64,000 nt of DNA from assembly GCA_001534745.1 (NCBI GenBank), contig CP013997.1:2046001-2110000 (forward strand). The letters run 5' to 3'. The notes under the pieces were generated by a model. The model saw only the letters and a program-made list of their open reading frames with translations, made no database searches and had not been told where the DNA came from. Both the position numbers and the translations under genes were made by a program. This document shows positions 1 to 64,000 of the stretch, piece after piece. Position 1 is the first letter of the stretch; the number at the start of each line of letters is the position of its first letter. Origin of the DNA: Pseudomonas monteilii. GTDB taxonomy: Bacteria; Pseudomonadota; Gammaproteobacteria; Pseudomonadales; Pseudomonadaceae.

Positions 1-567
1 AATGATCAAGGCCTCATAGACTTGCAGGTCTGGATGATCGATTCGACCGCTGTACGCGCTACCCGAGCCTCCTCAAGCGCCGGGAAAAAGGGGGCTGAAG
101 AACCTGCCGATCATGCTGTAGGCCGCAGTCGCGGCGGGCTGACTACCAAGATCCATAGGCTGTGTGATGCCCAAGGTGTGCCGCTACGCTTCGTGCTTTC
201 CGGCGGTCAGGCCAGCGACATTGCTTAGGCTCAGCCGCTTTTGGACGACGTCAGTATCCCTTCGAGCGGTTAAGGTCGTCCGCGCAAGCGATGCAAGTGG
301 CTGCTTGCCGACAAAGGCTACGACTGCGAAGCGCTGCGCTGCTGCTGTGACGATTATCGGATGAAATTGGTCATTTCACTGCGCTCGATGAAGCGCAAAC
401 CCAGATCTGGCTTGCCCCGGTTGATTGACCGACCCAAGTACCGTAAACGCGACACCATCGAGCGTATGTTTGGCTGGCTGAAAGAGAACCGCCGGATCGT
501 CACGCGCTTCGACAAGCTCGCAAAAATCTACGCCGCCATCAAAAAAATTTGGTCGCGACATTACTAA
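1..567 (+). pseudogene. IS5-family transposase remnant (two in-frame stops, 5' end outside window)
   Basis: Frame 1 is open from the first base and reads as the catalytic half of an IS5-type (IS427-like) DDE transposase: MIDSTAVRA, then GRSRGGLTTKIH, then a LLADKGYD block, then ERMFGWLKENRRI. The frame is broken by TAG at 226-228 and TAA at 271-273 without any frame change, so two nonsense mutations inactivated it. The last residues (after FDKLAKIYAA) no longer match the usual family ending, so the 3' end is also altered. It sits directly against the first small gene of the accessory island, whose Shine-Dalgarno begins only 5 bp after the remnant ends. The family call is from recognisable motifs; the exact IS cannot be named. 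Confidence 0.85.
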
Positions 568-585
568 GGCTGGAGGGTGTTAGAG

Positions 586-1188
586 ATGAAAGTTTTTAAA
601 ATAGTTAATATGCCTACGAGAGGGGGTATTATTTTTGGAGGTGATGAGGCCTATGTGGACAGCTGGCCTAGAAATCCCGAAGGTCAAGACCTTACGCTTA
701 TGTTTACTTTGGAGTGCACGGTCCTCAAGGAAAAATTGCAAAGGAACGATTTGCCATCACACGGGGTTTTACATGTCTTCTCGACGTATGATCCTGAAGA
801 GTATTTTCTTGATCTAATCACTTATGATCAAGTGAGCCAAAAAAAGGATTCGCCTTCTTACACATTCGCTGTGCACTCGAATTCACAGAAAACTTGCAAG
901 TCACCGTGTGCATCAATACCTCTGCAGTATGCGGATCTTGTTGAAGAAACGATCGACGATGAAGAAATAAGTGTAGCCTCTCTATTTGCTGACTATGCAC
1001 CCATTGGCGCAATGGTGCCCAAAAATATAGAGCGCCACTATAATTTTTTGTGCCAGATATATTCTTCAGATTTTCCAAGCCCATACGAAAATGCTTTTTA
1101 TCTGACAGGCGGTGTCGGATACCTTTTGATAAATAAAAATCTTGGGGATGAAAAGGCTGATGGTTGCTTTTTCGTACAGGTTGCTTAG
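586..1188 (+). CDS. DUF1963/YwqG-like small protein, possible immunity protein
   Basis: This 200-residue protein is acidic and AT-rich in codon use compared with the chromosome further right. Start ATG 586 is chosen because GGAGGG at 572-577 lies 8 bp upstream; an in-frame GTG at 577 overlaps that site. Family-like features are the segment LPSHGVLHVFS near residues 57-67, which resembles the 'LP..G.L.FF' block of DUF1963/YwqG proteins, and a C-terminal GGVGYLLINKN...DGCFFVQV block matching the end of that fold. YwqG-type proteins occur widely as uncharacterised or immunity-like genes next to polymorphic toxins. No signal peptide or membrane segment is seen. Gene real: fairly sure; family: moderate; function: inferred only from the island context. 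Confidence 0.65.
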   Translation: MKVFKIVNMPTRGGIIFGGDEAYVDSWPRNPEGQDLTLMFTLECTVLKEKLQRNDLPSHGVLHVFSTYDPEEYFLDLITYDQVSQKKDSPSYTFAVHSNSQKTCKSPCASIPLQYADLVEETIDDEEISVASLFADYAPIGAMVPKNIERHYNFLCQIYSSDFPSPYENAFYLTGGVGYLLINKNLGDEKADGCFFVQVA

Positions 1189-1392
1189 CAAGGATGATAA
1201 GCAAAAGCTGATGAGGTTTTAGTATGCTCCTGTTGGGTGCAAGCTTTATGATGATCATCAAAAAATGTAATGGCTGGGTACAAAGCGTAAACCTTTATAG
1301 TGTGGCGCTGATAAGGGATCATCTCATAGGTAGTGCTTGTCGAAATCGAATAGCAGCCCAACAGTGTTGTAAATCGTCGTCAGGAGACAACC

Positions 1393-1986
1393 ATGATCCC
1401 AGATAAATTTACTTGTCTGTTAAGTAAGGTGAAATGCAAGTTTACAGTAGATACTGATGATTTGAAAAGTTTTAGAAATCTTAAGGCATGTGCTGTGAGG
1501 TGGTCTGCAGGCCCGAGCATTGCAATCATGCCGTACGGCCTAGAGCTTGCAGGATTATCTCCATCGCCACTAACTATCCAGGAGCCAAAAAACAAAAAAA
1601 ACTGTTTCAAATACTACTATGATCATGAGATTTTAGTTGGCGTTGACGTGTATGGGGCGGGCGGGGACCAAATAGAGTGGGAGGTTTTTCAGTTGGATGG
1701 AAATGAAAGCTTCTGCTTGCGCCTTGATGACGATGATGAGGTAATTCGCGTTTCTGGCGTTGTGTACAGCAATGGTCGCCCAGAAATAGCGTGCCGCTTT
1801 GAGGAAGATGGAGAGTATTGGTGTTATGAGTATGAGTACGAAAGAGATCAAGCTGTTTCTATGCGTGTGTATGCAACCAATAGCGCTCCAGGCACAAGAA
1901 TATATATTGATAAGAAAGCTGAAGAGCTGGTGGGTCTTTACTTCTATAATGGATCATCAAAGGTTTATGTGTATAGGCGTAATTAG
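1393..1986 (+). CDS. Hypothetical protein, AT-rich island gene
   Basis: A 197-residue protein with a good start: AGGAGA at 1382-1386 lies 6 bp before ATG 1393. It is rich in Asp, Glu and Tyr, with runs such as LDDDDEV and YWCYEYEYERD in the middle, and has beta-rich character (short alternating hydrophobic segments ending in VGLYFYNGSSKVYVYR). No transmembrane segment, signal peptide or catalytic motif is visible. I do not recognise the family. Its size, acidity, low GC and position among immunity-type genes suggest an immunity protein, but this is inference. It is separated from its neighbours by about 200 and 360 bp, so it is probably transcribed alone. Confidence 0.55.
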   Translation: MIPDKFTCLLSKVKCKFTVDTDDLKSFRNLKACAVRWSAGPSIAIMPYGLELAGLSPSPLTIQEPKNKKNCFKYYYDHEILVGVDVYGAGGDQIEWEVFQLDGNESFCLRLDDDDEVIRVSGVVYSNGRPEIACRFEEDGEYWCYEYEYERDQAVSMRVYATNSAPGTRIYIDKKAEELVGLYFYNGSSKVYVYRRN

Positions 1987-2344
1987 CTTTGGGCTTGGGT
2001 GATCTAAGGTTCGTATGAGCGGTCAGCCTCTTGATGCAAGTCAGTGCAACCGTGGTCTCGAAGCTGTTCGCGAGTGGGATATTTCAACAGTACCAGTCTG
2101 ACGACTCCAGTCATTGAGGCAAGCGACGGACGAGTCGTGAAAGGGGGTTATCTCCTGCAAGCGTGATGCGTATTGAAATGCGCTAAGCACCAAGCGGGAC
2201 TTGAAAAAGACTGTTAGCATGAGAAGTTGATCAGAGAGGCTCCGTTGGTGTTGATATGAAATTATGTTATGCCACTGGAAGGACTAGGGCCTGCCTCTAT
2301 TACGTGCGGTGTATACTGCGAAAGCTAGAATCTTGGAGGTTTTT
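1987..2344. other. Intergenic gap, no supported gene
   Basis: About 358 bp without a convincing gene. A 28-codon ORF (ATG 2015 to TGA 2101, containing GLEAVREWDIS) could be the tail of a degraded gene, but it is too short to support. The second half is plain, and no REP element is present, unlike the gaps after 21 kb. Confidence 0.5.
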
Positions 2345-2692
2345 GTGATAGTTAAAATGGATTGTGAATATGATAAAAGTGATGCTGAAAGTACTTTGAT
2401 AGCATTCATGCGTAATATGAACGCTTGGGAAGTTTATTTTTATACAGTTAAGATGGAAAACTTAAGAAAAGGTGTGCACAGTTTGGATATCTATTCGGAT
2501 CATGTAAATTGGCTGGAGGATATATTAAGGGAGTTTTCTGCAGAAAGTAAAATGAATTGGGGGCGGCTGAGCGACATGGGGTGCATACGGCCTGCCACTT
2601 ATAACGTGGATCGAGATGATATATTACTGTCATCAAGAGATGAGAGAAAATCAATGTTAGGTGGCAAACATTTTGCAGAAGAAGGTGGATAA
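2345..2692 (+). CDS. Hypothetical small acidic protein
   Basis: A 115-residue protein. GTG 2345 is taken as the start because TTGGAGG at 2333-2339 lies 5-6 bp upstream; an earlier in-frame GTG at 2309 lacks such a site and ATG 2357 is four codons later. Visible features are an amphipathic N-terminal half (ESTLIAFMRNMNAWEVYFY) and an aromatic/acidic middle (SDHVNWLEDILREF). There are no membrane segments. The stop overlaps the next start as TAATG at 2690-2694, so the two genes are translationally coupled. Family not recognised; an immunity role is plausible only from context. Confidence 0.55.
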   Translation: MIVKMDCEYDKSDAESTLIAFMRNMNAWEVYFYTVKMENLRKGVHSLDIYSDHVNWLEDILREFSAESKMNWGRLSDMGCIRPATYNVDRDDILLSSRDERKSMLGGKHFAEEGG

Positions 2693-3258
2693 TGAAGCGA
2701 AGTGCGCTGTTGGAGCTATTTGCACCGGGCATTGTATTGTTTGACCCTGTGCAGCTTGCGGGGTTTGTGAAAAGCAAAGGACTCGCTGACACCAATATAT
2801 TTAATGCTTTTTTGGCAGAGGAAACACTCGGGCAGCAGGCGATTGAACAGGGAGTGGTTGTTCCTATATGTCAAATTACAGAACAAGACTATTTTGTTTT
2901 TGCAGAGTCTCAAAGTAGAGAAATGGCTTGCTTGCCGGAGCCGGCGTTTACGTATTCGGGAATCCCTTTGTCAATAGTATCTGGTGTATTGGTCGTGTCA
3001 GATCTGAATGCGCTGCTTGATTGGGATGAGGGTTTTTTCCTGAATTACAAAGCCACGTATGAGTGTAGGTTGCCGAATAATGATTATATTGAGGTCGAGC
3101 CTGGGATTTACAGCTTGTCCATCAGAGGCTACACAGGGCTCCAACAGTGTAGTTCTGGGCAAGGGTATGGGCTCGAATTTTTCGCTGTTCCACGTCTGCC
3201 TGTGATTGCGGACGGTGCTGATGTGAGCGATCTGGATTTTGAACTGACGAGTCTTTGA
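2692..3258 (+). CDS. Hypothetical protein coupled to the upstream small gene
   Basis: A 188-residue protein starting at ATG 2692, which overlaps the upstream stop codon (TAATG), with AAGGTGG a few bases upstream. The N-terminal half is hydrophobic/helical (LLELFAPGIVLFDPVQLAGFV), the C-terminal half is beta-like and acidic, ending in ADVSDLDFELTSL. No signal peptide, transmembrane helix or catalytic motif is evident. Family not recognised. Pairing with the 115-residue gene suggests that the two products act together or were inherited as a cassette. Codon use is AT-rich like the rest of 0.6-3.6 kb. Confidence 0.6.
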   Translation: MKRSALLELFAPGIVLFDPVQLAGFVKSKGLADTNIFNAFLAEETLGQQAIEQGVVVPICQITEQDYFVFAESQSREMACLPEPAFTYSGIPLSIVSGVLVVSDLNALLDWDEGFFLNYKATYECRLPNNDYIEVEPGIYSLSIRGYTGLQQCSSGQGYGLEFFAVPRLPVIADGADVSDLDFELTSL

Positions 3259-3605
3259 ATGCTACAGTCCTGACGCTTATTAGCACCACTGGGCATAGCT
3301 ATATGGATAAGGACATGACACGGAACGCCTTACGTCCACTGATTACGCTTCCTGAAAATCCTGTTGAAGCAGGCGCAAGACAGGTCTGGCCTAAGATCAA
3401 ACCTGGTCTGCCGTTTCCTGCTAACCATGAGGAGTTTGATTATTATGTGAAAGTTCAAGGCTTGAGTTATAGGGTTTCGGGCCAGCCATGTGTCGAGGTG
3501 GTGAGGTCAGCGCTGAAGCAGAAGCCCGAAGCTACCCTTACAGAATACACTGCGGCGTTGAATTATTACGCAGATCACGATACCGTCATGGGCGAGGGCT
3601 TTTAA
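3255..3605 (+). CDS. Short ORF before imm22; possible displaced toxin tip or degraded gene
   Basis: The open frame of 116 codons begins at a TTG overlapping the preceding stop; ATG 3303 is an alternative start but has no clear Shine-Dalgarno. The predicted protein lacks a convincing N-terminus and reads like the end of a larger protein (LPENPVEAGARQVWPKIKPGLPFPANHEEFDYYVKVQG...YYADHDTVMGEGF). It ends 28 bp before an Imm22 gene, the usual order for a toxin C-terminal domain followed by its immunity gene. I do not recognise a toxin family, and no catalytic motif is certain. It could equally be a small independent gene. Confidence 0.4.
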   Translation: MNATVLTLISTTGHSYMDKDMTRNALRPLITLPENPVEAGARQVWPKIKPGLPFPANHEEFDYYVKVQGLSYRVSGQPCVEVVRSALKQKPEATLTEYTAALNYYADHDTVMGEGF

Positions 3606-3633
3606 GTTTCATCATCTAGGCGAGGTCGACAAA

Positions 3634-4044
3634 ATGGATGCTTATGACATCGAGCGGTATCAGAAGATTCATGTGTGGGTAGGAAGCAATTTCTCTCCAG
3701 AAGAAGAGTATCTGAAATATTTCGAACTGGACTATACAGCCGATCTAGGCGATCCGGATTATAAAGTTTGTGGCTTTTGCAGGGACATCGGAACCGATTG
3801 GTATGATGAAGACTTTATCGGTATTATCCCTCGCAGAGAGCAGGAGATGAGTTTGGACGAAATTCTCTCAGAGTCATCTGTCGATCCTAGTGAGAAAAGC
3901 GCTTTGAAAACCGCCTGCCTGACGTTAGGCATAAACAAAGCCAACGCCATATTTTGGTATTCAGATGGCGGCACAGTGATTGCTGAGCCGATCCGGTCAG
4001 AGTATAACGGGTTACGCTATGTTGGGCTGTTTGAAGGGAATTGA
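3634..4044 (+). CDS. Immunity 22 (Imm22) family protein, copy 1
   Basis: A 136-residue acidic protein matching the Imm22 pattern along its whole length: an N-terminal KIHVWVGSNF block, the aromatic stretch EEYLKYFELDY, a VCGFCRDIG segment with two cysteines, the motif WYDEDFIGI, then a helix (SLDEIL...) and the C-terminal NGLRYVGLFEGN. Imm22 proteins are cytoplasmic antidotes encoded next to polymorphic toxins and are recognised by family membership rather than catalysis. GAGG lies about 10 bp before ATG 3634. A second copy follows at 4209. No intact cognate toxin is visible in the window; the short ORF just upstream is the only candidate remnant. Confidence 0.88.
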   Translation: MDAYDIERYQKIHVWVGSNFSPEEEYLKYFELDYTADLGDPDYKVCGFCRDIGTDWYDEDFIGIIPRREQEMSLDEILSESSVDPSEKSALKTACLTLGINKANAIFWYSDGGTVIAEPIRSEYNGLRYVGLFEGN

Positions 4045-4208
4045 ATAGGGAGAAGCGTACGGTTGTGTGACTTGAAATGCTTGGTGTTAGTTGCTCTTCA
4101 AGGTGTGTCGGTGTGTGCTTCAACGAGAGGAAGATGTTTAAGGCAATCTGGTGGAATGCCTGCGTCAGCATACCAAGGCGTGTATCAAATATACATCGGG
4201 AGGTAAAA

Positions 4209-4622
4209 ATGGAGCCGGACACACTGGAACAGTATGACAAGGTGCACGTATGGGTGGGTACGAATTTTTTGCCTGAAGGAGAATACCTGAGTTATTTCGA
4301 ACTGGATTACTCAGTTGATATCGATGATCCTGCCTACCAAGTGTGCGGGTTTTGCAAAGACCTTGGCGTTTCTTGGTATGACGAGGACTTCATGGGGATC
4401 ATGCAACGCAAGCCAGTGGAGGTCAGCCTCGATGAACTGCTGGTCGATTCAGCTGTTGACCGCGACCGTTTGCCCGATCTCAAAGCCCAATGCATGCATC
4501 TGGGTATTTTCAAGGCCAATACCATTCTATGGTACTCCGATGGGAGCGTGGAGGTCTCTGATACACCAGGCAAGCTCTATAATGGCTTGCAGTACATAGG
4601 CTTGTATGATGGAGAATCGTAG
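4209..4622 (+). CDS. Immunity 22 (Imm22) family protein, copy 2
   Basis: A 137-residue paralogue of the gene at 3634, with the same ordered blocks: KVHVWVGTNF, GEYLSYFELDY, VCGFCKDLG, WYDEDFMGI, SLDELL and NGLQYIGLYDG. The open frame extends back to 4077, but ATG 4209 is preferred because GGGAGGT at 4198-4204 precedes it by 4 bp and homology with copy 1 begins there. Differences between the copies concentrate in the helix after the WYDEDF motif and in the stretch before the C-terminal NGL block, as expected if the copies protect against different toxin variants. Likely cytoplasmic; cognate toxin not present. Confidence 0.87.
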   Translation: MEPDTLEQYDKVHVWVGTNFLPEGEYLSYFELDYSVDIDDPAYQVCGFCKDLGVSWYDEDFMGIMQRKPVEVSLDELLVDSAVDRDRLPDLKAQCMHLGIFKANTILWYSDGSVEVSDTPGKLYNGLQYIGLYDGES

Positions 4623-4805
4623 CGTGTGCTGAAAGACCATACGTTGACCTGCTGATTCACGGCTGCATCTAGGCTATGAACACGGCGCTCACGTACGCTT
4701 TTCGCCTGTCAGACTGTCCGTTGTGCGCCTGCAGTGCGGTTCCTCTCTTGAAGAAGGTTCAGGGCAGAGGGGGTGGGCTGGAGAAATATCTTGAAAGGAA
4801 TGACC

Positions 4806-5822
4806 ATGCATGGCAAAAAAGTTCAGTACATAACCACTAATGATTCAAGAGTGATTGCGAACGCTGTTCTCAAAGTGTCGGGAGTCGACATTGCCATGGC
4901 AGATTTCGATGCTGCAGAATTTGGCAGTGTGCAGAGAAAAGCACTGCTCAGTTGGAGCAGGGAAGAACAAGGTACCTACTATGGCGCCGCTGTGCGCAGC
5001 TCGAAGATCTCAGAGCGGGCACTGGATATCGAAGTGCGGGTGCCAGGGGACGTCAGTATAGACCTTGGCCCAGAAGAACTGGTCCTGGACAGTGGCCTGA
5101 TTGTTCAAGGTCGCTATGTGCTGTCAGTCGAAATCTACTTGGACATCCCATTGAAACATTTCGGCGAAGTCCCGGATCATATCAAGCCTCTATTGAAGTA
5201 CTCCCAGATTTTCCACGTTATCATCAGGCTTAGACGAGCGAGTGACCTGCCGTTGTGCATAAGCAAGGGACGAAATCCGGTGTACAACAGTTATGGCCAG
5301 CTGGGATTTTTCATAGCTGATCTTGAAAAAATGAACGCCTACATCATTTCCAGAGTGGGCGAAGGCGAAATCAATTTAAAAGACGCTTTTTGTGAGACTG
5401 AACTCGCTAACGAGTTATTCGAAGAGGGGCTTTTGATACTGGTGTGGGGCATGACGCCTACGGCATATTACGTATATGGGCTGGACAGTGCCGACGACAG
5501 AAATTTGGTACCAAGCATAGAACAGCCTCAGTTTACCGGCACGTACAAATTCAGGTCCGACGTACAGCATCCAAGCGTGGTGCCTGGAGAATATCTGCTT
5601 AACTGGCCTGCCTGCCTGAGTTCCGATTTTCCGAAAATGACGCTCGCTGGCAAGTGCGAATGGGTCCGCGTCGACGTGCACGTCATGGGCTATTATTACA
5701 TGGGTATTGGCACGGGGCCGAATTTCCCTGTCATCACGGCTTATCGGAGTGAGGGCATCGACACCGGGCAGCCGTTGCTCATGGTCGATATGGCATATGC
5801 TACGCCACAGTTGTGCTTCTGA
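4806..5822 (+). CDS. Hypothetical 338-residue protein in immunity island
   Basis: The largest gene of the island. ATG 4806 is preferred because AAAGGA ends 6 bp upstream; ATGs at 4773 and 4800 are in frame but badly placed for it. The protein is soluble-looking and beta-rich, with a middle block IYLDIPLKHFGEVPDHIKP, repeated short hydrophobic strands and a C-terminal region VRVDVHVMGYYYMGIGTGPN. No signal peptide, membrane helix, nucleotide-binding loop or nuclease motif is evident. Family not recognised. Placement between Imm22 and DUF4303 genes hints at an immunity or toxin-associated role, but nothing in the sequence proves it. Confidence 0.6.
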   Translation: MHGKKVQYITTNDSRVIANAVLKVSGVDIAMADFDAAEFGSVQRKALLSWSREEQGTYYGAAVRSSKISERALDIEVRVPGDVSIDLGPEELVLDSGLIVQGRYVLSVEIYLDIPLKHFGEVPDHIKPLLKYSQIFHVIIRLRRASDLPLCISKGRNPVYNSYGQLGFFIADLEKMNAYIISRVGEGEINLKDAFCETELANELFEEGLLILVWGMTPTAYYVYGLDSADDRNLVPSIEQPQFTGTYKFRSDVQHPSVVPGEYLLNWPACLSSDFPKMTLAGKCEWVRVDVHVMGYYYMGIGTGPNFPVITAYRSEGIDTGQPLLMVDMAYATPQLCF

Positions 5823-6074
5823 CCAAGCTGATTTCAGGGGTGCATGGTAAGCGATTACGGTCACTGCGATCTGTGCACAAACGTGAATGTGTTTATTGAT
5901 CGAAGGCATGAGGAAGCGAAAAGTTCAGCGGTCAAGGACAATAGGGCGACGCGTGCCGCTCAGAGGTGAGTCGATACGGTTCTTCAGTGAACCTGGTGGT
6001 ACTCGTAGACTAACACATGATAAAGTGCATCACAGGTTTGCGCTGAGACGTTAATGCACACAGAGAGATTGACA

Positions 6075-6605
6075 ATGGATTGGGATGGTCTCAAGGAACA
6101 CATTGCAGACGCTGTAATACAATCATTGCCTGAGTTGCTGGCCGCGCATTCAGGCGAGCACGTCTATGCGATTGCCTTGTACACGGACTCCAGTGCCATG
6201 ACGGTAGCATTGGCAGCAAATTCCTGGGAGGCACTGGAGATCAAACTAAGGGCAGAAGATGAACTGGATCGCCAAGATCTGGAAGCTGCCTATACGTGGG
6301 CGACTTCTGAGTGGGTCTATGAAGGGTGGGGCGGACAACACTTCGAACCTGTCTGTGAGCGTTTAAGGGAATCAGAGGCGCGTAGTGATTTCGACACCTT
6401 CAAGCAAACAGTGATCTCCTGCATGGTAGAAGCTCTTGAATGTGTCAGTAGAAAAGGGATTTTCGAGTCGATCTGTCATGTCAGGCCGATTCTATTCGTC
6501 AGTATGACTGACGATAACGCTGCCGAGGGCATTGAGAATTCATCGGCAAGAATGCTGAACTCGAATGAAGTGCTACACAAATTTCTGGCCCGGTATCAGG
6601 TGTGA
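6075..6605 (+). CDS. DUF4303 domain-containing protein
   Basis: A 176-residue protein resembling the DUF4303 family: MDWDGLKEHIADA at the start, then HVYAIALYTDSSAMTVALAANSWEAL, and the aromatic/acidic WATSEWVYEGWGGQHF block, followed by a helical C-terminus (DFDTFKQTVISCMVEALECV). ATG 6075 is chosen over 6054 because GAGAG lies 8 bp upstream and the family starts with this tryptophan-containing helix. DUF4303 proteins are small, cytoplasmic, of unknown biochemical role, and often lie beside polymorphic toxin or SUKH genes. It stands alone with gaps of about 250 and 220 bp on either side. Confidence 0.72.
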   Translation: MDWDGLKEHIADAVIQSLPELLAAHSGEHVYAIALYTDSSAMTVALAANSWEALEIKLRAEDELDRQDLEAAYTWATSEWVYEGWGGQHFEPVCERLRESEARSDFDTFKQTVISCMVEALECVSRKGIFESICHVRPILFVSMTDDNAAEGIENSSARMLNSNEVLHKFLARYQV

Positions 6606-6823
6606 TGGACCACGCTCAAGATTTTTTGATGTTGGCTAACGCTTTCTGACTGATCTCGAGCTTTTCTACAGCTTAAAACGTGAGCTACCCTATGAGCTTC
6701 TTTTGTCTTGTAGCTCACGGGCAGTGCTAGAGAAAGACTCGGTCATGGATATATTCAGGCTGCCGTATACTCCAGAGGTGACCCCTTCGCCTTTGGAGGC
6801 GACAGAACCCTTAAGGATGAAAA

Positions 6824-7294
6824 ATGAGCTATCTTGACACATTGGCTTTTGAAATACAGGCGAGTGGTGAAGAACCTGCTTATTCGGGCGGCGCTGCAGA
6901 CGGCATGATTGCGCAGTTTGAAGAAGCATTGGGCGTAGCATTTCCCGACGCTTACAAATACTTTCTCAAGACATACGGTGCTTTGTCATTTGCTGGCGAT
7001 ACGTATTATGGGATCACGGGAAGCGGCCTGACGGCCAGGGAGGTGCCCTGTGTGGCGTTCGCCACTCAAACCGCTCGCAGGGAAGGCGATGCCGATAGTT
7101 CCATGATCGTGATCATGACGTCCGGTTATGGTCCGATCTATTCCATTGATACTTCGATCATAGGGGGGACGGGTGAGCCCGTCATAATCGAGACACCGCT
7201 TTCATTCAAACGCACTGGCGAGAAGATCATTATTTACCAAAGTTTCGAAGCGTTTTTCACGGATATGATTCGAAGCGCTATCCGGGAGCTTTGA
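6824..7294 (+). CDS. SMI1/KNR4 (SUKH) family immunity-type protein
   Basis: A 156-residue SUKH-fold protein. The family signature is the helix-strand block IAQFEEALGVAFPDAYKYFLKTYGALSF at residues 29-56, corresponding to 'e..lg..lP..y..fl..nGg', followed by the beta-rich centre and a closing helix YQSFEAFFTDMI. SUKH proteins are common immunity proteins against nuclease and other polymorphic toxins and act in the cytoplasm. AAGGA at 6813-6817 lies 6 bp before ATG 6824. It is the most divergent of the three SUKH genes here; the other two (8348 and 8973) are closer to each other. Confidence 0.85.
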   Translation: MSYLDTLAFEIQASGEEPAYSGGAADGMIAQFEEALGVAFPDAYKYFLKTYGALSFAGDTYYGITGSGLTAREVPCVAFATQTARREGDADSSMIVIMTSGYGPIYSIDTSIIGGTGEPVIIETPLSFKRTGEKIIIYQSFEAFFTDMIRSAIREL

Positions 7295-7423
7295 GGTCTT
7301 GGATACGCTTGCCGTTTCAAGCAAAAAGCGCTGGCTTTCGGTCAGGGCCGTTCGCGTCCATAACTCAATCGTCGACATAGATACATGCCTCTCTTGCCTT
7401 CTAATGCCAGAGAGGAAGCGGCA

Positions 7424-7756
7424 ATGAGCACTTCAGATAAAGGGGAAATTATGCAGACTTTCAATGGTTTCGAGGCATTGCTACGTCATGTCGATCGACT
7501 GCCTGAGACAGGCTGGATCTTTGTTGAGGGCAATGGGGATTTTGAATCTCCCAGTTCGATCATGGCGGCCACCTACTATTTGGCAGACACCGAAGTTGAA
7601 GAAATCACTCTGGAAAAGAGTAAAAGAACATTTGTGGAAGCCCCTACTCTACAGGATATCGTGTCCACTCTAGACCTGAGGCCGACTACTCAGCAGGTGA
7701 GTGACTATATAGAGGCGGTAATCTATTATCGTGTCAATGACGATTTTCTCGACTGA
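7424..7756 (+). CDS. Small protein resembling DUF7716
   Basis: A 110-residue acidic protein. ATG 7424 has GAGGAAG 6 bp upstream; ATG 7451 (AGGGGA upstream) is nearly as good. The pattern LPETGWIF near the N-terminus, PTLQDIVSTLDLRP in the second half and the ending AVIYYRVNDDFLD resembles a family I remember as DUF7716 (LP..W.., a 'LQDIV' helix, then YY..DAF at the C-terminus). Members are small uncharacterised proteins frequently near immunity genes. Family call is from memory and moderate; function unknown. Confidence 0.55.
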   Translation: MSTSDKGEIMQTFNGFEALLRHVDRLPETGWIFVEGNGDFESPSSIMAATYYLADTEVEEITLEKSKRTFVEAPTLQDIVSTLDLRPTTQQVSDYIEAVIYYRVNDDFLD

Positions 7757-7871
7757 TAGAGAGCATCCAGCGCCAGCGCCATGCTTCGAACGGTACCCCT
7801 TCGACTGGACGGCGCGTGCTTTCGGCTCGCTGTTGAGATGTATTCAACATTGGAAGCAACAAAGGACCGTG

Positions 7872-8246
7872 ATGAAACAATACACGAGGGTTGACGTAGA
7901 GCGCAGGATACACACCGAGGGTTTCTTTGAGGCTGTCATTGCGAGCGTGGAGGACTGGAATGCGCTGCTCGCTCAGCGCGACGACGAACGTTTCGATACC
8001 GAATGGTGTTCTTCGTACCAGGCCCTGCTAAACATTCCATACCGGTCCCTCGAAGATGAGGAGGCGGCTGCAAGGTTTCGGGAGCATGTGTTCAAAAAGG
8101 TATTTGCCCTAACAGGAAGCTCAGAGGTGTCTGGGTATATCTCCGATGATTTCGGTTTGATCATGGACGCTGTTCTGAAGGCGTCCGATAACGCCTGGGC
8201 AAGCCTGATGTTCAGTAATTATATCGAAGGGGTGTTCCCTCATTGA
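7872..8246 (+). CDS. Hypothetical 124-residue protein
   Basis: The open frame extends back to 7731, overlapping the previous gene, but ATG 7872 is chosen because AAAGGA lies 5 bp upstream and the extra N-terminus looks non-coding. The protein is mostly helical and acidic (EDWNALLAQRDDERFDTEW, DEEAAARFREHVFKKVFAL, ISDDFGLIMDAVLKASDNAW). No membrane segment or known motif is seen. It is one of the run of small genes here in the same direction, consistent with another immunity-type gene, but the family is not recognised. Confidence 0.5.
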   Translation: MKQYTRVDVERRIHTEGFFEAVIASVEDWNALLAQRDDERFDTEWCSSYQALLNIPYRSLEDEEAAARFREHVFKKVFALTGSSEVSGYISDDFGLIMDAVLKASDNAWASLMFSNYIEGVFPH

Positions 8247-8347
8247 TCGTGTGTCTCGCCCATGGAAAGCCATGTCATCCCGCGTCACGTATTGCGCCCT
8301 TCAGGCCCCTGTGGCAACGTGTTCATCCCGACAGTTTCGGTATACCC

Positions 8348-8839
8348 ATGATCACGCTGTCACGCTCCGATCCAGCGATTCACTCCTCCGATATCGCAGC
8401 GCTCGAAACACAGATTGCTGCTCGCTTGCCTGCTTCATTCAAACAGTTGTTCCTGTCATACAACGGCGGCGTTCCTAACAAAGATTGCTGGGAAGGTGAT
8501 GACGACCATGACGTGATGCGAGTGAAAAAATTCAAGGCCCTATCGCCATCTGGCGCACAGGATGCGTCGGAAACCAGGTACCTTGGCGGATGCTACGCCA
8601 GGATGACGGAACGGCAGGTCGTGCCGATGACACTGCTGCCTTTTGCGATCGATGAAGGCGGTAATTTCTTCTGTCTCGACGTGGTTGACGGGAGCGTCTG
8701 CTTCTATGCGACTGATTCGTTCGATCCTGATTCGACGGTTGCCGACAATCAACGGCACGCCTATCGTCGGCTGGCTGAGACCTTTGACAGCTTCTTGTCT
8801 GGATTGAAGGATGAGTCGGAGATCGATGTGTGGGAGTAA
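8348..8839 (+). CDS. SMI1/KNR4 (SUKH) family protein, tandem copy A
   Basis: A 163-residue SUKH protein with the N-terminal block ALETQIAARLPASFKQLFLSYNGGVPNKDCWEGD, the middle VVPMTLLPFAIDEGGNFFCLD and a final helix ETFDSFLSGL. It shares the rare CW after the 'NGG.P' turn and the LPFA.DE..NF.C motif with the next gene, so the two are paralogues. ATG 8348 fits the family length; the frame extends to 8243 but the extra residues look unlike SUKH. No good Shine-Dalgarno is visible, so the start is tentative. Probable cytoplasmic immunity protein. Confidence 0.83.
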   Translation: MITLSRSDPAIHSSDIAALETQIAARLPASFKQLFLSYNGGVPNKDCWEGDDDHDVMRVKKFKALSPSGAQDASETRYLGGCYARMTERQVVPMTLLPFAIDEGGNFFCLDVVDGSVCFYATDSFDPDSTVADNQRHAYRRLAETFDSFLSGLKDESEIDVWE

Positions 8840-8972
8840 CGTCCAGATTTCAGCATCGTATGCGGGACAGCGCCCACCTGCACCGAGGCGAAAGGCCATG
8901 CAGGCTTAATTTTTATGATGTCAGTTTCAAAAAATGGGTTTCGGGATTCTGTATCTTGAGCGAGCTTTTGAA

Positions 8973-9479
8973 ATGAGAAAAGAAAAATTATTCTTATCCA
9001 TGGGTGATAACCCTGTCGAATTGTCAGATATCAGAAAAGTCGAAAGCGTCTTGGCATTTACTTTCCCTGATGAATTCAAGTCATTATATCTGGATTGTAA
9101 TGGAGGTGCTCCAAGTCGACAGTGCTGGAATGAGGATGTTGATTATGAGCCTATCTTGGTCGAGTCCTTCAAGCCAATTGAAGCTGGTAGTCGTATGCTC
9201 GATGGTGATACTTCGCACCTTGTTGGTTTCGTTCTGAGTATGCAGGAAAAAAAGGTGGTGCCTTCACATATTTTGCCTTTTGCTGTGGATGAGGCTAATA
9301 ACTTCATCTGCTTCGAAAAAAACTCAGGTAAGGTGCTGTATTTTGCAGTCGATGTGTTTCGTCCTGATGTTGAAATGGCTGTCAATCATTTGGCCGCACA
9401 GAAAATCTTGTCGGAATCATTCAAGGAATTTTCTGAATCTCTGTGTCTTGGTGAAGAAGAGGGCGACGAAGAAGATTGA
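8973..9479 (+). CDS. SMI1/KNR4 (SUKH) family protein, tandem copy B
   Basis: A 168-residue SUKH protein paralogous to the gene at 8348: VESVLAFTFPDEFKSLYLDCNGG, then APSRQCWNEDVDYEP, then VVPSHILPFAVDEANNFICF, then the closing helix SESFKEFSESL and an acidic tail EEEGDEED. ATG 8973 is preferred over 8934 because of family length, although the Shine-Dalgarno is weak for both. Codon use is visibly more AT-rich than copy A, so the two copies were probably acquired separately rather than by a recent local duplication. Probable immunity protein. Confidence 0.82.
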   Translation: MRKEKLFLSMGDNPVELSDIRKVESVLAFTFPDEFKSLYLDCNGGAPSRQCWNEDVDYEPILVESFKPIEAGSRMLDGDTSHLVGFVLSMQEKKVVPSHILPFAVDEANNFICFEKNSGKVLYFAVDVFRPDVEMAVNHLAAQKILSESFKEFSESLCLGEEEGDEED

Positions 9480-9550
9480 TAGGTCACCATAGCAACGCGC
9501 TGGGCATTGACCGCATTTGCTGCAAGTACGCCCTAGTGGGCGAGCTTCGC

Positions 9551-9708
9551 ATGATTGATCGCTGGATCAGCGGTGGCGAAACTCTTTGTTCCGTTACGAT
9601 ATCGATGCGCACACCAGTAAGGCCGTCGATGAGCATGTTCACAGGTTACAGGTCTACTCCAACACCGACCACCGTTTCATCACCTCTATCGATGTGATCT
9701 TGGAATAA
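9551..9708 (+). pseudogene. Gene fragment with probable 1-base deletion, possible toxin C-terminus
   Basis: Two overlapping frames join into one plausible protein end. In one frame 9551 onward reads MIDRWISGGE, and in the -1 frame 9580 onward reads NSLFRYDIDAHTSKAVDEH and then VHRLQVYSNTDHRFITSIDV before TAA 9706-9708. Restoring one A near 9579-9581 would fuse them. The protein-like quality of the second part (clean aromatic/charged pattern, proper stop) suggests the real tail of a lost gene. Its place between SUKH immunity genes and a convergent membrane protein makes a displaced polymorphic-toxin tip a reasonable guess; the family is not recognised. Confidence 0.4.
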
Positions 9709-10390
9709 AAAATCGACCTATCAAGGATTTGGCGCGCCTTTCGTTGATGCTTTCGATGTCCATAAACGTGTATCGGAATTTTTTTCTCTTCTCTAATATC
9801 TTCAATTGCTTGTAGGCTAAAATATTATACCGGTGATAAAACACCAGGAACGCCGAAATTGCAATAAAAAAGCAAACCAATCCCGATGGGGTTGCATCGT
9901 GGTCTTTCAAAATCGGATAACACATCCCTCCTATCACCGCCGCAAACCCTCCATGCCATCCTTTGGTTTGCAATGGGCGTTCCACAGACTCGACGCGCTT
10001 CCCTTCGAAGCGCAGTGAGGAATTTTTACCAGCGCTTCCTAAGGTGTAGATTGCAAGGTACAAAAGTACAACCAGGCCCACAGGCAGCGACGCAAAAAAT
10101 AAGGACGTGCTTGGGCTCAATTTCGAGATTTTGTAAGCGATAGCAAGTATGAGTAACGACGCGAATAAGGGCGCAAACGCTAGGTTAAATAAGAGCTGAT
10201 GGCCTGCGTACGTGATGAAATGTTGTGTTCTATAAGCACAGTGGACGCTCCATGATGTCATCGCCACGACAACGGCCGTTGCCGGATACACCATGCCTGA
10301 TGGACCTGATCCAACCATGAGGAGGGATATCATCACGATCAGAAACCATCCGGCTACTATATTTGCAAAAAAACGCTCTGTCGTGAACAT
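9686..10390 (-). CDS. Hypothetical inner-membrane protein
   Basis: A 234-residue protein on the minus strand with about six predicted hydrophobic segments: near residues 8-26 (FANIVAGWFLIVMISLLMV), 35-48, 62-85 (two close helices around APLFASLLILAIAY), 97-118 (FFASLPVGLVVLLYLAIYTL), 145-160 and 166-185 (GLVCFFIAISAFLVFYH). The C-terminus is basic and probably cytoplasmic (KILEKRKKFRYTF). It is the only minus-strand gene in the island and its stop overlaps the broken fragment at 9551-9708. No family recognised. A membrane immunity protein (against a pore former or periplasm-acting toxin) is possible. Confidence 0.6.
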   Translation of the reverse strand: MFTTERFFANIVAGWFLIVMISLLMVGSGPSGMVYPATAVVVAMTSWSVHCAYRTQHFITYAGHQLLFNLAFAPLFASLLILAIAYKISKLSPSTSLFFASLPVGLVVLLYLAIYTLGSAGKNSSLRFEGKRVESVERPLQTKGWHGGFAAVIGGMCYPILKDHDATPSGLVCFFIAISAFLVFYHRYNILAYKQLKILEKRKKFRYTFMDIESINERRAKSLIGRFFIPRSHR

Positions 10391-10781
10391 AGGTTCGACG
10401 TTCTCCAGTCCGCTACCGCTTCCCAGCCAATTGTATCATTGCCTATAACACACTAAGTTGCACGACCTGCTGAGTTACAAATGTCACCACTGGATGACAG
10501 GGGTCGATGCTACAAGCATTGAAACGGAATTAAAACCTGAAGAGGCCCTGCCTGACAGTTGTCACGGTCCATCGCGATGAAAAGCAAGCGACAAAGCAAT
10601 TCTTGCTGCAACGTCATATTGAGAGCGTCGATGCTGCGTTCTGCTACTGATCACCTGCTCTACAGGCCGCACGTCAGACCTTTCGGTTACTGCCCCGCCC
10701 TTGACGCGAACGATAATATGATCAAACTGGCAACGCCCGATTCCAGCGTCCAATGCCCGTGAAGGGAGATGAAGTGTTCCC
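10391..10781. other. Intergenic gap, no supported gene
   Basis: About 390 bp between the minus-strand membrane protein and the plus-strand small gene. An open frame at 10559-10762 has no protein-like composition until its last third (ANDNMIKLATPDS), which could be a gene remnant but is too short to claim. The gap presumably contains both divergent promoters; no REP element is seen. Confidence 0.45.
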
Positions 10782-11096
10782 ATGGCCGACAAGAACATTA
10801 TGCTCAACGCATTTCTCACCAGAATCGAACACCTTGAAGGCGATGACGAATGCCTCGAGCCCATCAAGCCTACCCTCACGGCATTGTCCAATGACGTCTT
10901 GAGCCACACCGACACGCCTGACAACGCCTTCCTGCTCTCACGCTTCGAGCACTGCATGCATGAAATCAACGCCTTCGAAGACTCGATCGAAACCGTTGAA
11001 AGGGAGTCGATCCTCGAGTTCCTGTACGCATTAGGGGACGCCGTGGGTCTCCCGAGCGACGACGACTACCTGGAAGCCTGGCGCGGCGATTGGTAG
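10782..11096 (+). CDS. Hypothetical small acidic protein
   Basis: A 104-residue, strongly acidic, helical protein (LTRIEHLEGDDECLEPIKP, ERESILEFLYALGDAVGLPSDDDYLEAW). GGGAG lies 13 bp upstream of ATG 10782, a long spacing, so the start is not certain. No membrane segment. The small size, low pI and neighbouring DUF6386 remnant fit an immunity-type protein, but I do not recognise the family. Confidence 0.5.
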   Translation: MADKNIMLNAFLTRIEHLEGDDECLEPIKPTLTALSNDVLSHTDTPDNAFLLSRFEHCMHEINAFEDSIETVERESILEFLYALGDAVGLPSDDDYLEAWRGDW

Positions 11097-11224
11097 GCGC
11101 CATAGATCCGGCATGCCCTCGATCCCTCGATACGATCACCTCGCAGGCCTCGCATTCCACGACACAGGCGCATGCTACCGCCTCGCAAACCCAGTCCAAC
11201 CCGACAAAACCTACCCAACTCCCC

Positions 11225-11679
11225 GTGACCCTCGAATTCCACCTGCACACCGACACAGCCACCCTGGCCATCTTCGACACACAAGCGGTACGCTACCGCC
11301 TGGACGACACCTGCGATTGGTGGAGCCTCCCGCACGACGAGCTACTGGAAATCAACGCGGGCGCCATCGCCTTCCTGAATCTGCCGAGCGACGGCACGTA
11401 CCCGATCAGGGTCCAGGCGTCGCTGACGAACGAGGAGGCAGCGTGTACCTGCGCGTGCCCTCGGGTCAGGTCTTCATCGGATCAGGCGAGGACACCACCG
11501 GAGGCGGTCTGGAGCCCGACAGTTCCGACGTGAACCAGGGACAGTTCATCACCCTCGACAAGGGCACCTATTGCATGCGCTACAAAGGAGAGGCGGGCAT
11601 CATTCACCTGGCCTTTTCACCGGCCATGACCTGCTGCAACCACCTTACCGACGCCATCAGATTGCCAATGCCGCATTGA
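11225..11679 (+). pseudogene. DUF6386 family gene, frameshifted
   Basis: Two frames together encode a DUF6386-like protein. The first half reads HTDTATLAIFDTQAVRYRLDD and WWSLPHDELLEINAGAIAF then NLPSDGTYPIRVQ; the second half, in the -1 frame, reads GGSVYLRVPSGQVFIGSGED and continues to TGA 11677-11679. The change of frame is at about 11430-11436, where one missing G in a GAGGAG run would restore ...TNE-GGSVYL.... The start is uncertain: GTG 11225 fits the family, with an open frame reaching further upstream. DUF6386 genes are small, of unknown function and often near T6SS/Rhs toxin loci. A sequencing error at the G run is the main alternative to a real mutation. Confidence 0.65.
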
Positions 11680-11711
11680 CGACCTGCGACAGCGCCCTCT
11701 GGCGCTCGTCC

Positions 11712-12626
11712 TCACACACTGTCCGGATCCCCGAAGAACACCTGAATCCGCGACCGCAACCACCGCTCCGCCGGGTCATTGTCCTGCGCCCCACGCCAGG
11801 CCATGTGCAACTCGAACGCCCCCACCTCGATCGGCGGCTCCTCCGCCCGCAGTCCACCCGCTGCCGTCAGCACCTCCGCCGTATAGTCCGGCACCGTCGC
11901 CAGGATGTCCGTCCCCGCGAGCAGGCTCCCCAGCCCGTTGAACTGTGGCACCGCCAGCACCACGTGACGCTTGCGCCCGATCGTGTCCAGCGCCTCGTCG
12001 ATGAACCCCGACAGGTCCCCGGCGAACGACACCAGCGCATGGGGCCGGGCACAGAAGTCGTCCAGGGTGATCGCCCCGGGCACGCTGTCGGCACGCAACA
12101 ACTTGGCCCGGCTGCGCCGCAGCACCTTGCGCTTGGCGTTGGCCGGCAGGTCGGCGGTGTAGCTCACGCCCACCGAGATCTCGCCCGAGGCGAGCAGGGC
12201 GGGCATCAACAGGTAGTTGACGCGGCGCACCACCAGCACGATGCCGGGGGCTTCGGCGCGGATGCGCTTGAGCAGCAGCGGCAGCAGGGCGAACTCGACG
12301 TCGTCCGACAGGCCGATGCGAAACACCGCGGTGCTGGTGGCCGGGTCGAACTCGGCGGCGCGGCTGACGGCGGTGGAGATCGAGTCCAGGGCCGGGGAGA
12401 GCAAGGCGAAGATCTCCTGGGCGCGGGCCGAAGGTTCCATGGTGCGGCCGGTGCGCACGAACAGCGGGTCGTCGAACAGGTTGCGCAGGCGCGACAGGGC
12501 CGCACTGATCGCCGGCTGGCCGAGGAACAGCTTTTCCGCAGCGCGGGTCACGCTGCGCTCGTGCATCAGGGTCTCGAACACAATCAGCAGGTTGAGGTCT
12601 ACACGACGCAGGTCGTTACGGTTCAT
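11712..12626 (-). CDS. LysR-family transcriptional regulator
   Basis: A 304-residue LTTR with the winged helix-turn-helix at residues 9-66 (DLNLLIVFETLMHERSVT, then AAEKLFLGQPAISAALSRLR, ending DPLFVRTGRTMEPS, the NodD/NahR-like form) and a two-subdomain effector-binding region afterwards. It is divergent from the MDR oxidoreductase at 12837 with a 210-bp shared intergenic region, the usual LysR arrangement, so it probably controls that gene and itself. The inducer cannot be predicted. The gene ends 32 bp from the end of the frameshifted DUF6386 gene, marking the right edge of the accessory island; GC and codon use from here on are typical of the chromosome. Confidence 0.92.
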   Translation of the reverse strand: MNRNDLRRVDLNLLIVFETLMHERSVTRAAEKLFLGQPAISAALSRLRNLFDDPLFVRTGRTMEPSARAQEIFALLSPALDSISTAVSRAAEFDPATSTAVFRIGLSDDVEFALLPLLLKRIRAEAPGIVLVVRRVNYLLMPALLASGEISVGVSYTADLPANAKRKVLRRSRAKLLRADSVPGAITLDDFCARPHALVSFAGDLSGFIDEALDTIGRKRHVVLAVPQFNGLGSLLAGTDILATVPDYTAEVLTAAGGLRAEEPPIEVGAFELHMAWRGAQDNDPAERWLRSRIQVFFGDPDSV

Positions 12627-12836
12627 CGATCGTTGGGCCTGTATGCCGGGGGTGGGGCAGGGGTGAATACTAAAGCCAAAGGCTGTTACCCTGCACCGCT
12701 TTCCCGCACACCGGGTGCCGAGGCGCCTGGCCGATCGATGTCAGGCATGTCGACTATCGATGACCGCCCATGGCTTGGCGGGCGATGTCCCGATACAGTG
12801 CAGGGTAATACGAGGTTCATACAGGCGAGGTAGGCC

Positions 12837-13859
12837 ATGTCGCGCATCATCCGTTTCCACAAGTTCGGCGCCGCCGAGGTGCTGCGCTGCGAGCAGCAGG
12901 CCGAGCCGACGCCGACGGCGGGCGAGGTGCAGGTGCGTGTCGAGGCGATCGGCATCAGCTGGTACGACGTGCTCTGGCGACAGAACCTGGCACCGTCCAA
13001 GGCGCGCCTGCCGGCCGGCATCGGCCAGGAGATGGCCGGGGTGGTCACGGCCGTGGGCGACGGGGTCGAGGACATCGCCGTCGGCGATCGCGTGGCCAGC
13101 TTTCCGGCGGCCAGTGCCAACGACCATCCCGTGTACGGCGACGTGGTGGTGCTGCCACGCACGGCCATCACCCGCTACCCGGACCTGCTGTCGCCGATCG
13201 AGGCGAGCGTGCACTACACCCCGCTGTTGATCGCCTACTTCGCCTACGTCGAGCTGGCCAAGGCCAAACCGGGGCAGACCGCCCTGGTGACCGATGCCAG
13301 CCACTGCGCCGGGCCGGCCTTCGTGCAACTGGGCAAGGCCCTGGGGTTGAAGGTGTTCGCGGTCACCAAGCAGGCCGAGCAGCGTGCGCCGCTGCTGGCG
13401 CTGGGGGCCGACAAGGTGATCGTCACCGAGGAACAGGACCTGCTGCTGCAGGTGGCCAAATACACCGACAGCCGCGGCGTGGACATGGTCCTCGACGGGC
13501 TGGGTGGCCCGCAGATGTCGCTGCTGGGCGATGTGCTGGCGCCACGCGGCAGCCTGGTGCTGTACGGCCTGCAAGGCGGCAACCAGACCCCGTTCCCGGC
13601 GTGCGCGGCGTTCCAGAAGAACATCCAGTTCCACGTGCACTGCATCGGCAACTTCACCGGCAAGCCTGAGCTGGGCATCGCCCAGGACCAGGCTGCCATG
13701 GCGCGGGCGCTGGACGCCATCAACCGCTTCACGGCCGATCGTCTGCTGACGCCGCAGATCGTCAAGGTCTACCCGTTCAGCCAGGTGGTCGAGGCGCATC
13801 GCTACATGGACGACTGCCCATGTGGTGGGCGTGTGGTGCTGGACATGGCGCTCGACTGA
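12837..13859 (+). CDS. Zinc-independent MDR oxidoreductase (quinone reductase-like)
   Basis: A 340-residue medium-chain dehydrogenase/reductase. The N-terminal GroES-like domain contains GIGQEMAGVVTAVGDGVEDI and VGDRVASFP; the Rossmann part follows from about residue 140 (TALVTDASHCAGPAFVQLGK), and a substrate-side segment GVDMVLDGLGGPQMS near 215-230. The structural and catalytic zinc ligands of alcohol dehydrogenases are not present in the usual spacing, so an NAD(P)H-dependent quinone or enone reductase is more likely than an alcohol dehydrogenase. GCGAGG stands upstream of ATG 12837. It is divergently transcribed from the LysR regulator and is its likely target. Confidence 0.85.
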   Translation: MSRIIRFHKFGAAEVLRCEQQAEPTPTAGEVQVRVEAIGISWYDVLWRQNLAPSKARLPAGIGQEMAGVVTAVGDGVEDIAVGDRVASFPAASANDHPVYGDVVVLPRTAITRYPDLLSPIEASVHYTPLLIAYFAYVELAKAKPGQTALVTDASHCAGPAFVQLGKALGLKVFAVTKQAEQRAPLLALGADKVIVTEEQDLLLQVAKYTDSRGVDMVLDGLGGPQMSLLGDVLAPRGSLVLYGLQGGNQTPFPACAAFQKNIQFHVHCIGNFTGKPELGIAQDQAAMARALDAINRFTADRLLTPQIVKVYPFSQVVEAHRYMDDCPCGGRVVLDMALD

Positions 13860-14320
13860 GCCCTCTGCGCGCGCATCGGCCAGCGGCAGGCATTGCCCCT
13901 GGTCGAGCAGTGTGCTCGTTTCCTTTCATAGAACGCGTGATGCGTGTCTTATCTCTTCCCTGAGAAATTTCCTACAGCACAATAAGTAATTGCCGATAGG
14001 CTAAGTGGCAAACTTTAAGTGCGCTTTTTGTTATTGTCGGCCCATTGAAAAAGTCTGAATGAAAGTTGGCCGATAATACCCGTCTGAATGGTTTTTTTAC
14101 CGTGATCTGTATCTGTTATTCCTGCCTCGAGAATCGATAATGGCCCCGTGATAGCCGTCGGCCAGGCCGCGAAAGGCGCGGGCTGGGTCGAATGAAGGCC
14201 GCAAGTCGATTACCGCTGTCTCGGCCACGATGCGCCTGAGATGGCTCGTTTTCGAAGAGCGCTTTCATTCAATGACGTGTCGCGTGAAGAGCGAGCCCAG
14301 CTGCCAAGGAGGTGCATGAC
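13860..14320 (+). promoter_or_regulatory. Long AT-rich leader with direct repeats upstream of the 14321 unit
   Basis: A 461-bp gap with a distinctly AT-rich core (about 13930-14110) in a GC-rich neighbourhood, indicating a regulatory region. Short direct repeats are visible: GTCTGAATG at 14053-14061 and again at 14082-14090 (29 bp apart), and TGCCGATA at 13991-13998 with GGCCGATA at 14068-14075. MocR/GntR regulators often bind direct repeats, and the regulator encoded at 15631 is a candidate. A TTGAAA at 14045 and GATAAT at 14072 are present, but their 21-bp spacing is too long for a confident promoter call. Confidence 0.45.
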
Positions 14321-15634
14321 ATGGCAAGTACGATTCATGACCAGGCTATGCGATACATATACAAGCAAGTCCTCGAGCGCGTGTTGGACGACATGAGCCG
14401 ACCCCAGCGCGCTGCATTGCAGTTGTTGGTCCAGCGCCTGGTGGTTGCAGCCGGCGGGCCCGACGAGATCGCACGCTTTCGGGTGTTCTTCCCGTACAGC
14501 GGTGACGACCGCGGCAGCCATGCCCTGGCGTGCCTGCGGGCGGCGCAGCTGAGCCTTGCCAGCCGCGGGTCGGCGACCTTCGCGCTGCGGGTGCTGCTGT
14601 TGCCCCGGGGTGGGCGCCAGATGCCATTGGGCGAGCGGCTGGAGCGCTGTTTCAGCCGACTGTTCCTGGAGGACGACCCACGCGTCGAGCTGTTGATGGT
14701 CGACGGGGGCCAGATCGTGCCGTTCTGCGCGCGGCGCCTGCTCGACCCGCAGCTCGATGCCGTGGGGCGCGAGCGGTTGCTGACCCTCGGGCACCTCTGC
14801 CACGGCCAGCCCGAACGGGTGCTCGAGGGCTGGCACGTGCTGGCCCAGGCCAGGGCATGCCGGGCCGCGCTGGACCACGAGGGGCCCGTGGATGTGCTGG
14901 CCACCGAACTATCCCTGGCCCAGCAACGCCGGTTGCTGGCCTGGAGCCAACGCTGCCGGCGGGCGATGGGCCTGCCGGATGACCGCTGGGTGCGCTACTG
15001 CGCGCGCAGCCTGCTGGACAACCTGACCCAGGTCTACGAACACCTGCCGGCCCATTGCCTGGGTACCGAGCCTGCGCTGGCACACGTGGACGAGCCGGTG
15101 TCGAACGAGCCGCGCTTGCAGGTGGTCGATCTGGCCGACCTGCTGCCCGACGACCCCACCCAGGCTACGGTGAGCGACTCAGGGCCATGTCACGGGTTTC
15201 GGGAGCCGTCCCTGCCGTGCACGGTCACCCGGACGGGCGACCCTTGGCGCGAAGAGGCCTACCGCGTGTTCCTGCGCGCCCATGCGCTGTCGCCCCAGCA
15301 GCTCGACTGCCTGCTCAGCGCGCCGTTCGTAGGCCGTGGCGCGGGGCTGGAGGCCTTCGTCAGGCGCTGCTACCCCGAGATGCGCGTGGCACTGCCCTTG
15401 TTGCATCAGACCTTGCAGGGCCGACCTTGCCCGGAAGCGGCCGGCCGTTGGCTGACCACGGCCACCGGGCTGCCGGTCGATACCCTGCAAGCGTTGTACG
15501 CCGACCCGGGGCGGCCACAGGGGTGGCGGCACCTGTTCGCGCACCTGGCCTGGCGCCAGGGCGAGCTGCCCGACTGGGCCCGCGGCGGCCTGACGGTCAA
15601 CGCGAGTCCGACCTCGCAGGTGGCGGCCCGATGA
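14321..15634 (+). CDS. Unrecognised 437-residue protein paired with MocR-type regulator
   Basis: ATG 14321 is preceded by AAGGAGG at 14306-14312 with 8-bp spacing, so the start is firm. The protein is soluble, Arg/Leu-rich and mostly helical, beginning with IYKQVLERVLDDMSRPQRA and containing a possible alpha/beta region at 40-140 (FRVFFPYSGDDRG, LRVLLLPRGGR, VELLMVDGGQIVP). A proline-rich, less ordered linker lies around 270-305, followed by a helical C-terminal domain (EEAYRVFLRAHALSPQQLD). No signal peptide, membrane helix or known catalytic motif is seen. The stop overlaps the next start as ATGA, so both genes are made together. Family not recognised. Confidence 0.75.
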   Translation: MASTIHDQAMRYIYKQVLERVLDDMSRPQRAALQLLVQRLVVAAGGPDEIARFRVFFPYSGDDRGSHALACLRAAQLSLASRGSATFALRVLLLPRGGRQMPLGERLERCFSRLFLEDDPRVELLMVDGGQIVPFCARRLLDPQLDAVGRERLLTLGHLCHGQPERVLEGWHVLAQARACRAALDHEGPVDVLATELSLAQQRRLLAWSQRCRRAMGLPDDRWVRYCARSLLDNLTQVYEHLPAHCLGTEPALAHVDEPVSNEPRLQVVDLADLLPDDPTQATVSDSGPCHGFREPSLPCTVTRTGDPWREEAYRVFLRAHALSPQQLDCLLSAPFVGRGAGLEAFVRRCYPEMRVALPLLHQTLQGRPCPEAAGRWLTTATGLPVDTLQALYADPGRPQGWRHLFAHLAWRQGELPDWARGGLTVNASPTSQVAAR

Positions 15635-17016
15635 GCAAGTCGAGCCGGGGCGAATTCGCCTACCAAGCCGTGTACCGTTATCTGTTGACGCTGACCCGGC
15701 ACAACACGGTGTGCAACGAGCCCAAGCTGCCTTCGCTGCGCGATCTGGCCAAGCGCCTGAAAGTCTCGCTCTCGACCGTGCAGCACGCCTACAACCAGCT
15801 GGAGCATGAAGGCTACGTGCGGTCGGTGCCCAAGTCCGGTTATTACATCAACCGTTCCATTGACGGTGCGCAGCGTGCACGTCCTCCCGCGCCGGCGATC
15901 TCGGCCGGCCACCACAGCCTGCACTTGCTCGAGCCGCCGCTGCCTGCCATGCCGGCGCTGGACCATGCACTGCTCACCGAGGAGCGGCGTCTGGCGCGTC
16001 AGGGCAGCCGCAGCGTGCACGAGCGGCGCCTGGCCGGGGAGCTGATGCTGCGCAGCGCCCTGGCCACGCGCTACACGCAGTCGTCGGTGCATTGCTGGAG
16101 CGCCGAGGACGTCTACCTGGCGACCGACCTGCAGACCTTGCTGGAAACCGTGTTCGCGGCCCTGCACCTGGAGAACGAAGCCATCCTGGTGCCATCGCCC
16201 GTCTGCGCCCGCCTGCTGTGGCTGCTGAACCAGACCGGTCGCCGCGTCGTCGAGCTGCCGCTCGACGCCCGGGGTTGTCCGGATCTGTGCGCGCTGGCGC
16301 ACTTGTTGCGGCACGAGCGGATCGGGCTGGCGATGTTGCCGTCCTGCCTGGCCAGCCCGCTGGGGCGCGTGATGTCGATGACGGCGCAGCGGGCCATGGC
16401 GGCGTTGCTCGATCAGCACCGGGTCTGGGTACTGGAAAACGACCTGGACAGCGAGCATTGCTTCGATGGCCCACCGGTTGCGCGGTTGCGCGATGCGCTC
16501 GACCCGGAGCGCCTGCTGGTGCTTGGCTCGTTGCAGGCCTGCGTCGGCGCCGAGGCGCCCTACGTCTACGTGCTGAGCGACCACGAGCCGGTACGTCAGG
16601 CCTTCATCTGGCGCGACTTCCGCCTGCCGCCCCTGCGCCAGCACGCCCTGGCACGGTTGCTGGTCAAGGGCCAGGTCGATGCCCACCTGCAGGTGGTGCG
16701 TCGCGAGCTGGCTTCGCGGATGGACGCATTGTGCGCGGAGATCGCCCGGCAGGTGCCGGGGCAACTGGCCTTCGAACGTCCCTCGGGCGGGCGCGGGCTG
16801 TGGGGGCGGGTCTACCAGGAGACCGATGTGCAGCGTGTGCTGCGCGAGTTCTCGGCCAAGGGCCTGCATGCCGCGCCAGGGCCGATGTTCAGCGCGCGGG
16901 GCTGGCACCGGCAGTACATCCTGCTGGCCTGGGAGGGCGGCCGCCTGAACGACCTGCGCCAGGCCGTGGGCCTGCTGCGGCAACGGCTGGCACGGCATCG
17001 ACAGCCTGACCGCTGA
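15631..17016 (+). CDS. MocR/GntR-type regulator with degenerate PLP site
   Basis: A 461-residue protein with an N-terminal GntR winged helix (LPSLRDLAKRLKVSLSTVQH, then EHEGYVRSVPKSGYYI, residues about 32-74) fused to a fold-type I aminotransferase-like domain, the MocR/GabR architecture. The PLP contacts are lost: the expected E-D-D-Y-DSE block is ENDLDSE (Asn270, Leu272 instead of Asp and Tyr), and the expected GSFSK lysine block is GSLQA (Ala303). ATG 15631 overlaps the upstream stop by 4 bp. It is therefore probably a DNA-binding regulator that no longer uses PLP, controlling its own two-gene unit. For comparison the MocR protein at 41054 keeps the lysine. Confidence 0.85.
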   Translation: MSKSSRGEFAYQAVYRYLLTLTRHNTVCNEPKLPSLRDLAKRLKVSLSTVQHAYNQLEHEGYVRSVPKSGYYINRSIDGAQRARPPAPAISAGHHSLHLLEPPLPAMPALDHALLTEERRLARQGSRSVHERRLAGELMLRSALATRYTQSSVHCWSAEDVYLATDLQTLLETVFAALHLENEAILVPSPVCARLLWLLNQTGRRVVELPLDARGCPDLCALAHLLRHERIGLAMLPSCLASPLGRVMSMTAQRAMAALLDQHRVWVLENDLDSEHCFDGPPVARLRDALDPERLLVLGSLQACVGAEAPYVYVLSDHEPVRQAFIWRDFRLPPLRQHALARLLVKGQVDAHLQVVRRELASRMDALCAEIARQVPGQLAFERPSGGRGLWGRVYQETDVQRVLREFSAKGLHAAPGPMFSARGWHRQYILLAWEGGRLNDLRQAVGLLRQRLARHRQPDR

Positions 17017-17088
17017 TCCAGCCGATTTGCCTGGCGCCGCCGTCTGTATGTATAACCAGTGCGTCAATCCCTTTGCCGCCTGTCTACC

Positions 17089-18744
17089 GTGATCGCCCAT
17101 TCCGTCGAAGAACCCTTCTACTACCTGTACAACTTCCAACAGGTACTCGACTGGGTCGAGCTGCGCTACGCCGACCTGCTCGACGAGCAGGAGCGCGCGT
17201 TCATCCGCACGTTCGCCGAGTTACCACGCCCTGCGCGTGCCTTGCTGGTGCGCATGGTCATGCGCAAGGGCGAACTGTTTCGTACCGACAAGCTCCAGTA
17301 CGCCGAGATCGGCTGCACGCACGCGGCCCTGGCCCCCTTGCTCGACACCGGTTGGGTGGCCGAGCAGATCGAACTGGGCGTCGAGCAGCTGTTTGGTCTG
17401 CTGCGCAAGGATGAGCTGGCGCGGTGCTTCGCCGGGCAGTTGAGCCGGCCCAAGGCGCTCAAGCACGAGCTGCTGGCCGAACTGCTGGCCCTGGAACTGG
17501 CGCCGCGCACCCTGGCGTCGTGGTTCCCGACCTTTCCTGAGCGTGTGGTGCAGTGGCGTCTGCAAGCGTTGTGCGATCGGCTGCGGCTGCTGTTCTTCGG
17601 CAACCTGTACCAGGACTGGTCGGAGTTCGTGCTGGCCGACCTGGGCTTCGCCCGCTACGAGCAGGTGGCCTTCAGCGCTGATTCGCGGGCCTTGCGCAGC
17701 CGTGAAGACGTGACCGCGGCCATGGCGCTGCATGCCTGCACCGAACAACTGGAGCAGGGTGCCACGCCGCAGCAGGTGTTCGCCGCATTACCCGCGCTTG
17801 CCGCCGACAACCCCTGGCTGGCTCGGCGCCGGGCGCGTCTGCTGTTCGGCCTCGGCCAGCAGTGCGAACGCCTGGGCGACTGGGAGCAGGCCACGGCCAT
17901 CTACGCCGAGTGCCAGCACCCGCAGGCGCGCATCCGTCAGGTGCGTGTGCTCGAGCGCAGCGAGCAGTGGGACGCCGCCCATGCCTTCGCCACCCAGGTG
18001 GCCGAAGCCCCGGCCAATGCCCTGGAAGTGCAGGCCCTCGAACGCATGCTGCCACGCCTGGCGCGCAAGCTGGGCGGCGCGCCGCGTTCACGTCGCAAGG
18101 CGCCGGCGGCCAACCTGATCCATCTGGTGTTGCCGGCCGAGCACGCCAGCCTCGGGGTCGAGCGCGCGGTCGGCCAGTACCTGCACCAGGAGCATGGCGG
18201 GCAGGTGCACTACGTGGAGAACACCCTTTTCAACGGGCTGTTCGGGCTGCTGTGCTGGGAGGTGATCTTCTCGCCTGTGCCGGGTGCGTTCTTCCACCCG
18301 TTCCAGAGCGCGCCGCAGGACCTGCACGAAGCCGACTTCCAGCTGCGCCGCGCCGAAGCCTTCGAGGCGTGTTTCGCCCGGCTCGACGCCGGTACCCATG
18401 CCGAGGTCATCCGCCAGGTTCACCAGGCCAAGCAAGGCTTGCAGTCGCCCTTCGTCTGCTGGCCGGCGCTGTCGCCCGAGTTGCTCGACCAGGCCCTGGG
18501 CTGCCTGCCGCCGGCGCACCTGAAGGCGTGCTTCATCCGGCTGTTGCAGGACATCCGCAACAACCGCACCGGCATGCCGGACCTGATCCAGTTCTGGCCC
18601 GACGAAGGCCGTTACCGAATGATCGAGGTCAAGGGGCCGGGCGATCGCCTGCAGGACAACCAGCTGCGCTGGCTGGAGTTCTGCCGCGAGCATGGCTTGC
18701 CGGTGGACGTCTGCCACGTGCGCTGGGACAACGCCGCTTCATGA
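17089..18744 (+). CDS. VRR-NUC domain nuclease, bacterial FAN1-like
   Basis: A 551-residue protein of the FAN1 type: a long helical/SAP-like and TPR-like N-terminal region (FYYLYNFQQVLDWVELRY at the start; helix repeats around 240-330) and a C-terminal VRR-NUC domain with the catalytic set GMPDLIQFWPDEGRYRMIEV-K (Asp, Glu-x-Lys) and LQDNQLRWL. Such enzymes cleave branched or 5'-flap DNA and act in interstrand crosslink repair. GTG 17089 is chosen for homology with relatives that begin just before the FYYL block; GTG 17059 is an alternative. The stop overlaps the helicase start (ATGA at 18741), so nuclease and helicase form an operon. Confidence 0.92.
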   Translation: MIAHSVEEPFYYLYNFQQVLDWVELRYADLLDEQERAFIRTFAELPRPARALLVRMVMRKGELFRTDKLQYAEIGCTHAALAPLLDTGWVAEQIELGVEQLFGLLRKDELARCFAGQLSRPKALKHELLAELLALELAPRTLASWFPTFPERVVQWRLQALCDRLRLLFFGNLYQDWSEFVLADLGFARYEQVAFSADSRALRSREDVTAAMALHACTEQLEQGATPQQVFAALPALAADNPWLARRRARLLFGLGQQCERLGDWEQATAIYAECQHPQARIRQVRVLERSEQWDAAHAFATQVAEAPANALEVQALERMLPRLARKLGGAPRSRRKAPAANLIHLVLPAEHASLGVERAVGQYLHQEHGGQVHYVENTLFNGLFGLLCWEVIFSPVPGAFFHPFQSAPQDLHEADFQLRRAEAFEACFARLDAGTHAEVIRQVHQAKQGLQSPFVCWPALSPELLDQALGCLPPAHLKACFIRLLQDIRNNRTGMPDLIQFWPDEGRYRMIEVKGPGDRLQDNQLRWLEFCREHGLPVDVCHVRWDNAAS

Positions 18745-21002
18745 GCTACACCGTCGCCGTGCGTGCCCTGTGCGAGTTCAGTGCCAAGGTGGGTGACCTG
18801 GACCTGCGCTTCACCCCATCGCCCACCGCCCAGGAGGGCATCGACGGCCATCGCCGCGTGGTGGCGCGTCGGGGCGCCGGCTATGAGGCCGAGGTCGCGC
18901 TGGAAGGGCAGTACCAGAGCCTAAGGGTACGGGGGCGGGCCGACGGCTACGACCCGGCGCTCAACCGCCTGGAAGAAATCAAGACCCACCGCGGCGACCT
19001 CTCGCGCCAGCCGGACAATCACCGGCAACTGCACTGGGCGCAGGCCAAGGTCTATGGCTGGCTGCTGTGCCAGGCGCGGCAGCTCGAGCGCATCGAGGTG
19101 GCCCTGGTCTACCTGGACGTCGACAGCGACCGGCAGACGGTGATCAACGAGTCCTGGCAGGCAACCGACCTGGAGCGCTTCTTCGACAAGGTCTGCGGGT
19201 ATTTTCTTGGCTGGGCCCAGGCCCAGGAGCAGCGGCTGCTGGCGCGCAACGAGGGCTTGCAGGCGTTGCAGTTCCCGTACGCCGCGTTCCGCCAGGGCCA
19301 GCGACAACTGGCCGAGACCCTGTACAAGGCGGTCAGCACCGGGCGTTGCCTGATGGCCCAGGCCAGCACCGGCATCGGCAAGACCCTCGGCACGCTGTTT
19401 CCGCTGCTCAAGGCCACCACGCCGCAGCGGCTCGACAAGATCTTCTTCCTGACCGCCAAGACCCCCGGCCGCGCCCTGGCCCTGCACGCGCTGCGCCAGT
19501 TGACCGAGGCCTCGCCACAACCGGCGTTGCGAACCCTCGAGCTGATCGCCCGCGACAAGGCCTGCGAGCACCCGGACAAGGCCTGTCACGGCGAGTCCTG
19601 CCCGCTGGCCCAGGGCTTCTACGATCGCTTGCCCGCGGCACGCGAGGCAGCCAACCAACGGCCTCTGCTGGATCAGGCCGGCGTGCGCGAGGTGGCGCTG
19701 GCGCACCAGGTCTGCCCCTACTACCTGGCCCAGGAGATGGCGCGCTGGGCCGATCTGGTGGTGGCGGACTACAACTACTACTTCGATGCCCACGCCTTGC
19801 TCTTCGGCCTGGCACAGGCCAACCAGTGGCGCACGGCGGTGCTGGTGGACGAGGCGCACAACCTGGTCGAGCGCGGGCGGCAGATGTACAGCGCCAGCCT
19901 TGACCAGGGCCAGCTGGCCACCTTGCGCAAGCGCAAGCCGGCGGGGCTGACCGGCGTGCTGGACGGGCTCAATCGCGCCTGGAACGCCCTGTACAAGGAA
20001 CAGCGCGCGCCCTATCAGGCCAGTGCGGCGGTGCCCGAACCTCTGCTGCGCGCCTTGCAGCGTTTCGTCGGGGTGGTGCAGGAGCAGATGAACCAGGCCC
20101 CGGTCGGCATCGAGCCGGACCTGCTGGCGTTCTACTTCCATGCCTTGCAGTTCACCCGCGTGGCCGAACTGTTCGACGAGCATTTCCTGTTCGACATCAG
20201 CGTACGCGAAGGGCCGGGCAAGCGGCGGCTGGCCACCTTGTGCCTGCGTAACGTGGTTCCGGCCCGGTTGCTGGCGCCGCGCATGAGCGCCGCCCGCAGC
20301 GTCACGCTGTTCTCCGCCACGCTCGGGCCGCGGCAGTTCTACACCGACTTGCTGGGCATGCCCGCCGACACGGCCTGGCTGGAGGTGGCCGCACCATTCC
20401 GGGCCGAGCAGCTGCAGGTGCGCATCGCCAGCCATGTGTCGACGCGCTACCGCGAGCGGCAGGCGTCGCTGGCGCCGATCGTCGAGCTGATCGCCGAGCA
20501 GTACGCACGGCAACCGGGCAACTACCTGGCGTTCTTCAGCAGCTTCGAGTACCTGGAACAGGTCTCGCGGTTGCTGGCCGAGCTTCACCCCTCGATCCCG
20601 CGCTGGGAGCAGGCGCCGGGCATGGACGAGGCGCGACGCGAGGCCTTCCTGGCGCGCTTCTTGCCGGACGGGCAGGGGGTCGGTTTCGCGGTGCTGGGCG
20701 GGGCGTTCGGGGAGGGGGTCGATTTGCCCGGTACGCGGCTGATCGGCGCCTTCGTCGCCACCCTCGGGCTGCCCCAGGTCAACCCGATCAACGAGCAGTT
20801 CAAGCAGCGCCTGGGCCGCCAGTTCGGTGCGGGCTTCGACTACGCCTACCTCTACCCCGGGGTGCGCAAGGTGATCCAGGCCGCGGGCCGGGTGATCCGG
20901 GGTGACCACGACCAGGGCACGCTGGTGCTGATCGACGAACGCTTCGCCGAAGCGCGGGTGCGGCAGATGTTTCCGTCGTGGTGGCAGTGTCCTGAGGGGT
21001 AG
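18741..21002 (+). CDS. DinG/XPD-type Fe-S helicase with N-terminal RecB/Cas4-like nuclease motifs
   Basis: A 753-residue protein. Residues about 60-120 carry a PD-(D/E)XK set: GRADG, then EEIKTH, then QAKVYGWLL, as in RecB/Cas4 nucleases. The rest is an SF2 XPD/DinG helicase: Walker A QASTGIGKT, four cysteines (in KACEH, KACHG, ESCPL, QVCPY) placed to bind a 4Fe-4S cluster, the DEAH box VLVDEAHN, and C-terminal motifs FSATLGPRQF, GAFGEGVDLPG and QAAGRVIRG. It would be a 5'-3' DNA helicase-nuclease. ATGA overlap with the FAN1-like gene points to joint work on crosslinked or branched DNA. Confidence 0.9.
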   Translation: MSYTVAVRALCEFSAKVGDLDLRFTPSPTAQEGIDGHRRVVARRGAGYEAEVALEGQYQSLRVRGRADGYDPALNRLEEIKTHRGDLSRQPDNHRQLHWAQAKVYGWLLCQARQLERIEVALVYLDVDSDRQTVINESWQATDLERFFDKVCGYFLGWAQAQEQRLLARNEGLQALQFPYAAFRQGQRQLAETLYKAVSTGRCLMAQASTGIGKTLGTLFPLLKATTPQRLDKIFFLTAKTPGRALALHALRQLTEASPQPALRTLELIARDKACEHPDKACHGESCPLAQGFYDRLPAAREAANQRPLLDQAGVREVALAHQVCPYYLAQEMARWADLVVADYNYYFDAHALLFGLAQANQWRTAVLVDEAHNLVERGRQMYSASLDQGQLATLRKRKPAGLTGVLDGLNRAWNALYKEQRAPYQASAAVPEPLLRALQRFVGVVQEQMNQAPVGIEPDLLAFYFHALQFTRVAELFDEHFLFDISVREGPGKRRLATLCLRNVVPARLLAPRMSAARSVTLFSATLGPRQFYTDLLGMPADTAWLEVAAPFRAEQLQVRIASHVSTRYRERQASLAPIVELIAEQYARQPGNYLAFFSSFEYLEQVSRLLAELHPSIPRWEQAPGMDEARREAFLARFLPDGQGVGFAVLGGAFGEGVDLPGTRLIGAFVATLGLPQVNPINEQFKQRLGRQFGAGFDYAYLYPGVRKVIQAAGRVIRGDHDQGTLVLIDERFAEARVRQMFPSWWQCPEG

Positions 21003-21088
21003 GGGCGTGTACAGGGGAATGGGTACCTTCATCCCTTGAGGAAAGCATTTTTTGCGCTATCCATGCGCCATTTACCTTGCGTGTTTTG

Positions 21089-21219
21089 GTGGGCCCTGCG
21101 GGCCCAATCGCGGCACTGGGGCCGCTCCTACACCCGTAGCCCCACCGCGGGGTTGCAGACTATCGCGGTCCCCTGTGTGGGCCCCAGCGCCGCGATTGGG
21201 CCCGCAGGGCCCATAAAAT
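21089..21219. repeat. REP/BIME cluster between helicase gene and IS
   Basis: Two REP palindromes in inverted orientation, with cores GGGCCCTGCGGGCCC at the left and GGGCCCGCAGGGCCC at the right, joined by a spacer containing CACCCGTAGCCCCACCGCGG. The same pair with the same spacer type occurs at 53492-53625. Such elements can form hairpins on both strands; the first can help end transcription of the upstream gene. The IS3 element was inserted directly at the right edge. Confidence 0.85.
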
Positions 21220-21262
21220 CATGCGGTGGTCAACTTTTTCCGGACACCTTGATCGGTGATTT

Positions 21263-22419
<1,157 letters not shown>

Positions 22420-22472
22420 TCAGTAGGGGTATTTTCACCTATTGAGGTGTCCGGGGCCATTAGACCAGCTCA

Positions 22473-22690
22473 TCAGCCAATCCTAACGATCCCCCTGATT
22501 CCCTTCCCAAAGCACCACCCATCTCCCGCAGGGGACCACGATCGCCTGTATCACGGCGGTATGACTACGGGTGTAGGAGCGGCCCCAGTGCCGCGATTGG
22601 GCCCGCAGGGCCCACAAAATCAGCCAAGCCCGACTATCCCCCTGACGCCCTTCCCAAAGCACCACCCATCTCGCTCGTCCCCCCCAAACA
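22473..22690. repeat. REP-containing tandem duplication upstream of pgm
   Basis: The block beginning TCAGCCAA at 22473 recurs at 22620 (period 147 bp), and both copies contain the near-identical stretch CCCTTCCCAAAGCACCACCC. A REP unit (GGAGCGGCCCCAGTGCCGCG...GGGCCC) sits between them at about 22578-22612. The IS3 element inserted just at the left boundary of copy 1. No gene is seen between here and the pgm start at 22813. Confidence 0.75.
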
Positions 22691-22812
22691 GATCCAACGC
22701 ATCGCCCACCGCACAAACGCCCAGCCCCTTGCCCCACATCACCTCGCCGCGCCCGAGAACTCTCAGTACACTGCGTGTTCCAACCCCCCACACTCCAGAA
22801 CACGAGGTTTTC

Positions 22813-24450
22813 ATGACGCTCAGTCCCTTGGCAGGCAAGCCAGCACCTTCCAGTGTGCTGGTAGACATTCCCCGCCTGTTGACCGCCTATTACACCCACC
22901 GCCCTGACGCCAGCGTGGCCACTCAGCGCGTGGCGTTCGGCACCTCGGGTCACCGCGGCACCTCGTTGGAATCGAGCTTCAACGAAGACCACGTGCTGGC
23001 GATCACCCAGGCCATCTGCCTGTACCGCCAGGCCCAGGGCATCGACGGCCCGGTGTTCATCGGTGCCGACACCCATGCCCTGTCCGCACCTGCTGCCGCC
23101 AGCGCGCTGGAAGTGCTCGCCGCCAATGGCGTGCAGGTCAGGCTGTCCAAGGACGACGAGTACACCCCGACCCCGGCGGTGTCCCATGCGATCCTCTGCT
23201 ACAACCGCGACCGCCAGCAGGGCCTGGCCGACGGCATCGTCATCACCCCGTCGCACAACCCGCCGCAGAGTGGCGGCTTCAAGTACAACCCGCCCAATGG
23301 CGGCCCGGCCGACAGCGACGTGACCAAGTGGATCGAGGCCAAGGCCAACGAACTGCTGGCCGCCGGCCTGGATGGCGTCAAGCGCATGGATTACGCCCAG
23401 GCCCTGGTCGCACCGACCACCCAGCGCCATGACTACATCGCCCATTACGTCGAAGACCTGCAGCACGTCATCGACTTCGACGTCATTCGCCAGGCCAACC
23501 TGCGCCTGGGCGTGGACCCCCTGGGCGGCGCTGGCGTCCACTACTGGCAGGCCATCGCCGACCGTTATCAGTTGAACCTCGAAGTGGTCAACACCGAGGT
23601 CGACCCGACCTTCCGCTTCATGACCGTCGACTGGGACGGCCAGATCCGCATGGACCCGTCCTCGCCGCACGCCATGCAGGGCCTGATCGGCCTGCGCGAG
23701 CGTTTCGACGTGGCCTTCGCCTGCGACCCGGACCACGACCGCCACGGCATCGTCACCGCCGACGGCCTGCTGGCCCCGAACAACTACCTGGCCGTGGCCA
23801 TTGACTACCTGTTCCGTCACCGCCCGCAGTGGCGCGCCGATGCGGCGGTGGGCAAGACCGTAGTCAGCAGTGGCCTGATCGACCGCGTCACCGCGCGGCT
23901 GGGGCGTCGTCTGCACGAAGTGCCGGTCGGCTTCAAGTACTTCGCCCAAGGGTTGTTCGACGGCTCCCTGGGCTTCGGTGGGGAAGAGAGCGCGGGCGCG
24001 TCGTTTCTGCGGATGGACGGCGGGGTGTGGGCTACCGACAAGGATGGTCTGATCCCGGCGCTGCTGGCGGCCGAAATGACCGCCCGCACCGGACGCACGC
24101 CGAGCCAGGCCTACGCTGACCTGACCGAGGCGCTGGGCCGTCCGTACGCCACCCGCGTCGAAGCCAAGGCCGATCCCCGTCAGAAATCCCTGCTGAGCAA
24201 GCTGGCGCCCGAGCAGGTCACCTCGACCGAACTGGCCGGCGAAGCCATCGAGCAGATCCTCAGCCATGCGCCCGGCAACGACCAGGCCATCGGTGGCCTC
24301 AAGGTGATGACCGCCAATGGCTGGTTCGCCGCACGGCCGTCGGGCACCGAAGACATCTACAAGATCTACGCCGAAAGCTTCATCGACGAGGCGCACCTGC
24401 AGCGCCTGGTGGCAGAAGCCCAGGTGCTGGTGGACGCTGCCATCGCCTGA
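22813..24450 (+). CDS. pgm: Phosphoglucomutase (alpha-D-glucose phosphate-specific)
   Basis: A 545-residue member of the alpha-D-phosphohexomutase superfamily, interconverting glucose 1-phosphate and glucose 6-phosphate in the cytoplasm for glycogen, trehalose and envelope glycan synthesis. Visible motifs are the phosphoserine loop [20 protein letters not shown], the metal loop DPDHDRHG, the sugar loop GGEESAGA and the phosphate-binding [15 protein letters not shown] near the C-terminus. The frame is open far upstream, but ATG 22813 with ACGAGG 5 bp before it gives the normal Pgm N-terminus ([12 protein letters not shown]). It appears monocistronic. The IS3 element 340 bp upstream probably lies outside its core promoter but could affect expression. 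Confidence 0.95.
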
Positions 24451-24460
24451 TGGGGCAGAT

Positions 24461-24484
24461 GGGCCCCCCCGGTCGAAGGGGCCC
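24461..24484 (+). terminator. Possible hairpin after pgm
   Basis: GGGCCCC at 24461-24467 pairs with GGGGCCC at 24478-24484 around a 10-base loop, 10 bp after the pgm stop. There is no T tract, so its function as an intrinsic terminator is uncertain. Confidence 0.4.
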
Positions 24485-24520
24485 GCATCATCGACCGGTC
24501 GTCGCCCTGGCGGCCGGACA

Positions 24521-24859
24521 TCACGACTGCGCCGCCTTGATCGTCACCACGCCCTTGCCGGCCAGGGCGATCTCGATCACCGTTTCATGCTCGGCGCCAC
24601 GGGGGCCGACCGACGCCGTTATGCCTCCCTCCGAGATGTTCTCCAGACGCGCGTGAATCGGTTGCCCGACAGGATCAATCAACGCGTCGTAGGCCAGCAG
24701 CTCGACCTGTTCGATCAGTTGTCGGCTACGTTCATCCGTCGCACAGAAGAACAGCACACCGCTCAGGTGCGGATCGTCGTCCGGGTTGTGCAGGTCGTGA
24801 TCGACCAGTGCGCGCAGGGCGGTGCGCAGGGGGTGAAGGGCGGGGTCGCGGGTGGGCAT
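24521..24859 (-). CDS. Conserved hypothetical protein with weak PilZ-like signature
   Basis: A 112-residue protein convergent with pgm. The C-terminal half has ARLENISEGGITASVGPRG, which resembles the 'N/D-x-S-x-x-G' strand of PilZ domains, but the RxxxR motif needed for cyclic-di-GMP binding is not visible, so ligand binding should not be assumed. The N-terminal half is helical (LRTALRALVDHDLHNPDDDP) and the centre LFFCATDERSRQLIEQVELL. Shine-Dalgarno is weak, so the start could be a few codons off. Function unknown. Confidence 0.6.
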   Translation of the reverse strand: MPTRDPALHPLRTALRALVDHDLHNPDDDPHLSGVLFFCATDERSRQLIEQVELLAYDALIDPVGQPIHARLENISEGGITASVGPRGAEHETVIEIALAGKGVVTIKAAQS

Positions 24860-24980
24860 GAGGGCGGATTCTCACAGACGGTAGGCCCGGGCCGGGCCAG
24901 CGCTTGATCATGGGTAGGGGGCGCAGGCCTGACAATGTTGTGGATTCCCAAGAGGTTGTAGGAAAAGGTTTAAGTTGTGA

Positions 24981-25015
24981 GTGGCAAGTGGCAAGTGGCA
25001 AGTGGCAAGCGGCAA
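24981..25015. repeat. Heptanucleotide tandem array (GTGGCAA)4 + GCGGCAA
   Basis: Four perfect GTGGCAA units followed by one GCGGCAA variant. Similar 7-bp arrays occur at 25464, 57146 and 57240 in this window. Confidence 0.9.
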
Positions 25016-25280
25016 GCGGGTAGGGCTGTGCGTCATGGTCAAGGGTAGAAACGGTGTGGCTGATTCTACGGGCCCGTTGGGCCCGATCGCGGCACAGGGG
25101 CCGCTCCCACACCCGTAGCCCCACCGCAGGGTTGCAGGTCGTCGCGGTCAACTGTGGGAGCAGCGAGCAGCGAATTGCAAGCTGCAAGCGGGTAGGGCTG
25201 TACGTCATGGCCAAGGGTAGAGACGGTGTGGCTGATTCTACGGGCCCGTTGGGCCCGATCGCGGCACAGGGGCCGCTCCT
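25012..25280. repeat. 172-bp tandem duplication containing REP units
   Basis: GCAAGCGGGTAGGGCTGT begins copy 1 at 25012 and copy 2 at 25184. The copies share the following text up to GGGGCCGCTCC(C/T)ACA with only a few substitutions. Each contains a REP palindrome with core GGGCCCGTTGGGCCC. Confidence 0.85.
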
Positions 25281-25463
25281 ACAGGGTCCGCGATGACCTG
25301 CATCGCCGCGGTGTAACTATGGGTTGAGCGGCCCCTATGCCACGCCACGGTGTAACTACGGGTGTAGGAGCGGCCCCTGTGCCGCGATTGGGCCCAACGG
25401 GCCCACAAAACCAGCCAAATCCGGTTGGCTCCTTACACCGTTCTCAACGCACCACCCTTCCCA

Positions 25464-25491
25464 GCTTGCAGCTTGCAGCTTGCAGCTTGCA
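25464..25491. repeat. Heptanucleotide tandem array (GCTTGCA)4
   Basis: Four perfect GCTTGCA units, 79 bp before the start of the beta-propeller gene. The same unit is found nine times at 57240-57302. Confidence 0.92.
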
Positions 25492-25569
25492 CCCCCCACC
25501 CCCCACCCGACACAATTTTCACATCCCCTTGCTAGCATGCCCCCACCATCGACACACGAGGAAAGGTGA

Positions 25570-26469
25570 GTGGGCGTTCGTACGCGGCGTATCAAAGGCG
25601 TCATGCTGGTGTCAGCCGGTGTGGTGGTCAGTGCCTTGGGCTTCTTTGCCTGGCAGAGTTTCTACCCGGTCCAGGCTGCCAAGGGCTGGGCCGTGGAGGT
25701 GGTGCACGGATCGGTCGACAAGGCCGCCTCCCTGGTGCCCCTGGCCGACGGCAGCCTGCTGGTCAGCCGCGAGCTCAAGGACGGGCAGGGCAGTATCCTG
25801 CGCATCACCCGCGAGGGCGAGCGGGAGGTGATGGTCAAGGGCCTGTCCAAGCCCGACGGCATGATCGCTGCCCAAGGCGGCTGGGTGTTCAGCCAGGAGG
25901 GCGGCAAGGCGCCGGTCAGCCTGTCGCGCGATGGCCAGGTCACCCACCTGTTCGAGGGCGAGAACGTCCAGGGGTTGTGGAGCGATGCCCAGCACCTGTA
26001 CGCGATCGAGGACCGCAAGGCCGATGGCCGTCTGATGCGCTACGACTGGCGCACGGGTGCACTCGACGTGTTGCGCTCGGGGCTGACCGAGGGCGAAGGC
26101 CTGACGCGCTGTGGCGAGGGTCGTCTGCTCTACACCGAAAAGGCCGCTGGCCAGGTACGGGCCCTGACCCCGGACAAGCGCGACCCAGTGGTGGTCGCCG
26201 GGTTGCGCAACCCGACCTTCCTGATGTGCGACCAGCGTGGGTTGTGGATCAGCGAGGACTCCACCCACCGCGCCCGGTTGCTGCGCATCGACCCCCAGGG
26301 GCATCAGCACACGGTGTTGACCTTCCTCAAGGCGCCCCAGGCGATCGTGCCGGACGGAGAGGGCGGCTACCTGCTGGCCGAAGGGGGACGTGACCGGATC
26401 CTGCACCTGACGCCACAGGCCGGGCAGCCCGACGCGGAAACGGTGGCCGAGAGCAAGCCGGGGGCCTGA
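25570..26469 (+). CDS. SMP-30/NHL-like beta-propeller protein, probably membrane-anchored
   Basis: A 299-residue protein starting at GTG 25570, with AGGAAAGGT just upstream. Residues about 9-28 (KGVMLVSAGVVVSALGFFAW) form a signal anchor, so the rest is periplasmic. The mature part has repeated four-strand blades with the pattern 'dG.l..v...' (LPLADGSLLVSRELKDGQG-like, GLSKPDGMIAAQGGWVFSQE, GLRNPTFLMCDQRGLWISED, LKAPQAIVPDGEGGYLLAEG), typical of SMP-30/gluconolactonase or NHL propellers. Catalytic metal ligands of lactonases are not certain, so a binding or lactonase role cannot be chosen. Confidence 0.7.
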   Translation: MGVRTRRIKGVMLVSAGVVVSALGFFAWQSFYPVQAAKGWAVEVVHGSVDKAASLVPLADGSLLVSRELKDGQGSILRITREGEREVMVKGLSKPDGMIAAQGGWVFSQEGGKAPVSLSRDGQVTHLFEGENVQGLWSDAQHLYAIEDRKADGRLMRYDWRTGALDVLRSGLTEGEGLTRCGEGRLLYTEKAAGQVRALTPDKRDPVVVAGLRNPTFLMCDQRGLWISEDSTHRARLLRIDPQGHQHTVLTFLKAPQAIVPDGEGGYLLAEGGRDRILHLTPQAGQPDAETVAESKPGA

Positions 26470-26787
26470 GGTGGAGTGGGCCTGGAAGGCAGGGCACAGC
26501 TTGAACGGGCGGTGAGGCCACTGGCGTCATCGCGGGCAAGCCCGCTCCCACAGGTGACTGAGCTTCGCGGCCAGTCTTTCACTACTCGGCACATGCCCAA
26601 CCGCATGCGGCACCTAGCAGGGCCTTATCGCTGGCAAGCCAGCTCCCACCCAGATCCCTGCAGCCGTCAATGTAGGCAGGGCTGCGCAAGCAGCTTGTGG
26701 GAGCGGGCTTGCCCGCGATGAGGGCGGTGCAGGCGATGCCAAGCCTGCCGCTTGAGCCTCGACACGCCGCCCGCACCACCGCCTGCC
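26470..26787. repeat. REP/BIME cluster between convergent genes
   Basis: This gap of about 320 bp contains REP units with cores GCGGGCAAGCCCGCTCCC (about 26531-26552), TCGCTGGCAAGCCAGCTCCC (26628-26647) and GGGAGCGGGCTTGCCCGCGA (26699-26718). The last two form a 100-bp composite (26621-26720) that recurs in reverse at 39459-39558. No gene is seen; the flanking genes converge here. Confidence 0.85.
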
Positions 26788-28935
26788 TTACACCCTGAAC
26801 TGATCCATCAACCCCTGCTGCTGATTGGCCAGCCCATTGAGCGACTGGCTGACCCGCGCCGCTTCGCCGGCCTGTTCGGACAGCGACTCGGTCACGTCGC
26901 GGATGGTGGCGATGTTGTGGTTGATCTCTTCGGCCACCGCGCTCTGCTCCTCGGCCGCGCTGGCGATCTGCAGGTTCATGTCGCTGATCACGCTGACCGC
27001 CTCGCCGATGCGCTGTAGGGCGCTCACGGCATGGTTCACCTGCTCGACGCTGTCCTGCGCCTGGCGGTGGCTGCCTTCCATGGCCGAAACCACGTCGTGG
27101 GTGCCGGCCTGCAAGGCTTCGATGACCTGCCGGGTCTCTTCCACCGACTCCTGGGTACGCCGCGCCAGGTTGCGCACCTCGTCGGCGACCACGGCGAACC
27201 CGCGACCGGCTTCACCGGCACGGGCGGCCTCGATCGCCGCGTTGAGGGCCAGCAGGTTGGTCTGCTCGGCGATCGAGCGGATCACTTCCAGTACGCTGCC
27301 GATCTGTTCGCTGTTGCGGGCCAGGCCGCCGACCTGGTCCATGGCGCTGTTCATCTCGTGGGCCAAAGCATCGATGCCGGTGGTGGTGCGGTCGATCACC
27401 GCCAGGCCTTCGCGGGTCGCCTGATCGGCTTCGCGTGCGGCTTGTGCGGCCTGGGCCGCACTGCGGGCCACGTCCTGGGCGGTGGCGCTCATCTCCTGCG
27501 AAGCGGTAGCAGCCTGGTCGACCTGGCGGAACTGCTGTTCCATGCCGGCGCTGGTCTGGCTGGCGATGGCTGCCGACTGCTCGGCGTTGCCACGGGCAGC
27601 GGTCACCGACTGCTTCACCTCGGCCACGATCGGCTGCAACTTGTCCAGGAAGCGGTTGAACCAGCCGGCCAGCTGGCCCAGCTCGTCCTGCTTGGCGTAT
27701 TGCAGACGGCGGGTGAGGTCGCCTTCGCCGCTGGCGATGTCCTTGAGCATCGCTGCCACGCCGAGGATCGGCCGGGTCACGCCGCGCGCCAGCAGCCAGA
27801 CCAGCAGCAGGCCCAGCAAGGCCGCACCGATGCCCAGGGCCAGTTCCAGCCAGGTGCCCTGGGTGTTCAACTGGTCGAGTTCCTGCTCCAGCGCATCGGC
27901 CGGTTCGGTCAGGACTTGCTTGGGCGCATCCAGCATCACGCCCCAACGCTTGCCACCCGGGATCGGCGCGAAGGTCGCCAGTACCTTGAGGTGATCGGCA
28001 TCCTGCACCAGGCTCATCGGCTTGCCTTCGCCCAGCAGGCGCGTCAGCTCGGCGCCCTGGGCGGTGTCCACCTGGTCGAAGCGCGTGGCCAGCTTGCTGG
28101 CATCGCCACTGTAGCCAGCCAGCAACCCGCCCGGGCTGAGGATGCCCACGCGGGTACGGCCTTCGTACAGGCCGCGGCTGGCTTCTTCGCTGAGCGCCTG
28201 CAGGCTGTTCAGGTTGATGTCCACCGACAGGGTCCCCATCACCCGATCGGCGACCATCAGCGGGAACACGATGCTGGTCATCAGCACCTGCTGGCCTTCC
28301 ACTTCATAGAAATAGGGTTCGCTCACGCACACCTGGCGCGTGCGATTCGGGCAGGCCCACCAGGTGTTGGCCGGCTCGCCGCTGGGGCCGACGCGGGTGT
28401 CGGTCATGTCGCTTTCCGGCAGGGTGGTGGCGGTCAGTTGCCCGGCCCGCGGTTGTGACCAGTACAGCGCGAAACGCCCCTGAGGGTTGCTGCCCAGGGC
28501 GGCCTGGTCAGCGAACCGTGCATCCTGGTTGTCCAGTCCGTCCGGCTGGAACACCAGCGACAGGCCCAGCAACTCGGGTTTGCCACGCAGCGCGTTCTGC
28601 ACGAGCGCGGCCAGTTCCTGACGCAGCTCGCGGGCGTCGATGCCGCGCTTGCTGGCCTGCTCGCGCAGGAACAGCACCTGCCGCACATAGCCTGCACCGT
28701 AATGGTACGCCTCGGTGAACTGACGGCGGATGTTCTGGGCCTGCACCGTGCCCTCGGCCTCGATGCGCGCCTGGGCCGCCTGGGTCAGCATCTGCGTGCT
28801 GCTGGCCTTGACCAGGTCGCTGGTGTGGTCCATGCGGTAGAGAGACAGGCCGACCAGCAGCGTGACGATGGCTGCCAGGCATAGCCCGGCCAGCAGGGTG
28901 ATCTTCCATTGGATGGACAGTTGACGCAGTGGCAT
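26788..28935 (-). CDS. Methyl-accepting chemotaxis protein (dCache type)
   Basis: A 715-residue chemoreceptor. TM1 is at about 11-33 ([20 protein letters not shown]), a large periplasmic ligand domain of dCache size covers about 34-360 (including [19 protein letters not shown]), TM2 is near 365-390 ([20 protein letters not shown]), HAMP follows ([20 protein letters not shown]), and the cytoplasmic signalling hairpin has the invariant tip [20 protein letters not shown]. There is no C-terminal NWETF-type pentapeptide. The ligand cannot be told from sequence by eye; P. putida-group dCache receptors sense amino acids, polyamines or purines. The gene stands alone, divergent from the antiporter gene. 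Confidence 0.95.
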
Positions 28936-29252
28936 GAAGCGAGCCCCTTGGTGAGTTTCAAATCGGCATGACGGCGTATCGGCCGTGTACGGGCAATCTT
29001 GATGACCGTCATGACTTTGACATCCAGGGTGCCCTGCTTCAGAGTGTGCGCCCTTCGTGAAACCCGTTCCTGGGCCTTGGCGTGGCAGCCCAAGGCTGCA
29101 CCCGCGCCTGGCCGGGCCGTTCGCACCCTGTCGGCGCTTTCCTGGTCGCTGGGCGGTGTCACGGTCCCTTGGCGCTAACGTTCAGCCGTCCGCGAACGTC
29201 CAGGTACAGGCAACCCGTCGCTTTTCATTCGTCGCAAGAGGTAGATCCGTTC
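28936..29252. other. Divergent intergenic region, no gene
   Basis: About 317 bp separating the chemoreceptor and the antiporter gene. It must hold the two divergent promoters. A TTGACA-like TTTGACA occurs near 29015 and an imperfect palindrome ATGACCGTCAT just before it; neither is supported further. No REP element or small gene is seen. Confidence 0.5.
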
Positions 29253-30572
29253 ATGAATGCAGTCATTGCCGCGGTCAGCGTCATGCTGGTGCTGAGCCTG
29301 TCCCGCGTGCACGTCGTCATCGCGCTGATCGTCGGTGCGCTGACCGGGGGCCTGGTCGGTGGGCTGGGCATCGAGGGCACGCTGGCGGCCTTCAACGGTG
29401 GTCTCGGGGGCGGGGCCACGGTGGCCTTGTCCTACGCGCTGCTCGGCGCCTTCGCCGTGGCCATCGCCAAGTCCGGACTGGCCCACGCCCTGGCCGACCG
29501 CGCCCTGCGCATGATCGACCTGCAAGGGCATGCCGAAGGGGGCAAGGTCAAATGGCTGCTCATCGGCCTGCTGCTGATGGTCGCGATCGCCTCGCAGAAC
29601 GTGCTGCCGATCCACATCGCCTTCATTCCGCTGCTGGTGCCGCCGCTGCTGTACGTGCTCACCCGACTGAAGATCGACCGACGCCTGATCGCGTGCGTGA
29701 TGACCTTCGGCCTGATCACGCCGTACATCTTCCTGCCGGTGGGCTTCGGCAACATCTTCCTCAACCAGATCCTGCTGGCCAACGTCAGCCGCGCCGGCGT
29801 CGACATCAGCGGCATCAACGTGACCCACGCCATGGCCCTTCCGGCCACCGGCATGCTGGTTGGGCTGCTGGTGGCGGTGTTCATCAGCTACCGGCGCAAG
29901 CGCGAGTACGACCTGTCGCGCATCGAGCAGGTCGAGCAGGTCGCCGTTCGCTACAACCCCATGACCCTGCTGGTGGCGGGCATCGCCATCGTCTTGGCGT
30001 TCGTCGTGCAGCTCTGGCTGGATTCGATGATCATCGGCGCCATGGCAGGCTTTCTGATCTTCTCGCTGTCGGGCATCGTGCGCTGGAAGGACACCGATGA
30101 CCTGTTCACCGAAGGCATGAAGATGATGGCCATGATCGGCTTCATCCTGATCACCGCCTCGGGCTTCGCCGAGGTCATGAAGGCCACCGGCGACGTCCAG
30201 GCCCTGGTCACCAGCGCTGCAGAATGGATCAACCACAGCAAGGGTCTTGGCGCCTTGCTCATGCTGCTGGTGGGGTTGCTGGTGACCATGGGCATCGGCT
30301 CGTCGTTCTCCACCGTGCCAATCCTGGCCGCGATCTTCGTGCCGCTGTGCGTGCAGTTGGGCTTCGACCCGCTGGCCACCGTGTGCATCGTCGGCACCGC
30401 CGGCGCCCTGGGCGATGCCGGCTCGCCAGCGTCCGACTCGACCCTCGGTCCGACCTCGGGGCTCAACGTCGACGGGCAGCATCACCACATCTGGGACACC
30501 GTGGTGCCGACCTTCATCCACTACAACGTGCCCCTGCTGGCCTTCGGCTGGATGGCGGCGATGGTGCTCTGA
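29253..30572 (+). CDS. Na+/H+ antiporter family transporter (NhaC/YuiF-like)
   Basis: A 439-residue inner-membrane transporter with about 11-12 hydrophobic segments. ATG 29253 has AAGAGGT about 10 bp upstream and begins directly with a membrane helix ([20 protein letters not shown]); the longer open frame upstream is not protein-like. Conserved features are [20 protein letters not shown] in the N-terminal half, the loop [20 protein letters not shown], and the C-terminal [20 protein letters not shown] motif typical of the YuiF/NhaC-like group (annotated as Na+/H+ antiporter or putative amino acid permease). Substrate is therefore open. No partner gene is visible; it converges with fecR. Confidence 0.85.
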
Positions 30573-30580
30573 ACCCGCCG

Positions 30581-31591
30581 TCAGCCGCGTGAGGGGGCAG
30601 GGGAGATGCGGTTGAGGACGGTGCTGCCGTCCTGGCTGCGGGTCAGGTAGACCGGCAGCACCTTGGGCAGGGTGCGCACCAGGCCTTCGACATCATGGGT
30701 GCTGTAGGTGCCACTGATGCGGATCTGCCCCACGCTGCGGTCGGCCAGGCGCAGCGGCTTGGCCAGGTAGCGGTTGATCGACGGCAGGGCCTCGGCCAGG
30801 GTCAGGTCGTCGAGCACCAGACGCCCGTTGCGCCAGGCCAGGCTGTTGCCGTGGTCCTGGGTCTGGCTCAGCTGCGGTTCGAAGTCACCGGCCTGGTAGT
30901 GCGCCTGCATGCCGGGGTCCAGGCGATAGCCACCGGTCTCACCATCGCTGCTGACCTGTACCGAGCCCTCGACCAGGGTCACCTTGACCTGGTCCTTGTA
31001 CTTCCACACGTTGAAGCGCGTCCCGGTCACGCGTGTCTGGCCGCTGCCGGCGCGCACGATGAACGGGTGGGCGCTGTCGTGGCTGACCTCGAAGAACGCC
31101 TCGCCCTTGATCAGCGCCACCCGGCGCTGGTCCTTGAAATTGAAGAAGCGCAGCTCGGTGTCCAGGTTCAGTTCCACCTGGCTGCCATCGCTCAGGCGCA
31201 CGCTGCGGACCTGGTCGGTGCTTTCCAGGTGCTGGTAGGCATTGGGCACCCAGCCATGTTCCCAACCGATCCAGGCGGCCAGCGGCAGCCCCAGCAGGCC
31301 GATGACGGCCGCGGTCGCCAGGCGACGCAGTGGGGTCGCACGCGGGCGACGAGGCGATTCGACCGGATCGGGTTCCAGCACGAACGGGGTGCGCGGCAGC
31401 AGGTCGGTGGTGTGCCAGATCTGCTCCATGGCGCGGTACTCGACGGCGTGCCGCGGGTCTTCATCGAGCCAGCGGGCGAACGCCTGACGCTCGAGCCGGC
31501 TGCAGTCGGGCGCATGCAGGCGCATGCACCAGTACGCGGCGGCGTCGGTGATGGCGTCTTGTTCGCTGCAGGTCGGGCGGTCGGGGATCAT
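30581..31591 (-). CDS. FecR-family anti-sigma/sigma-regulator protein, orphan
   Basis: A 336-residue protein with the FecR layout: an N-terminal cytoplasmic DUF4880 domain (AAYWCMRLHAPDCSRLERQA, then FARWLDEDPRHAVEYRAMEQ), one TM helix at about 88-107 (LATAAVIGLLGLPLAAWIGW), a periplasmic FecR domain (VRLSDGSQVELNLDTEL, KGEAFFEVSHD, FNVWKYKDQVKVTLVEGSV) and a C-terminal DUF4974-like segment that contacts a TonB receptor. ATG 31591 has GGAGTT upstream. FecR proteins control an ECF sigma factor encoded just before them, but here the upstream gene is the divergent marR, so no sigma or receptor gene accompanies it. Confidence 0.9.
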   Translation of the reverse strand: MIPDRPTCSEQDAITDAAAYWCMRLHAPDCSRLERQAFARWLDEDPRHAVEYRAMEQIWHTTDLLPRTPFVLEPDPVESPRRPRATPLRRLATAAVIGLLGLPLAAWIGWEHGWVPNAYQHLESTDQVRSVRLSDGSQVELNLDTELRFFNFKDQRRVALIKGEAFFEVSHDSAHPFIVRAGSGQTRVTGTRFNVWKYKDQVKVTLVEGSVQVSSDGETGGYRLDPGMQAHYQAGDFEPQLSQTQDHGNSLAWRNGRLVLDDLTLAEALPSINRYLAKPLRLADRSVGQIRISGTYSTHDVEGLVRTLPKVLPVYLTRSQDGSTVLNRISPAPSRG

Positions 31592-31752
31592 CGCAACTCC
31601 AGTTTTTGCGCATTCTACCCATGGGGGTTGCCAGCGAGAACCGAGAACGCCGTGAATTGCTCTCATTTAAATTTTTTTTAAGGGCAGAGGCCTACAGACA
31701 GCTCGCTCAGTTCGCCGTCCATCGTTAGATAGATAGCGAGCTAATAACCTGT

Positions 31753-31780
31753 TTGACATTCACTGCCTAAGCAGTAATAT
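31753..31780 (+). promoter_or_regulatory. Sigma70-type promoter with embedded palindrome (probable MarR operator)
   Basis: TTGACA at 31753-31758 and TAATAT at 31775-31780 are spaced by 16 bp. Between them lies ACTGC-CTAA-GCAGT, a perfect inverted repeat covering 31762-31775. A MarR dimer bound here would block RNA polymerase, so autoregulation of the marR-emrAB unit is likely. The site is about 85 bp before the marR start. Confidence 0.7.
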
Positions 31781-31862
31781 TTGCACACATATTCCTGCGT
31801 GTTTTCGGGCAGGTGCAGGGCATGGAGCCGATTGACCTTATGTCCACGTTCGTCTAGGCGCG

Positions 31863-32375
31863 ATGCGTATTCATCGATCGTCGCCGCTGTGCAGGTGCCC
31901 TTTGTCCCATTTCACGTCAGAAAACTTCTCGCACTGTGCCATCGGCCTGTTGCTGGGGCGTGCCGCGCTGCTCAAGGACCGTGTCCTGGACGGCCACCTC
32001 GAACCCTTCGGCGTCACGGCGGCGCAGTTCAAGGTGCTGATCATCGTGACCCAGTACCAGGTCGACACGCCCGCCGAGGTGTGCCGCTACCTGGGCCTGG
32101 ACAGCGGTTCGATGACGCGCATGCTCGATCGTCTGGAGCACAAGGGCCTGGTGCGACGGCAGCGCTGCCCGACCGATCGGCGCGTGGTACGCCTGGAGCT
32201 GACCGAAGACGGTCAGGCCCTGGCCGACCGCCTGCCGGAGATCGGCGCGGCGGCGATGAACGACCTGGTCGGGGTACTCGAGATCGACGAGCTGCAGACG
32301 CTCGAACGTCTGCTGGCCAAGGTGCTGTGCAACGCCGGTGACCCATTGACCCTGCGCCGCTTCGGCGACCGCTGA
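31863..32375 (+). CDS. MarR-family regulator of the adjacent efflux operon
   Basis: A 170-residue winged-helix protein: the core AAQFKVLIIVTQYQVDTPAE, VCRYLGLDSGSMTRMLDRLE (recognition helix) and the wing KGLVRRQRCPTDRRVVRLELT are standard MarR/EmrR. It probably represses the operon and is released by phenolic or drug-like ligands. The start at ATG 31863 has a weak ribosome site; a later non-ATG start before CPLSHF is possible. It lies 36 bp upstream of the HlyD-type gene, so the three genes form one operon. Confidence 0.9.
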   Translation: MRIHRSSPLCRCPLSHFTSENFSHCAIGLLLGRAALLKDRVLDGHLEPFGVTAAQFKVLIIVTQYQVDTPAEVCRYLGLDSGSMTRMLDRLEHKGLVRRQRCPTDRRVVRLELTEDGQALADRLPEIGAAAMNDLVGVLEIDELQTLERLLAKVLCNAGDPLTLRRFGDR

Positions 32376-32411
32376 CCTTTTCCTGATTCGACTTCTTCCC
32401 AAGGTATCGCC

Positions 32412-33608
32412 ATGGCCACTCCTGCGGACACTTCTTCTACTCCCCCGGCGCCCCAGTCCTCGCGCAAGCGCAAGGTGCTGCTGCTGGGCCTGCTGCTGCT
32501 CGTGATCCTCGGTGCAGCCGGTTTCTGGGCCTGGTATTCGCTCGTCGGACGCTGGTACGAAAGCACCGACGATGCCTACGTCAGCGGCAACGTGGTCGAG
32601 ATCACCCCCCTGGTGACCGGCACCGTGACCCGCATCGGCGCCGATGATGGCGACCTGGTGCAGGCTGGCCAGGTATTGCTCACCTTCGACCCGAGCGACA
32701 GCGAAGTGGCCTTGCAGTCGGCCGAGGCCAATCTGGCCCGTACCGTGCGCCAGGTGCGGGGGCTGTACAGCAACGTCGACGCGCTCAAGGCCCAGGTGCA
32801 AAGCCGCCAGGCCCAGCTGAAGACGGCCCGCGACAATTACAACCGACGCAAGGAGCTGGCTTCCAGCGGTGCGATCGCCGCCGAGGAGCTGTCGCACGCT
32901 CAGGATGACCTGACCAGCGCGCAAAGCGGCCTGGACAACGCCCGTCAGCAGCTGGCCACCAGCACGGCCCTGGTCGACGACACCGTGGTGGCCTCCCATC
33001 CCGACGTGATGGCCGCCGCCGCCGACCTGCGTCAGGCCTATCTCGCCCATGCTCGTACCACCCTGGTGGCGCCGGTGACCGGCCATGTCGCCAAGCGCAC
33101 CGTGCAGCTGGGCCAGCGCCTGCAGCCGGGCGCAGCGACCATGGCGGTGATTCCGCTGGACGAGGTGTGGATCGACGCCAACTTCAAAGAGACTCAGCTG
33201 CGCGACATGCGCATCGGCCAGCCGGTGGATGTCACCGCCGACCTGTATGGCGACGACATCGTCTACAAGGGCACGGTCGAAAGCCTGGGTGCCGGGACCG
33301 GCAGCGCCTTCGCCCTGCTGCCGGCGCAGAACGCCACCGGCAACTGGATCAAGATCGTCCAGCGTGTACCGGTGCGCATCCATCTGGACCGCGAGCAGTT
33401 GCAGCAGCACCCGCTGCGCATCGGCCTGTCCACCGTGGCCGAAGTCGACCTGCATGACCAGAGCGGCCCGACCCTGGCCCAGCAACCGCCGCGCCAGGCG
33501 CCGTTCGCCACCCAGGTGTATGACCAGCAGCTGGCCGAGGCCGACCAGCTGATCAGCCGCCTGATCCGCGAGAACAGCGCCGCCAGCGGCAAGTCGGCGT
33601 CCCGATGA
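32412..33608 (+). CDS. EmrA-like membrane fusion protein (HlyD family)
   Basis: A 398-residue periplasmic adaptor with an N-terminal anchor at about 22-42 (VLLLGLLLLVILGAAGFWAW), the biotinyl-lipoyl half motifs (STDDAYVSGNVVEITPLVTG at the start, TTLVAPVTGHVAKRTVQLGQ later), a long coiled coil between about 95 and 195 (ESNLARTVR-like, RQAQLKTARDNYNRRKELAS) and a C-terminal beta-barrel (VDVTADLYGDDIVYKGTVES). It links the EmrB-type transporter to an outer-membrane channel for drug efflux. AAGGTATCGCC lies before ATG 32412. Its stop overlaps the next start (ATGA at 33605). Confidence 0.92.
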   Translation: MATPADTSSTPPAPQSSRKRKVLLLGLLLLVILGAAGFWAWYSLVGRWYESTDDAYVSGNVVEITPLVTGTVTRIGADDGDLVQAGQVLLTFDPSDSEVALQSAEANLARTVRQVRGLYSNVDALKAQVQSRQAQLKTARDNYNRRKELASSGAIAAEELSHAQDDLTSAQSGLDNARQQLATSTALVDDTVVASHPDVMAAAADLRQAYLAHARTTLVAPVTGHVAKRTVQLGQRLQPGAATMAVIPLDEVWIDANFKETQLRDMRIGQPVDVTADLYGDDIVYKGTVESLGAGTGSAFALLPAQNATGNWIKIVQRVPVRIHLDREQLQQHPLRIGLSTVAEVDLHDQSGPTLAQQPPRQAPFATQVYDQQLAEADQLISRLIRENSAASGKSASR

Positions 33609-35140
33609 GCCAGAGCGCGCCGGCCCAGTTCACCCCGCCGAGCCTGCTGCTGACCACCATCGGTCTGTCGCTGGCGACCTTCATGCAGGTGCTCGACACG
33701 ACGATCGCCAACGTCGCCTTGCCGACCATCTCCGGCAACCTGGGGGTCAGCTACGAGCAGGGCACCTGGGTGATCACCTCGTTCGCCGTCAGCAACGCCA
33801 TCGCCTTGCCGCTGACCGGTTGGCTGAGCCGACGCTTCGGCGAGGTCAAGCTGTTCATCTGGGCCACCTTGCTCTTCGTGCTGGCCTCGTTCCTCTGCGG
33901 CATCGCCCAGTCGATGCCCGAGCTGGTGGGCTTTCGCGTGCTGCAAGGGGTGGTCGCCGGGCCGTTGTACCCGATGACCCAGACCTTGCTGATCGCCGTC
34001 TATCCCCCGGCCAAGCGCGGCATGGCCCTGGCGCTGCTGGCCATGGTCACGGTGGTGGCGCCGATTGCCGGGCCGATTCTCGGGGGCTGGATCACCGACA
34101 GCTACAGCTGGCCGTGGATCTTCTTCATCAACGTGCCGATCGGTCTGTTCGCCGCCGCCGTGGTGCGCCAGCAGATGCGCGACCGGCCAGTGGTCACCAG
34201 CCGCCAGCCGATGGACTACATCGGCCTGTTGACCCTGATCGTCGGGGTCGGCGCCTTGCAGGTGGTGCTCGACAAGGGTAACGACCTGGACTGGTTCGAG
34301 TCGCCGTTCATCATCGTCGGCAGCCTGATCTCGCTGGTGTTCCTGATCGGCTTCGTGATCTGGGAACTGACCGACCGCCACCCGATCGTCAACCTGCGCC
34401 TGTTCACCCACCGCAACTTCCGCGTCGGCACCATTGTGCTGGTGGGCGGCTATGCCGGGTTCTTCGGCATCAACCTGATCCTGCCGCAGTGGTTGCAGAC
34501 GCAGATGGGCTACACCGCCACCTGGGCAGGCCTGGCCGTGGCACCGATCGGCCTGCTGCCTGTGATCATGTCGCCCTTCGTCGGCAAGTACGCCCACCGC
34601 TTCGACCTGCGCGTGCTGGCGGCGCTGGCGTTCCTCGCCATCGGCGGCAGCTGCTACATGCGCGCCGGGTTCACCGATCAGGTGGACTTCACGCACATCG
34701 CCTTGGTGCAGATGTTCATGGGGATCGGCGTGGCGCTGTTCTTCATGCCGACCCTGAGCATCCTGCTCTCGGACCTGCCGCCCCAGCAGATCGCCGACGG
34801 TTCGGGCCTGGCGACGTTCCTGCGTACGCTGGGTGGCAGCTTCGCCGCCTCGTTGACCACCTGGATCTGGATCCGCCGGGCCGATCAGCACCATGCGTAC
34901 CTGAGCGAGCACATCAGCACCTACGACCCGGCGACCCGGCATGCCCTGGAGACCCTCGGGGGCGCCAATGGGCAGAGTTACGCCCAGCTGGAACAGATCC
35001 TCAATGGGCAGGCGTACATGATGTCGACGGTGGATTACTTCATGATGATGACCTGGGTGTTCGCCGGGTTGATCCTGTTGGTGTGGTTCGCCAAACCCCC
35101 ATTCAGCGCCAAGCCGGCGCCGGGGTCGGGGGGGCATTGA
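33605..35140 (+). CDS. EmrB-like MFS multidrug transporter (DHA2, 14 TM)
   Basis: A 511-residue inner-membrane transporter of the drug:H+ antiporter-2 family: motif D1 (LDTTIANVALPTISGNLG) in TM1, WVITSFAVSNAIALPLTGWL and motif A (SRRFGEVK) after TM2, motif C-like GPILGGWITDSYSWPWIFFI in TM5, and about 14 hydrophobic segments overall. It exports hydrophobic drugs or uncouplers together with the adaptor at 32412. No outer-membrane factor is encoded next to it, so a shared TolC/OprM-type channel is expected. It is last in the operon; REP elements follow. Confidence 0.93.
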   Translation: MSQSAPAQFTPPSLLLTTIGLSLATFMQVLDTTIANVALPTISGNLGVSYEQGTWVITSFAVSNAIALPLTGWLSRRFGEVKLFIWATLLFVLASFLCGIAQSMPELVGFRVLQGVVAGPLYPMTQTLLIAVYPPAKRGMALALLAMVTVVAPIAGPILGGWITDSYSWPWIFFINVPIGLFAAAVVRQQMRDRPVVTSRQPMDYIGLLTLIVGVGALQVVLDKGNDLDWFESPFIIVGSLISLVFLIGFVIWELTDRHPIVNLRLFTHRNFRVGTIVLVGGYAGFFGINLILPQWLQTQMGYTATWAGLAVAPIGLLPVIMSPFVGKYAHRFDLRVLAALAFLAIGGSCYMRAGFTDQVDFTHIALVQMFMGIGVALFFMPTLSILLSDLPPQQIADGSGLATFLRTLGGSFAASLTTWIWIRRADQHHAYLSEHISTYDPATRHALETLGGANGQSYAQLEQILNGQAYMMSTVDYFMMMTWVFAGLILLVWFAKPPFSAKPAPGSGGH

Positions 35141-35244
35141 GGCGGTTGAGGGAAAGGGCGTCGTGGGGTGTTGGCCAGGGTAGTTTGAGAGAGAAGGGCG
35201 GCTTGGGTGCGTGATGCCTGACAGATGGAGGGGCTGATTTTACG

Positions 35245-35700
35245 GCCCCTGCGGGCCCGATCGCGGCACTGGGGCCGCTCCCACAGGTGACCGCGATAGC
35301 CTGCAACCCCGCGGTGGCGCTACGGGTGTGGGAGCGGCCCCAGTGCCGCGATCGGGCCCGCAGGGGCCGCAAGTCAGCCACCCCGAGCCATCAGCTTAAC
35401 CAGATCTTCGCACCCCGCCTCACACCATCGCCAACCGCTGCTTGCGCGTCGGTGCCGGAAACGCCCGATCGATCGCCGCCAGATCCTCCCACGATAGAGA
35501 CAATCACGCAGTCTGATTCACCCCGATGCCACTACGGGTGTGGGAGCGGCCCCAGTGCCGCGATCGGGCCCGCAGGGGCCGCAAGTCAGCCACCCTGAGC
35601 CATCAGCTTACCCAGATCTTACCGCGCTACTCCCTCACACGACCGCCAACCGCTGCTTACGCGTCGGCGCCGGAAACGCCTGATCGATCGCCGCCAGATC
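35245..35700. repeat. REP cluster with about 212-bp tandem duplication including an aldo/keto reductase tail
   Basis: CTACGGGTGTGGGAGCGGCC starts copy 1 at 35320 and copy 2 at 35532. Each copy continues through a REP palindrome, then CACC(C/T)GAGCCATCAGCTTA, and then the last coding bases of the aldo/keto reductase. Small indels change the period from 212 to 215 within the copies. Copy 2 contains the real gene end, copy 1 only a fragment. An additional inverted REP lies at about 35250-35290. Confidence 0.85.
35420..35488 (-). pseudogene. Duplicated 3' fragment of aldo/keto reductase gene
   Basis: Read on the minus strand, about 22 codons reproduce the C-terminus of the neighbouring reductase, including FPAPTRKQRLA, and end in a stop codon (TGA, 35422-35420). 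Differences are mostly synonymous or conservative (for example Gln to Arg before AFPAP). No start or upstream coding part is present. Confidence 0.75.
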
Positions 35701-36456
35701 CTGCGCATCGAGCACCAGCTCACCCGCAGCTGCATTCAATCGCACATGCACCGGGTCCACGGCCTTCGGTATGGCGATCACCCCGTCCTCCCGCGTCACC
35801 CACGCCAGGCTTACCTGCGCAGCCGTCACGCCATGCCGCTCGGCGATCTGTGCCAGCACTGGATGCCCCAGCAACTGACCCGCCTGGGCCAACGGGCAAT
35901 AGGCCATGGTCGGCAGGTGTCGCGCACGGCTCCACGGCAGCAGGTCGAACTCGATCCCGCGCTCCACCGGGTTGTACAGCACCTGGTTGGTCGCACAGTC
36001 CGGGTTGTCCAGTTCCTCCAGATCTTCGACATCGAAGTTCGACACGCCCCAGCGCTCGATCTTGCCCTGTTCGCGCAGCCGCTCGAAGGCCTCGACGGTT
36101 TCCTCCAGCGGGTAGCGACCGCGCCAGTGCAGCAGGTAGAGGTCGATGCACTCGGTGCCCAGCCGCCGCAGGCTGCGTTCGCAGGCTGCCGCCACGCCCT
36201 GGCGGCTGGCGTTGTGCGGGTAGACCTTGCTGACCAGGGTCACCTGGTCGCGACGTCCGGCGATGGCCTGGCCGACCACCGTCTCGGCGCCGCCTTCGGC
36301 ATACATCTCCGCCGTGTCGATCAGGGTCATGCCGTGCTCGATCCCCTGTTGCAAGGCCGCCACCTCGGCCGCCCGACGGGTCGAGTCCTCGCCCATGTAC
36401 CAGGTACCCTGGCCGATCACCGGCACCGCACGGCCGGCAAGCTTCACGTGACGCAT
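35635..36456 (-). CDS. Aldo/keto reductase
   Basis: A 273-residue TIM-barrel NADPH-dependent reductase. The catalytic set is visible: Asp and Tyr in LIDTAEMYAEGGAE, Lys in VTLVSKVYPHNA, and His in YLLHWRGR; the cofactor end includes IAIPKAVDPVHVRLN. ATG 36456 has GGAGGT 7 bp upstream; the frame extends 5 codons further. Substrate unknown; such proteins in Pseudomonas are annotated as oxidoreductases of the AKR 5/YeaE-like group, the latter reducing methylglyoxal. The gene's tail is duplicated downstream. Confidence 0.9.
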   Translation of the reverse strand: MRHVKLAGRAVPVIGQGTWYMGEDSTRRAAEVAALQQGIEHGMTLIDTAEMYAEGGAETVVGQAIAGRRDQVTLVSKVYPHNASRQGVAAACERSLRRLGTECIDLYLLHWRGRYPLEETVEAFERLREQGKIERWGVSNFDVEDLEELDNPDCATNQVLYNPVERGIEFDLLPWSRARHLPTMAYCPLAQAGQLLGHPVLAQIAERHGVTAAQVSLAWVTREDGVIAIPKAVDPVHVRLNAAAGELVLDAQDLAAIDQAFPAPTRKQRLAVV

Positions 36457-36519
36457 GTCCACCTCCTGCAATCCTCTATTGGCGTGGCAGTGGACAGCAC
36501 GCTGCGGGCAATGCTCCCT

Positions 36520-37089
36520 TCAGCGGCCGCGACGGCGCGACACGCGGGCCTCGATGTTCTTGCGGCCGATCAGCAGGGGCGGAGTCTCCACCACCGGGTC
36601 ATCGGCCAGCCACTTGTACATCACCAGGCCATCGACCAGCCCCAACTGGGCATGACGGAACACCCGTGGCAGGCGCCCGACGGTGTCGAAGCCAAGCTTG
36701 GTCCACAGCGCCACCGCCACCTCGTTGGTAGCCACCACGCAGTTGAACTGCAAGGCCAGTAAACCCTCCTGGCGAGCCAGTTTCTGCGAGTGCTCGCACA
36801 TCGCCCGGGCCACCCCACGGCCGCGCCCCGATTCGCAGACCATGTAGCCGCAGTTGCCGACATGGGCACCGGGGCCGGCGGCGTTGCGCTTGAGGTAATA
36901 GCTGCCCAGCAGCTGGCCGTCCGCTTCGGCGACCAGCGTGCGCAGGGGCAGCTCGAGCCACAGGTGCCGAGCCTGCTCGAAGGTCATCGCCGGGTCCAGG
37001 GCATAGGTATCGCCAGCGGCGACGATGGTCTGGAAGGTGGGCCAGAAGAGGACGAAATCGTCCTCGGTCATGGGGCGGATGTGGATCAT
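36520..37089 (-). CDS. GNAT-family N-acetyltransferase
   Basis: A 189-residue GNAT protein starting MIHIRPMTEDDF; motif A with the acetyl-CoA loop is GYMVCESGRGRGVARAMCEH (Q/R-x-x-G-x-G/A form), followed by FNCVVATNEVAVALWTKLGF (motif B). ATG 37089 has CCGGAG upstream; the longer open frame to 37329 overlaps the next gene and is not protein-like. Substrate unknown, could be a small molecule or protein amine. It lies 80 bp from a second GNAT gene in the same direction. Confidence 0.9.
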   Translation of the reverse strand: MIHIRPMTEDDFVLFWPTFQTIVAAGDTYALDPAMTFEQARHLWLELPLRTLVAEADGQLLGSYYLKRNAAGPGAHVGNCGYMVCESGRGRGVARAMCEHSQKLARQEGLLALQFNCVVATNEVAVALWTKLGFDTVGRLPRVFRHAQLGLVDGLVMYKWLADDPVVETPPLLIGRKNIEARVSRRRGR

Positions 37090-37169
37090 GGGGGCTCCGG
37101 AGGGTAAGGCGTCAGTGAGGGCAAGGCACCCAGGGCCATGCCAAGGTGCGGCGCAGGGAAGAGCCAGGC

Positions 37170-37667
37170 TCAATCGCCCGAAACGGCGCGGCCTTCGGAG
37201 AAGGCCACCAGCCCATCGCCTTCCAGCCGGTAGCGAATCCACTCGTCCTGGGCCCTGGCGCCCACGGCTTCGTAGAAGCCGATCGCCGGGGTGTTCCAGT
37301 CCAGCACGCTCCATTCCAGGCGGCCGCAACCGTTGGCCACGGCTTCACGGGCGATGTGCTGCAGCAGCGTGCGCCCGGCGCCGCCCCCGCGCTGCTCGGG
37401 CGTCACGTACAGGTCTTCCAGGTAGATGCCGTGGCGGCCCAGCCAGGTGGAGTAGCTGTAGAAGTACACGGCAAAACCGATCGCCTGGCCGTCGCGTTCG
37501 CAGATCAGGCTGCGGGTCGTGGCGCCGTCGTCGAACAGTGTGCGCTCGATGTCGGCTACAGTCGCGATCACCTCATGGCGAGCGCGCTCGTACTCGGCCA
37601 GCTCGGTGATGAAGGAGAGGATCTGCGCGGCGTCGGCGCGGTGGGCGGGGCGGATGGACAGGCTCAT
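37170..37667 (-). CDS. GNAT-family N-acetyltransferase, diamine acetyltransferase-like
   Basis: A 165-residue protein resembling spermidine/spermine N1-acetyltransferase (SSAT-like) GNATs: MSLSIRPAHRADAAQILSFI, then ELAEYERARHEVIATVADIE, YSTWLGRHGIYLEDLYVTPE and QRGGGAGRTLLQHIAREAV (acetyl-CoA loop), and CGRLEWSVLDWNTPAIGFYE. The ELAEYE and LEDLYV blocks are characteristic of the SSAT-like group, which acts on diamines or thialysine. AGGAAG precedes ATG 37667. Polyamine-synthesis genes are also present at 58969-61342 but too far away to form an operon. Confidence 0.88.
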   Translation of the reverse strand: MSLSIRPAHRADAAQILSFITELAEYERARHEVIATVADIERTLFDDGATTRSLICERDGQAIGFAVYFYSYSTWLGRHGIYLEDLYVTPEQRGGGAGRTLLQHIAREAVANGCGRLEWSVLDWNTPAIGFYEAVGARAQDEWIRYRLEGDGLVAFSEGRAVSGD

Positions 37668-37873
37668 GGTCAACTTCCTGGTTGGACAGCCTGCCATGGT
37701 AGCGACCCGCACCGCGCTTGCCGAGACCGAACGCGCACATTGGCCGCACGCGCCACCGCGGGATAGATACAGTGAAGTGTACGGCTGCGTTAGTAGGCAA
37801 CTGTATGGGTCTGGCGCGCGTGCCGTCCTTTACCGTGGAACGACTCCAACAAAACGCTCTGGAACACGCCGCC

Positions 37874-38494
37874 ATGCTCGATTCCTTCGACCTGCTCAGC
37901 GCCTTCGTGCTGTTCGCTTTCGTCTCCTCGATCACCCCTGGGCCCAACAACACCATGCTGCTGGCCTCGGGCGTCAACTTCGGCGTGCGTCGCTCGATCC
38001 CCCATGCCCTGGGGATCAGCCTGGGCTTCATGGTGCTGGTGCTGGCGGTGGGGTTCGGCCTGGGCGAAGTGTTCAAGGCCTGGCCGCCGGCCTACACCGC
38101 CTTGCGCTTCGCCGGCGCGGCCTACCTGCTCTACCTGGCCTGGAAGATCGCCACCTCCGGGCCGATGGCCAACGACGCGCCAGGTGCCCGCAAACCCCTG
38201 AGCTTCCTCGGCGCGGCGGCCTTCCAGTGGGTCAACCCCAAGGCCTGGGTCATGGCGATCGGTGCGATCACCACCTACACGCCGGCCCAGGGCTACGTGA
38301 CCAACGTCATCGTCATCGCCGCACTGTTCGCCCTGGTCAACCTGCCGAGCGTGGGGATCTGGGTGATGTTCGGCAGCGCGCTGCGCAACCTGTTGCGCAA
38401 CCCACGCTGGTTGACGCTGTTCAACCTGTTGATGGCGGCGCTGCTGGTGATCTCGCTGTACCCCTTGCTGTTCATGGACGCGGGTTTCTCCTGA
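37874..38494 (+). CDS. LysE/RhtB-family exporter
   Basis: A 206-residue inner-membrane protein with about six helices: AFVLFAFVSSITPGPNNTML (with the conserved TPGPNN), ISLGFMVLVLAVGFGLGEVF, FAGAAYLLYLAWKIA, the conserved WVNPKAWVMAIGAITTY and two C-terminal helices. The family exports amino acids or homoserine-type metabolites. ATG 37874 matches the family N-terminus; the frame upstream is not protein-like. Divergent from the GNAT genes. Confidence 0.92.
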   Translation: MLDSFDLLSAFVLFAFVSSITPGPNNTMLLASGVNFGVRRSIPHALGISLGFMVLVLAVGFGLGEVFKAWPPAYTALRFAGAAYLLYLAWKIATSGPMANDAPGARKPLSFLGAAAFQWVNPKAWVMAIGAITTYTPAQGYVTNVIVIAALFALVNLPSVGIWVMFGSALRNLLRNPRWLTLFNLLMAALLVISLYPLLFMDAGFS

Positions 38495-38578
38495 GCCTTC
38501 AGCAGTGGGGCGCCATGGTTGGCCGGGCGGGGGAGTGGGGTATGATGCGCTCCCTTTCCTTCGAACGAGGCCCTGGCC

Positions 38579-39370
38579 ATGTCCTTGAGCGCTGAACAGA
38601 TCCGTGAGTACCGCGTTTTCGCCGAACGCCTGGCCGAGGCGGCCGCAGCGGCGATCCAGCCGTACTTTCGTGCCGACCTGGCGGTCGAGGACAAGGGCGG
38701 GCGCCTGTACGATCCGGTCACTGTCGCCGACCAGGCCGCCGAGGCCGCCCTGCGCGCCTTGATCCAGGCCGAGTATCCCGAGCACGGCATCCTCGGCGAG
38801 GAGCAGGGCGCGGTCATCGGCAGCAGTCCACTGACCTGGGTGCTCGACCCCATCGACGGCACCCGCGCGTTCATCACCGGCCTACCCCTGTGGGGCACCC
38901 TGATCGCCCTCAACGACGGCACCCGCCCAGTGCTCGGGGTGATGAACCAGCCGTTCACCGGCGAGCGCTTCATCGGCACCCCCGAGGGCGCCTGGCGAGG
39001 CGACACCGTGCTCAAGACCCGGCGCTGCACGGACCTGGCCTCGGCCACCCTGATGTGCACCACGCCCGACATGTTCGACACCCCGGCCCGCCGTCAGGCG
39101 TTCGACACGGTAGCCGGGCAGGCGCGGCTGATGCGCTATGGCGGGGATTGCTACGCCTACTGCATGCTGGCGTCGGGGTTCGTCGACGTCATCGTCGAAG
39201 CCAGCTTGCAGCCCTACGACGTCCAGGCGCTGATGCCCATCGTCGAAGGCGCAGGCGGCGTGATGACCGCCTGGGACGGCGGGACCGCGCAGCACGGTGG
39301 GTGCGTGGTGGCCTGTGGCGATCCGGCGCTGCACGAGCAGGTGGTAGCGCTGTTGCGCGGGGCGCTGTGA
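38579..39370 (+). CDS. hisN: Histidinol-phosphatase, inositol monophosphatase fold
   Basis: A 263-residue Mg-dependent phosphatase: metal motifs GILGEEQGAV (Glu), DPIDGTRAFITGLPLWGT (Asp-Pro-Ile-Asp-Gly-Thr) and the C-terminal DVIVEASLQPYDVQALMPIV (Asp). This form is used for histidinol phosphate dephosphorylation in Pseudomonas and actinobacteria; broader inositol phosphatase activity is possible. GAGG lies before ATG 38579. No other his gene is near, which is usual for hisN. Confidence 0.85.
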   Translation: MSLSAEQIREYRVFAERLAEAAAAAIQPYFRADLAVEDKGGRLYDPVTVADQAAEAALRALIQAEYPEHGILGEEQGAVIGSSPLTWVLDPIDGTRAFITGLPLWGTLIALNDGTRPVLGVMNQPFTGERFIGTPEGAWRGDTVLKTRRCTDLASATLMCTTPDMFDTPARRQAFDTVAGQARLMRYGGDCYAYCMLASGFVDVIVEASLQPYDVQALMPIVEGAGGVMTAWDGGTAQHGGCVVACGDPALHEQVVALLRGAL

Positions 39371-39410
39371 TTCGGTAAGCAGGCAAGGGGTGGATGGCTT
39401 CGTGCTTACG

Positions 39411-39625
39411 CCTTTGTGGGAGGCTTGCCTGCGATGCAGGCGGTAACGGATTGGACGCCATCGCGGGCAAGCCCGCTCCCACAAGCTGCTTGCGCAGCTA
39501 TGCTTAAACCGACGGCTGCCGAGATCTGGGTGGGAGCTGGCTTGCCAGCGATAGGGCCTTGTCAGGCGCCGCCTGCGTCGCGGGTAGAATCGGAGCCATC
39601 GCGGGCAAGCCTGCTCCCTCAAGGC
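39411..39625. repeat. REP/BIME cluster after hisN
   Basis: Several REP units: GGCTTGCCTGCGATG near 39421, TCGCGGGCAAGCCCGCTCCC at 39461-39480, GGGAGCTGGCTTGCCAGCGA at 39533-39552 and TCGCGGGCAAGCCTGCTCCC at about 39599. The section 39459-39558 matches the reverse complement of 26621-26720 over its whole 100 bp with few differences. No gene present in the 281-bp gap. Confidence 0.85.
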
Positions 39626-39651
39626 CCGCGACAACCGACCAGAGGATCGCC

Positions 39652-40320
39652 TTATCGACGATCTGCCTCCATCCGCTCGATCACCGCCCACAACCGCGCG
39701 TCCTCGAAATCCTCTATCACCAGGTCTGCCCCTGCCTCGTGCAGGTCCTCGGCCCGCTGCGTGGTGCACAGCGCCACGGTGAACACACCCGCTGCCTTGC
39801 CGGCCTTCACGCCCGGCAGCGAGTCCTCGAACACCAGCGCCTGTCCAGGCTCGGCGCCGAGTCGTGCCAGGCCGGTCTGGTAGGGCAGGGGATCAGGCTT
39901 GGGGCGGGCGATGTCTTCGGCCGCCAGGACGTGTTCGAAGCGTGCACGCAGCCCCATGGCCTCGAGCATGTGCTCGGCGTTCAGGCGCGGCGCATTGGTC
40001 ACCACGCACAGGCCGATGCCCTGCGCCTTGGCCTCGTCCAGCAGGCGCACCAGGCCTGGCATCGGCTCGAGCGTGGGCGACAGCTCGCGGAACAGCGCTT
40101 CCTTGTGCGCCGCCAAGGCCTGCTGACGCTCGCTATCGAGTTCGGGGAACAGACGGGCGAACAACGGACCGTTGCCCTGGCCACTGATCTGCGCCTTGAA
40201 CTGGGTTTCGCTGAGTTCACGGCCGTCGTACTCATGGAGCAGGCGTCGGAAGGCCTGCAGGTGCAGGGTGTCGGTATCGGTCATGGTGCCGTCGAGATCG
40301 AACAGCAGGGCGCTCAGCAT
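39652..40320 (-). CDS. HAD-superfamily phosphatase (phosphoglycolate/sugar phosphatase-like)
   Basis: A 222-residue HAD hydrolase: motif I LFDLDGTMTDTD, motif II VVTNAPR, motif III Lys in RPKPDPLPYQ and motif IV VFEDSLPGV, with a helical cap of subclass I between residues 18 and 85. The group includes phosphoglycolate and sugar phosphatases and beta-phosphoglucomutase-like enzymes. ATG 40320 has GGAGAG upstream. Divergent from lexA2 with about 100 bp between the starts. Confidence 0.9.
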   Translation of the reverse strand: MLSALLFDLDGTMTDTDTLHLQAFRRLLHEYDGRELSETQFKAQISGQGNGPLFARLFPELDSERQQALAAHKEALFRELSPTLEPMPGLVRLLDEAKAQGIGLCVVTNAPRLNAEHMLEAMGLRARFEHVLAAEDIARPKPDPLPYQTGLARLGAEPGQALVFEDSLPGVKAGKAAGVFTVALCTTQRAEDLHEAGADLVIEDFEDARLWAVIERMEADRR

Positions 40321-40408
40321 CAGCTCTCCAGACAACGTCAGGGATGGAAGGCCGACCATCATAGCGAAACCGGCTCGCGAAGGGGCTGGTCAGTTCGCCG
40401 CGAACAGG

Positions 40409-40420
40409 GTACAACCGTGC
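40409..40420 (+). promoter_or_regulatory. LexA2-type operator GTAC-N4-GTGC
   Basis: The sequence GTACAACCGTGC is an exact match to the GTAC-N4-GTGC motif recognised by the second LexA protein of P. putida. It ends 3 bp before the lexA2 ATG, so a bound repressor would cover the start codon region. It implies autoregulation and a transcript that starts at or very near the ATG, or within the operator. Confidence 0.8.
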
Positions 40421-40423
40421 GCC

Positions 40424-41032
40424 ATGGACACCTTGACCCCCAAACGCCAGGCGATTCTCGCCTTCATCCGCGAACGTATCGTCGACCACGGCCAGTCACC
40501 GAGCCTGGCCGACATTGCCGAGCGCTTCGGTTTCGCCTCGCGCAGCGTGGCGCGCAAGCACGTCACCGCGCTGTGCCAGGCCGGCTTCATCCACGTCACG
40601 CCGAACCAGGCCCGCGGCATCCGCCTGGCCGAACCCCTGCGCCGCCCAGAAATGCTCGAACTGCCCGTGCTCGGACGGGTCGCGGCGGGCGCGCCGATCG
40701 GTCCGGACGTGGACCTGCATGAACAGCTCCACATCGACCCCAGCCTGTTCCGGCGTACCCCGGACTACCTGCTCAAGGTGCGCGGCGATTCGATGATCGG
40801 CGACGGCATCTGCGACGGCGACCTGGTCGGCATTCGTCAGCAGGGCGAGGCGCACGAGGGGCAGATCGTCGTCGCACGCCTGGACGGCGAGGTGACCATC
40901 AAGCGCCTGCACCGTGGCCCGGAGGGTTATCGCCTGCTGGCGCGCAACCCCGACTACCCGCCCATCGAGATCGGCCCGGAGCGCGAATTCGTCATCGAGG
41001 GCATCTACTGCGGCCTGCTGCGACGCGACTGA
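40424..41032 (+). CDS. lexA2: LexA2-type SOS repressor
   Basis: A 202-residue LexA: winged helix at residues 1-70 (LTPKRQAILAFIRERIVDHG, PSLADIAERFGFASRSVARK), Ala-Gly cleavage site in VAAGAP, catalytic Ser in RGDSMIGDGI and Lys in GEVTIKRLH of the S24 peptidase domain. The helix-turn-helix differs from canonical LexA1, fitting LexA2. No Shine-Dalgarno precedes ATG 40424; the LexA2 box stands there instead. In P. putida relatives lexA2 heads the imuA-imuB-dnaE2 mutagenesis operon; here the next gene is a convergent MocR regulator, so the cassette is missing at this place. Confidence 0.88.
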   Translation: MDTLTPKRQAILAFIRERIVDHGQSPSLADIAERFGFASRSVARKHVTALCQAGFIHVTPNQARGIRLAEPLRRPEMLELPVLGRVAAGAPIGPDVDLHEQLHIDPSLFRRTPDYLLKVRGDSMIGDGICDGDLVGIRQQGEAHEGQIVVARLDGEVTIKRLHRGPEGYRLLARNPDYPPIEIGPEREFVIEGIYCGLLRRD

Positions 41033-41053
41033 CGGGCTCGCCAGTGGGCCGTT

Positions 41054-42475
41054 TCAGGCCTTGTCCAGCAGCGAGCGGATGATCTGCCCGAGGGTCGCCA
41101 TGGCCTGTTCCTCGACCGCCGTCCACGGCATGCCGTAGTTCAGCCGGATGCAGTGGGCGAAGCCTCGGGTGGGCGAGAAGATCGGTCCCGGCGCCAGGCT
41201 GATGCCCTGGGCCAGGGCGATGCGGAACAGCGCGAGCGAATCCACCTGCTCGGGCAGCTCCAGCCACAGGAAATAGCCGCCGCTGGGCTGGCTGACCCGC
41301 GTCTGTGGCGGAAAATACCGCGCTACCGCCGCGCGCATGCTGGCCTGCTGGCTTTCCAGGGCATGGCGCAGACGGCGCAGGTGGCGGTCGTAGCCCCCGT
41401 GCTGAAGGTAATCGGCGATGGCCGCCTGGGCCGGCATCGAGGCGCACAGCGAGGTCATCAGTTTGAGCCGCTCGACCTGGGGCGCAAACCGCCCGGCCGC
41501 GACCCAGCCGATGCGATAGCCCGGTGCCAGGCTCTTGGCGAAGGAGCCGCAGTGCAGCACCAGCCCTTCGGTGTCGAACGCCTTGGCCGGCTTGGGGGCC
41601 TGCGCCGCGTAGTACAGCTCGGCGTAGACATCGTCCTCGATCAGCGGCACCTGATGCTCGCGCAGCAACGCCACCAGCGCCTGCTTGCGGGCCTCGGGCA
41701 TGCTGGCGCCCATCGGGTTCTGGAAATTGGTCATGCTCCAGACTGCCTTGATCGGGTGGGTCTGCAAGGCCTGGGACAACGCGTCGAGGTCCATGCCTTC
41801 GCGCGGGTGCACCGGGATCTCGATGGCCTTGAGCTTCAGGCGTTCGAGGATCTGCAGGCAGGCATAGAAGGCCGGCGCTTCGATCGCCACCAGATCGCCC
41901 GGCACGGTGACAGCCTGCAGACACAGGTTCAGCGCTTCCAGCGCACCGTTGGTGATCAGCAGCTCTTCGATGGGCAGCACCAGCCCGCCGACCATGTAGC
42001 GCAGGGCGATCTGCCGGCGCAGGTGCGGGTTGCCCGGCGACAGGTCGGTGACCACCACGCGCGGGTCCATGGCCCGGCTGGCGCTGGCCAGTGAACGCGC
42101 CAGGCGCTGCAAGGGGAACAGTGTCGGGCTGGGGAAGGCCGAACCGAAGGGCACGGTGGCCGGGTCCTTCATCGAATCGAGGATGGAAAACACCAAGCCG
42201 CTGACGTCCACCTCGGTGGACTGGCGGGTGAGGGTCGGTTGCGAGGGTTCGTGAAACGGCTGCGCCAGGTGCGCGTTGACGTAGTAGCCCGAACGCGGCC
42301 GGGCGCGGATCAGGCCACGGCGCTCGAGCAGGTAGTAGGCCTGGAACACCGTCGAAGGGCTGACCCCATGGGCCTGGCTGGCATAGCGCACCGACGGTAC
42401 CCGTTGGCCAGGGCCGAGCACGCCGGAGCGGATCAGTTCGGCGATGTCGTCGGCGAAGCGTTCGTAGCGTTTCAT
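41054..42475 (-). CDS. MocR-family regulator (GntR HTH + aminotransferase domain) with intact PLP site
   Basis: A 473-residue protein with an N-terminal GntR winged helix (KRYERFADDIAELIRSGVLG, VRYASQAHGVSPSTVFQAYY) and a fold-type I aminotransferase domain. PLP residues are present: TNFQNPMG (Asn), IEDDVYAELYY (Asp, Tyr) and the lysine in CGSFAKSLAPGYRIGW. The group controls amino acid, amine or vitamin B6 related genes. ATG 42475 has no gene immediately downstream in the same direction; the likely targets are not evident. It converges with lexA2 and lies downstream of the ABC-F gene. Confidence 0.92.
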   Translation of the reverse strand: MKRYERFADDIAELIRSGVLGPGQRVPSVRYASQAHGVSPSTVFQAYYLLERRGLIRARPRSGYYVNAHLAQPFHEPSQPTLTRQSTEVDVSGLVFSILDSMKDPATVPFGSAFPSPTLFPLQRLARSLASASRAMDPRVVVTDLSPGNPHLRRQIALRYMVGGLVLPIEELLITNGALEALNLCLQAVTVPGDLVAIEAPAFYACLQILERLKLKAIEIPVHPREGMDLDALSQALQTHPIKAVWSMTNFQNPMGASMPEARKQALVALLREHQVPLIEDDVYAELYYAAQAPKPAKAFDTEGLVLHCGSFAKSLAPGYRIGWVAAGRFAPQVERLKLMTSLCASMPAQAAIADYLQHGGYDRHLRRLRHALESQQASMRAAVARYFPPQTRVSQPSGGYFLWLELPEQVDSLALFRIALAQGISLAPGPIFSPTRGFAHCIRLNYGMPWTAVEEQAMATLGQIIRSLLDKA

Positions 42476-42572
42476 GGGCAGGCTCTGGGGCAGCGGGGCA
42501 AAGGAGGGGTGACCGCACTATGCCCCGTCGCTGCCGCGCAGTACAGATGCAGCTGGCGACGTTGAAAGCGGA

Positions 42573-44207
<1,635 letters not shown>

Positions 44208-44662
44208 GGAGACTCCCGATCCGATGGGTTTTGACGCCGCCTCATGCTGAGTTCGTTACAGAAAAGAGGCAACGGACGGCCAGCACGTCGCTGGCCGAGT
44301 GGTCATGCCTGACCGAGGATTCGGGACCGATGCTAGGACAGAAGTGCTGTCGAGGGAAGTGAGTCGTGGGGATCTGCGGCTTCGGCGTGGCGGACTTTAG
44401 GGTCCCTGGCGGAGCCGATCGCGGTCGGTCCGGTGCCCCGGCAGGGCTCCACAAAAGGCTGCATCCTCACGGTGCTGTCTGCTTGAACCAAGTGCCTATG
44501 GGAATTGGCTTGCCAGCGATAGGGCCTACCCATTCGCCACCTGCATCGCGGGCAAGCCCACCCCCACAAAAGGCTGAACCCTCACGCTGCTGTCTGCTTG
44601 AAACAGGTGCCTGTGGGAGCTGGCTTGCCAGCGATAGGGCCAGCCCAGTCGCCGCCTGCATC
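44208..44662. other. 455-bp gap with repeats and the ABC-F promoter region
   Basis: No gene is seen. The gap contains a 115-bp tandem duplication with REP-like units (44451-44680) and must hold the ABC-F promoter at its left end. The duplication's second copy reaches into the 3' end of the flavin reductase gene. Confidence 0.6.
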
Positions 44663-44680
44663 TCACGCAAACTGCCCATA
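44451..44680. repeat. 115-bp tandem duplication with REP-like palindromes
   Basis: ACAAAAGGCTG at 44451 and 44566 begins two copies sharing CCTCAC-GTGCTGTCTGCTTGAA-like text and the REP unit TTGGCTTGCCAGCGATAGGG / CTGGCTTGCCAGCGATAGGG. Copies differ by scattered substitutions. Confidence 0.8.
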
Positions 44681-45172
44681 CCGCCCATTGGAATACAGCA
44701 ATGGTGCATGCGCCGAGTGCCAGCAATGCTGCACCTCGGCAATGATCACCAGGTGCGAACCGACCTGGGACAGCTCCCGCACCTCGCAGTCGAACCCCGC
44801 GCTGCTCGCTTCCAAAGCCGGATTGCCGCTGGGCAGGCGGTGCCAGGCATGCTCGCCGAAACGCTGTTCAGGCGGCAGACGCCCGGCAAAGTCGCTGGCC
44901 AGTTCCTGGGCGTCGGCGCGGAGCACGTTGACGCAGAAGCGTCGCTGCACCAGCAGCTGGGCGTGCAGGCTGGCCGACTGGTTGATGGCGATCAGCACGG
45001 TCGGTGGGTCGGCGGTGATCGAGGTGAAGGCCGTGGCGGTCATGCCGTAGTCGCCATCTTCACCCGCGCAGGTAATCACGTTCACCGAGGCGGCGGTATT
45101 GCGCATGGCCTGCTTGAAGGCGGTAGGGTCGAGCAGCGGAGCGGTCGGGCGTTCGAGGGCATGGACGGTCAT
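44663..45172 (-). CDS. Flavin reductase family protein (HpaC/RutF-like)
   Basis: A 169-residue FMN-binding split-barrel protein: ASVNVITCAGEDGDYGMTAT, AFTSITADPPTVLIAINQSA and GSHLVIIAEVQHC are the family blocks for binding flavin and NAD(P)H. Such enzymes supply reduced flavin to two-component monooxygenases. ATG 45172 fits the family; Shine-Dalgarno is weak. No monooxygenase partner is adjacent, so its partner must be elsewhere. Divergent from the small protein gene at 45399. Confidence 0.88.
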   Translation of the reverse strand: MTVHALERPTAPLLDPTAFKQAMRNTAASVNVITCAGEDGDYGMTATAFTSITADPPTVLIAINQSASLHAQLLVQRRFCVNVLRADAQELASDFAGRLPPEQRFGEHAWHRLPSGNPALEASSAGFDCEVRELSQVGSHLVIIAEVQHCWHSAHAPLLYSNGRYGQFA

Positions 45173-45398
45173 GGGTAGGCTCGTGATCTGGAGTGAAGGG
45201 CTGCGCACGAGGCGGTGCCCAGGACAAGGTAGGCACCTTAGGATGATTCGAAACACTTTGTAAAATACCTGTCGGGCCTATGCTGATAACCATCGCGTGC
45301 ATAGAAAGGTGGGAAGACTATGCGTCGTGCAGGGCGTGCGAACCACTGCCGGCTTCCCAGGTTCCAATGGATGGCATCTCACAGAAAAGGAAAATCCC

Positions 45399-45542
45399 AT
45401 GAATCCCGAAACAGCTGGTACCGAAGAGCAAGGCCCGAGTGGCGTTCCCTTCATCAACGATCCCGAGAAGCCGGCCTCGCGCCGGCAGGTCAACGAGAAT
45501 GAGCCAGAGGACGAGGACATGCAGGATGAGATGCCGTCCTGA
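45399..45542 (+). CDS. Small acidic hypothetical protein (47 residues)
   Basis: A 47-residue, very acidic and Pro-rich protein (PETAGTEEQGPSGVPFINDP, ENEPEDEDMQDEMPS) with a strong ribosome site AAAAGGAAAA before ATG 45399. It has no hydrophobic segment and is probably disordered. Similar very short acidic proteins are common in Pseudomonas, but the role is unknown. The open frame upstream of 45399 is not protein-like. Confidence 0.6.
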   Translation: MNPETAGTEEQGPSGVPFINDPEKPASRRQVNENEPEDEDMQDEMPS

Positions 45543-46662
45543 GGCGGATCTGGCCAGGGTAAGTAGATAAGCAGGTCACTGCGGCATGATTGACATAGGC
45601 GGTGCTTGCGCCGCCGCTATCGCTGGCAAGCCAGCTCCCACAGGGGGCTGGGCGACCGAGGGTATCAGGCGGTCAGGGGCGGTGCCTGCACCGCCGCCAT
45701 CGCTGGCAAGCCAGCTTCTATAGAACAAAAGAGCCTGCTGATTTCAAAGGAAATAATTTTAGAATCTTGTGGGCCCTGCGGGCCCAATCGCGGCACTGGG
45801 GCCGCTCCCACAGGTGACCGCGATAGCCTGCAACCCTGCGGTGGGGCTACGGGTGTAGGAGCGGCCCCAGTGCCGCGATGGGCCGCAAAGCGGCCCTAAA
45901 TCGATGAGCAGTAAAGCCCCGGACCCTGCTAACTATCGACATGTTCTCTGCGCGACAGCGCGGCGCCAAGGCGGCGGGCGGACTCCCACAGGTAGCCTAG
46001 GCAACCGAAGGTATAAGGTGGCCAGGGGCGGTGCCTGCACTGCTGTCATCGTTGGCAAGCGTGCTCTCGCAAAAGCCCACAGGTGACCGCGATAGCCTGC
46101 AACCCCGCGGTGGGGCTACGGGTGTGAGCGGCCCAGTGCCGCGATCGGCCTATATCAGCACTAGACAGAAACCATAGAATCTCCCACAGATGACCGCTAT
46201 AGGCTGCAACCCCGCGGTGGGGCTACGGGTGTAGGAGCGGCCCCAGCCGGGGCGCCGGACCGGCCGCGATGGGCCGCAAAGCGGCCCTAAAATCGGTTAG
46301 CAAGGAAGCTCAGAATCCTGCCAGCTATCGACATGTTTTCTGCGCGACAGCGCGGCGCCAAGGCGGCGGGCGGACTCCCACAGATAGCATGGGCAACCGA
46401 AGGTATCGGATGGTCAGGGGCGGTGCCTGCACTGCTGTCATCATTGGCAAGCGTGCTCTGGCAAGCCTTGGGCGATTGCGGATCGGCAGGTGAGTAGAGA
46501 TGACCCCGGCAACCAGGTCAGTGTGGGAGTCGGCTTGCCGACGATGAGTGCCAAGTCTTCGCCGCTGTCATTGCAAGGAGGGCGGAGGCTGTCAAAAGAT
46601 GATAGCGAGAGCGGCGACAGGAATAAGCGCCATGGCCCTACAGGCAGCATGGCGCACGGGCA
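45543..46662. repeat. 1.1-kb repeat-rich gap: REP/BIME units and a 392-bp-period duplication
   Basis: No gene is seen. REP/BIME units occur throughout (for example 45770-45890, 46085-46145, 46195-46290). A segment of about 190 bp occurs at 45881-46073 and 46273-46465, beginning near the REP tail GCGGCCCTAAA and containing TCTGCGCGACAGCGCGGCGC and GGGGCGGTGCCTGCACTGCT. A shorter third copy of its end lies at about 45645-45716 (GGGGCGGTGCCTGCACCGCC). Confidence 0.85.
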
Positions 46663-46884
46663 TCAGCGGTTGAGCTTGCGCTCCACCTCGGCCGTCTTTT
46701 CGTTGATAGCCTCGGTGCTCTGCTCCATCACCTTGGTGCCCACGGGCGGCACCACTTCACCGGCGGTCCTGACCGCGCCATGGTCTTCGCGCATCACGCG
46801 TTCGGCCACGTTGACCTCATTGCCCTCGACATCGGTCGGGACGGCGTCATTCGGGCGTTGTGAGGTGTCTTTGTCATCGCTCAT
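46663..46884 (-). CDS. Small hypothetical protein (73 residues)
   Basis: A 73-residue hydrophilic protein (VEGNEVNVAERVMREDHGAV, GEVVPPVGTKVMEQSTEAIN) with a helical, charged C-terminus ending in ERKLNR. GGAGAG precedes ATG 46884 by a good distance. No membrane segment or known domain. It lies 82 bp downstream of the 76-residue gene in the same direction but has its own ribosome site. Function unknown. Confidence 0.65.
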   Translation of the reverse strand: MSDDKDTSQRPNDAVPTDVEGNEVNVAERVMREDHGAVRTAGEVVPPVGTKVMEQSTEAINEKTAEVERKLNR

Positions 46885-46966
46885 GCTGGCTCTCCAGTGT
46901 TCGGTTAGGCGTTAGAGACGCGCACGCCCGGCAGAGTTCAAGCGTGGAGCCTGCCAGGCACGGACT

Positions 46967-47197
46967 TCAATGCGCACCGCCATGCACCCAGGCCAGGTAG
47001 TCGTCGCACAGCGCTTGCGGCAGCTTGGGCAGCAACCGCTCGGCTGCACGCAAACCATCGGCGGTGCGGGTCCATTCGGCCACCCACGCGTAGAGACGCA
47101 TCTGCGAAACCGGGCAGGGCGCCAGCTGCTGTTCCAACTGTTCAGCCAGGCGGGCGATACGGGCCAGGTTGTCATCCAGTGCGCTTATCGGGTCCAT
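46967..47197 (-). CDS. Small hypothetical protein (76 residues) coupled to hydrolase gene
   Basis: A 76-residue helical protein (DDNLARIARLAEQLEQQLAP, RTADGLRAAERLLPKL) whose ATG at 47197 overlaps the last 13 bases of the alpha/beta hydrolase gene, so translation is probably coupled. Family not recognised. With the hydrolase and the Tat oxidoreductase it forms a likely three-gene operon. Confidence 0.65.
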   Translation of the reverse strand: MDPISALDDNLARIARLAEQLEQQLAPCPVSQMRLYAWVAEWTRTADGLRAAERLLPKLPQALCDDYLAWVHGGAH

Positions 47198-48114
47198 GGC
47201 AGCGTTACCCTTGTGTGAGTGAAGAGAGCGGTGACCGCGTTGGCGAAGGCCTCAGGCGCTTCTTGTGGAACGTTGTGGCCAATGCCCGGCAGTACTTGCC
47301 GTTGCAGCACCTGGCGAAAACCGCGCCGCGCATCGGCGTCACGCTGGGGCGGGGCGACGCCATCGTCGGCACCGGCCAGCAGGATGCTGGGTACCTCGAT
47401 CGTCGGTTGCAGCGCCAGGTGCGCCTCGATGGACGAATAGGCAGGGTCGCCCGCCACCAGACCGAACCGGTGGCGATAGGAATGGACTACCACCTCGACG
47501 AAGTCCGGGTGTTCGAAGGCCTTGGCCGTTGCAAGGTAGGTGGCCTCGTCGAAGGCCCAGGACGGCGACCACTGGCGCCAGAGCAGTTGGCAGAAGGCAC
47601 GGCGATGGGCGTGCAGGCCTGCCTTGCCGCGTTCGCCGTGCAGGTAGTACTGGTACCACAAGCGGTGTTCGGCTTCAGGCTCCGTCGGACGACTCGCCGT
47701 CGCGATGTTCTGGATGTTGTAACCGGGCTCGGCACTGACCAGACCCACCACTCGCTCGGGCCACAGGGCCGCGACCACGCAGGCGGCCCGACCGCCCCAG
47801 TCATAGCCGGCCAGCACCGCACGCTCGATCGCTAGCGCGTCGAGCAGCGCCAGCAGATCGGCCCCCAGCGCCGCCTGCTCACCGGAGCGCAGGGTGCCAG
47901 GGTCCAGGAACCGCGTGCCGCCATACCCGCGCAGGAACGGCACCACACAGCGCACGCCCTGCGCGGTCAGGCGCGGCACGACCTCATCGTAGGCATGGAC
48001 ATCGTAGGGGAAGCCGTGGAGCAACACCGCCACGGGTGCATCCCGCGGACCTTCGTCACGGTAGGCAACGCTCAGCACGCCGGCCTGGATCCGCTGCAGG
48101 TTTCGCTCGGTCAT
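47185..48114 (-). CDS. Alpha/beta hydrolase with Asp nucleophile (epoxide hydrolase/dehalogenase-like)
   Basis: A 309-residue hydrolase. Motifs: oxyanion region LLHGFPYDVHAYDEVVPRL, nucleophile elbow AGYDWGGRAA with Asp instead of Ser, and the catalytic His in GIGHNVPQEAPEAF. An Asp nucleophile in GxDxGG points to soluble epoxide hydrolase or haloalkane dehalogenase-like chemistry. ATG 48114 overlaps the stop of the upstream oxidoreductase gene (TGATG), so the two are coupled. No signal peptide. Substrate unknown. Confidence 0.88.
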   Translation of the reverse strand: MTERNLQRIQAGVLSVAYRDEGPRDAPVAVLLHGFPYDVHAYDEVVPRLTAQGVRCVVPFLRGYGGTRFLDPGTLRSGEQAALGADLLALLDALAIERAVLAGYDWGGRAACVVAALWPERVVGLVSAEPGYNIQNIATASRPTEPEAEHRLWYQYYLHGERGKAGLHAHRRAFCQLLWRQWSPSWAFDEATYLATAKAFEHPDFVEVVVHSYRHRFGLVAGDPAYSSIEAHLALQPTIEVPSILLAGADDGVAPPQRDADARRGFRQVLQRQVLPGIGHNVPQEAPEAFANAVTALFTHTRVTLPWTR

Positions 48115-49397
48115 CACGCCTTGCCTCGGAACCGATCCAGACCTTCCACCACCGGCAGCCTGACCGGCTGACCGGTGCGGGCGCTTTCGTAGATGGCTTC
48201 CATCAGTTTATGGTCCTGCACCCCTTCTTCACCCGGCGTATGCGGCTCGCGGTCGTGCAGCACGCAGTCGGCCATGTGATCGAGCTCTTGGGTGAACTGG
48301 TTTTTCGGCTGCAGGGTGATCTCGCCATTGCGCGTGGCGTCGTCCGCGCGCTCGATGACCGACAGGCGCTGGCCTTGATAGGCGAAGGCATTGGGCATGT
48401 CGAGCACGGCGGTTTCCAGGTTCAGGCGCTGGTACTTGTCGTCGCGACCGCCATAACTGGTCAGGCAGTTGGCCACCGTGTGCGACGGGAAGCGCAAGGT
48501 GAACTGGACCGTTTCCTCGACTTCGGCGAAACGCGGATCGCCTGCGGGGGAATACAGGCTGGCATAGACCTCGATCGGCTCTTCGCCGGTGATGAAGCGT
48601 GCCGTATTGAGGCAGTACAGGCCGATGTCCACCAGCGAACCACCGCCGGCCATGTCTTTCTTGTGGCGCCACTGGCGTTCGCCATCCTGGGCCACGGTCT
48701 GCGTGTTGACGCCGTGGTAGGCCACCAGCCGGCCATGGGTCTTGTCGCGCACGAGCTGCTTGACGTGCAGGTTGTAGGGCTCGTACTGGATGCGGTAGGC
48801 GACCATCAGCTTGACCTTGGCCTGGCGACACGCCTCGACCATCGCCTGCCCTTGCTGGGAACTGATCGCCATCGGCTTTTCGGTCAGCACATGCTTGCCG
48901 GCCTTGGCCGCCCGTTCGCAGAACTCCAGGTGCATGGCATTGGGCAGGACGATGTACACCACCTGCACGTCGGGGTTGTCGCGGATGCGGTCGAAGTCCT
49001 GATAGCTGTAGCAGGCTTCGGGCTTGATGCCGTACTGCTTGGCCACGGCCTGCAGCTTGTCCGGGGTGCCGGAGACCAAGGCCACCGGCTTGGCATAGAG
49101 CGACTGGGCAAACGCCGGAAGAATTTCTTCGAGCGACAACCGACCCAGCCCGACGATGGCGAACCCGACACGCTGCTCGGGAGGCAGCGGCGCCGGCGGC
49201 GGCGAGGAGGGCGAGTCGGCAGGCCCGCGCCAGGCTGGAAATTTCACCTGTCCTCCTTCCACCGTGCCGACGTCCACCGGTGTCGGTGGCGTGTAGGCCT
49301 GGGCCATGACCTGCGGCGCCAGGGCCGCGGTGGAGGCACCGACGGCCATCCATTTGCACAGGCTGCGACGGTTGAGTTCTGGGGGCTTGCAGGTCAT
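48114..49397 (-). CDS. Tat-exported Gfo/Idh/MocA oxidoreductase (glucose-fructose oxidoreductase-like)
   Basis: A 427-residue protein. The N-terminus NRRSLCKWMAVGASTAALAP with QVMAQA after it is a Tat signal (twin Arg, hydrophobic stretch, AxA cleavage). A proline-rich linker (residues about 65-78) leads to the Rossmann domain (FAIVGLGRLSLEEILPAF) and the EKP motif in VLTEKPMA, then the C-terminal beta-sheet domain (MAGGGSLVDIGLYCLNTARF). As in periplasmic glucose-fructose oxidoreductase of Zymomonas, tightly bound NADP could support catalysis outside the cytoplasm. ATG 49397 has GAGGA 8 bp upstream. First gene of the operon with the hydrolase. Confidence 0.88.
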   Translation of the reverse strand: MTCKPPELNRRSLCKWMAVGASTAALAPQVMAQAYTPPTPVDVGTVEGGQVKFPAWRGPADSPSSPPPAPLPPEQRVGFAIVGLGRLSLEEILPAFAQSLYAKPVALVSGTPDKLQAVAKQYGIKPEACYSYQDFDRIRDNPDVQVVYIVLPNAMHLEFCERAAKAGKHVLTEKPMAISSQQGQAMVEACRQAKVKLMVAYRIQYEPYNLHVKQLVRDKTHGRLVAYHGVNTQTVAQDGERQWRHKKDMAGGGSLVDIGLYCLNTARFITGEEPIEVYASLYSPAGDPRFAEVEETVQFTLRFPSHTVANCLTSYGGRDDKYQRLNLETAVLDMPNAFAYQGQRLSVIERADDATRNGEITLQPKNQFTQELDHMADCVLHDREPHTPGEEGVQDHKLMEAIYESARTGQPVRLPVVEGLDRFRGKA

Positions 49398-49808
49398 CTG
49401 AGCGTCCTCGCGGGTGTATTCCGTGGCCACGGCGCGGCCTGGGCTGGGGGGCGTGCTTATGCATGCCGACCGGTGGGCGAGAGGACAGGTTTCACCGAAT
49501 GTAGGCAGGGGCGATCAATGGCGAGGGAGGGGGCTTTCGGAGGACGAGCGCCATCGATCAGGCATGAACGTCCTGCGTGTCGGTGTGGTGAGTGCAATGG
49601 CCCCTGGCGAACGCCGGGCCTGACCGTGGACCGGCGCTGCGTTCAGCACCGGTCCACCCTAGGCTTTGTACGTAAAGTGCCTGCGCGACGATCAGGCTGC
49701 GTTGAAAACAGGCTCGGGATGCTCATTTACCCACGTAAACTCCGCTCCCTCGCCTGTTTTCGCCTTGCCTGCTCGCCGCTCGGCGACTTTCCATACAAAC
49801 CCTGGGAC
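49398..49808. other. 411-bp gap with a long imperfect hairpin
   Basis: No gene is supported. At 49704-49761 a stem is formed by GAAAACAGGC...GGGA pairing with TCCC...GCCTGTTTTC (about 14 of 16 pairs), with a loop containing TTTACCCACGTAAAC, itself a small palindrome. I recall similar text recurring in Pseudomonas intergenic DNA. It lies just downstream of ppnN (49809), so it may also act as its terminator. Confidence 0.6.
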
Positions 49809-51182
49809 TCAGGTCGCGACTTGGTAGCACGGCACATAGGCCGCGCCACCCGGCAACTTCATGCGGTGCTGCTCGACGAAGGCCTGCAGCAGCCGGCCCA
49901 GCGGATCGAGCACGGCGCTGTCACCGCGGATCTGGTAAGGCCCGTGCTCCTCGATCAGGCGAATGCCCTTGTCCTTCACGTTCCCCGCGACGATCCCGGA
50001 GAACGCCCGGCGCAGGTTGGCGGCCAGCTCGTGGGGCGGCAGGTCGCGGCGCAGGGCCAGGTTGGCCATGTTTTCGTGGGTCGGGTCGAACGGACGCTGG
50101 AAGCTCTCTTCGATCTTGAGCAGCCAGTTGAAGTGGAAGGCGTCGTTGCGCTCGCGGCGGAACTGCTTGACCGTCTTGAGCCCTTCGACCATCTGCCGAG
50201 CCACCTGGGCCGGGTCGTCGATGACCATGGTGTAATGCCGCTGCGCGGCCTCGCCCAGGGTCGCACCGATGAAGTCGTGCAGCTGGCGCAGGAAGGGTTC
50301 GGCGCTGCGCGGGCCGGTGAGGATCACCGGGAACGGCAGGTCGTGGTTCTCCGGGTGCATCAGGATGCCGAGCAGGTACAGGAATTCCTCGGCCGTGCCG
50401 GCGCCCCCCGGGAAGATGATGATGCCATGGCCGACCCGCACGAAGGCTTCCAGGCGCTTTTCGATGTCCGGCAGGATCACCAGCTCGTTGACGATCGGGT
50501 TGGGCGCCTCGGCGGCGATGATGCCCGGTTCGGTCAGGCCCAGGTAACGGCTGCCGTGCATGCGTTGCTTGGCGTGGGCGATGGTCGCCCCCTTCATCGG
50601 GCCTTTCATCACCCCTGGGCCGCAACCGGTGCAGATGTCCAGCTTGCGCAGACCCAGTTCGTGGCCGACCTTCTTGGTGTACTGGTATTCCTCGCTGCTG
50701 ATCGAGTGACCACCCCAGCACACCACCAGCTTGGGCTCCACGCCCGCGCGCAGGGTGCGGGCGTTGCGCAACAGGTGGAAGACGTAGTCGGTGATGCCTT
50801 GCGAACTCTCCAGGTCGATCCGCTGGCTGGCCAGTTCGCTTTCGGTGTAGACGATGTCACGCAGGGCGCAGAACAGCATTTCCCGGGTACTGGCGATCAT
50901 TTCGCCGTCGACGAAGGCGGCGGCCGGAGCATTGAGCAGCTCCAGGCGCACGCCACGGTCCTGCTGGTGGATGCGCACCTCGAAGTCCTGGTAGGCCTCC
51001 AGGATGGTCTTGGCGTTGTCGACGTGGGCGCCGGTGTTGAGGATGGCCAGCACGCATTGACGGAACAGCGTGTACAGACTGCCACTGCCGAATTGACTCA
51101 GTTGCTGGACTTCACGTTGTGACAAGGTTTCCAGACTGCCCTTGGGGCTGATGGAGGCATTGATGACGTTGCGTTGGAGCAT
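49809..51182 (-). CDS. ppnN: Nucleotide 5'-monophosphate nucleosidase PpnN (YgdH)
   Basis: A 457-residue enzyme that hydrolyses purine and pyrimidine nucleoside monophosphates to base and ribose 5-phosphate; E. coli PpnN is activated by (p)ppGpp. The LOG-like core shows CTGCGPGVMKGPMKGA and IIFPGGAGTAEEFLYLLGI (PGGxGTxxE), with the typical N-terminal (DUF4478) and C-terminal (DUF3412) extensions. ATG 51182 with AGGAAA upstream gives the family start MLQRNVINASISPKG. Length fits. Monocistronic, divergent from treS. Confidence 0.93.
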   Translation of the reverse strand: MLQRNVINASISPKGSLETLSQREVQQLSQFGSGSLYTLFRQCVLAILNTGAHVDNAKTILEAYQDFEVRIHQQDRGVRLELLNAPAAAFVDGEMIASTREMLFCALRDIVYTESELASQRIDLESSQGITDYVFHLLRNARTLRAGVEPKLVVCWGGHSISSEEYQYTKKVGHELGLRKLDICTGCGPGVMKGPMKGATIAHAKQRMHGSRYLGLTEPGIIAAEAPNPIVNELVILPDIEKRLEAFVRVGHGIIIFPGGAGTAEEFLYLLGILMHPENHDLPFPVILTGPRSAEPFLRQLHDFIGATLGEAAQRHYTMVIDDPAQVARQMVEGLKTVKQFRRERNDAFHFNWLLKIEESFQRPFDPTHENMANLALRRDLPPHELAANLRRAFSGIVAGNVKDKGIRLIEEHGPYQIRGDSAVLDPLGRLLQAFVEQHRMKLPGGAAYVPCYQVAT

Positions 51183-51367
51183 GCTGGGTTTCCTGTGCGG
51201 ATGAACATCCTTTCTTTCCATGCCTTCACCATACCGCTAAATCCGTGCGACAACGAGGGGGCAGGCGAAAAGCGCGTCCGCGCCACTCGCCAAGTCGTCA
51301 GAACGTTTGCCCGGCCTTGCCGTCTAGAGTCTTGGACACGGTCATTCGCAGACACCGGAGGGGTTAG

Positions 51368-53434
51368 ATGACGGCACCGGACAAGGCATACGTGGAGTGG
51401 CTCGAAGGCCAGTCCATGCTCAAGGCGGCCCAGGACAGGGCCCGGACGTACTCGGGGCAGTCCCGGTTGTGGATGAACCCCTACGCCGAAGCCCGGCCAC
51501 GGCGCGCCATCGAGATCGCTTCGGTGTGGTTGACGGTCTATCCCGACTCGATCATCGCCGCCGAGGGCGACAGCGTGCTGCAGGCCCTGGGTCACACCGA
51601 GCTGTGGAAACGCTTGTCCGAGATCGGCGTGCAGGGCATCCACACCGGCCCGATCAAGCGCGCCGGCGGCATTCGTGGGCGTACGTTCACGCCCAGCGTG
51701 GACGGCAACTTCGACCGCATCAGCTTCGACATCGACCCGTTGTACGGCACCGAGCAGGAGCTCATCCAGATGAGCCGCATCGCCGCCGCACACAACGCGG
51801 TGACCATCGACGACTCGATCCCCTCGCACACCGGCAAGGGCGCCGACTTCCGCCTGGCCGAGCTGAGCCACGGCGCGTACCCCGGCATCTACCACATGGT
51901 CGAGGTCCGCGAAGAGGACTGGGGCCTGCTGCCCGAGGTGCCGGAAGGCCGCGATGCCGTCAACCTGCCGCCGGCCGTGTGCGACGAGCTCAAGGCCCGG
52001 CACTACATCGTCGGCCAGTTGCAACGGGTGATCTTCTTCGAGCCGGGCGTCAAGGAGACCGACTGGAGCGCCACGCCAGTGGTCGTCGGGGTCGACGGCA
52101 AGCCGCGGCGCTGGGTCTACCTGCACTACTTCAAAGAAGGCCAGCCTTCACTGAACTGGCTCGACCCGAGCTTCACCGCGCAGCAACTGATCATCGGTGA
52201 TGCGCTGCATTCGATCGACTGCCTCGGCTCGCGCGGCCTGCGCCTGGACGCCAACGGCTTCCTCGGCGTGGAGATCCGCGCCAACGACACCGCCTGGTCG
52301 GAGAGTCACCCCCTGTCGCTCACGGGCAACCAGATCCTGGGCGGGATGATCCGCAAGGCAGGCGGCTTCAGCTTCCAGGAACTGAACCTGACGCTGGACG
52401 ACATCGCGCAGATGTCCAAGGGCGGCGCCGACCTGTCCTACGACTTCGTCACGCGCCCGGCCTACCAGCATGCCTTGCTGACCGGCAACACCGAGTTCCT
52501 GCGCCTGATGCTGCACGAGATGCACCGCTACGAGATCGACCCGGCGTCGCTGATCCATGCGTTGCAGAACCATGACGAGCTGACCATCGAGCTGGTGCAC
52601 TTCTGGACCTTGCATGCCCACGACATGTACCTCTACAAGGGCCAGACCTTCCCCGGCAGCATCCTGCGCGAGCACATCCGCGAAGAGATGTACGAGCTGC
52701 TCTCCGGCGAGCATGCGCCGTACAACCTGCGCTTCGTCACCAACGGCGTGTCCTGCACGACGGTCAGCATCATCACCGCCGCGCTGGGCATGCGCGACCT
52801 CAATGCCATCGGGCCGCAGGACCTGAAGCTGATCCAGAAGATCCACCTGCTGCTGGTGATGTACAACGCCATGCAGCCGGGCGTGTTCGCGCTGTCCGGC
52901 TGGGACCTGGTCGGCGCCTTGCCGCTGGAGCCCGATCAGGTGGCCGAACGCATGACCGATGGCGACACCCGCTGGATCCATCGCGGTGGTTACGACCTGG
53001 CAGGGGCGGCGCCCCAGGCCGAGGCCTCGGTGATGGGCATCCCCCGGGCACGGGCCCTGTACGGCAGCCTGGAGGCGCAGCTGGCCGAAGGCGACTCGTT
53101 CGCCTGCATGGTCAAGAAGGTGCTGGCCGTGCGCCAGGCGTACGGCATCGCCAGCAGTCGGCAGATCCTGGTACCGGACGTGACCAGCCCTGGTTTGCTG
53201 GTGATGGTGCATGAACTGCCTGCCGGTCGCGGCATCCAGATCACGGCGCTGAACTTCAGCAACGAGAACATCAGCGAGCCGCTGACCTTGACCGGCTTCA
53301 CGCCGGGGCCGGTGGTGGACATGATCAACGAAACCGTGGAAGGCGATTTGAGCGAGGATGGGGTGGTGCAGATCAACCTGGATCCGTACGAGGCGTTGTC
53401 ATTGCGGATCGTGAGCAGTACCGGGCATTTGTGA
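51368..53434 (+). CDS. treS: Trehalose synthase (maltose alpha-D-glucosyltransferase), single-domain Pseudomonas type
   Basis: A 688-residue GH13 enzyme matching the P. putida/P. stutzeri trehalose synthase type, which interconverts maltose and trehalose and lacks the fused maltokinase of the longer TreS. The barrel carries [16 protein letters not shown] text, [10 protein letters not shown], the nucleophile in [12 protein letters not shown] (Asp294), an acidic residue in [11 protein letters not shown] and [16 protein letters not shown] precedes ATG 51368. It supplies or recycles trehalose, an osmoprotectant; phosphoglucomutase at 22813 serves the same carbohydrate pool. No treY, treZ or glgE gene is next to it. 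Confidence 0.9.
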
Positions 53435-53491
53435 AGAGGGAAGAGGAGCTGAACCTGAGGTGGTCTGACTGATAGGTTGAGAGCGCTGGTT

Positions 53492-53625
53492 TGTGGGCCC
53501 TGGCGGGCCCAATCGCGGCACTGGGGCCGCTCCCACACCCGTAGCCACACCGCGGTGTTGCAGTTGTCGCGGTCACCTGTGGGAGCGGCCCCTGTGCCGC
53601 GATTGGGCCCGCAGGGCCCATAATA
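53492..53625. repeat. BIME: two inverted REP palindromes after treS
   Basis: The left unit GGGCCC-TGGC-GGGCCCAATCGCGG and right unit GCCGCGATTGGGCCC-GCA-GGGCCC stand in inverted orientation with the spacer CACCCGTAGCCACACCGCGG. The layout equals the BIME at 21089-21219. The gap has no gene; it separates convergent treS and the MetF-like gene. Confidence 0.88.
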
Positions 53626-53667
53626 CAGCCCATCAATGGCTCAGATCTCTACACCTGCCTCAGCCCC

Positions 53668-55098
53668 TCACCCAAACCACCCCGGCCAGGAACTGCGCTG
53701 TCGCCCCTCCACCTCCACGCAGGGAATCAACCGGTCGGTCAGCACCGCTGTCTGCCCGGTCGACACCGCGATCCGGTACTTCACCCCATGTACGCACTCT
53801 CGGTCGCCGAACTCGCAGCGGTTGAGCTGCGTTCCGCCACACGGGCCGTTGGCCAATCCCTTCGGGCAGGTTTCCGGGCACACGTACAAGGTGTCATGCA
53901 GCCGACAACTGCCACAGGTGTCGCAGCCTACCACCGGCCGCTTCAGGCCTCGCTCGAGCCGGTGCAGCCATTGTGCGCCCGTGGCGGTCTTCCAGACCGG
54001 ACGACCCACCGCCCAGCCTGCCATCCTGCCCACCAGCCGCTCGGGCAGGAACACCTGATCGTGCAGCCCGGACAGCAACCGGTAGCGCCACCGTTCGCCC
54101 GAGGAGGCGCTCACGCGGCGCTCGCCCAGTCGCCAGTGGGCGCCCGGCGGATGAAAGGTGACAGCCGGCAGGTCCGGCATGCGCCAGCTGGCCTGCCAGG
54201 CCTCGGCCCATTGTTCGCGGGTGGTCAGCGCCTCGAGGGCCAGGGTCAGTTGCCGGTCCAGTGCGGCCAGCTGTGGCGCGTCGTGGATGCCGGACAGGTG
54301 GATGCCGGCGTAGCCCATCAACTTGAGCCCCACGATCTGGATCGCCAGCCGCTCCACGCTGCGCGTCTGGGCGTAGGCCTTGGACACCGCGTCCTCGGCT
54401 TCGAGCACCGCCCGCATCGACGGGGTGAGGACCACGCCAGCCACGTGCTCGAGCATCTTCGCCCGACCCAGGGTCAGGCCCATCACGCAGGCCAGTAGCG
54501 GTTTGGGCGATGGCTGGCGCGCCATCCAGGTCTGCGCTTCGAGGTGCTTGTCCGCATCGAAGCCCAGTTGCAGGGTCAGAAAGTCCGCGCCCGCCGCGAG
54601 CTTCTTGTGCGCCTTGAAGTACTGCGCGCCGCCTTCTTCCTCGTGGTACTTGAACGGGTTGAGCGCCGCGCCCAGCAGCCAGTCGGGGCGGGCCTGGCGC
54701 ACCAGCTGCAGGGCCGCCACCGACTCCAGGTAGCGCACCGGGTGGCTGCCGGGTTCGTGGCCCGGCAGGCGGTCGCCGGTCAGCACCAGCAGTTGCCTGA
54801 GGCCGGCGGCGTCCATGCGTGCCAGCTGCGCCAGCAGGTCATGGGGCTCACGGTCCTTGCCGGAGAAGTGCACCAGGGACGGAATCGGCGGGTCGAAGGA
54901 GGCCACCGTGTCGAGGGGCGACAGGTCCAGGCGCCCCCCGACCCGGTCGGCCACGGCCGCCAGCATGGGCCAGCCGCACAGGCGGTTGCCGGCCATCAAT
55001 CGCTGGAAGGTGTCGAAGCGCGCCGCCGAGGGCTTGGGGACGAATTCCATGATGCACGCGAAGGTGCCGTCATGCAGGGCTTGTTGCAGTACGCTCAT
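53668..55098 (-). CDS. Methylenetetrahydrofolate reductase-like protein with Cys-rich C-terminal domain
   Basis: A 476-residue protein. The N-terminal 300 residues have MetF-like TIM-barrel features (EFVPKP at strand 1, LLVLTGDR, ALNPFKYHEEEGGAQYFKAH, GADFLTLQLGFD). The C-terminal domain holds a cysteine cluster (CDTCGSCR, VCPETCPKG, GPCGG, NRCEFGDRECVH), corresponding to the MTHFR C-terminal/DUF5981 type that binds Fe-S or Zn. ATG 55098 with AGGAAG upstream is chosen; the open frame extends further but not protein-like. It probably oxidises or reduces C1-tetrahydrofolate during demethylation pathways. Canonical metF is not in the window. Confidence 0.82.
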   Translation of the reverse strand: MSVLQQALHDGTFACIMEFVPKPSAARFDTFQRLMAGNRLCGWPMLAAVADRVGGRLDLSPLDTVASFDPPIPSLVHFSGKDREPHDLLAQLARMDAAGLRQLLVLTGDRLPGHEPGSHPVRYLESVAALQLVRQARPDWLLGAALNPFKYHEEEGGAQYFKAHKKLAAGADFLTLQLGFDADKHLEAQTWMARQPSPKPLLACVMGLTLGRAKMLEHVAGVVLTPSMRAVLEAEDAVSKAYAQTRSVERLAIQIVGLKLMGYAGIHLSGIHDAPQLAALDRQLTLALEALTTREQWAEAWQASWRMPDLPAVTFHPPGAHWRLGERRVSASSGERWRYRLLSGLHDQVFLPERLVGRMAGWAVGRPVWKTATGAQWLHRLERGLKRPVVGCDTCGSCRLHDTLYVCPETCPKGLANGPCGGTQLNRCEFGDRECVHGVKYRIAVSTGQTAVLTDRLIPCVEVEGRQRSSWPGWFG

Positions 55099-55255
55099 CG
55101 GTCCGCTTCCTGGCCAGGTTGCCATAGGGGAGGGGACGGACGCCTTCGGTGGGCGGCCGTCCCGACCGTGCGCATTGTCGCGCATCGGCCGGGAGGTGCC
55201 CATGTCAGATTACGTACTCCAGCCGTTCGAAACGGACATGCAGGGGTGCTGCACG

Positions 55256-57049
55256 TCAGTCCTTCTGGGTACGGCCTGGCAGCACGCTGCTCAGTACCTG
55301 CTTGGCGGTCTGTTTGATCACGCCTGCCTCGTTGGGGTCGCCCTTGAGCAGGAACGAGGTGAACTTCTTGGCGTTTTCCAGGGTGATGTGCGGCGGCAGC
55401 GGCGCCACGTCCGGGTCGGTGCGGAACTCGATCACCACCGGTACGTCGCTGGCCAAGGCCTGTTTCCAGGCGCCGGCGACGTCCTCGGGCTTGTCGACGT
55501 AGATGCCCTTGAGGCCAATGGAGATCGCGAACAGGTGATAGGGGACGTCGGGCAGGTCCTGGGAGGCGGAGAACTTCGGATCGCCTTCCATCACCCGCTG
55601 TTCCCAGGTCACCTGGTTGAGGTCCTGGTTGTTGAACACCGCGCAGATCCAGCGGCCGTTGGCCCATTGCTTCCAGTACTTGGCCACGGTGATCAGTTCG
55701 GCCAGGTTGTTCATCTGCATGGCGCCGTCACCCACCAGTGCCACGACCTGGCGCTCGGGGTGGGCGAACTTGGCCGCGATGGCGTAGGGCACGGCCGCGC
55801 CCATCGACGCCAGACCGCCGGACAGCGAGCACATCATGCCCTCGCGGATCTTCAGGTCACGGGCGAACCAGTTGGCGCAGGAGCCGGAGTCGCTGGTGAT
55901 GATGGTGTTGTCCGGCAACAGCGGCGACATTTCATGCACCACCCGCTGCGGATTGATCGGGTTGGCGCTGGTGAGGGCGCGCTTGGCGATCTTGCGGTCC
56001 CAGTTCTCGCGCCAGGCTTCGATCTTGTGCCGCCAGCTGCGCGAGGTCTTCTGCTCGATCAGCGGAAGCAGCGCCTCCAGCGTGTCGGCCGCGTCACCCA
56101 CCAGGTTGACCTCCATGGGGTAGCGCAGGCTCAGCATGTCGGGCGCCAGGTCGATCTGCACGCCCCGGGCCTGGCCTTCCTTGGGCAGGAACTCGGCGTA
56201 GGGGAAGCCCGAGCCGATCATCAGCAAGGTGTCGCATTCGTCCATCATGTTCGAGCTAGCCTCGGTGCCCAGCAGGCCGATGGTGCCGGTGACCCAGGTC
56301 AGGTCATCGGGCAGCACGGCCTTGCCGAGCAGGGCCTTGGCCACGCCCGCGCCGAGTTTTTCGGTGATCGCCTTGACCTGTTCGCCCGCCTTCAGCGCAC
56401 CGGCGCCGACCAGGATGGCGACCTTCTTGCCGCTGTTGAGCACGTCGGCCGCGCGTTGCAGGTCCTCGTCGTAGGGCACCACTTTCGGGCGGCTGTAGCC
56501 GACACCCGAATGCAGCGTACCGTGGGCACGGGCGGGCTCCTCGTAGGGCAGCTCCTGCAGATCATTGGGCAGGATCAGGGCGGTGACCTTGCGCTCGCCG
56601 ACCGCCGTGCGCACGGCCCGGTCGACCAGATGGCGCACCTGGGACGGCTCGGCGGCCTGCTGCACATAGGCACCGGCCACGTCCTTGAACATCGACACCA
56701 GGTCCAGCTCCTGCTGGTAATGCCCACCGAGCGCGGTACGCGCCTGCTGGCCTGTGATGGCCAGGACCGGCACATGGTCCATGCGCGCGTCGTACAGGCC
56801 GGTCAGCAGGTGCGAGGCGCCAGGGCCTGAAGTCGAGATGCAGACACCCAGCTCACCGGTGAACTTGGCATGGGCGCTGGCCATGAACGCGGCCATCTCC
56901 TCGTGTCGGCACTGGATGAACTCGATCTTGCCGGAGCGGCGCAAGGCGCCGAACACGCCGTTGATCCCGTCGCCTGGGTAGCCATAGATACGGGTGACGC
57001 CCCATTGACTCAGTCGCTCGACCAGGAAGTCGCCTACGGTGATTGCCAT
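55256..57049 (-). CDS. Thiamine-diphosphate enzyme, pyruvate oxidase (PoxB)-like
   Basis: A 597-residue ThDP enzyme of the PoxB/acetolactate synthase superfamily: activating Glu in QCRHEEMAAFMASAHAKF, the FAD/nucleotide middle domain (AADVLNSGKKVAILVGAGAL), and the ThDP-Mg motif GDGAMQMNNLAEL ending in AVFNNQDLNQ. It probably converts pyruvate to acetate and CO2 with transfer of electrons to quinone, or acts on another 2-oxo acid. ATG 57049 has GAGGT upstream. The tail lacks an obvious amphipathic membrane helix as in E. coli PoxB, so activation may differ. Single gene between the MetF-like gene and repeat arrays. Confidence 0.85.
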   Translation of the reverse strand: MAITVGDFLVERLSQWGVTRIYGYPGDGINGVFGALRRSGKIEFIQCRHEEMAAFMASAHAKFTGELGVCISTSGPGASHLLTGLYDARMDHVPVLAITGQQARTALGGHYQQELDLVSMFKDVAGAYVQQAAEPSQVRHLVDRAVRTAVGERKVTALILPNDLQELPYEEPARAHGTLHSGVGYSRPKVVPYDEDLQRAADVLNSGKKVAILVGAGALKAGEQVKAITEKLGAGVAKALLGKAVLPDDLTWVTGTIGLLGTEASSNMMDECDTLLMIGSGFPYAEFLPKEGQARGVQIDLAPDMLSLRYPMEVNLVGDAADTLEALLPLIEQKTSRSWRHKIEAWRENWDRKIAKRALTSANPINPQRVVHEMSPLLPDNTIITSDSGSCANWFARDLKIREGMMCSLSGGLASMGAAVPYAIAAKFAHPERQVVALVGDGAMQMNNLAELITVAKYWKQWANGRWICAVFNNQDLNQVTWEQRVMEGDPKFSASQDLPDVPYHLFAISIGLKGIYVDKPEDVAGAWKQALASDVPVVIEFRTDPDVAPLPPHITLENAKKFTSFLLKGDPNEAGVIKQTAKQVLSSVLPGRTQKD

Positions 57050-57145
57050 GTGTCTTACCTCGTTCTGCACGGGTGGCTGATGAAGGTACGACTGGAGGGG
57101 GGAGTGGGCGTTCAGATGGATTGGGGAGGAGGGGGAGAGGGGAGT

Positions 57146-57180
57146 TACAAGCTACAAGCTACAAGCTACAAGCTACAAGC
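57146..57180. repeat. Heptanucleotide tandem array (TACAAGC)5
   Basis: Five perfect TACAAGC units about 97 bp upstream of the PoxB-like start. The unit is nearly the reverse complement (TGCAAGC) of the GCTTGCA array at 57240, so the two arrays could pair into a long imperfect hairpin. Confidence 0.92.
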
Positions 57181-57239
57181 GGACAGTAGTGCCCTCACGT
57201 CAGTTGTTGACAGGACGTTTAGGCGATACTGACCCTCTG

Positions 57240-57302
57240 GCTTGCAGCTTGCAGCTTGCAGCTTGCAGCTTGCAGCTTGCAGCTTGCAGCTTGCAGCTTG
57301 CA
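57240..57302. repeat. Heptanucleotide tandem array (GCTTGCA)9
   Basis: Nine perfect GCTTGCA units ending 2 bp before the stop codon of the esterase gene (57305-57307). The array is thus in the 3' end/terminator area of that gene. Confidence 0.95.
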
Positions 57303-57304
57303 GC

Positions 57305-58399
57305 TTACTGCAGATCGCCCTTCAGACGCTGCCCTGCATACGCCTGCGCTTCCTCGGCTTTCTTCACCACCGCCGCCGTACCGAAGAACTCGTGCGTCAC
57401 GCCCGAGTACAGTTTGCGTTCGACACTCACGCCTGCGCTGCGCAGCGCCTGCTCCAGCTGGGCACCGTCGTCGCGCAGTGGGTCGATCTCGGCGTTGACG
57501 ATGGTCACCGGCGGCAGCCCTTGCAGGTGGGCGTGCACCAGGTCGATGCGCGGGTCCTTCACGTCAGCCGGGGTCTTGCTCACCTTGTCGATGAACCACA
57601 GCATCATCGGCTTGTTCAGCGGCATGGCGTCGGCGTACTTCTGGTAGGACTCGGTGTCCGTGCTCGACTGAGCCACCGGGTAGACTGCCAGCACGTGTTT
57701 CGGTGCGGTCACGCCGGCCTTCTGCGCGGCGATGGCAGTGGCCACGGCGAGGTTGCCCCCGGCGCTTTCGCCGGCCAGGGCCAGGCGAGTCGGGTCGCCC
57801 TTGAGCGAGGCGGCATTGCGGCTGACCCAGCGGTAGGCGGCCAGGGCGTCATCGTGGGCAGCCGGGAACTTGGCCTCCGGCGCGCGGCGGTAGTCGACCG
57901 AGACCACCACGGCATTGGCCTGCTTGGCCAGGCCGCGGGCGCCGGCGTCGTAGACCTTGCGGTCGGCGAAGACCCAGCCACCGCCATGGAAGTAGACGAT
58001 CACCGGGAACGGCCCGGTGCCTTCCGGGGTGTACACCGTCGCCGGCAGCGCGCCTGCGGCGCCTGGCACGGTGGTGTCGCGAGCAGTGACGCCCGGGACC
58101 AGCGCTTCGGGGCTGCTGTCGCGCTTCTCGTCGGCCAGCACGCCCTTGACCGCATCGGCGATGGTCGGCTGCTGACGGGCTTCGGCGGGAGTGATCTTCT
58201 CGACGGCCTTGGCGTCGAAGCTGGCGTACTTGTTGAGCACGGTCTGCATGTCCGAATCGGTACGCAGCATGCTCTTGGTGCTGCTGACCGCTAGTTCCGA
58301 CACCGAGCGCTTCTCGGGGTCCCGGGCACAGCCGGCCAGTGCGGTGGTCACGCCTACGACGGCGAGGGCGATCAGTGTCATGCGATTGGGTTTGATCAT
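57305..58399 (-). CDS. Lipoprotein esterase, alpha/beta hydrolase (HSL family)
   Basis: A 364-residue protein with a lipoprotein signal: hydrophobic segment LIALAVVGVTTALAGC with Cys24 as the lipid anchor. The hydrolase part has the HSL oxyanion motif HGGGWVFADR, nucleophile GESAGGN, Asp in EIDPLRDDG and His in GVTHEFFG. It therefore is an esterase or lipase attached to the inner or outer membrane, facing the periplasm. A spacer of about 90 residues lies between anchor and domain. Substrate unknown. It ends next to the GCTTGCA array. Confidence 0.9.
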   Translation of the reverse strand: MIKPNRMTLIALAVVGVTTALAGCARDPEKRSVSELAVSSTKSMLRTDSDMQTVLNKYASFDAKAVEKITPAEARQQPTIADAVKGVLADEKRDSSPEALVPGVTARDTTVPGAAGALPATVYTPEGTGPFPVIVYFHGGGWVFADRKVYDAGARGLAKQANAVVVSVDYRRAPEAKFPAAHDDALAAYRWVSRNAASLKGDPTRLALAGESAGGNLAVATAIAAQKAGVTAPKHVLAVYPVAQSSTDTESYQKYADAMPLNKPMMLWFIDKVSKTPADVKDPRIDLVHAHLQGLPPVTIVNAEIDPLRDDGAQLEQALRSAGVSVERKLYSGVTHEFFGTAAVVKKAEEAQAYAGQRLKGDLQ

Positions 58400-58544
58400 C
58401 GGTCGTCTCCTGATGATGACGTTTGTGATGCGGCATACAGGGAAACCGACATTGGCATGCCCCGGCTGGGTGGACGAAAGTCACCCTACCTGCATGAGGC
58501 GTCCGGGGATGTGAAATCGTTCCAACGGGATGGTGACGGCGCGG

Positions 58545-58868
58545 ACGCCATCGCGGGCAAGCCCGCTCCCACACCCGTAGCCCCATCACAAGGGCACAGG
58601 CAATCGCCGCTTATTCGAAGCGACACTGCCAGGGCGTCGAACCGCCCTCTGTGGGAGCGGGCTTGCCCGCGATGGCAGGCGACGCATGACCCGACCTCAT
58701 CGCCGGCAAGCCGGCTCCCACACCCGTAGCCCCATCACAAGGGCACAGGCAATCGTCGCTCTTCGAAGCGACACTGCCAGGGCGTCGAACCGCCCTCTGT
58801 GGGAGCGGGCTTGCCCGCGATGGCGGGCGACGCATGACTCGACCTCATCGCCGGCAAGCCGGTTTCCA
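58545..58868. repeat. REP cluster with 149-bp tandem duplication
   Basis: ACACCCGTAGCCCCATCACA begins copy 1 at 58571 and copy 2 at 58720. Each copy contains two REP palindromes (GGGAGCGGGCTTGCCCGCGA and CGCCGGCAAGCCGGCTCCCA) and is nearly identical to the other, with one 2-base deletion and few substitutions. No gene in the gap 58400-58968. Confidence 0.92.
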
Positions 58869-58916
58869 CACCTGTCACCACGGCGCGCAGCAATGCCCGA
58901 CCAGCAGCCCTGAAAC

Positions 58917-58944
58917 GAAAAGAGGCGCCCCTCGGGGCGCCTCT
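58917..58944 (-). terminator. Rho-independent terminator of the polyamine gene pair
   Basis: AGAGGCGCCCC (58921-58931) pairs perfectly with GGGGCGCCTCT (58934-58944); read on the minus strand it is followed by TTTCGTTTC. It lies 24 bp after the stop of the dehydrogenase gene. Confidence 0.85.
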
Positions 58945-58968
58945 CGATACAGCATCAACGCGACGTGA

Positions 58969-60213
58969 TCACGCCTCGGCGTCCCACGGACGGTCGCCGT
59001 GCTCATCCTTGACGCGGGTCGGCAGGCCCATCACGTCCAGCGCCTTGAGGAACGGCTCGGCCGGCAACTCTTCGACGTTGACCATGCGCTGCACGTCCCA
59101 CTGGCCACGGGCGACCAGCAGGGCCGCCGCCACGGGCGGTACGCCAGCGGTGTACGAGATGCCCTGGCTATCGGTCTCGGCGTAAGCCTCTTCGTGGTCG
59201 GCCACGTTGTAGATGAAGACCTCACGCGGCTGTCCGTCCTTGGTGCCCTTGACCAGGTCACCGATGCAGGTCTTGCCGGTGTAGCCCGGCGCCAGCGAGG
59301 AGGGGTCGGGCAGCACGGCCTTGACCACCTTCAGCGGGACCACTTCGAGGCCTTCGGCGGTGCGCACCGGCTGCTCGGAGAGCAGGCCCAGGTTCTTCAG
59401 CACGGTGAAGACGTTGATGTAGTGCTCGCCAAAGCTCATCCAGAAGCGCACGTTCGGCACGTCGAGGTTCTTCGACAGCGAGTGCACTTCGTCATGGCCG
59501 GTCAGGTACAGGTTCTGCTCGCCCACGACCGGCAGGTCGTCCGTGCGCTTGACCTCGAACATGGTGTTGCTGGTCCACTGGCTGTCCTGCCAGCTCCAGA
59601 CTTGACCGGTGAACTCGCGGAAGTTGATTTCCGGGTCGAAGTTGGTCGCGAAATACTTGCCATGGGAACCGGCATTGACGTCGAGAATGTCGATCGAGTC
59701 GATGCGGTCGAAATACTGCTGCTGCGCCAGCTTGGCGTAGCTGTTGACCACACCCGGGTCGAAACCGACACCCAGAATGGCCGTGATGTTCTTCGCCTGG
59801 CACTCTTCGAGGTGTTTCCACTCGTAGTTGCCATACCAGGGCGGGGTCTCGCAGATCTTGCCCGGCTCTTCGTGGATCGCAGTGTCCAGATAGGCTGCGC
59901 CGGTATCGATGCAGGCACGCAGCACCGACATGTTCAGGAAGGCGGAACCGACGTTGATCACGATCTGCGATTCGGTCTCGCGGATCAGCGCCTTGGTCGC
60001 CTCGACATCGAGGGCATTGAGCGAGAAGGCCTGGATGTCGGCGGGAACCTTGAGGCTACCCTTGGCCTTGACGCTGTCGATGATGGCCTGGCATTTGGAG
60101 ATGTTCCGTGACGCGATGGCGATACGACCGAGTTCGTCGTTATGCTGCGCGCACTTGTGGGCCACCACCTTGGCGACACCTCCTGCACCAATGATAAGAA
60201 CGTTCTTTCTCAA
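58969..60213 (-). CDS. Carboxynorspermidine/carboxyspermidine dehydrogenase (saccharopine dehydrogenase family)
   Basis: A 414-residue NADPH-dependent enzyme: N-terminal Rossmann motif IIGAGGVAKVVAHKCAQHND and the saccharopine-dehydrogenase core (IVINVGSAFLNMSVLRACID, YLDTAIHE, ILGVGFDPGVVNSYAKLAQQ). In the alternative spermidine or norspermidine route it condenses aspartate semialdehyde with putrescine or diaminopropane, giving the carboxylated polyamine that the upstream gene product decarboxylates. It lies 31 bp after nspC and the two share a terminator, so they form an operon. Confidence 0.92.
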   Translation of the reverse strand: MRKNVLIIGAGGVAKVVAHKCAQHNDELGRIAIASRNISKCQAIIDSVKAKGSLKVPADIQAFSLNALDVEATKALIRETESQIVINVGSAFLNMSVLRACIDTGAAYLDTAIHEEPGKICETPPWYGNYEWKHLEECQAKNITAILGVGFDPGVVNSYAKLAQQQYFDRIDSIDILDVNAGSHGKYFATNFDPEINFREFTGQVWSWQDSQWTSNTMFEVKRTDDLPVVGEQNLYLTGHDEVHSLSKNLDVPNVRFWMSFGEHYINVFTVLKNLGLLSEQPVRTAEGLEVVPLKVVKAVLPDPSSLAPGYTGKTCIGDLVKGTKDGQPREVFIYNVADHEEAYAETDSQGISYTAGVPPVAAALLVARGQWDVQRMVNVEELPAEPFLKALDVMGLPTRVKDEHGDRPWDAEA

Positions 60214-60244
60214 TTTATCCCTTGCTCCTCGTTGAAGCCTGTCG

Positions 60245-61342
60245 TCAGGACAGGCTGGACACGTAGTCGTCGAAACCGAACTCGCGCACCACCTCGACGT
60301 TGCCGTCGAGCTGCTTGACCGCGATGGCCGGCATCTTCACCCCGTTGAACCAGTTTTTCTTGACCATGGTGTAGCCCGCCGCGTCGATGAACGACAGCCG
60401 ATCGCCGATGGCCAGCGGACGGTCGAAGCGATATTCGCCGAAGATGTCCCCGGCCAGGCACGATTTGCCGCAGACCATGTAGCTGTGCTCGCCGTCGCAA
60501 GGCGCCATCTTGGCGTCCAGGCGGTAGATCAGCAGGTCGAGCATGTGCGCCTCGATGGAGCTGTCGACCACGGCCAGGTGCTTGCCGTTGTACAGCGTGT
60601 CGAGCACGGTCACTTCCAGCGAGGCGCTCTGGGTGATCGCCGCTTCGCCGGGCTCGAGGTACACCTGCACGCCGTAGGTGTCGGAGAAGCGCTTGAGCCG
60701 CTCGCAGAACGCGTCCAGCGCGTAGCCTTCGCCGGTGAAGTGGATACCGCCGCCCAGGCTGACCCACTGCACCTTGTGCAGCAGGTGGCCGAAGCGTTCC
60801 TCGATGTGCGTGAGCATCTGGTCGAACAGGCCGAAGTCGCCGTTCTCGCAGTTGTTGTGGAACATGAAGCCGGAAATCTGATCGATCACGGTCTCGATCT
60901 TGGCCGGGTCCCATTCGCCCAGGCGGCTGAAGGGGCGCGCCGGGTCGGCCAGCAGGTAGTCCGAGCTGCTCACCTGAGGGTTCACGCGCAGGCCGCGGGT
61001 CTTGCCCTCGGACGCGTCGGCGTAGCGCTGCAGCTGGCCGATGGAGTTGAAGATGATCTTGTCGCAGTGCTCGAGCATCTCGTCGATTTCATCGTCGGCC
61101 CAGGCCACGCTGTAGGCGTGGGTCTCGCCCGCGAACTTCTGCCGGCCCAGTTTGAGCTCGTACAGCGACGACGAGGTGGTGCCGTCCATGTACTGCTCCA
61201 TCAGGTCGAACACCGACCAGGTCGCGAAGCACTTGAGTGCCAGCAGGGCCTTGGCCCCGGACTGCTCGCGCACGTAGGCGATCTTCTTCAGGTTGACCAG
61301 CAGCTTCTGCTTGTCGATGAGGTAGTACGGCGTCTTGATCAT
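60245..61342 (-). CDS. nspC: Carboxynorspermidine decarboxylase
   Basis: A 365-residue PLP enzyme of the alanine racemase-like (fold III) group: PLP lysine in LALKCFATWSV (Lys37), GGGIHFTGEGY phosphate loop, EPGEAAI and the C-terminal CLAGDIFGEYRFD motif typical of meso-DAP/carboxynorspermidine decarboxylases. It converts carboxynorspermidine or carboxyspermidine to norspermidine or spermidine. ATG 61342 has GGGAGGCC upstream; the open frame extends nine codons further. First gene of the pair with the dehydrogenase. Confidence 0.93.
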   Translation of the reverse strand: MIKTPYYLIDKQKLLVNLKKIAYVREQSGAKALLALKCFATWSVFDLMEQYMDGTTSSSLYELKLGRQKFAGETHAYSVAWADDEIDEMLEHCDKIIFNSIGQLQRYADASEGKTRGLRVNPQVSSSDYLLADPARPFSRLGEWDPAKIETVIDQISGFMFHNNCENGDFGLFDQMLTHIEERFGHLLHKVQWVSLGGGIHFTGEGYALDAFCERLKRFSDTYGVQVYLEPGEAAITQSASLEVTVLDTLYNGKHLAVVDSSIEAHMLDLLIYRLDAKMAPCDGEHSYMVCGKSCLAGDIFGEYRFDRPLAIGDRLSFIDAAGYTMVKKNWFNGVKMPAIAVKQLDGNVEVVREFGFDDYVSSLS

Positions 61343-61612
61343 CACAGGCCTCCCGGCCAGGCCGGCCAAAAAAAGATGCGCATTGTGCCTGCCCTCGGCC
61401 TAGATCGAAAGGGCGAAGCGCGCATTTCGTCCGCGCGGTCGTCGAGTGACCCGCAGGGGGCGACCCGTCATGAACCGGGCATCGTCCGCCCAGCGCTTTC
61501 CACCCTCGACCCGAGGGAATCTTCCCCCCGTCACCGGACTCAGTTGAACAGAGCCACATGACCGTTGTGTGGTGCCACTGACCGCTCCATCGTCGGAGCC
61601 AGGGAGAGAGCG

Positions 61613-61822
61613 ATGAGTTCGAAATACAAGGTGGGCGATGCCGTGCGCTGGAATTCCGAAGCCGGCGTCATCCACGGCAAGGTGACCAAGGTGCACACCC
61701 GTGACGTGGAGTTCGCCGGGCGCACGCGCCACTGTTCGAGCGATGAGCCGCAGTACGAGGTCAAGAGCGACAAGACCGGCCACCTGGCCATGCACCGCGA
61801 AGACGCCCTCGACCGCGACTGA
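61613..61822 (+). CDS. DUF2945 (HVA1, TUDOR-like) small protein
   Basis: A 69-residue protein matching DUF2945: KYKVGDAVRWNSEAGVIHGK, VTKVHTRDVEFAGRTR and PQYEVKSDKTGHLAMHREDA. GGGAGAGAG lies before ATG 61613. The family is small, cytoplasmic and of unknown function (name derived from a fungal hypervirulence-associated protein). It is separated from the following PepSY gene by 59 bp, so both may be co-transcribed. Confidence 0.88.
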   Translation: MSSKYKVGDAVRWNSEAGVIHGKVTKVHTRDVEFAGRTRHCSSDEPQYEVKSDKTGHLAMHREDALDRD

Positions 61823-61881
61823 ACCCCGGTAGCGTTCTGCCAGTCCTACAGATCACCTTCACACACAAAGGATGTTTCCCG

Positions 61882-62154
61882 ATGAAAGCACTGACTCGAC
61901 TGTTCACTGGTCTGGCCCTGGTGGGCTCCTTGGGCGCCACCGCTGCCTGGGCCGATCAGCCCGGCGCCGACTGGAAGGTCGACATCGACCAGGCCCTGCA
62001 AGCCGCCAAAGGCGCTGGCTACAGCCACATCACCGAAATCAAGATCGATGACGGTCATTGGGAAGGCAAGGGCACCAAGGCCGACGGCATGAAGTACGAA
62101 TTCCAGATCGATCCGCGCTCGGGCGCGATCGTCAAGGAACACATGGATCACTGA
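61882..62154 (+). CDS. Periplasmic PepSY-domain protein
   Basis: A 90-residue protein with a signal peptide (MKALTRLFTGLALVGSLGAT, cleavage after AWA) and a PepSY domain (DIDQALQAAKGAGYSHITEI, then FQIDPRSGAIVKEH). Single PepSY proteins are small periplasmic proteins, often regulated by stress, whose role is mostly unknown. AAAGGA lies before ATG 61882. A strong terminator follows. Confidence 0.88.
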   Translation: MKALTRLFTGLALVGSLGATAAWADQPGADWKVDIDQALQAAKGAGYSHITEIKIDDGHWEGKGTKADGMKYEFQIDPRSGAIVKEHMDH

Positions 62155-62174
62155 TTCTTGGACCCCTGTCCAGG

Positions 62175-62208
62175 GCCGGGCCTGTCCACGCGACACGCCC
62201 GGCTTTTT
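62175..62208 (+). terminator. Rho-independent terminator after the PepSY gene
   Basis: GCCGGGC (62175-62181) pairs with GCCCGGC (62197-62203) and is followed by TTTTT (62204-62208), 20 bp after the PepSY stop codon. Confidence 0.9.
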
Positions 62209-62320
62209 CATGTCCGCTCGTTCGCCTGGCTCAGCGACGCTGCCCAAGGCGTGAAGCCCTGCGATAGACTGTGCGGCCCACGCGCCGACCGTGGCGCCCA
62301 TTCCCTTGCGCAGGATGCCC

Positions 62321-63103
62321 ATGTCCGATTCTCCCTCGATCGCCTCGCCCATCACCGTCTTTCCCGCCGCCGCTTCCTTGAGCACGGCCCACGAGCAGGT
62401 TGCCCAGGCCGAACGGCAGTTGCAGCGCCGCCAGGGCCAGGTCATGCGGATCTTCATGGGCGTGCAGACAGCCTATTGCGCCTACCTGCTGCTCAAGTGG
62501 GTCTGGCAAGGCCACTACATCGGTGGGCCGATCTACGCGGTGCTGATCTGGTGCCTGCTGTGGCTGCTGGCCGTGCCGTTGTCGCTGCTCTGGCGTCCGC
62601 AGGTGCGGGCCCTGGATCGGGCCCAGGCGGCGCTGGGTTCGGCACGGCTGGAGGCCGACAAGGCGTTTTTGGCCAGCCAGTCGCTGGGCGCCTACCGCTG
62701 GGTCTGCCGCAGCGGGCGTATGCTCGGCGTGTTTCCAGAGCGCCAGGTGCTCTACGTTTCCGGCGGTGACCTGGGCGATCGGCAGGTATTGATCGACGCA
62801 CCGCTGGCGGTCAAGCAGGTCCACGTCGACGAAAAGACCTTCAGCCAGAGCACGTCCCATACCACGACCACCCACGGGCGGCGTCACGTTTTCGCGTTCA
62901 GCAAGCACATGGGCATGGTCGGCAAGGGCACGTCGCGCTCGACCACCACCACGACCGACCGCACCTCGCGCAGTTTCACGCTGAACGTGCAGGTACAGGC
63001 CGCCGGGCAAGACCCGTGGTGGGTGCAGCTGCCGTTCGGGGCGGACTGGCAGGAGGCGCTGAACTGGAAGCTGCTGGTCGAGCAGGCCGCAGGACGGCAG
63101 TAA
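62321..63103 (+). CDS. Hypothetical membrane protein with Ser/Thr/His-rich segment
   Basis: A 260-residue protein. ATG 62321 has AGGA 5 bp upstream. A charged, coiled N-terminal helix (AEQVAQ-like, QAERQLQRRQGQVMR) is followed by two hydrophobic segments at about 41-85 (FMGVQTAYCAYLLLKWVW, YAVLIWCLLWLLAVPLSLLW), then a soluble part with a Thr/Ser/His-rich stretch (FSQSTSHTTTTHGRRHV and SRSTTTTTDRTSRSFT) and a C-terminal PFGADWQEALNWKLL. Family not recognised. It follows the terminator of the PepSY gene and probably has its own promoter. Confidence 0.7.
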   Translation: MSDSPSIASPITVFPAAASLSTAHEQVAQAERQLQRRQGQVMRIFMGVQTAYCAYLLLKWVWQGHYIGGPIYAVLIWCLLWLLAVPLSLLWRPQVRALDRAQAALGSARLEADKAFLASQSLGAYRWVCRSGRMLGVFPERQVLYVSGGDLGDRQVLIDAPLAVKQVHVDEKTFSQSTSHTTTTHGRRHVFAFSKHMGMVGKGTSRSTTTTTDRTSRSFTLNVQVQAAGQDPWWVQLPFGADWQEALNWKLLVEQAAGRQ

Positions 63104-63136
63104 GCCTGAATGGCAGGGCGGCGTGCTAACGCGCCG

Positions 63137-63862
63137 TCAGCCTGCCTTGCGCAGGGTCAGGTTGATGCGCCGTTCACCCAGGCGAGGGTGATGCCCGGGC
63201 TTGATCGGCAACACGCCATGGAAGCGCAACCGGTCCTCGCCTCCCCAGACCAGGACATCGCCATGGCTCAGCGGTACCTGCGCGACCCGATCGGCGCGTT
63301 GCGACCCGCCCAGTACAAAGACCGCCGGCAGCCCGAGCGACAGCGAGACGATCGGCTGCGTGAAGTCGTGCTCGTCGCGGTCCTGATGCAGGCTCAGTCG
63401 CGTGCCGGGCAGGTAGTGGTTGATCAGGCAGGCATCCGGCACGAAACCGTCGAAGCCGGCCAGGGCGGCGGCACGTGAGGCCAGCGCCACCAGCAAGGGT
63501 GGCAGGGCCGGCCAGGGCTGGCCGCTGAGCGGATCGAGGGGCGTGTAGCGGTAGCCCTGGGCATCACTGACCCAGCCCAGCGCGCCACAGTTGCTGGTAC
63601 CCACGGCCATGCGCCGCCCTCCAGGGGTGTACAGATGCCGAAAGGGCGCCGCACGCAGCACCGGGCGCAGGGCGTCGAGCAAGGGTTCGACGCTGTCCAG
63701 GGCAAAACCCGGCAGCAGGACCGTACAGGGCGCCAGGCGCTGTGGCGCCGGGCCGAACAGGTTCAGGTCCGACTGGATCAGAGGGGCAGCCTCGGGAATG
63801 GAAGGAGAGGGCAGTGTAGGTAGGGTAAGGGTGAGCGACAAGCCGTCAGCTACGAGCGGCAC
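63137..63862 (-). CDS. alkB: DNA repair dioxygenase AlkB
   Basis: A 241-residue Fe(II)/2-oxoglutarate dioxygenase repairing alkylated bases. Motifs: NHYLPGTRLSLHQDRDEHDF with the metal His-x-Asp, distal His in LRFHGVLP, and RRINLTLRK carrying the 2-oxoglutarate-binding Arg pair (RxNxTxR). The N-terminus is about 25 residues longer than usual AlkB and begins with GTG 63862 without a good ribosome site; a shorter, non-ATG start is possible. It converges with the membrane protein gene at 62321. Confidence 0.92.
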   Translation of the reverse strand: MPLVADGLSLTLTLPTLPSPSIPEAAPLIQSDLNLFGPAPQRLAPCTVLLPGFALDSVEPLLDALRPVLRAAPFRHLYTPGGRRMAVGTSNCGALGWVSDAQGYRYTPLDPLSGQPWPALPPLLVALASRAAALAGFDGFVPDACLINHYLPGTRLSLHQDRDEHDFTQPIVSLSLGLPAVFVLGGSQRADRVAQVPLSHGDVLVWGGEDRLRFHGVLPIKPGHHPRLGERRINLTLRKAG

Positions 63863-64000
63863 GCTGTAGCGTTTGCCGAAGGCTGCGAGGGGGCGGCTCT
63901 TGCGTCGTCTGCACCGGCTCAGGGCGACGTCATGGCCCTGACGTGGTGGAGCAATCGATGCCTGTCATGCACACGCCCAGGCACCACACTGCTTGCGGCT
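63863..64000. other. Window edge, no feature supported
   Basis: The last 138 bp contain the upstream region of alkB. No gene can be assigned on either strand from so little sequence. Confidence 0.4.

What the first reader, a model, noticed from the sequence alone, without database searches (positions are those of the whole stretch)
577..11679. Orphan immunity-gene array without an intact toxin
Seen: at least nine small acidic genes run in one direction in lower-GC DNA, among them two Imm22, three SUKH, one DUF4303, one DUF7716-like and one DUF6386 gene, with a transposase remnant at the left edge and gene fragments inside. Known: these families protect against polymorphic toxins, and orphan arrays of them are thought to give resistance against neighbours' toxins. 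Inference: this is a stockpile of immunity genes, and the unrecognised genes between them (1393, 2345/2692, 4806, 7872, 9686, 10782) are good candidates for new immunity families.
Basis: partly seen in the sequence, partly recalled or inferred. Interest (0 to 1): 0.75.

Follow-up and report, generated by a model that had tools for sequence, protein, structure and literature searches.

The report
Rhs toxin locus's immunity-only tail
The genes are the far end of a long bacterial weapons locus where old toxin pieces have decayed while many of their antidote genes stayed intact, probably because they protect against related strains that still carry the old toxins.

Summary
The small acidic genes are real, but "without an intact toxin" is an effect of the window edge. 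Left of the window in this complete Pseudomonas genome lie type VI secretion genes, vgrG, two Eag-type chaperone genes and an intact PAAR-Rhs toxin gene (1395 aa, AHH nuclease tip), then about 40 kb of displaced Rhs fragments, toxin tips and immunity genes. The finding is the last 11 kb of that tail: immunity genes and one Rhs scrap (9476-9693). Rhs-core content falls along the tail from 0.47 to 0.01. Two P. entomophila strains have the tail at the same site with single-gene differences and another tip on the front Rhs; the Rhs of 6C6 is headless. Each strain keeps intact homologues (51-94%) of the front immunity genes of the other two. dN/dS is 0.09-0.44, but broken copies score equally low. 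Whole-genome searches place three Pfam-less genes (1393, 2692, 4806) directly behind Rhs tips elsewhere: new immunity families. Evidence for 7872 is weaker; 10782 is a second gene of a module; 9686 is a different, vgrG-linked protein. The process is known (C-terminal displacement, polyimmunity loci). Protection is inferred, not shown.

The parts
1..567 (+). Transposase remnant, broken frame (IS5-type is recalled)
   Evidence: DDE_Tnp hits for 361-564 below cut-off; eight further places in the genome, three of them inside the array left of the window
586..1188 (+). DUF1963 immunity gene
   Evidence: Pfam above cut-off; homologue 416-419 bp behind an Rhs tip in L052; dN/dS 0.10 and 0.13 against two sister strains
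1393..1986 (+). Gene A: new immunity family, no Pfam
   Evidence: 7 non-self hits in 298 genomes: 4 directly behind an open tip of one AHH-type family (two of these hits are weak, E 2e-4 and 8e-4), 1 behind a decayed copy, 1 near an Rhs remnant, 1 with no Rhs in the flanks
2345..2692 (+). Imm-NTF2-like gene (below Pfam cut-off)
   Evidence: weak homologue (E 3e-4) 418 bp behind an Rhs tip with an Endonuclea_NS_2 domain in L078
2692..3258 (+). Gene C: new immunity family, no Pfam; model resembles ComJ weakly
   Evidence: directly behind an Rhs tip in L115 and L118; AlphaFold pLDDT 76.8; top two Foldseek hits are ComJ, prob 0.97 and 0.93 but E 0.03; dN/dS 0.27
3255..3605 (+). DUF7716-like gene (below cut-off; only its C-terminal part is found in the sister strains)
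3634..4044 (+). Imm22 copy a
   Evidence: Pfam E 1.8e-21; 397 bp behind an Rhs tip in L054; open here, in-frame stop in both sister strains
4209..4622 (+). Imm22 copy b
   Evidence: Pfam; 71% identical to the protein encoded directly behind the full-length front Rhs of strain 4A7
4806..5822 (+). Gene D (338 aa): new immunity family, no Pfam
   Evidence: directly behind the same kind of Rhs tip in L053, L070/L092 and twice in L091; behind a decayed copy in L052/L094; paralogue left of the window behind half of such a tip
6075..6605 (+). DUF4303 immunity gene
   Evidence: Pfam 1e-25; homologues 360-371 bp behind Rhs tips in L074, L061, L080
6824..7294 (+). SUKH_6 immunity gene
   Evidence: Pfam; homologues 379-380 bp behind Rhs tips in L061 and L062, the L062 tip being an LHH nuclease; frame broken in strain 4A7
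7424..7756 (+). DUF7716 gene
   Evidence: Pfam above cut-off; orthologue in 4A7, none in 6C6; no toxin linkage found
7872..8246 (+). Gene E: probable immunity family, no Pfam
   Evidence: 1 of 5 non-self hits directly behind an Rhs tip (L110)
8348..8839 (+). SUKH immunity gene a
   Evidence: Pfam; about 410 bp behind a WHH-nuclease Rhs tip in L052 and behind a tip in L066
8934..9479 (+). SUKH immunity gene b
   Evidence: Pfam; present in 4A7, not found in 6C6
9476..9693 (+). Decayed Rhs-core remnant, the only one detected inside the window block
   Evidence: blastx E 3e-9, blastn 70% over 211 columns E 5e-26
9686..10390 (-). Gene F: basic, hydrophobic-looking protein linked to vgrG/Rhs loci
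   Evidence: pI 9.97; homologues 3-15 kb upstream of Rhs heads, same strand, in 5 of 7 non-self genomes, weak ones (E 1e-9 to 1e-6) in two of the five
10782..11096 (+). Gene G: DUF4844-like, second gene of an Rhs immunity module
   Evidence: follows the gene x9_16717 in L120, L122, L123; no Rhs link in the other three non-self genomes
11090..11679 (+). DUF6386 gene, frame split in the window
   Evidence: two Pfam pieces; one ORF in 4A7; 50% identical ORF directly behind gene A in an Rhs array, L101
11712..12626 (-). LysR regulator: chromosomal border of the array
   Evidence: matched in 99 of 99 genus genomes; same border in 4A7 and 6C6

Best explanation
The block is the distal, immunity-only tail of a VgrG-Eag-PAAR-Rhs locus of a type VI secretion system. 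Shown by sequence: an intact Rhs toxin gene heads the locus; behind it lie displaced tip/immunity modules, modules whose tip is broken but whose immunity gene is open, and at the far end immunity genes alone. Inferred: new tips entered by recombination in the shared Rhs core, each pushing the previous tip and its immunity gene downstream; old cores and tips then decayed, while many immunity genes were kept by selection because related strains still carry the old toxins. Each protein would act in the cytoplasm by binding and blocking one kind of incoming Rhs nuclease tip.
For: Locus left of the window: T6SS genes, vgrG, two DcrB/DUF1795-type genes, PAAR-Rhs with AHH tip. Rhs-core fraction per fifth of the tail: own 0.47, 0.42, 0.28, 0.08, 0.01; 4A7 0.62, 0.59, 0.39, 0.22, 0.05; 6C6 0.37, 0.20, 0.00, 0.03, 0.00. 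Broken tips are followed by an open full-length immunity ORF in 8 of 9 cases, intact tips in 9 of 9. Same tail at the same site in 4A7 and 6C6, with a different tip on the front Rhs in each. Each of the three strains holds an open homologue of the other two strains' front immunity genes, 51-94% identical. dN/dS 0.09-0.44 in the 22 of 23 comparisons where it is defined. 11 of 24 non-own homologue places lie 330-470 bp behind a tip, against 49 of 405 ORFs of the same loci.
Against: No expression or protection data. Low dN/dS does not separate working from broken copies: comparisons with copies that are broken in a sister strain (Imm22a with a stop in both, SUKH6 frameshifted, D reduced to a fragment in 4A7) give 0.09-0.26 as well, so the constraint may be old. 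Synonymous divergence of most array genes (0.27-0.64; extremes 0.11 and above 1.2) exceeds that of LysR (0.15-0.17), so the block has probably recombined. The front Rhs of 6C6 lacks its first 49 residues, vgrG and both Eag genes, because about 17 kb are missing there or misjoined, so that toxin is probably not delivered. 7716b, E, SUKHb and F have no or weak toxin linkage. 51-74% identity to a kin immunity protein need not mean cross-protection.
Confidence: 0.76

Rival explanations
1. The block is decaying debris: displaced immunity genes that persist only until deletion and do nothing.
For: Several genes are broken or missing in one or both sister strains, the DUF6386 frame is split here, and transposase debris lies in the array. 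Broken copies show dN/dS as low as open ones. PMC5727410 (passages) suggests pseudogenisation as a possible eventual fate of orphan immunity genes.
Against: Upper 95% limits of dN/dS are 0.90 or less in the 22 comparisons where the ratio is defined. Rhs cores and tips have all but vanished from the block while 16 ORFs stay open. 10 of 15 plus-strand starts have a Shine-Dalgarno-like motif by a loose pattern without a chance control.
Confidence: 0.18
2. It is a mobile acquired interbacterial defence island (AID/rAID-like), gathered by a recombinase rather than left behind by toxin displacement.
For: Many unrelated immunity families side by side in low-GC DNA; gene content differs between strains.
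Against: None of the 8 integrase (PF00589) matches in the genome lies between 2010000 and 2058000; the block runs on from an Rhs locus at a fixed site beside LysR.
Confidence: 0.03
3. It is a cassette store: modules kept as raw material for swapping new tips onto the front Rhs, with protection a by-product.
For: Left of the window two intact displaced tips remain (11638-12021 and 14163-14492 of the joined own locus), and tip swapping onto the main rhs is reported in Salmonella (PMC3967940, passages).
Against: The window block holds no detected toxin tip and almost no Rhs core to recombine with, so this cannot explain keeping these genes.
Confidence: 0.03

Closest known systems
Rhs loci with orphan CT/immunity modules (Salmonella, PMC3967940; Snodgrassella, PMC5727410; passages read)
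   Same: Complete rhs gene with immunity gene at the 5' end, then truncated rhs fragments with tips and immunity genes; in Snodgrassella immunity genes without their toxin but never the reverse; in Salmonella a displaced tip of one serotype is the main tip of another.
   Different: Here the tail is about 40 kb long and ends in a block of about 16 immunity genes with almost no Rhs left; core content falls along it in three strains.
T6SS immunity gene arrays of Vibrio cholerae (PMC5361080; outline with abstract, and section 13 read)
   Same: Orphan immunity genes at the 3' end of a T6SS cluster, matching cognate genes of other strains; displacement model.
   Different: That section describes an array of six immunity genes; here the array is longer, mixed in family, and sits behind an Rhs toxin.
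Heterogeneous polyimmunity loci (PMC3482391; passages read)
   Same: Tandem immunity genes of unrelated families without toxin cassettes between them, mostly one orientation, variable between strains.
   Different: That paper says recombinases lie beside several such loci and might build them; here the block grades into an Rhs displacement array and no integrase lies in it.
Serratia Rhs1 orphan immunity proteins (PMC10539506; passages read)
   Same: Orphan Rhs immunity genes without their tip, behind an intact Rhs/immunity pair; one shown to protect against another strain.
   Different: Two genes there; the protection shown there has not been tested here.
K1-T6SS vgrG1-eagR1a-eagR1b-tke2 locus of P. 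putida KT2440 (PMC5363822; passages read)
   Same: Same order: vgrG, two DUF1795 genes, PAAR-Rhs.
   Different: The passages read mention no immunity tail; the sequences were not compared.

Membership tests
Rhs C-terminal displacement array | Full-length PAAR-Rhs gene with immunity gene at the 5' end | tested here: met
   L009:3204-7391, 1395 aa, PAAR, RHS, AHH; Imm11-family gene behind it
Rhs C-terminal displacement array | Downstream truncated Rhs cores with tips and immunity genes | tested here: met
Rhs C-terminal displacement array | Different tips on the same core at the same site in kin | tested here: met
   three strains, three front tips; the 6C6 Rhs is headless
[quoted passage not shown]
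   met for the window block; not met for the whole locus, which holds toxin tips
Heterogeneous polyimmunity locus | Same orientation and small gaps | tested here: inconclusive
   15 of 16 on one strand; gaps -4 to 391 bp
Heterogeneous polyimmunity locus | Recombinase nearby (in several cases, not required) | tested here: not met
   0 of 8 integrase matches in the array
T6SS immunity gene array | Orphan immunity genes behind a T6SS effector-immunity pair, similar to cognate genes of other strains | tested here: met
T6SS immunity gene array | Protection against the matching effector | not testable with these tools
   needs a bench test
rAID / AID island | Recombinase-associated mobile array | tested here: not met
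   fixed site beside LysR in three strains
Imm22 (PF14112) | Score above Pfam cut-off | tested here: met
   77.6 and 62.7 bits, cut-off 27
SUKH (PF09346/PF14568) | Score above Pfam cut-off | tested here: met
   three genes
New immunity families (1393, 2692, 4806) | Gene directly behind a toxin tip in several genomes | tested here: met
   1393: 4 of 7 hits behind an open tip; 2692: 2 of 5; 4806: 2 of 5 loci of the genome-contig scan, plus L053
New immunity families (1393, 2692, 4806) | Neutralises that tip | not testable with these tools
   needs co-expression in E. coli
ComJ-like fold (gene 2692) | Structural match to ComJ | tested here: inconclusive
   top two Foldseek hits 4mqd_B and 4mqd_A, prob 0.97 and 0.93, but E 0.03 and TM 0.27-0.43

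The most novel reading that the evidence does not exclude
Heterogeneous polyimmunity loci, whose building has been ascribed to recombinases, can be the eroded far ends of Rhs displacement arrays: cores and toxins decay while antidotes are held by selection from kin that still carry the old toxins, so that strains of one species group cover each other's weapons; a strain that has lost its Rhs head and T6SS genes (6C6) would then live on the antidotes alone. Genes C, D and E would be three immunity answers to one Pfam-less toxin superfamily with a GHH motif.
Probability: 0.4. Interest if true: 0.65.

Novelty: new member of a known kind. Interest (0 to 1): 0.5.

Why it matters
Whether orphan immunity genes are useful armour or junk is an open matter, and direct tests are few. 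This locus shows the stages from complete toxin gene to antidote-only in one chromosome, and related strains carry other tips at the same site. The orphan set predicts which neighbour the strain should survive, so single-gene deletions can test the idea. It also gives three immunity families absent from Pfam, with toxin partners, and a toxin-tip superfamily for which no Pfam or NCBIfam model was found among the tips tested.

Tried and rejected
A DNA search of the genus with the whole block listed, apart from this genome, only LysR matches; because three candidates at most per genome were scored and the list was cut, it is no evidence of absence, and I replaced it by protein searches. The five relatives first fetched at the LysR border share no DNA to its left apart from two short transposase-like matches; the genes there differ in the three of them that I listed.

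I first took the front Rhs of all three strains as deployed toxins. 

PADLOC gave one weak hit, for a SUKH gene, and none for the other nine proteins sent (ten of sixteen were sent). Sequence search of solved structures gave nothing convincing for A, C or D. The model of D is poor (mean pLDDT 63) and has no PDB match at E 0.001; I draw nothing from it. A relation between C and the second half of D is only suggested (hhalign E 0.004, probability 8%). Promoter- and terminator-like sites are no more frequent than in shuffles. The count of own immunity genes found intact (32 of 33) is biased, since the queries were own ORFs; one own TPR gene was called broken only because two tandem copies were merged.


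Full report
What is there. The window is 2046001-2110000 of a complete 4.71 Mb genome. The genus is Pseudomonas, judged from the record titles of close matches; the nearest loci found are in strains labelled P. entomophila 6C6 and 4A7. From 577 to 11679 there are 16 genes plus a DUF6386 gene with a split frame; 15 of the 16 point one way and 15 of 16 proteins are acidic.

The toxin is outside the window. The 56 kb to the left hold T6SS genes (TssF, TssG, a gp25-like protein and a ClpB/ClpV-like ATPase), then vgrG, two DcrB/DUF1795-type genes (the first scores just below the Pfam cut-off), and a 1395-aa PAAR-Rhs gene with an AHH nuclease tip followed by an Imm11-family gene. Behind it tblastn with this Rhs finds many core fragments, the last at window 9589-9693. 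A more sensitive search extends that scrap to 9476-9693 (blastx 3e-9; blastn 5e-26) and finds no convincing toxin-tip remnant in the window block (best E 0.83). So the block is continuous with an Rhs locus and ends at a LysR gene that 99 of 99 genus genomes match.

A graded tail. Cut into fifths from the front module to LysR, the Rhs-core share is 0.47, 0.42, 0.28, 0.08, 0.01 here; 0.62, 0.59, 0.39, 0.22, 0.05 in 4A7; and 0.37, 0.20, 0.00, 0.03, 0.00 in 6C6. Recognisable tips are intact in 3 of 8 places here, 4 of 7 in 4A7 and 2 of 3 in 6C6, front ones included. All 9 intact tips are followed by a full-length open immunity gene; of the 9 broken tips, 8 are. These eight are not independent: three are one ComJ-linked tip type and two another (x9_16717-linked). 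The own immunity queries are own ORFs, so intactness of the own genes is partly by construction.

Kin comparison. Searches recovered the same tail at the same site in 4A7 and 6C6; the T6SS genes left of it match at 95%. The distal order Imm22a, Imm22b, D, E, SUKHa, G, LysR is shared, with D only a fragment in 4A7, G partial in both, and an extra SUKHb-like gene between the two Imm22 genes of 4A7. At E 1e-6, 6C6 shows no A, NTF2, DUF4303, SUKH6, 7716b, SUKHb or F; 4A7 shows no C or F. Imm22a has an in-frame stop in both relatives, and the SUKH6 frame is broken in 4A7. Each strain has a different tip on its front Rhs. In 4A7 that gene is complete (1405 aa, with vgrG and Eag genes before it) and an Imm22 follows it, 71% identical to the orphan Imm22b here and 74% to that of 6C6. 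In 6C6 a ComJ follows the front tip; this genome has two ComJ copies (94% and 92%) behind broken copies of that tip, and 4A7 has one (92%). This genome's own Imm11-family protein has open homologues in 4A7 (82%) and 6C6 (51%). But in 6C6 about 17 kb are missing: vgrG, both Eag genes, several T6SS genes and the first 49 Rhs residues. Unless this is a misassembly, the 6C6 toxin is probably not delivered. Whether identities of 51-74% give cross-protection is untested.

Selection. dN/dS is 0.09-0.44 in the 22 of 23 array comparisons where it is defined, with bootstrap upper limits of 0.90 or less; LysR gives 0.03. The 23 include two halves of SUKH6 and a D fragment. Two caveats weaken the inference. 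Comparisons with copies that are broken in a sister strain (Imm22a, SUKH6, the D fragment) give equally low values (0.09-0.26), so the ratio reflects past constraint and cannot show that the orphans work now. And array synonymous divergence is mostly 0.27-0.64 (extremes 0.11 and above 1.2) against 0.15-0.17 for LysR, so the block has probably recombined and timing is uncertain.

What the unknown genes are. Rhs heads of this kind were found in 31 of 298 genus genomes, this one included. I asked for 40 stretches, nearly all behind these heads, and got 37, one of them only 844 bp; four heads near contig ends were not requested. Among these loci, 11 of 24 non-own homologue places of window genes (E up to 1e-10) start 330-470 bp behind a tip; 49 of 405 non-Rhs ORFs of the same loci do, many of which are themselves likely immunity genes, and uniform placement would give 0.9%. 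Because those loci were chosen for Rhs, I also searched whole genomes. Gene A (1393): 7 non-self hits in 298 genomes; four directly behind an open tip of one AHH-type family (in L103 with a frame break in the core before it; in L106 and L107 the hits are weak, E 2e-4 and 8e-4), one behind a decayed copy of that tip, one near an Rhs remnant, one with no Rhs in the 1.5 kb flanks. Gene C (2692): 5 non-self hits; two directly behind a tip, one (a partial match) behind a tip and another gene, one in an orphan cluster with Rhs scraps, one with none. Gene D (4806): 2 of 199 genus genomes including this one; 5 loci in the genome-contig scan, of which two have the intact tip directly upstream (L091 twice over, and L092), one a decayed tip, two none; L053 adds another intact pair. 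Gene E (7872): 5 non-self hits, one directly behind a tip, one near an Rhs remnant, one 3.9 kb behind a tip, one beside a DUF4303 gene, one with nothing. Gene G (10782): hits in 6 non-self genomes; in two it is the second gene behind a tip, in a third it follows the same partner gene, in three there is no Rhs link in the flanks and the matches of two are partial. Gene F (9686): hits in 7 non-self genomes of 199 searched; in five a homologue lies 3-15 kb upstream of an Rhs head on the same strand (strong in G037, G077 and G103; weak in G131 and G056, whose best hit is on another contig), in one it lies inside an Rhs array, in one no head was found. F may be an immunity protein of another vgrG-linked effector; this is inference. 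DUF6386 also occurs in such arrays: a 50% identical ORF lies directly behind gene A in L101.

The tips paired with C, D and E form one superfamily (hhalign probability 96.5%, E 9e-10, D tips against the other four) with a GHH motif. Five of these tips have no Pfam match and three no NCBIfam match; the tip paired with E was not sent. GHH is recalled as a signature of HNH/EndoVII-type nuclease toxins; no call showed it. The AlphaFold model of C (pLDDT 76.8) has ComJ as its top two Foldseek hits (probability 0.97 and 0.93, but E 0.03 and TM at most 0.43), which is suggestive only.

What is known. C-terminal displacement with orphan tips is described for Salmonella (PMC3967940, passages) and Snodgrassella, where orphan immunity genes are traced to pseudogenised toxins (PMC5727410, passages). 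T6SS immunity arrays formed by displacement are described for Vibrio cholerae (PMC5361080, outline with abstract and section 13). Polyimmunity loci are defined in PMC3482391 (passages). Protection by an orphan Rhs immunity protein was shown in Serratia (PMC10539506, passages). PMC12247911 (passages) reports positive selection on gut orphan immunity genes, which contrasts with the constraint seen here. The vgrG-eagR-eagR-PAAR-Rhs order matches K1-T6SS of P. putida KT2440 (PMC5363822, passages), but sequences were not compared. By title, none of the listings, several of them capped, showed a paper on this locus.

Verdict. A known mechanism in an unusually complete example: a new member of a known kind, with three new immunity families and testable predictions between related strains.

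Noticed in passing
L098/L099 (strain 6C6), joined position about 18349: Sequence matching genome 1996297 joins directly to 2013351: vgrG, both Eag genes, several T6SS genes and the first 49 Rhs residues are missing, yet the immunity tail is kept.
   Followed up: partly
genome 2143397-2144599, right of the window; downstream stretch L077: A second PAAR-Rhs head in the same genome (61% identical N-terminus), with an Imm11-like gene and two copies of the x10_13559 family behind it.
   Followed up: partly
L011:15632-19988: Tandem family of about five small ORFs (roughly 150-190 aa) that look like membrane proteins, plus a 343-aa ORF, on the minus strand between the T6SS genes and vgrG; the three small ones sent and the 343-aa ORF have no Pfam match, and 2.8 kb of this region is absent from 4A7.
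   Followed up: partly
window 1-567 and three places left of it: Transposase debris is concentrated in the array: 4 of 9 genome places matching window 1-1200, the query's own included, lie inside it.
   Followed up: no
L053:3505-3930, L066:1325-1711, L115:900-1277: A GHH-motif Rhs toxin-tip superfamily without Pfam or NCBIfam match.
   Followed up: partly
L010:7086-7526, 15060-15954; L053:1611-2507: TPR-repeat genes in tandem behind an Rhs tip, apparently another immunity type.
   Followed up: no
L091:1-7008: Two tandem rhs-tip-D modules in strain 4A7, with tip stop and D start overlapping.
   Followed up: partly
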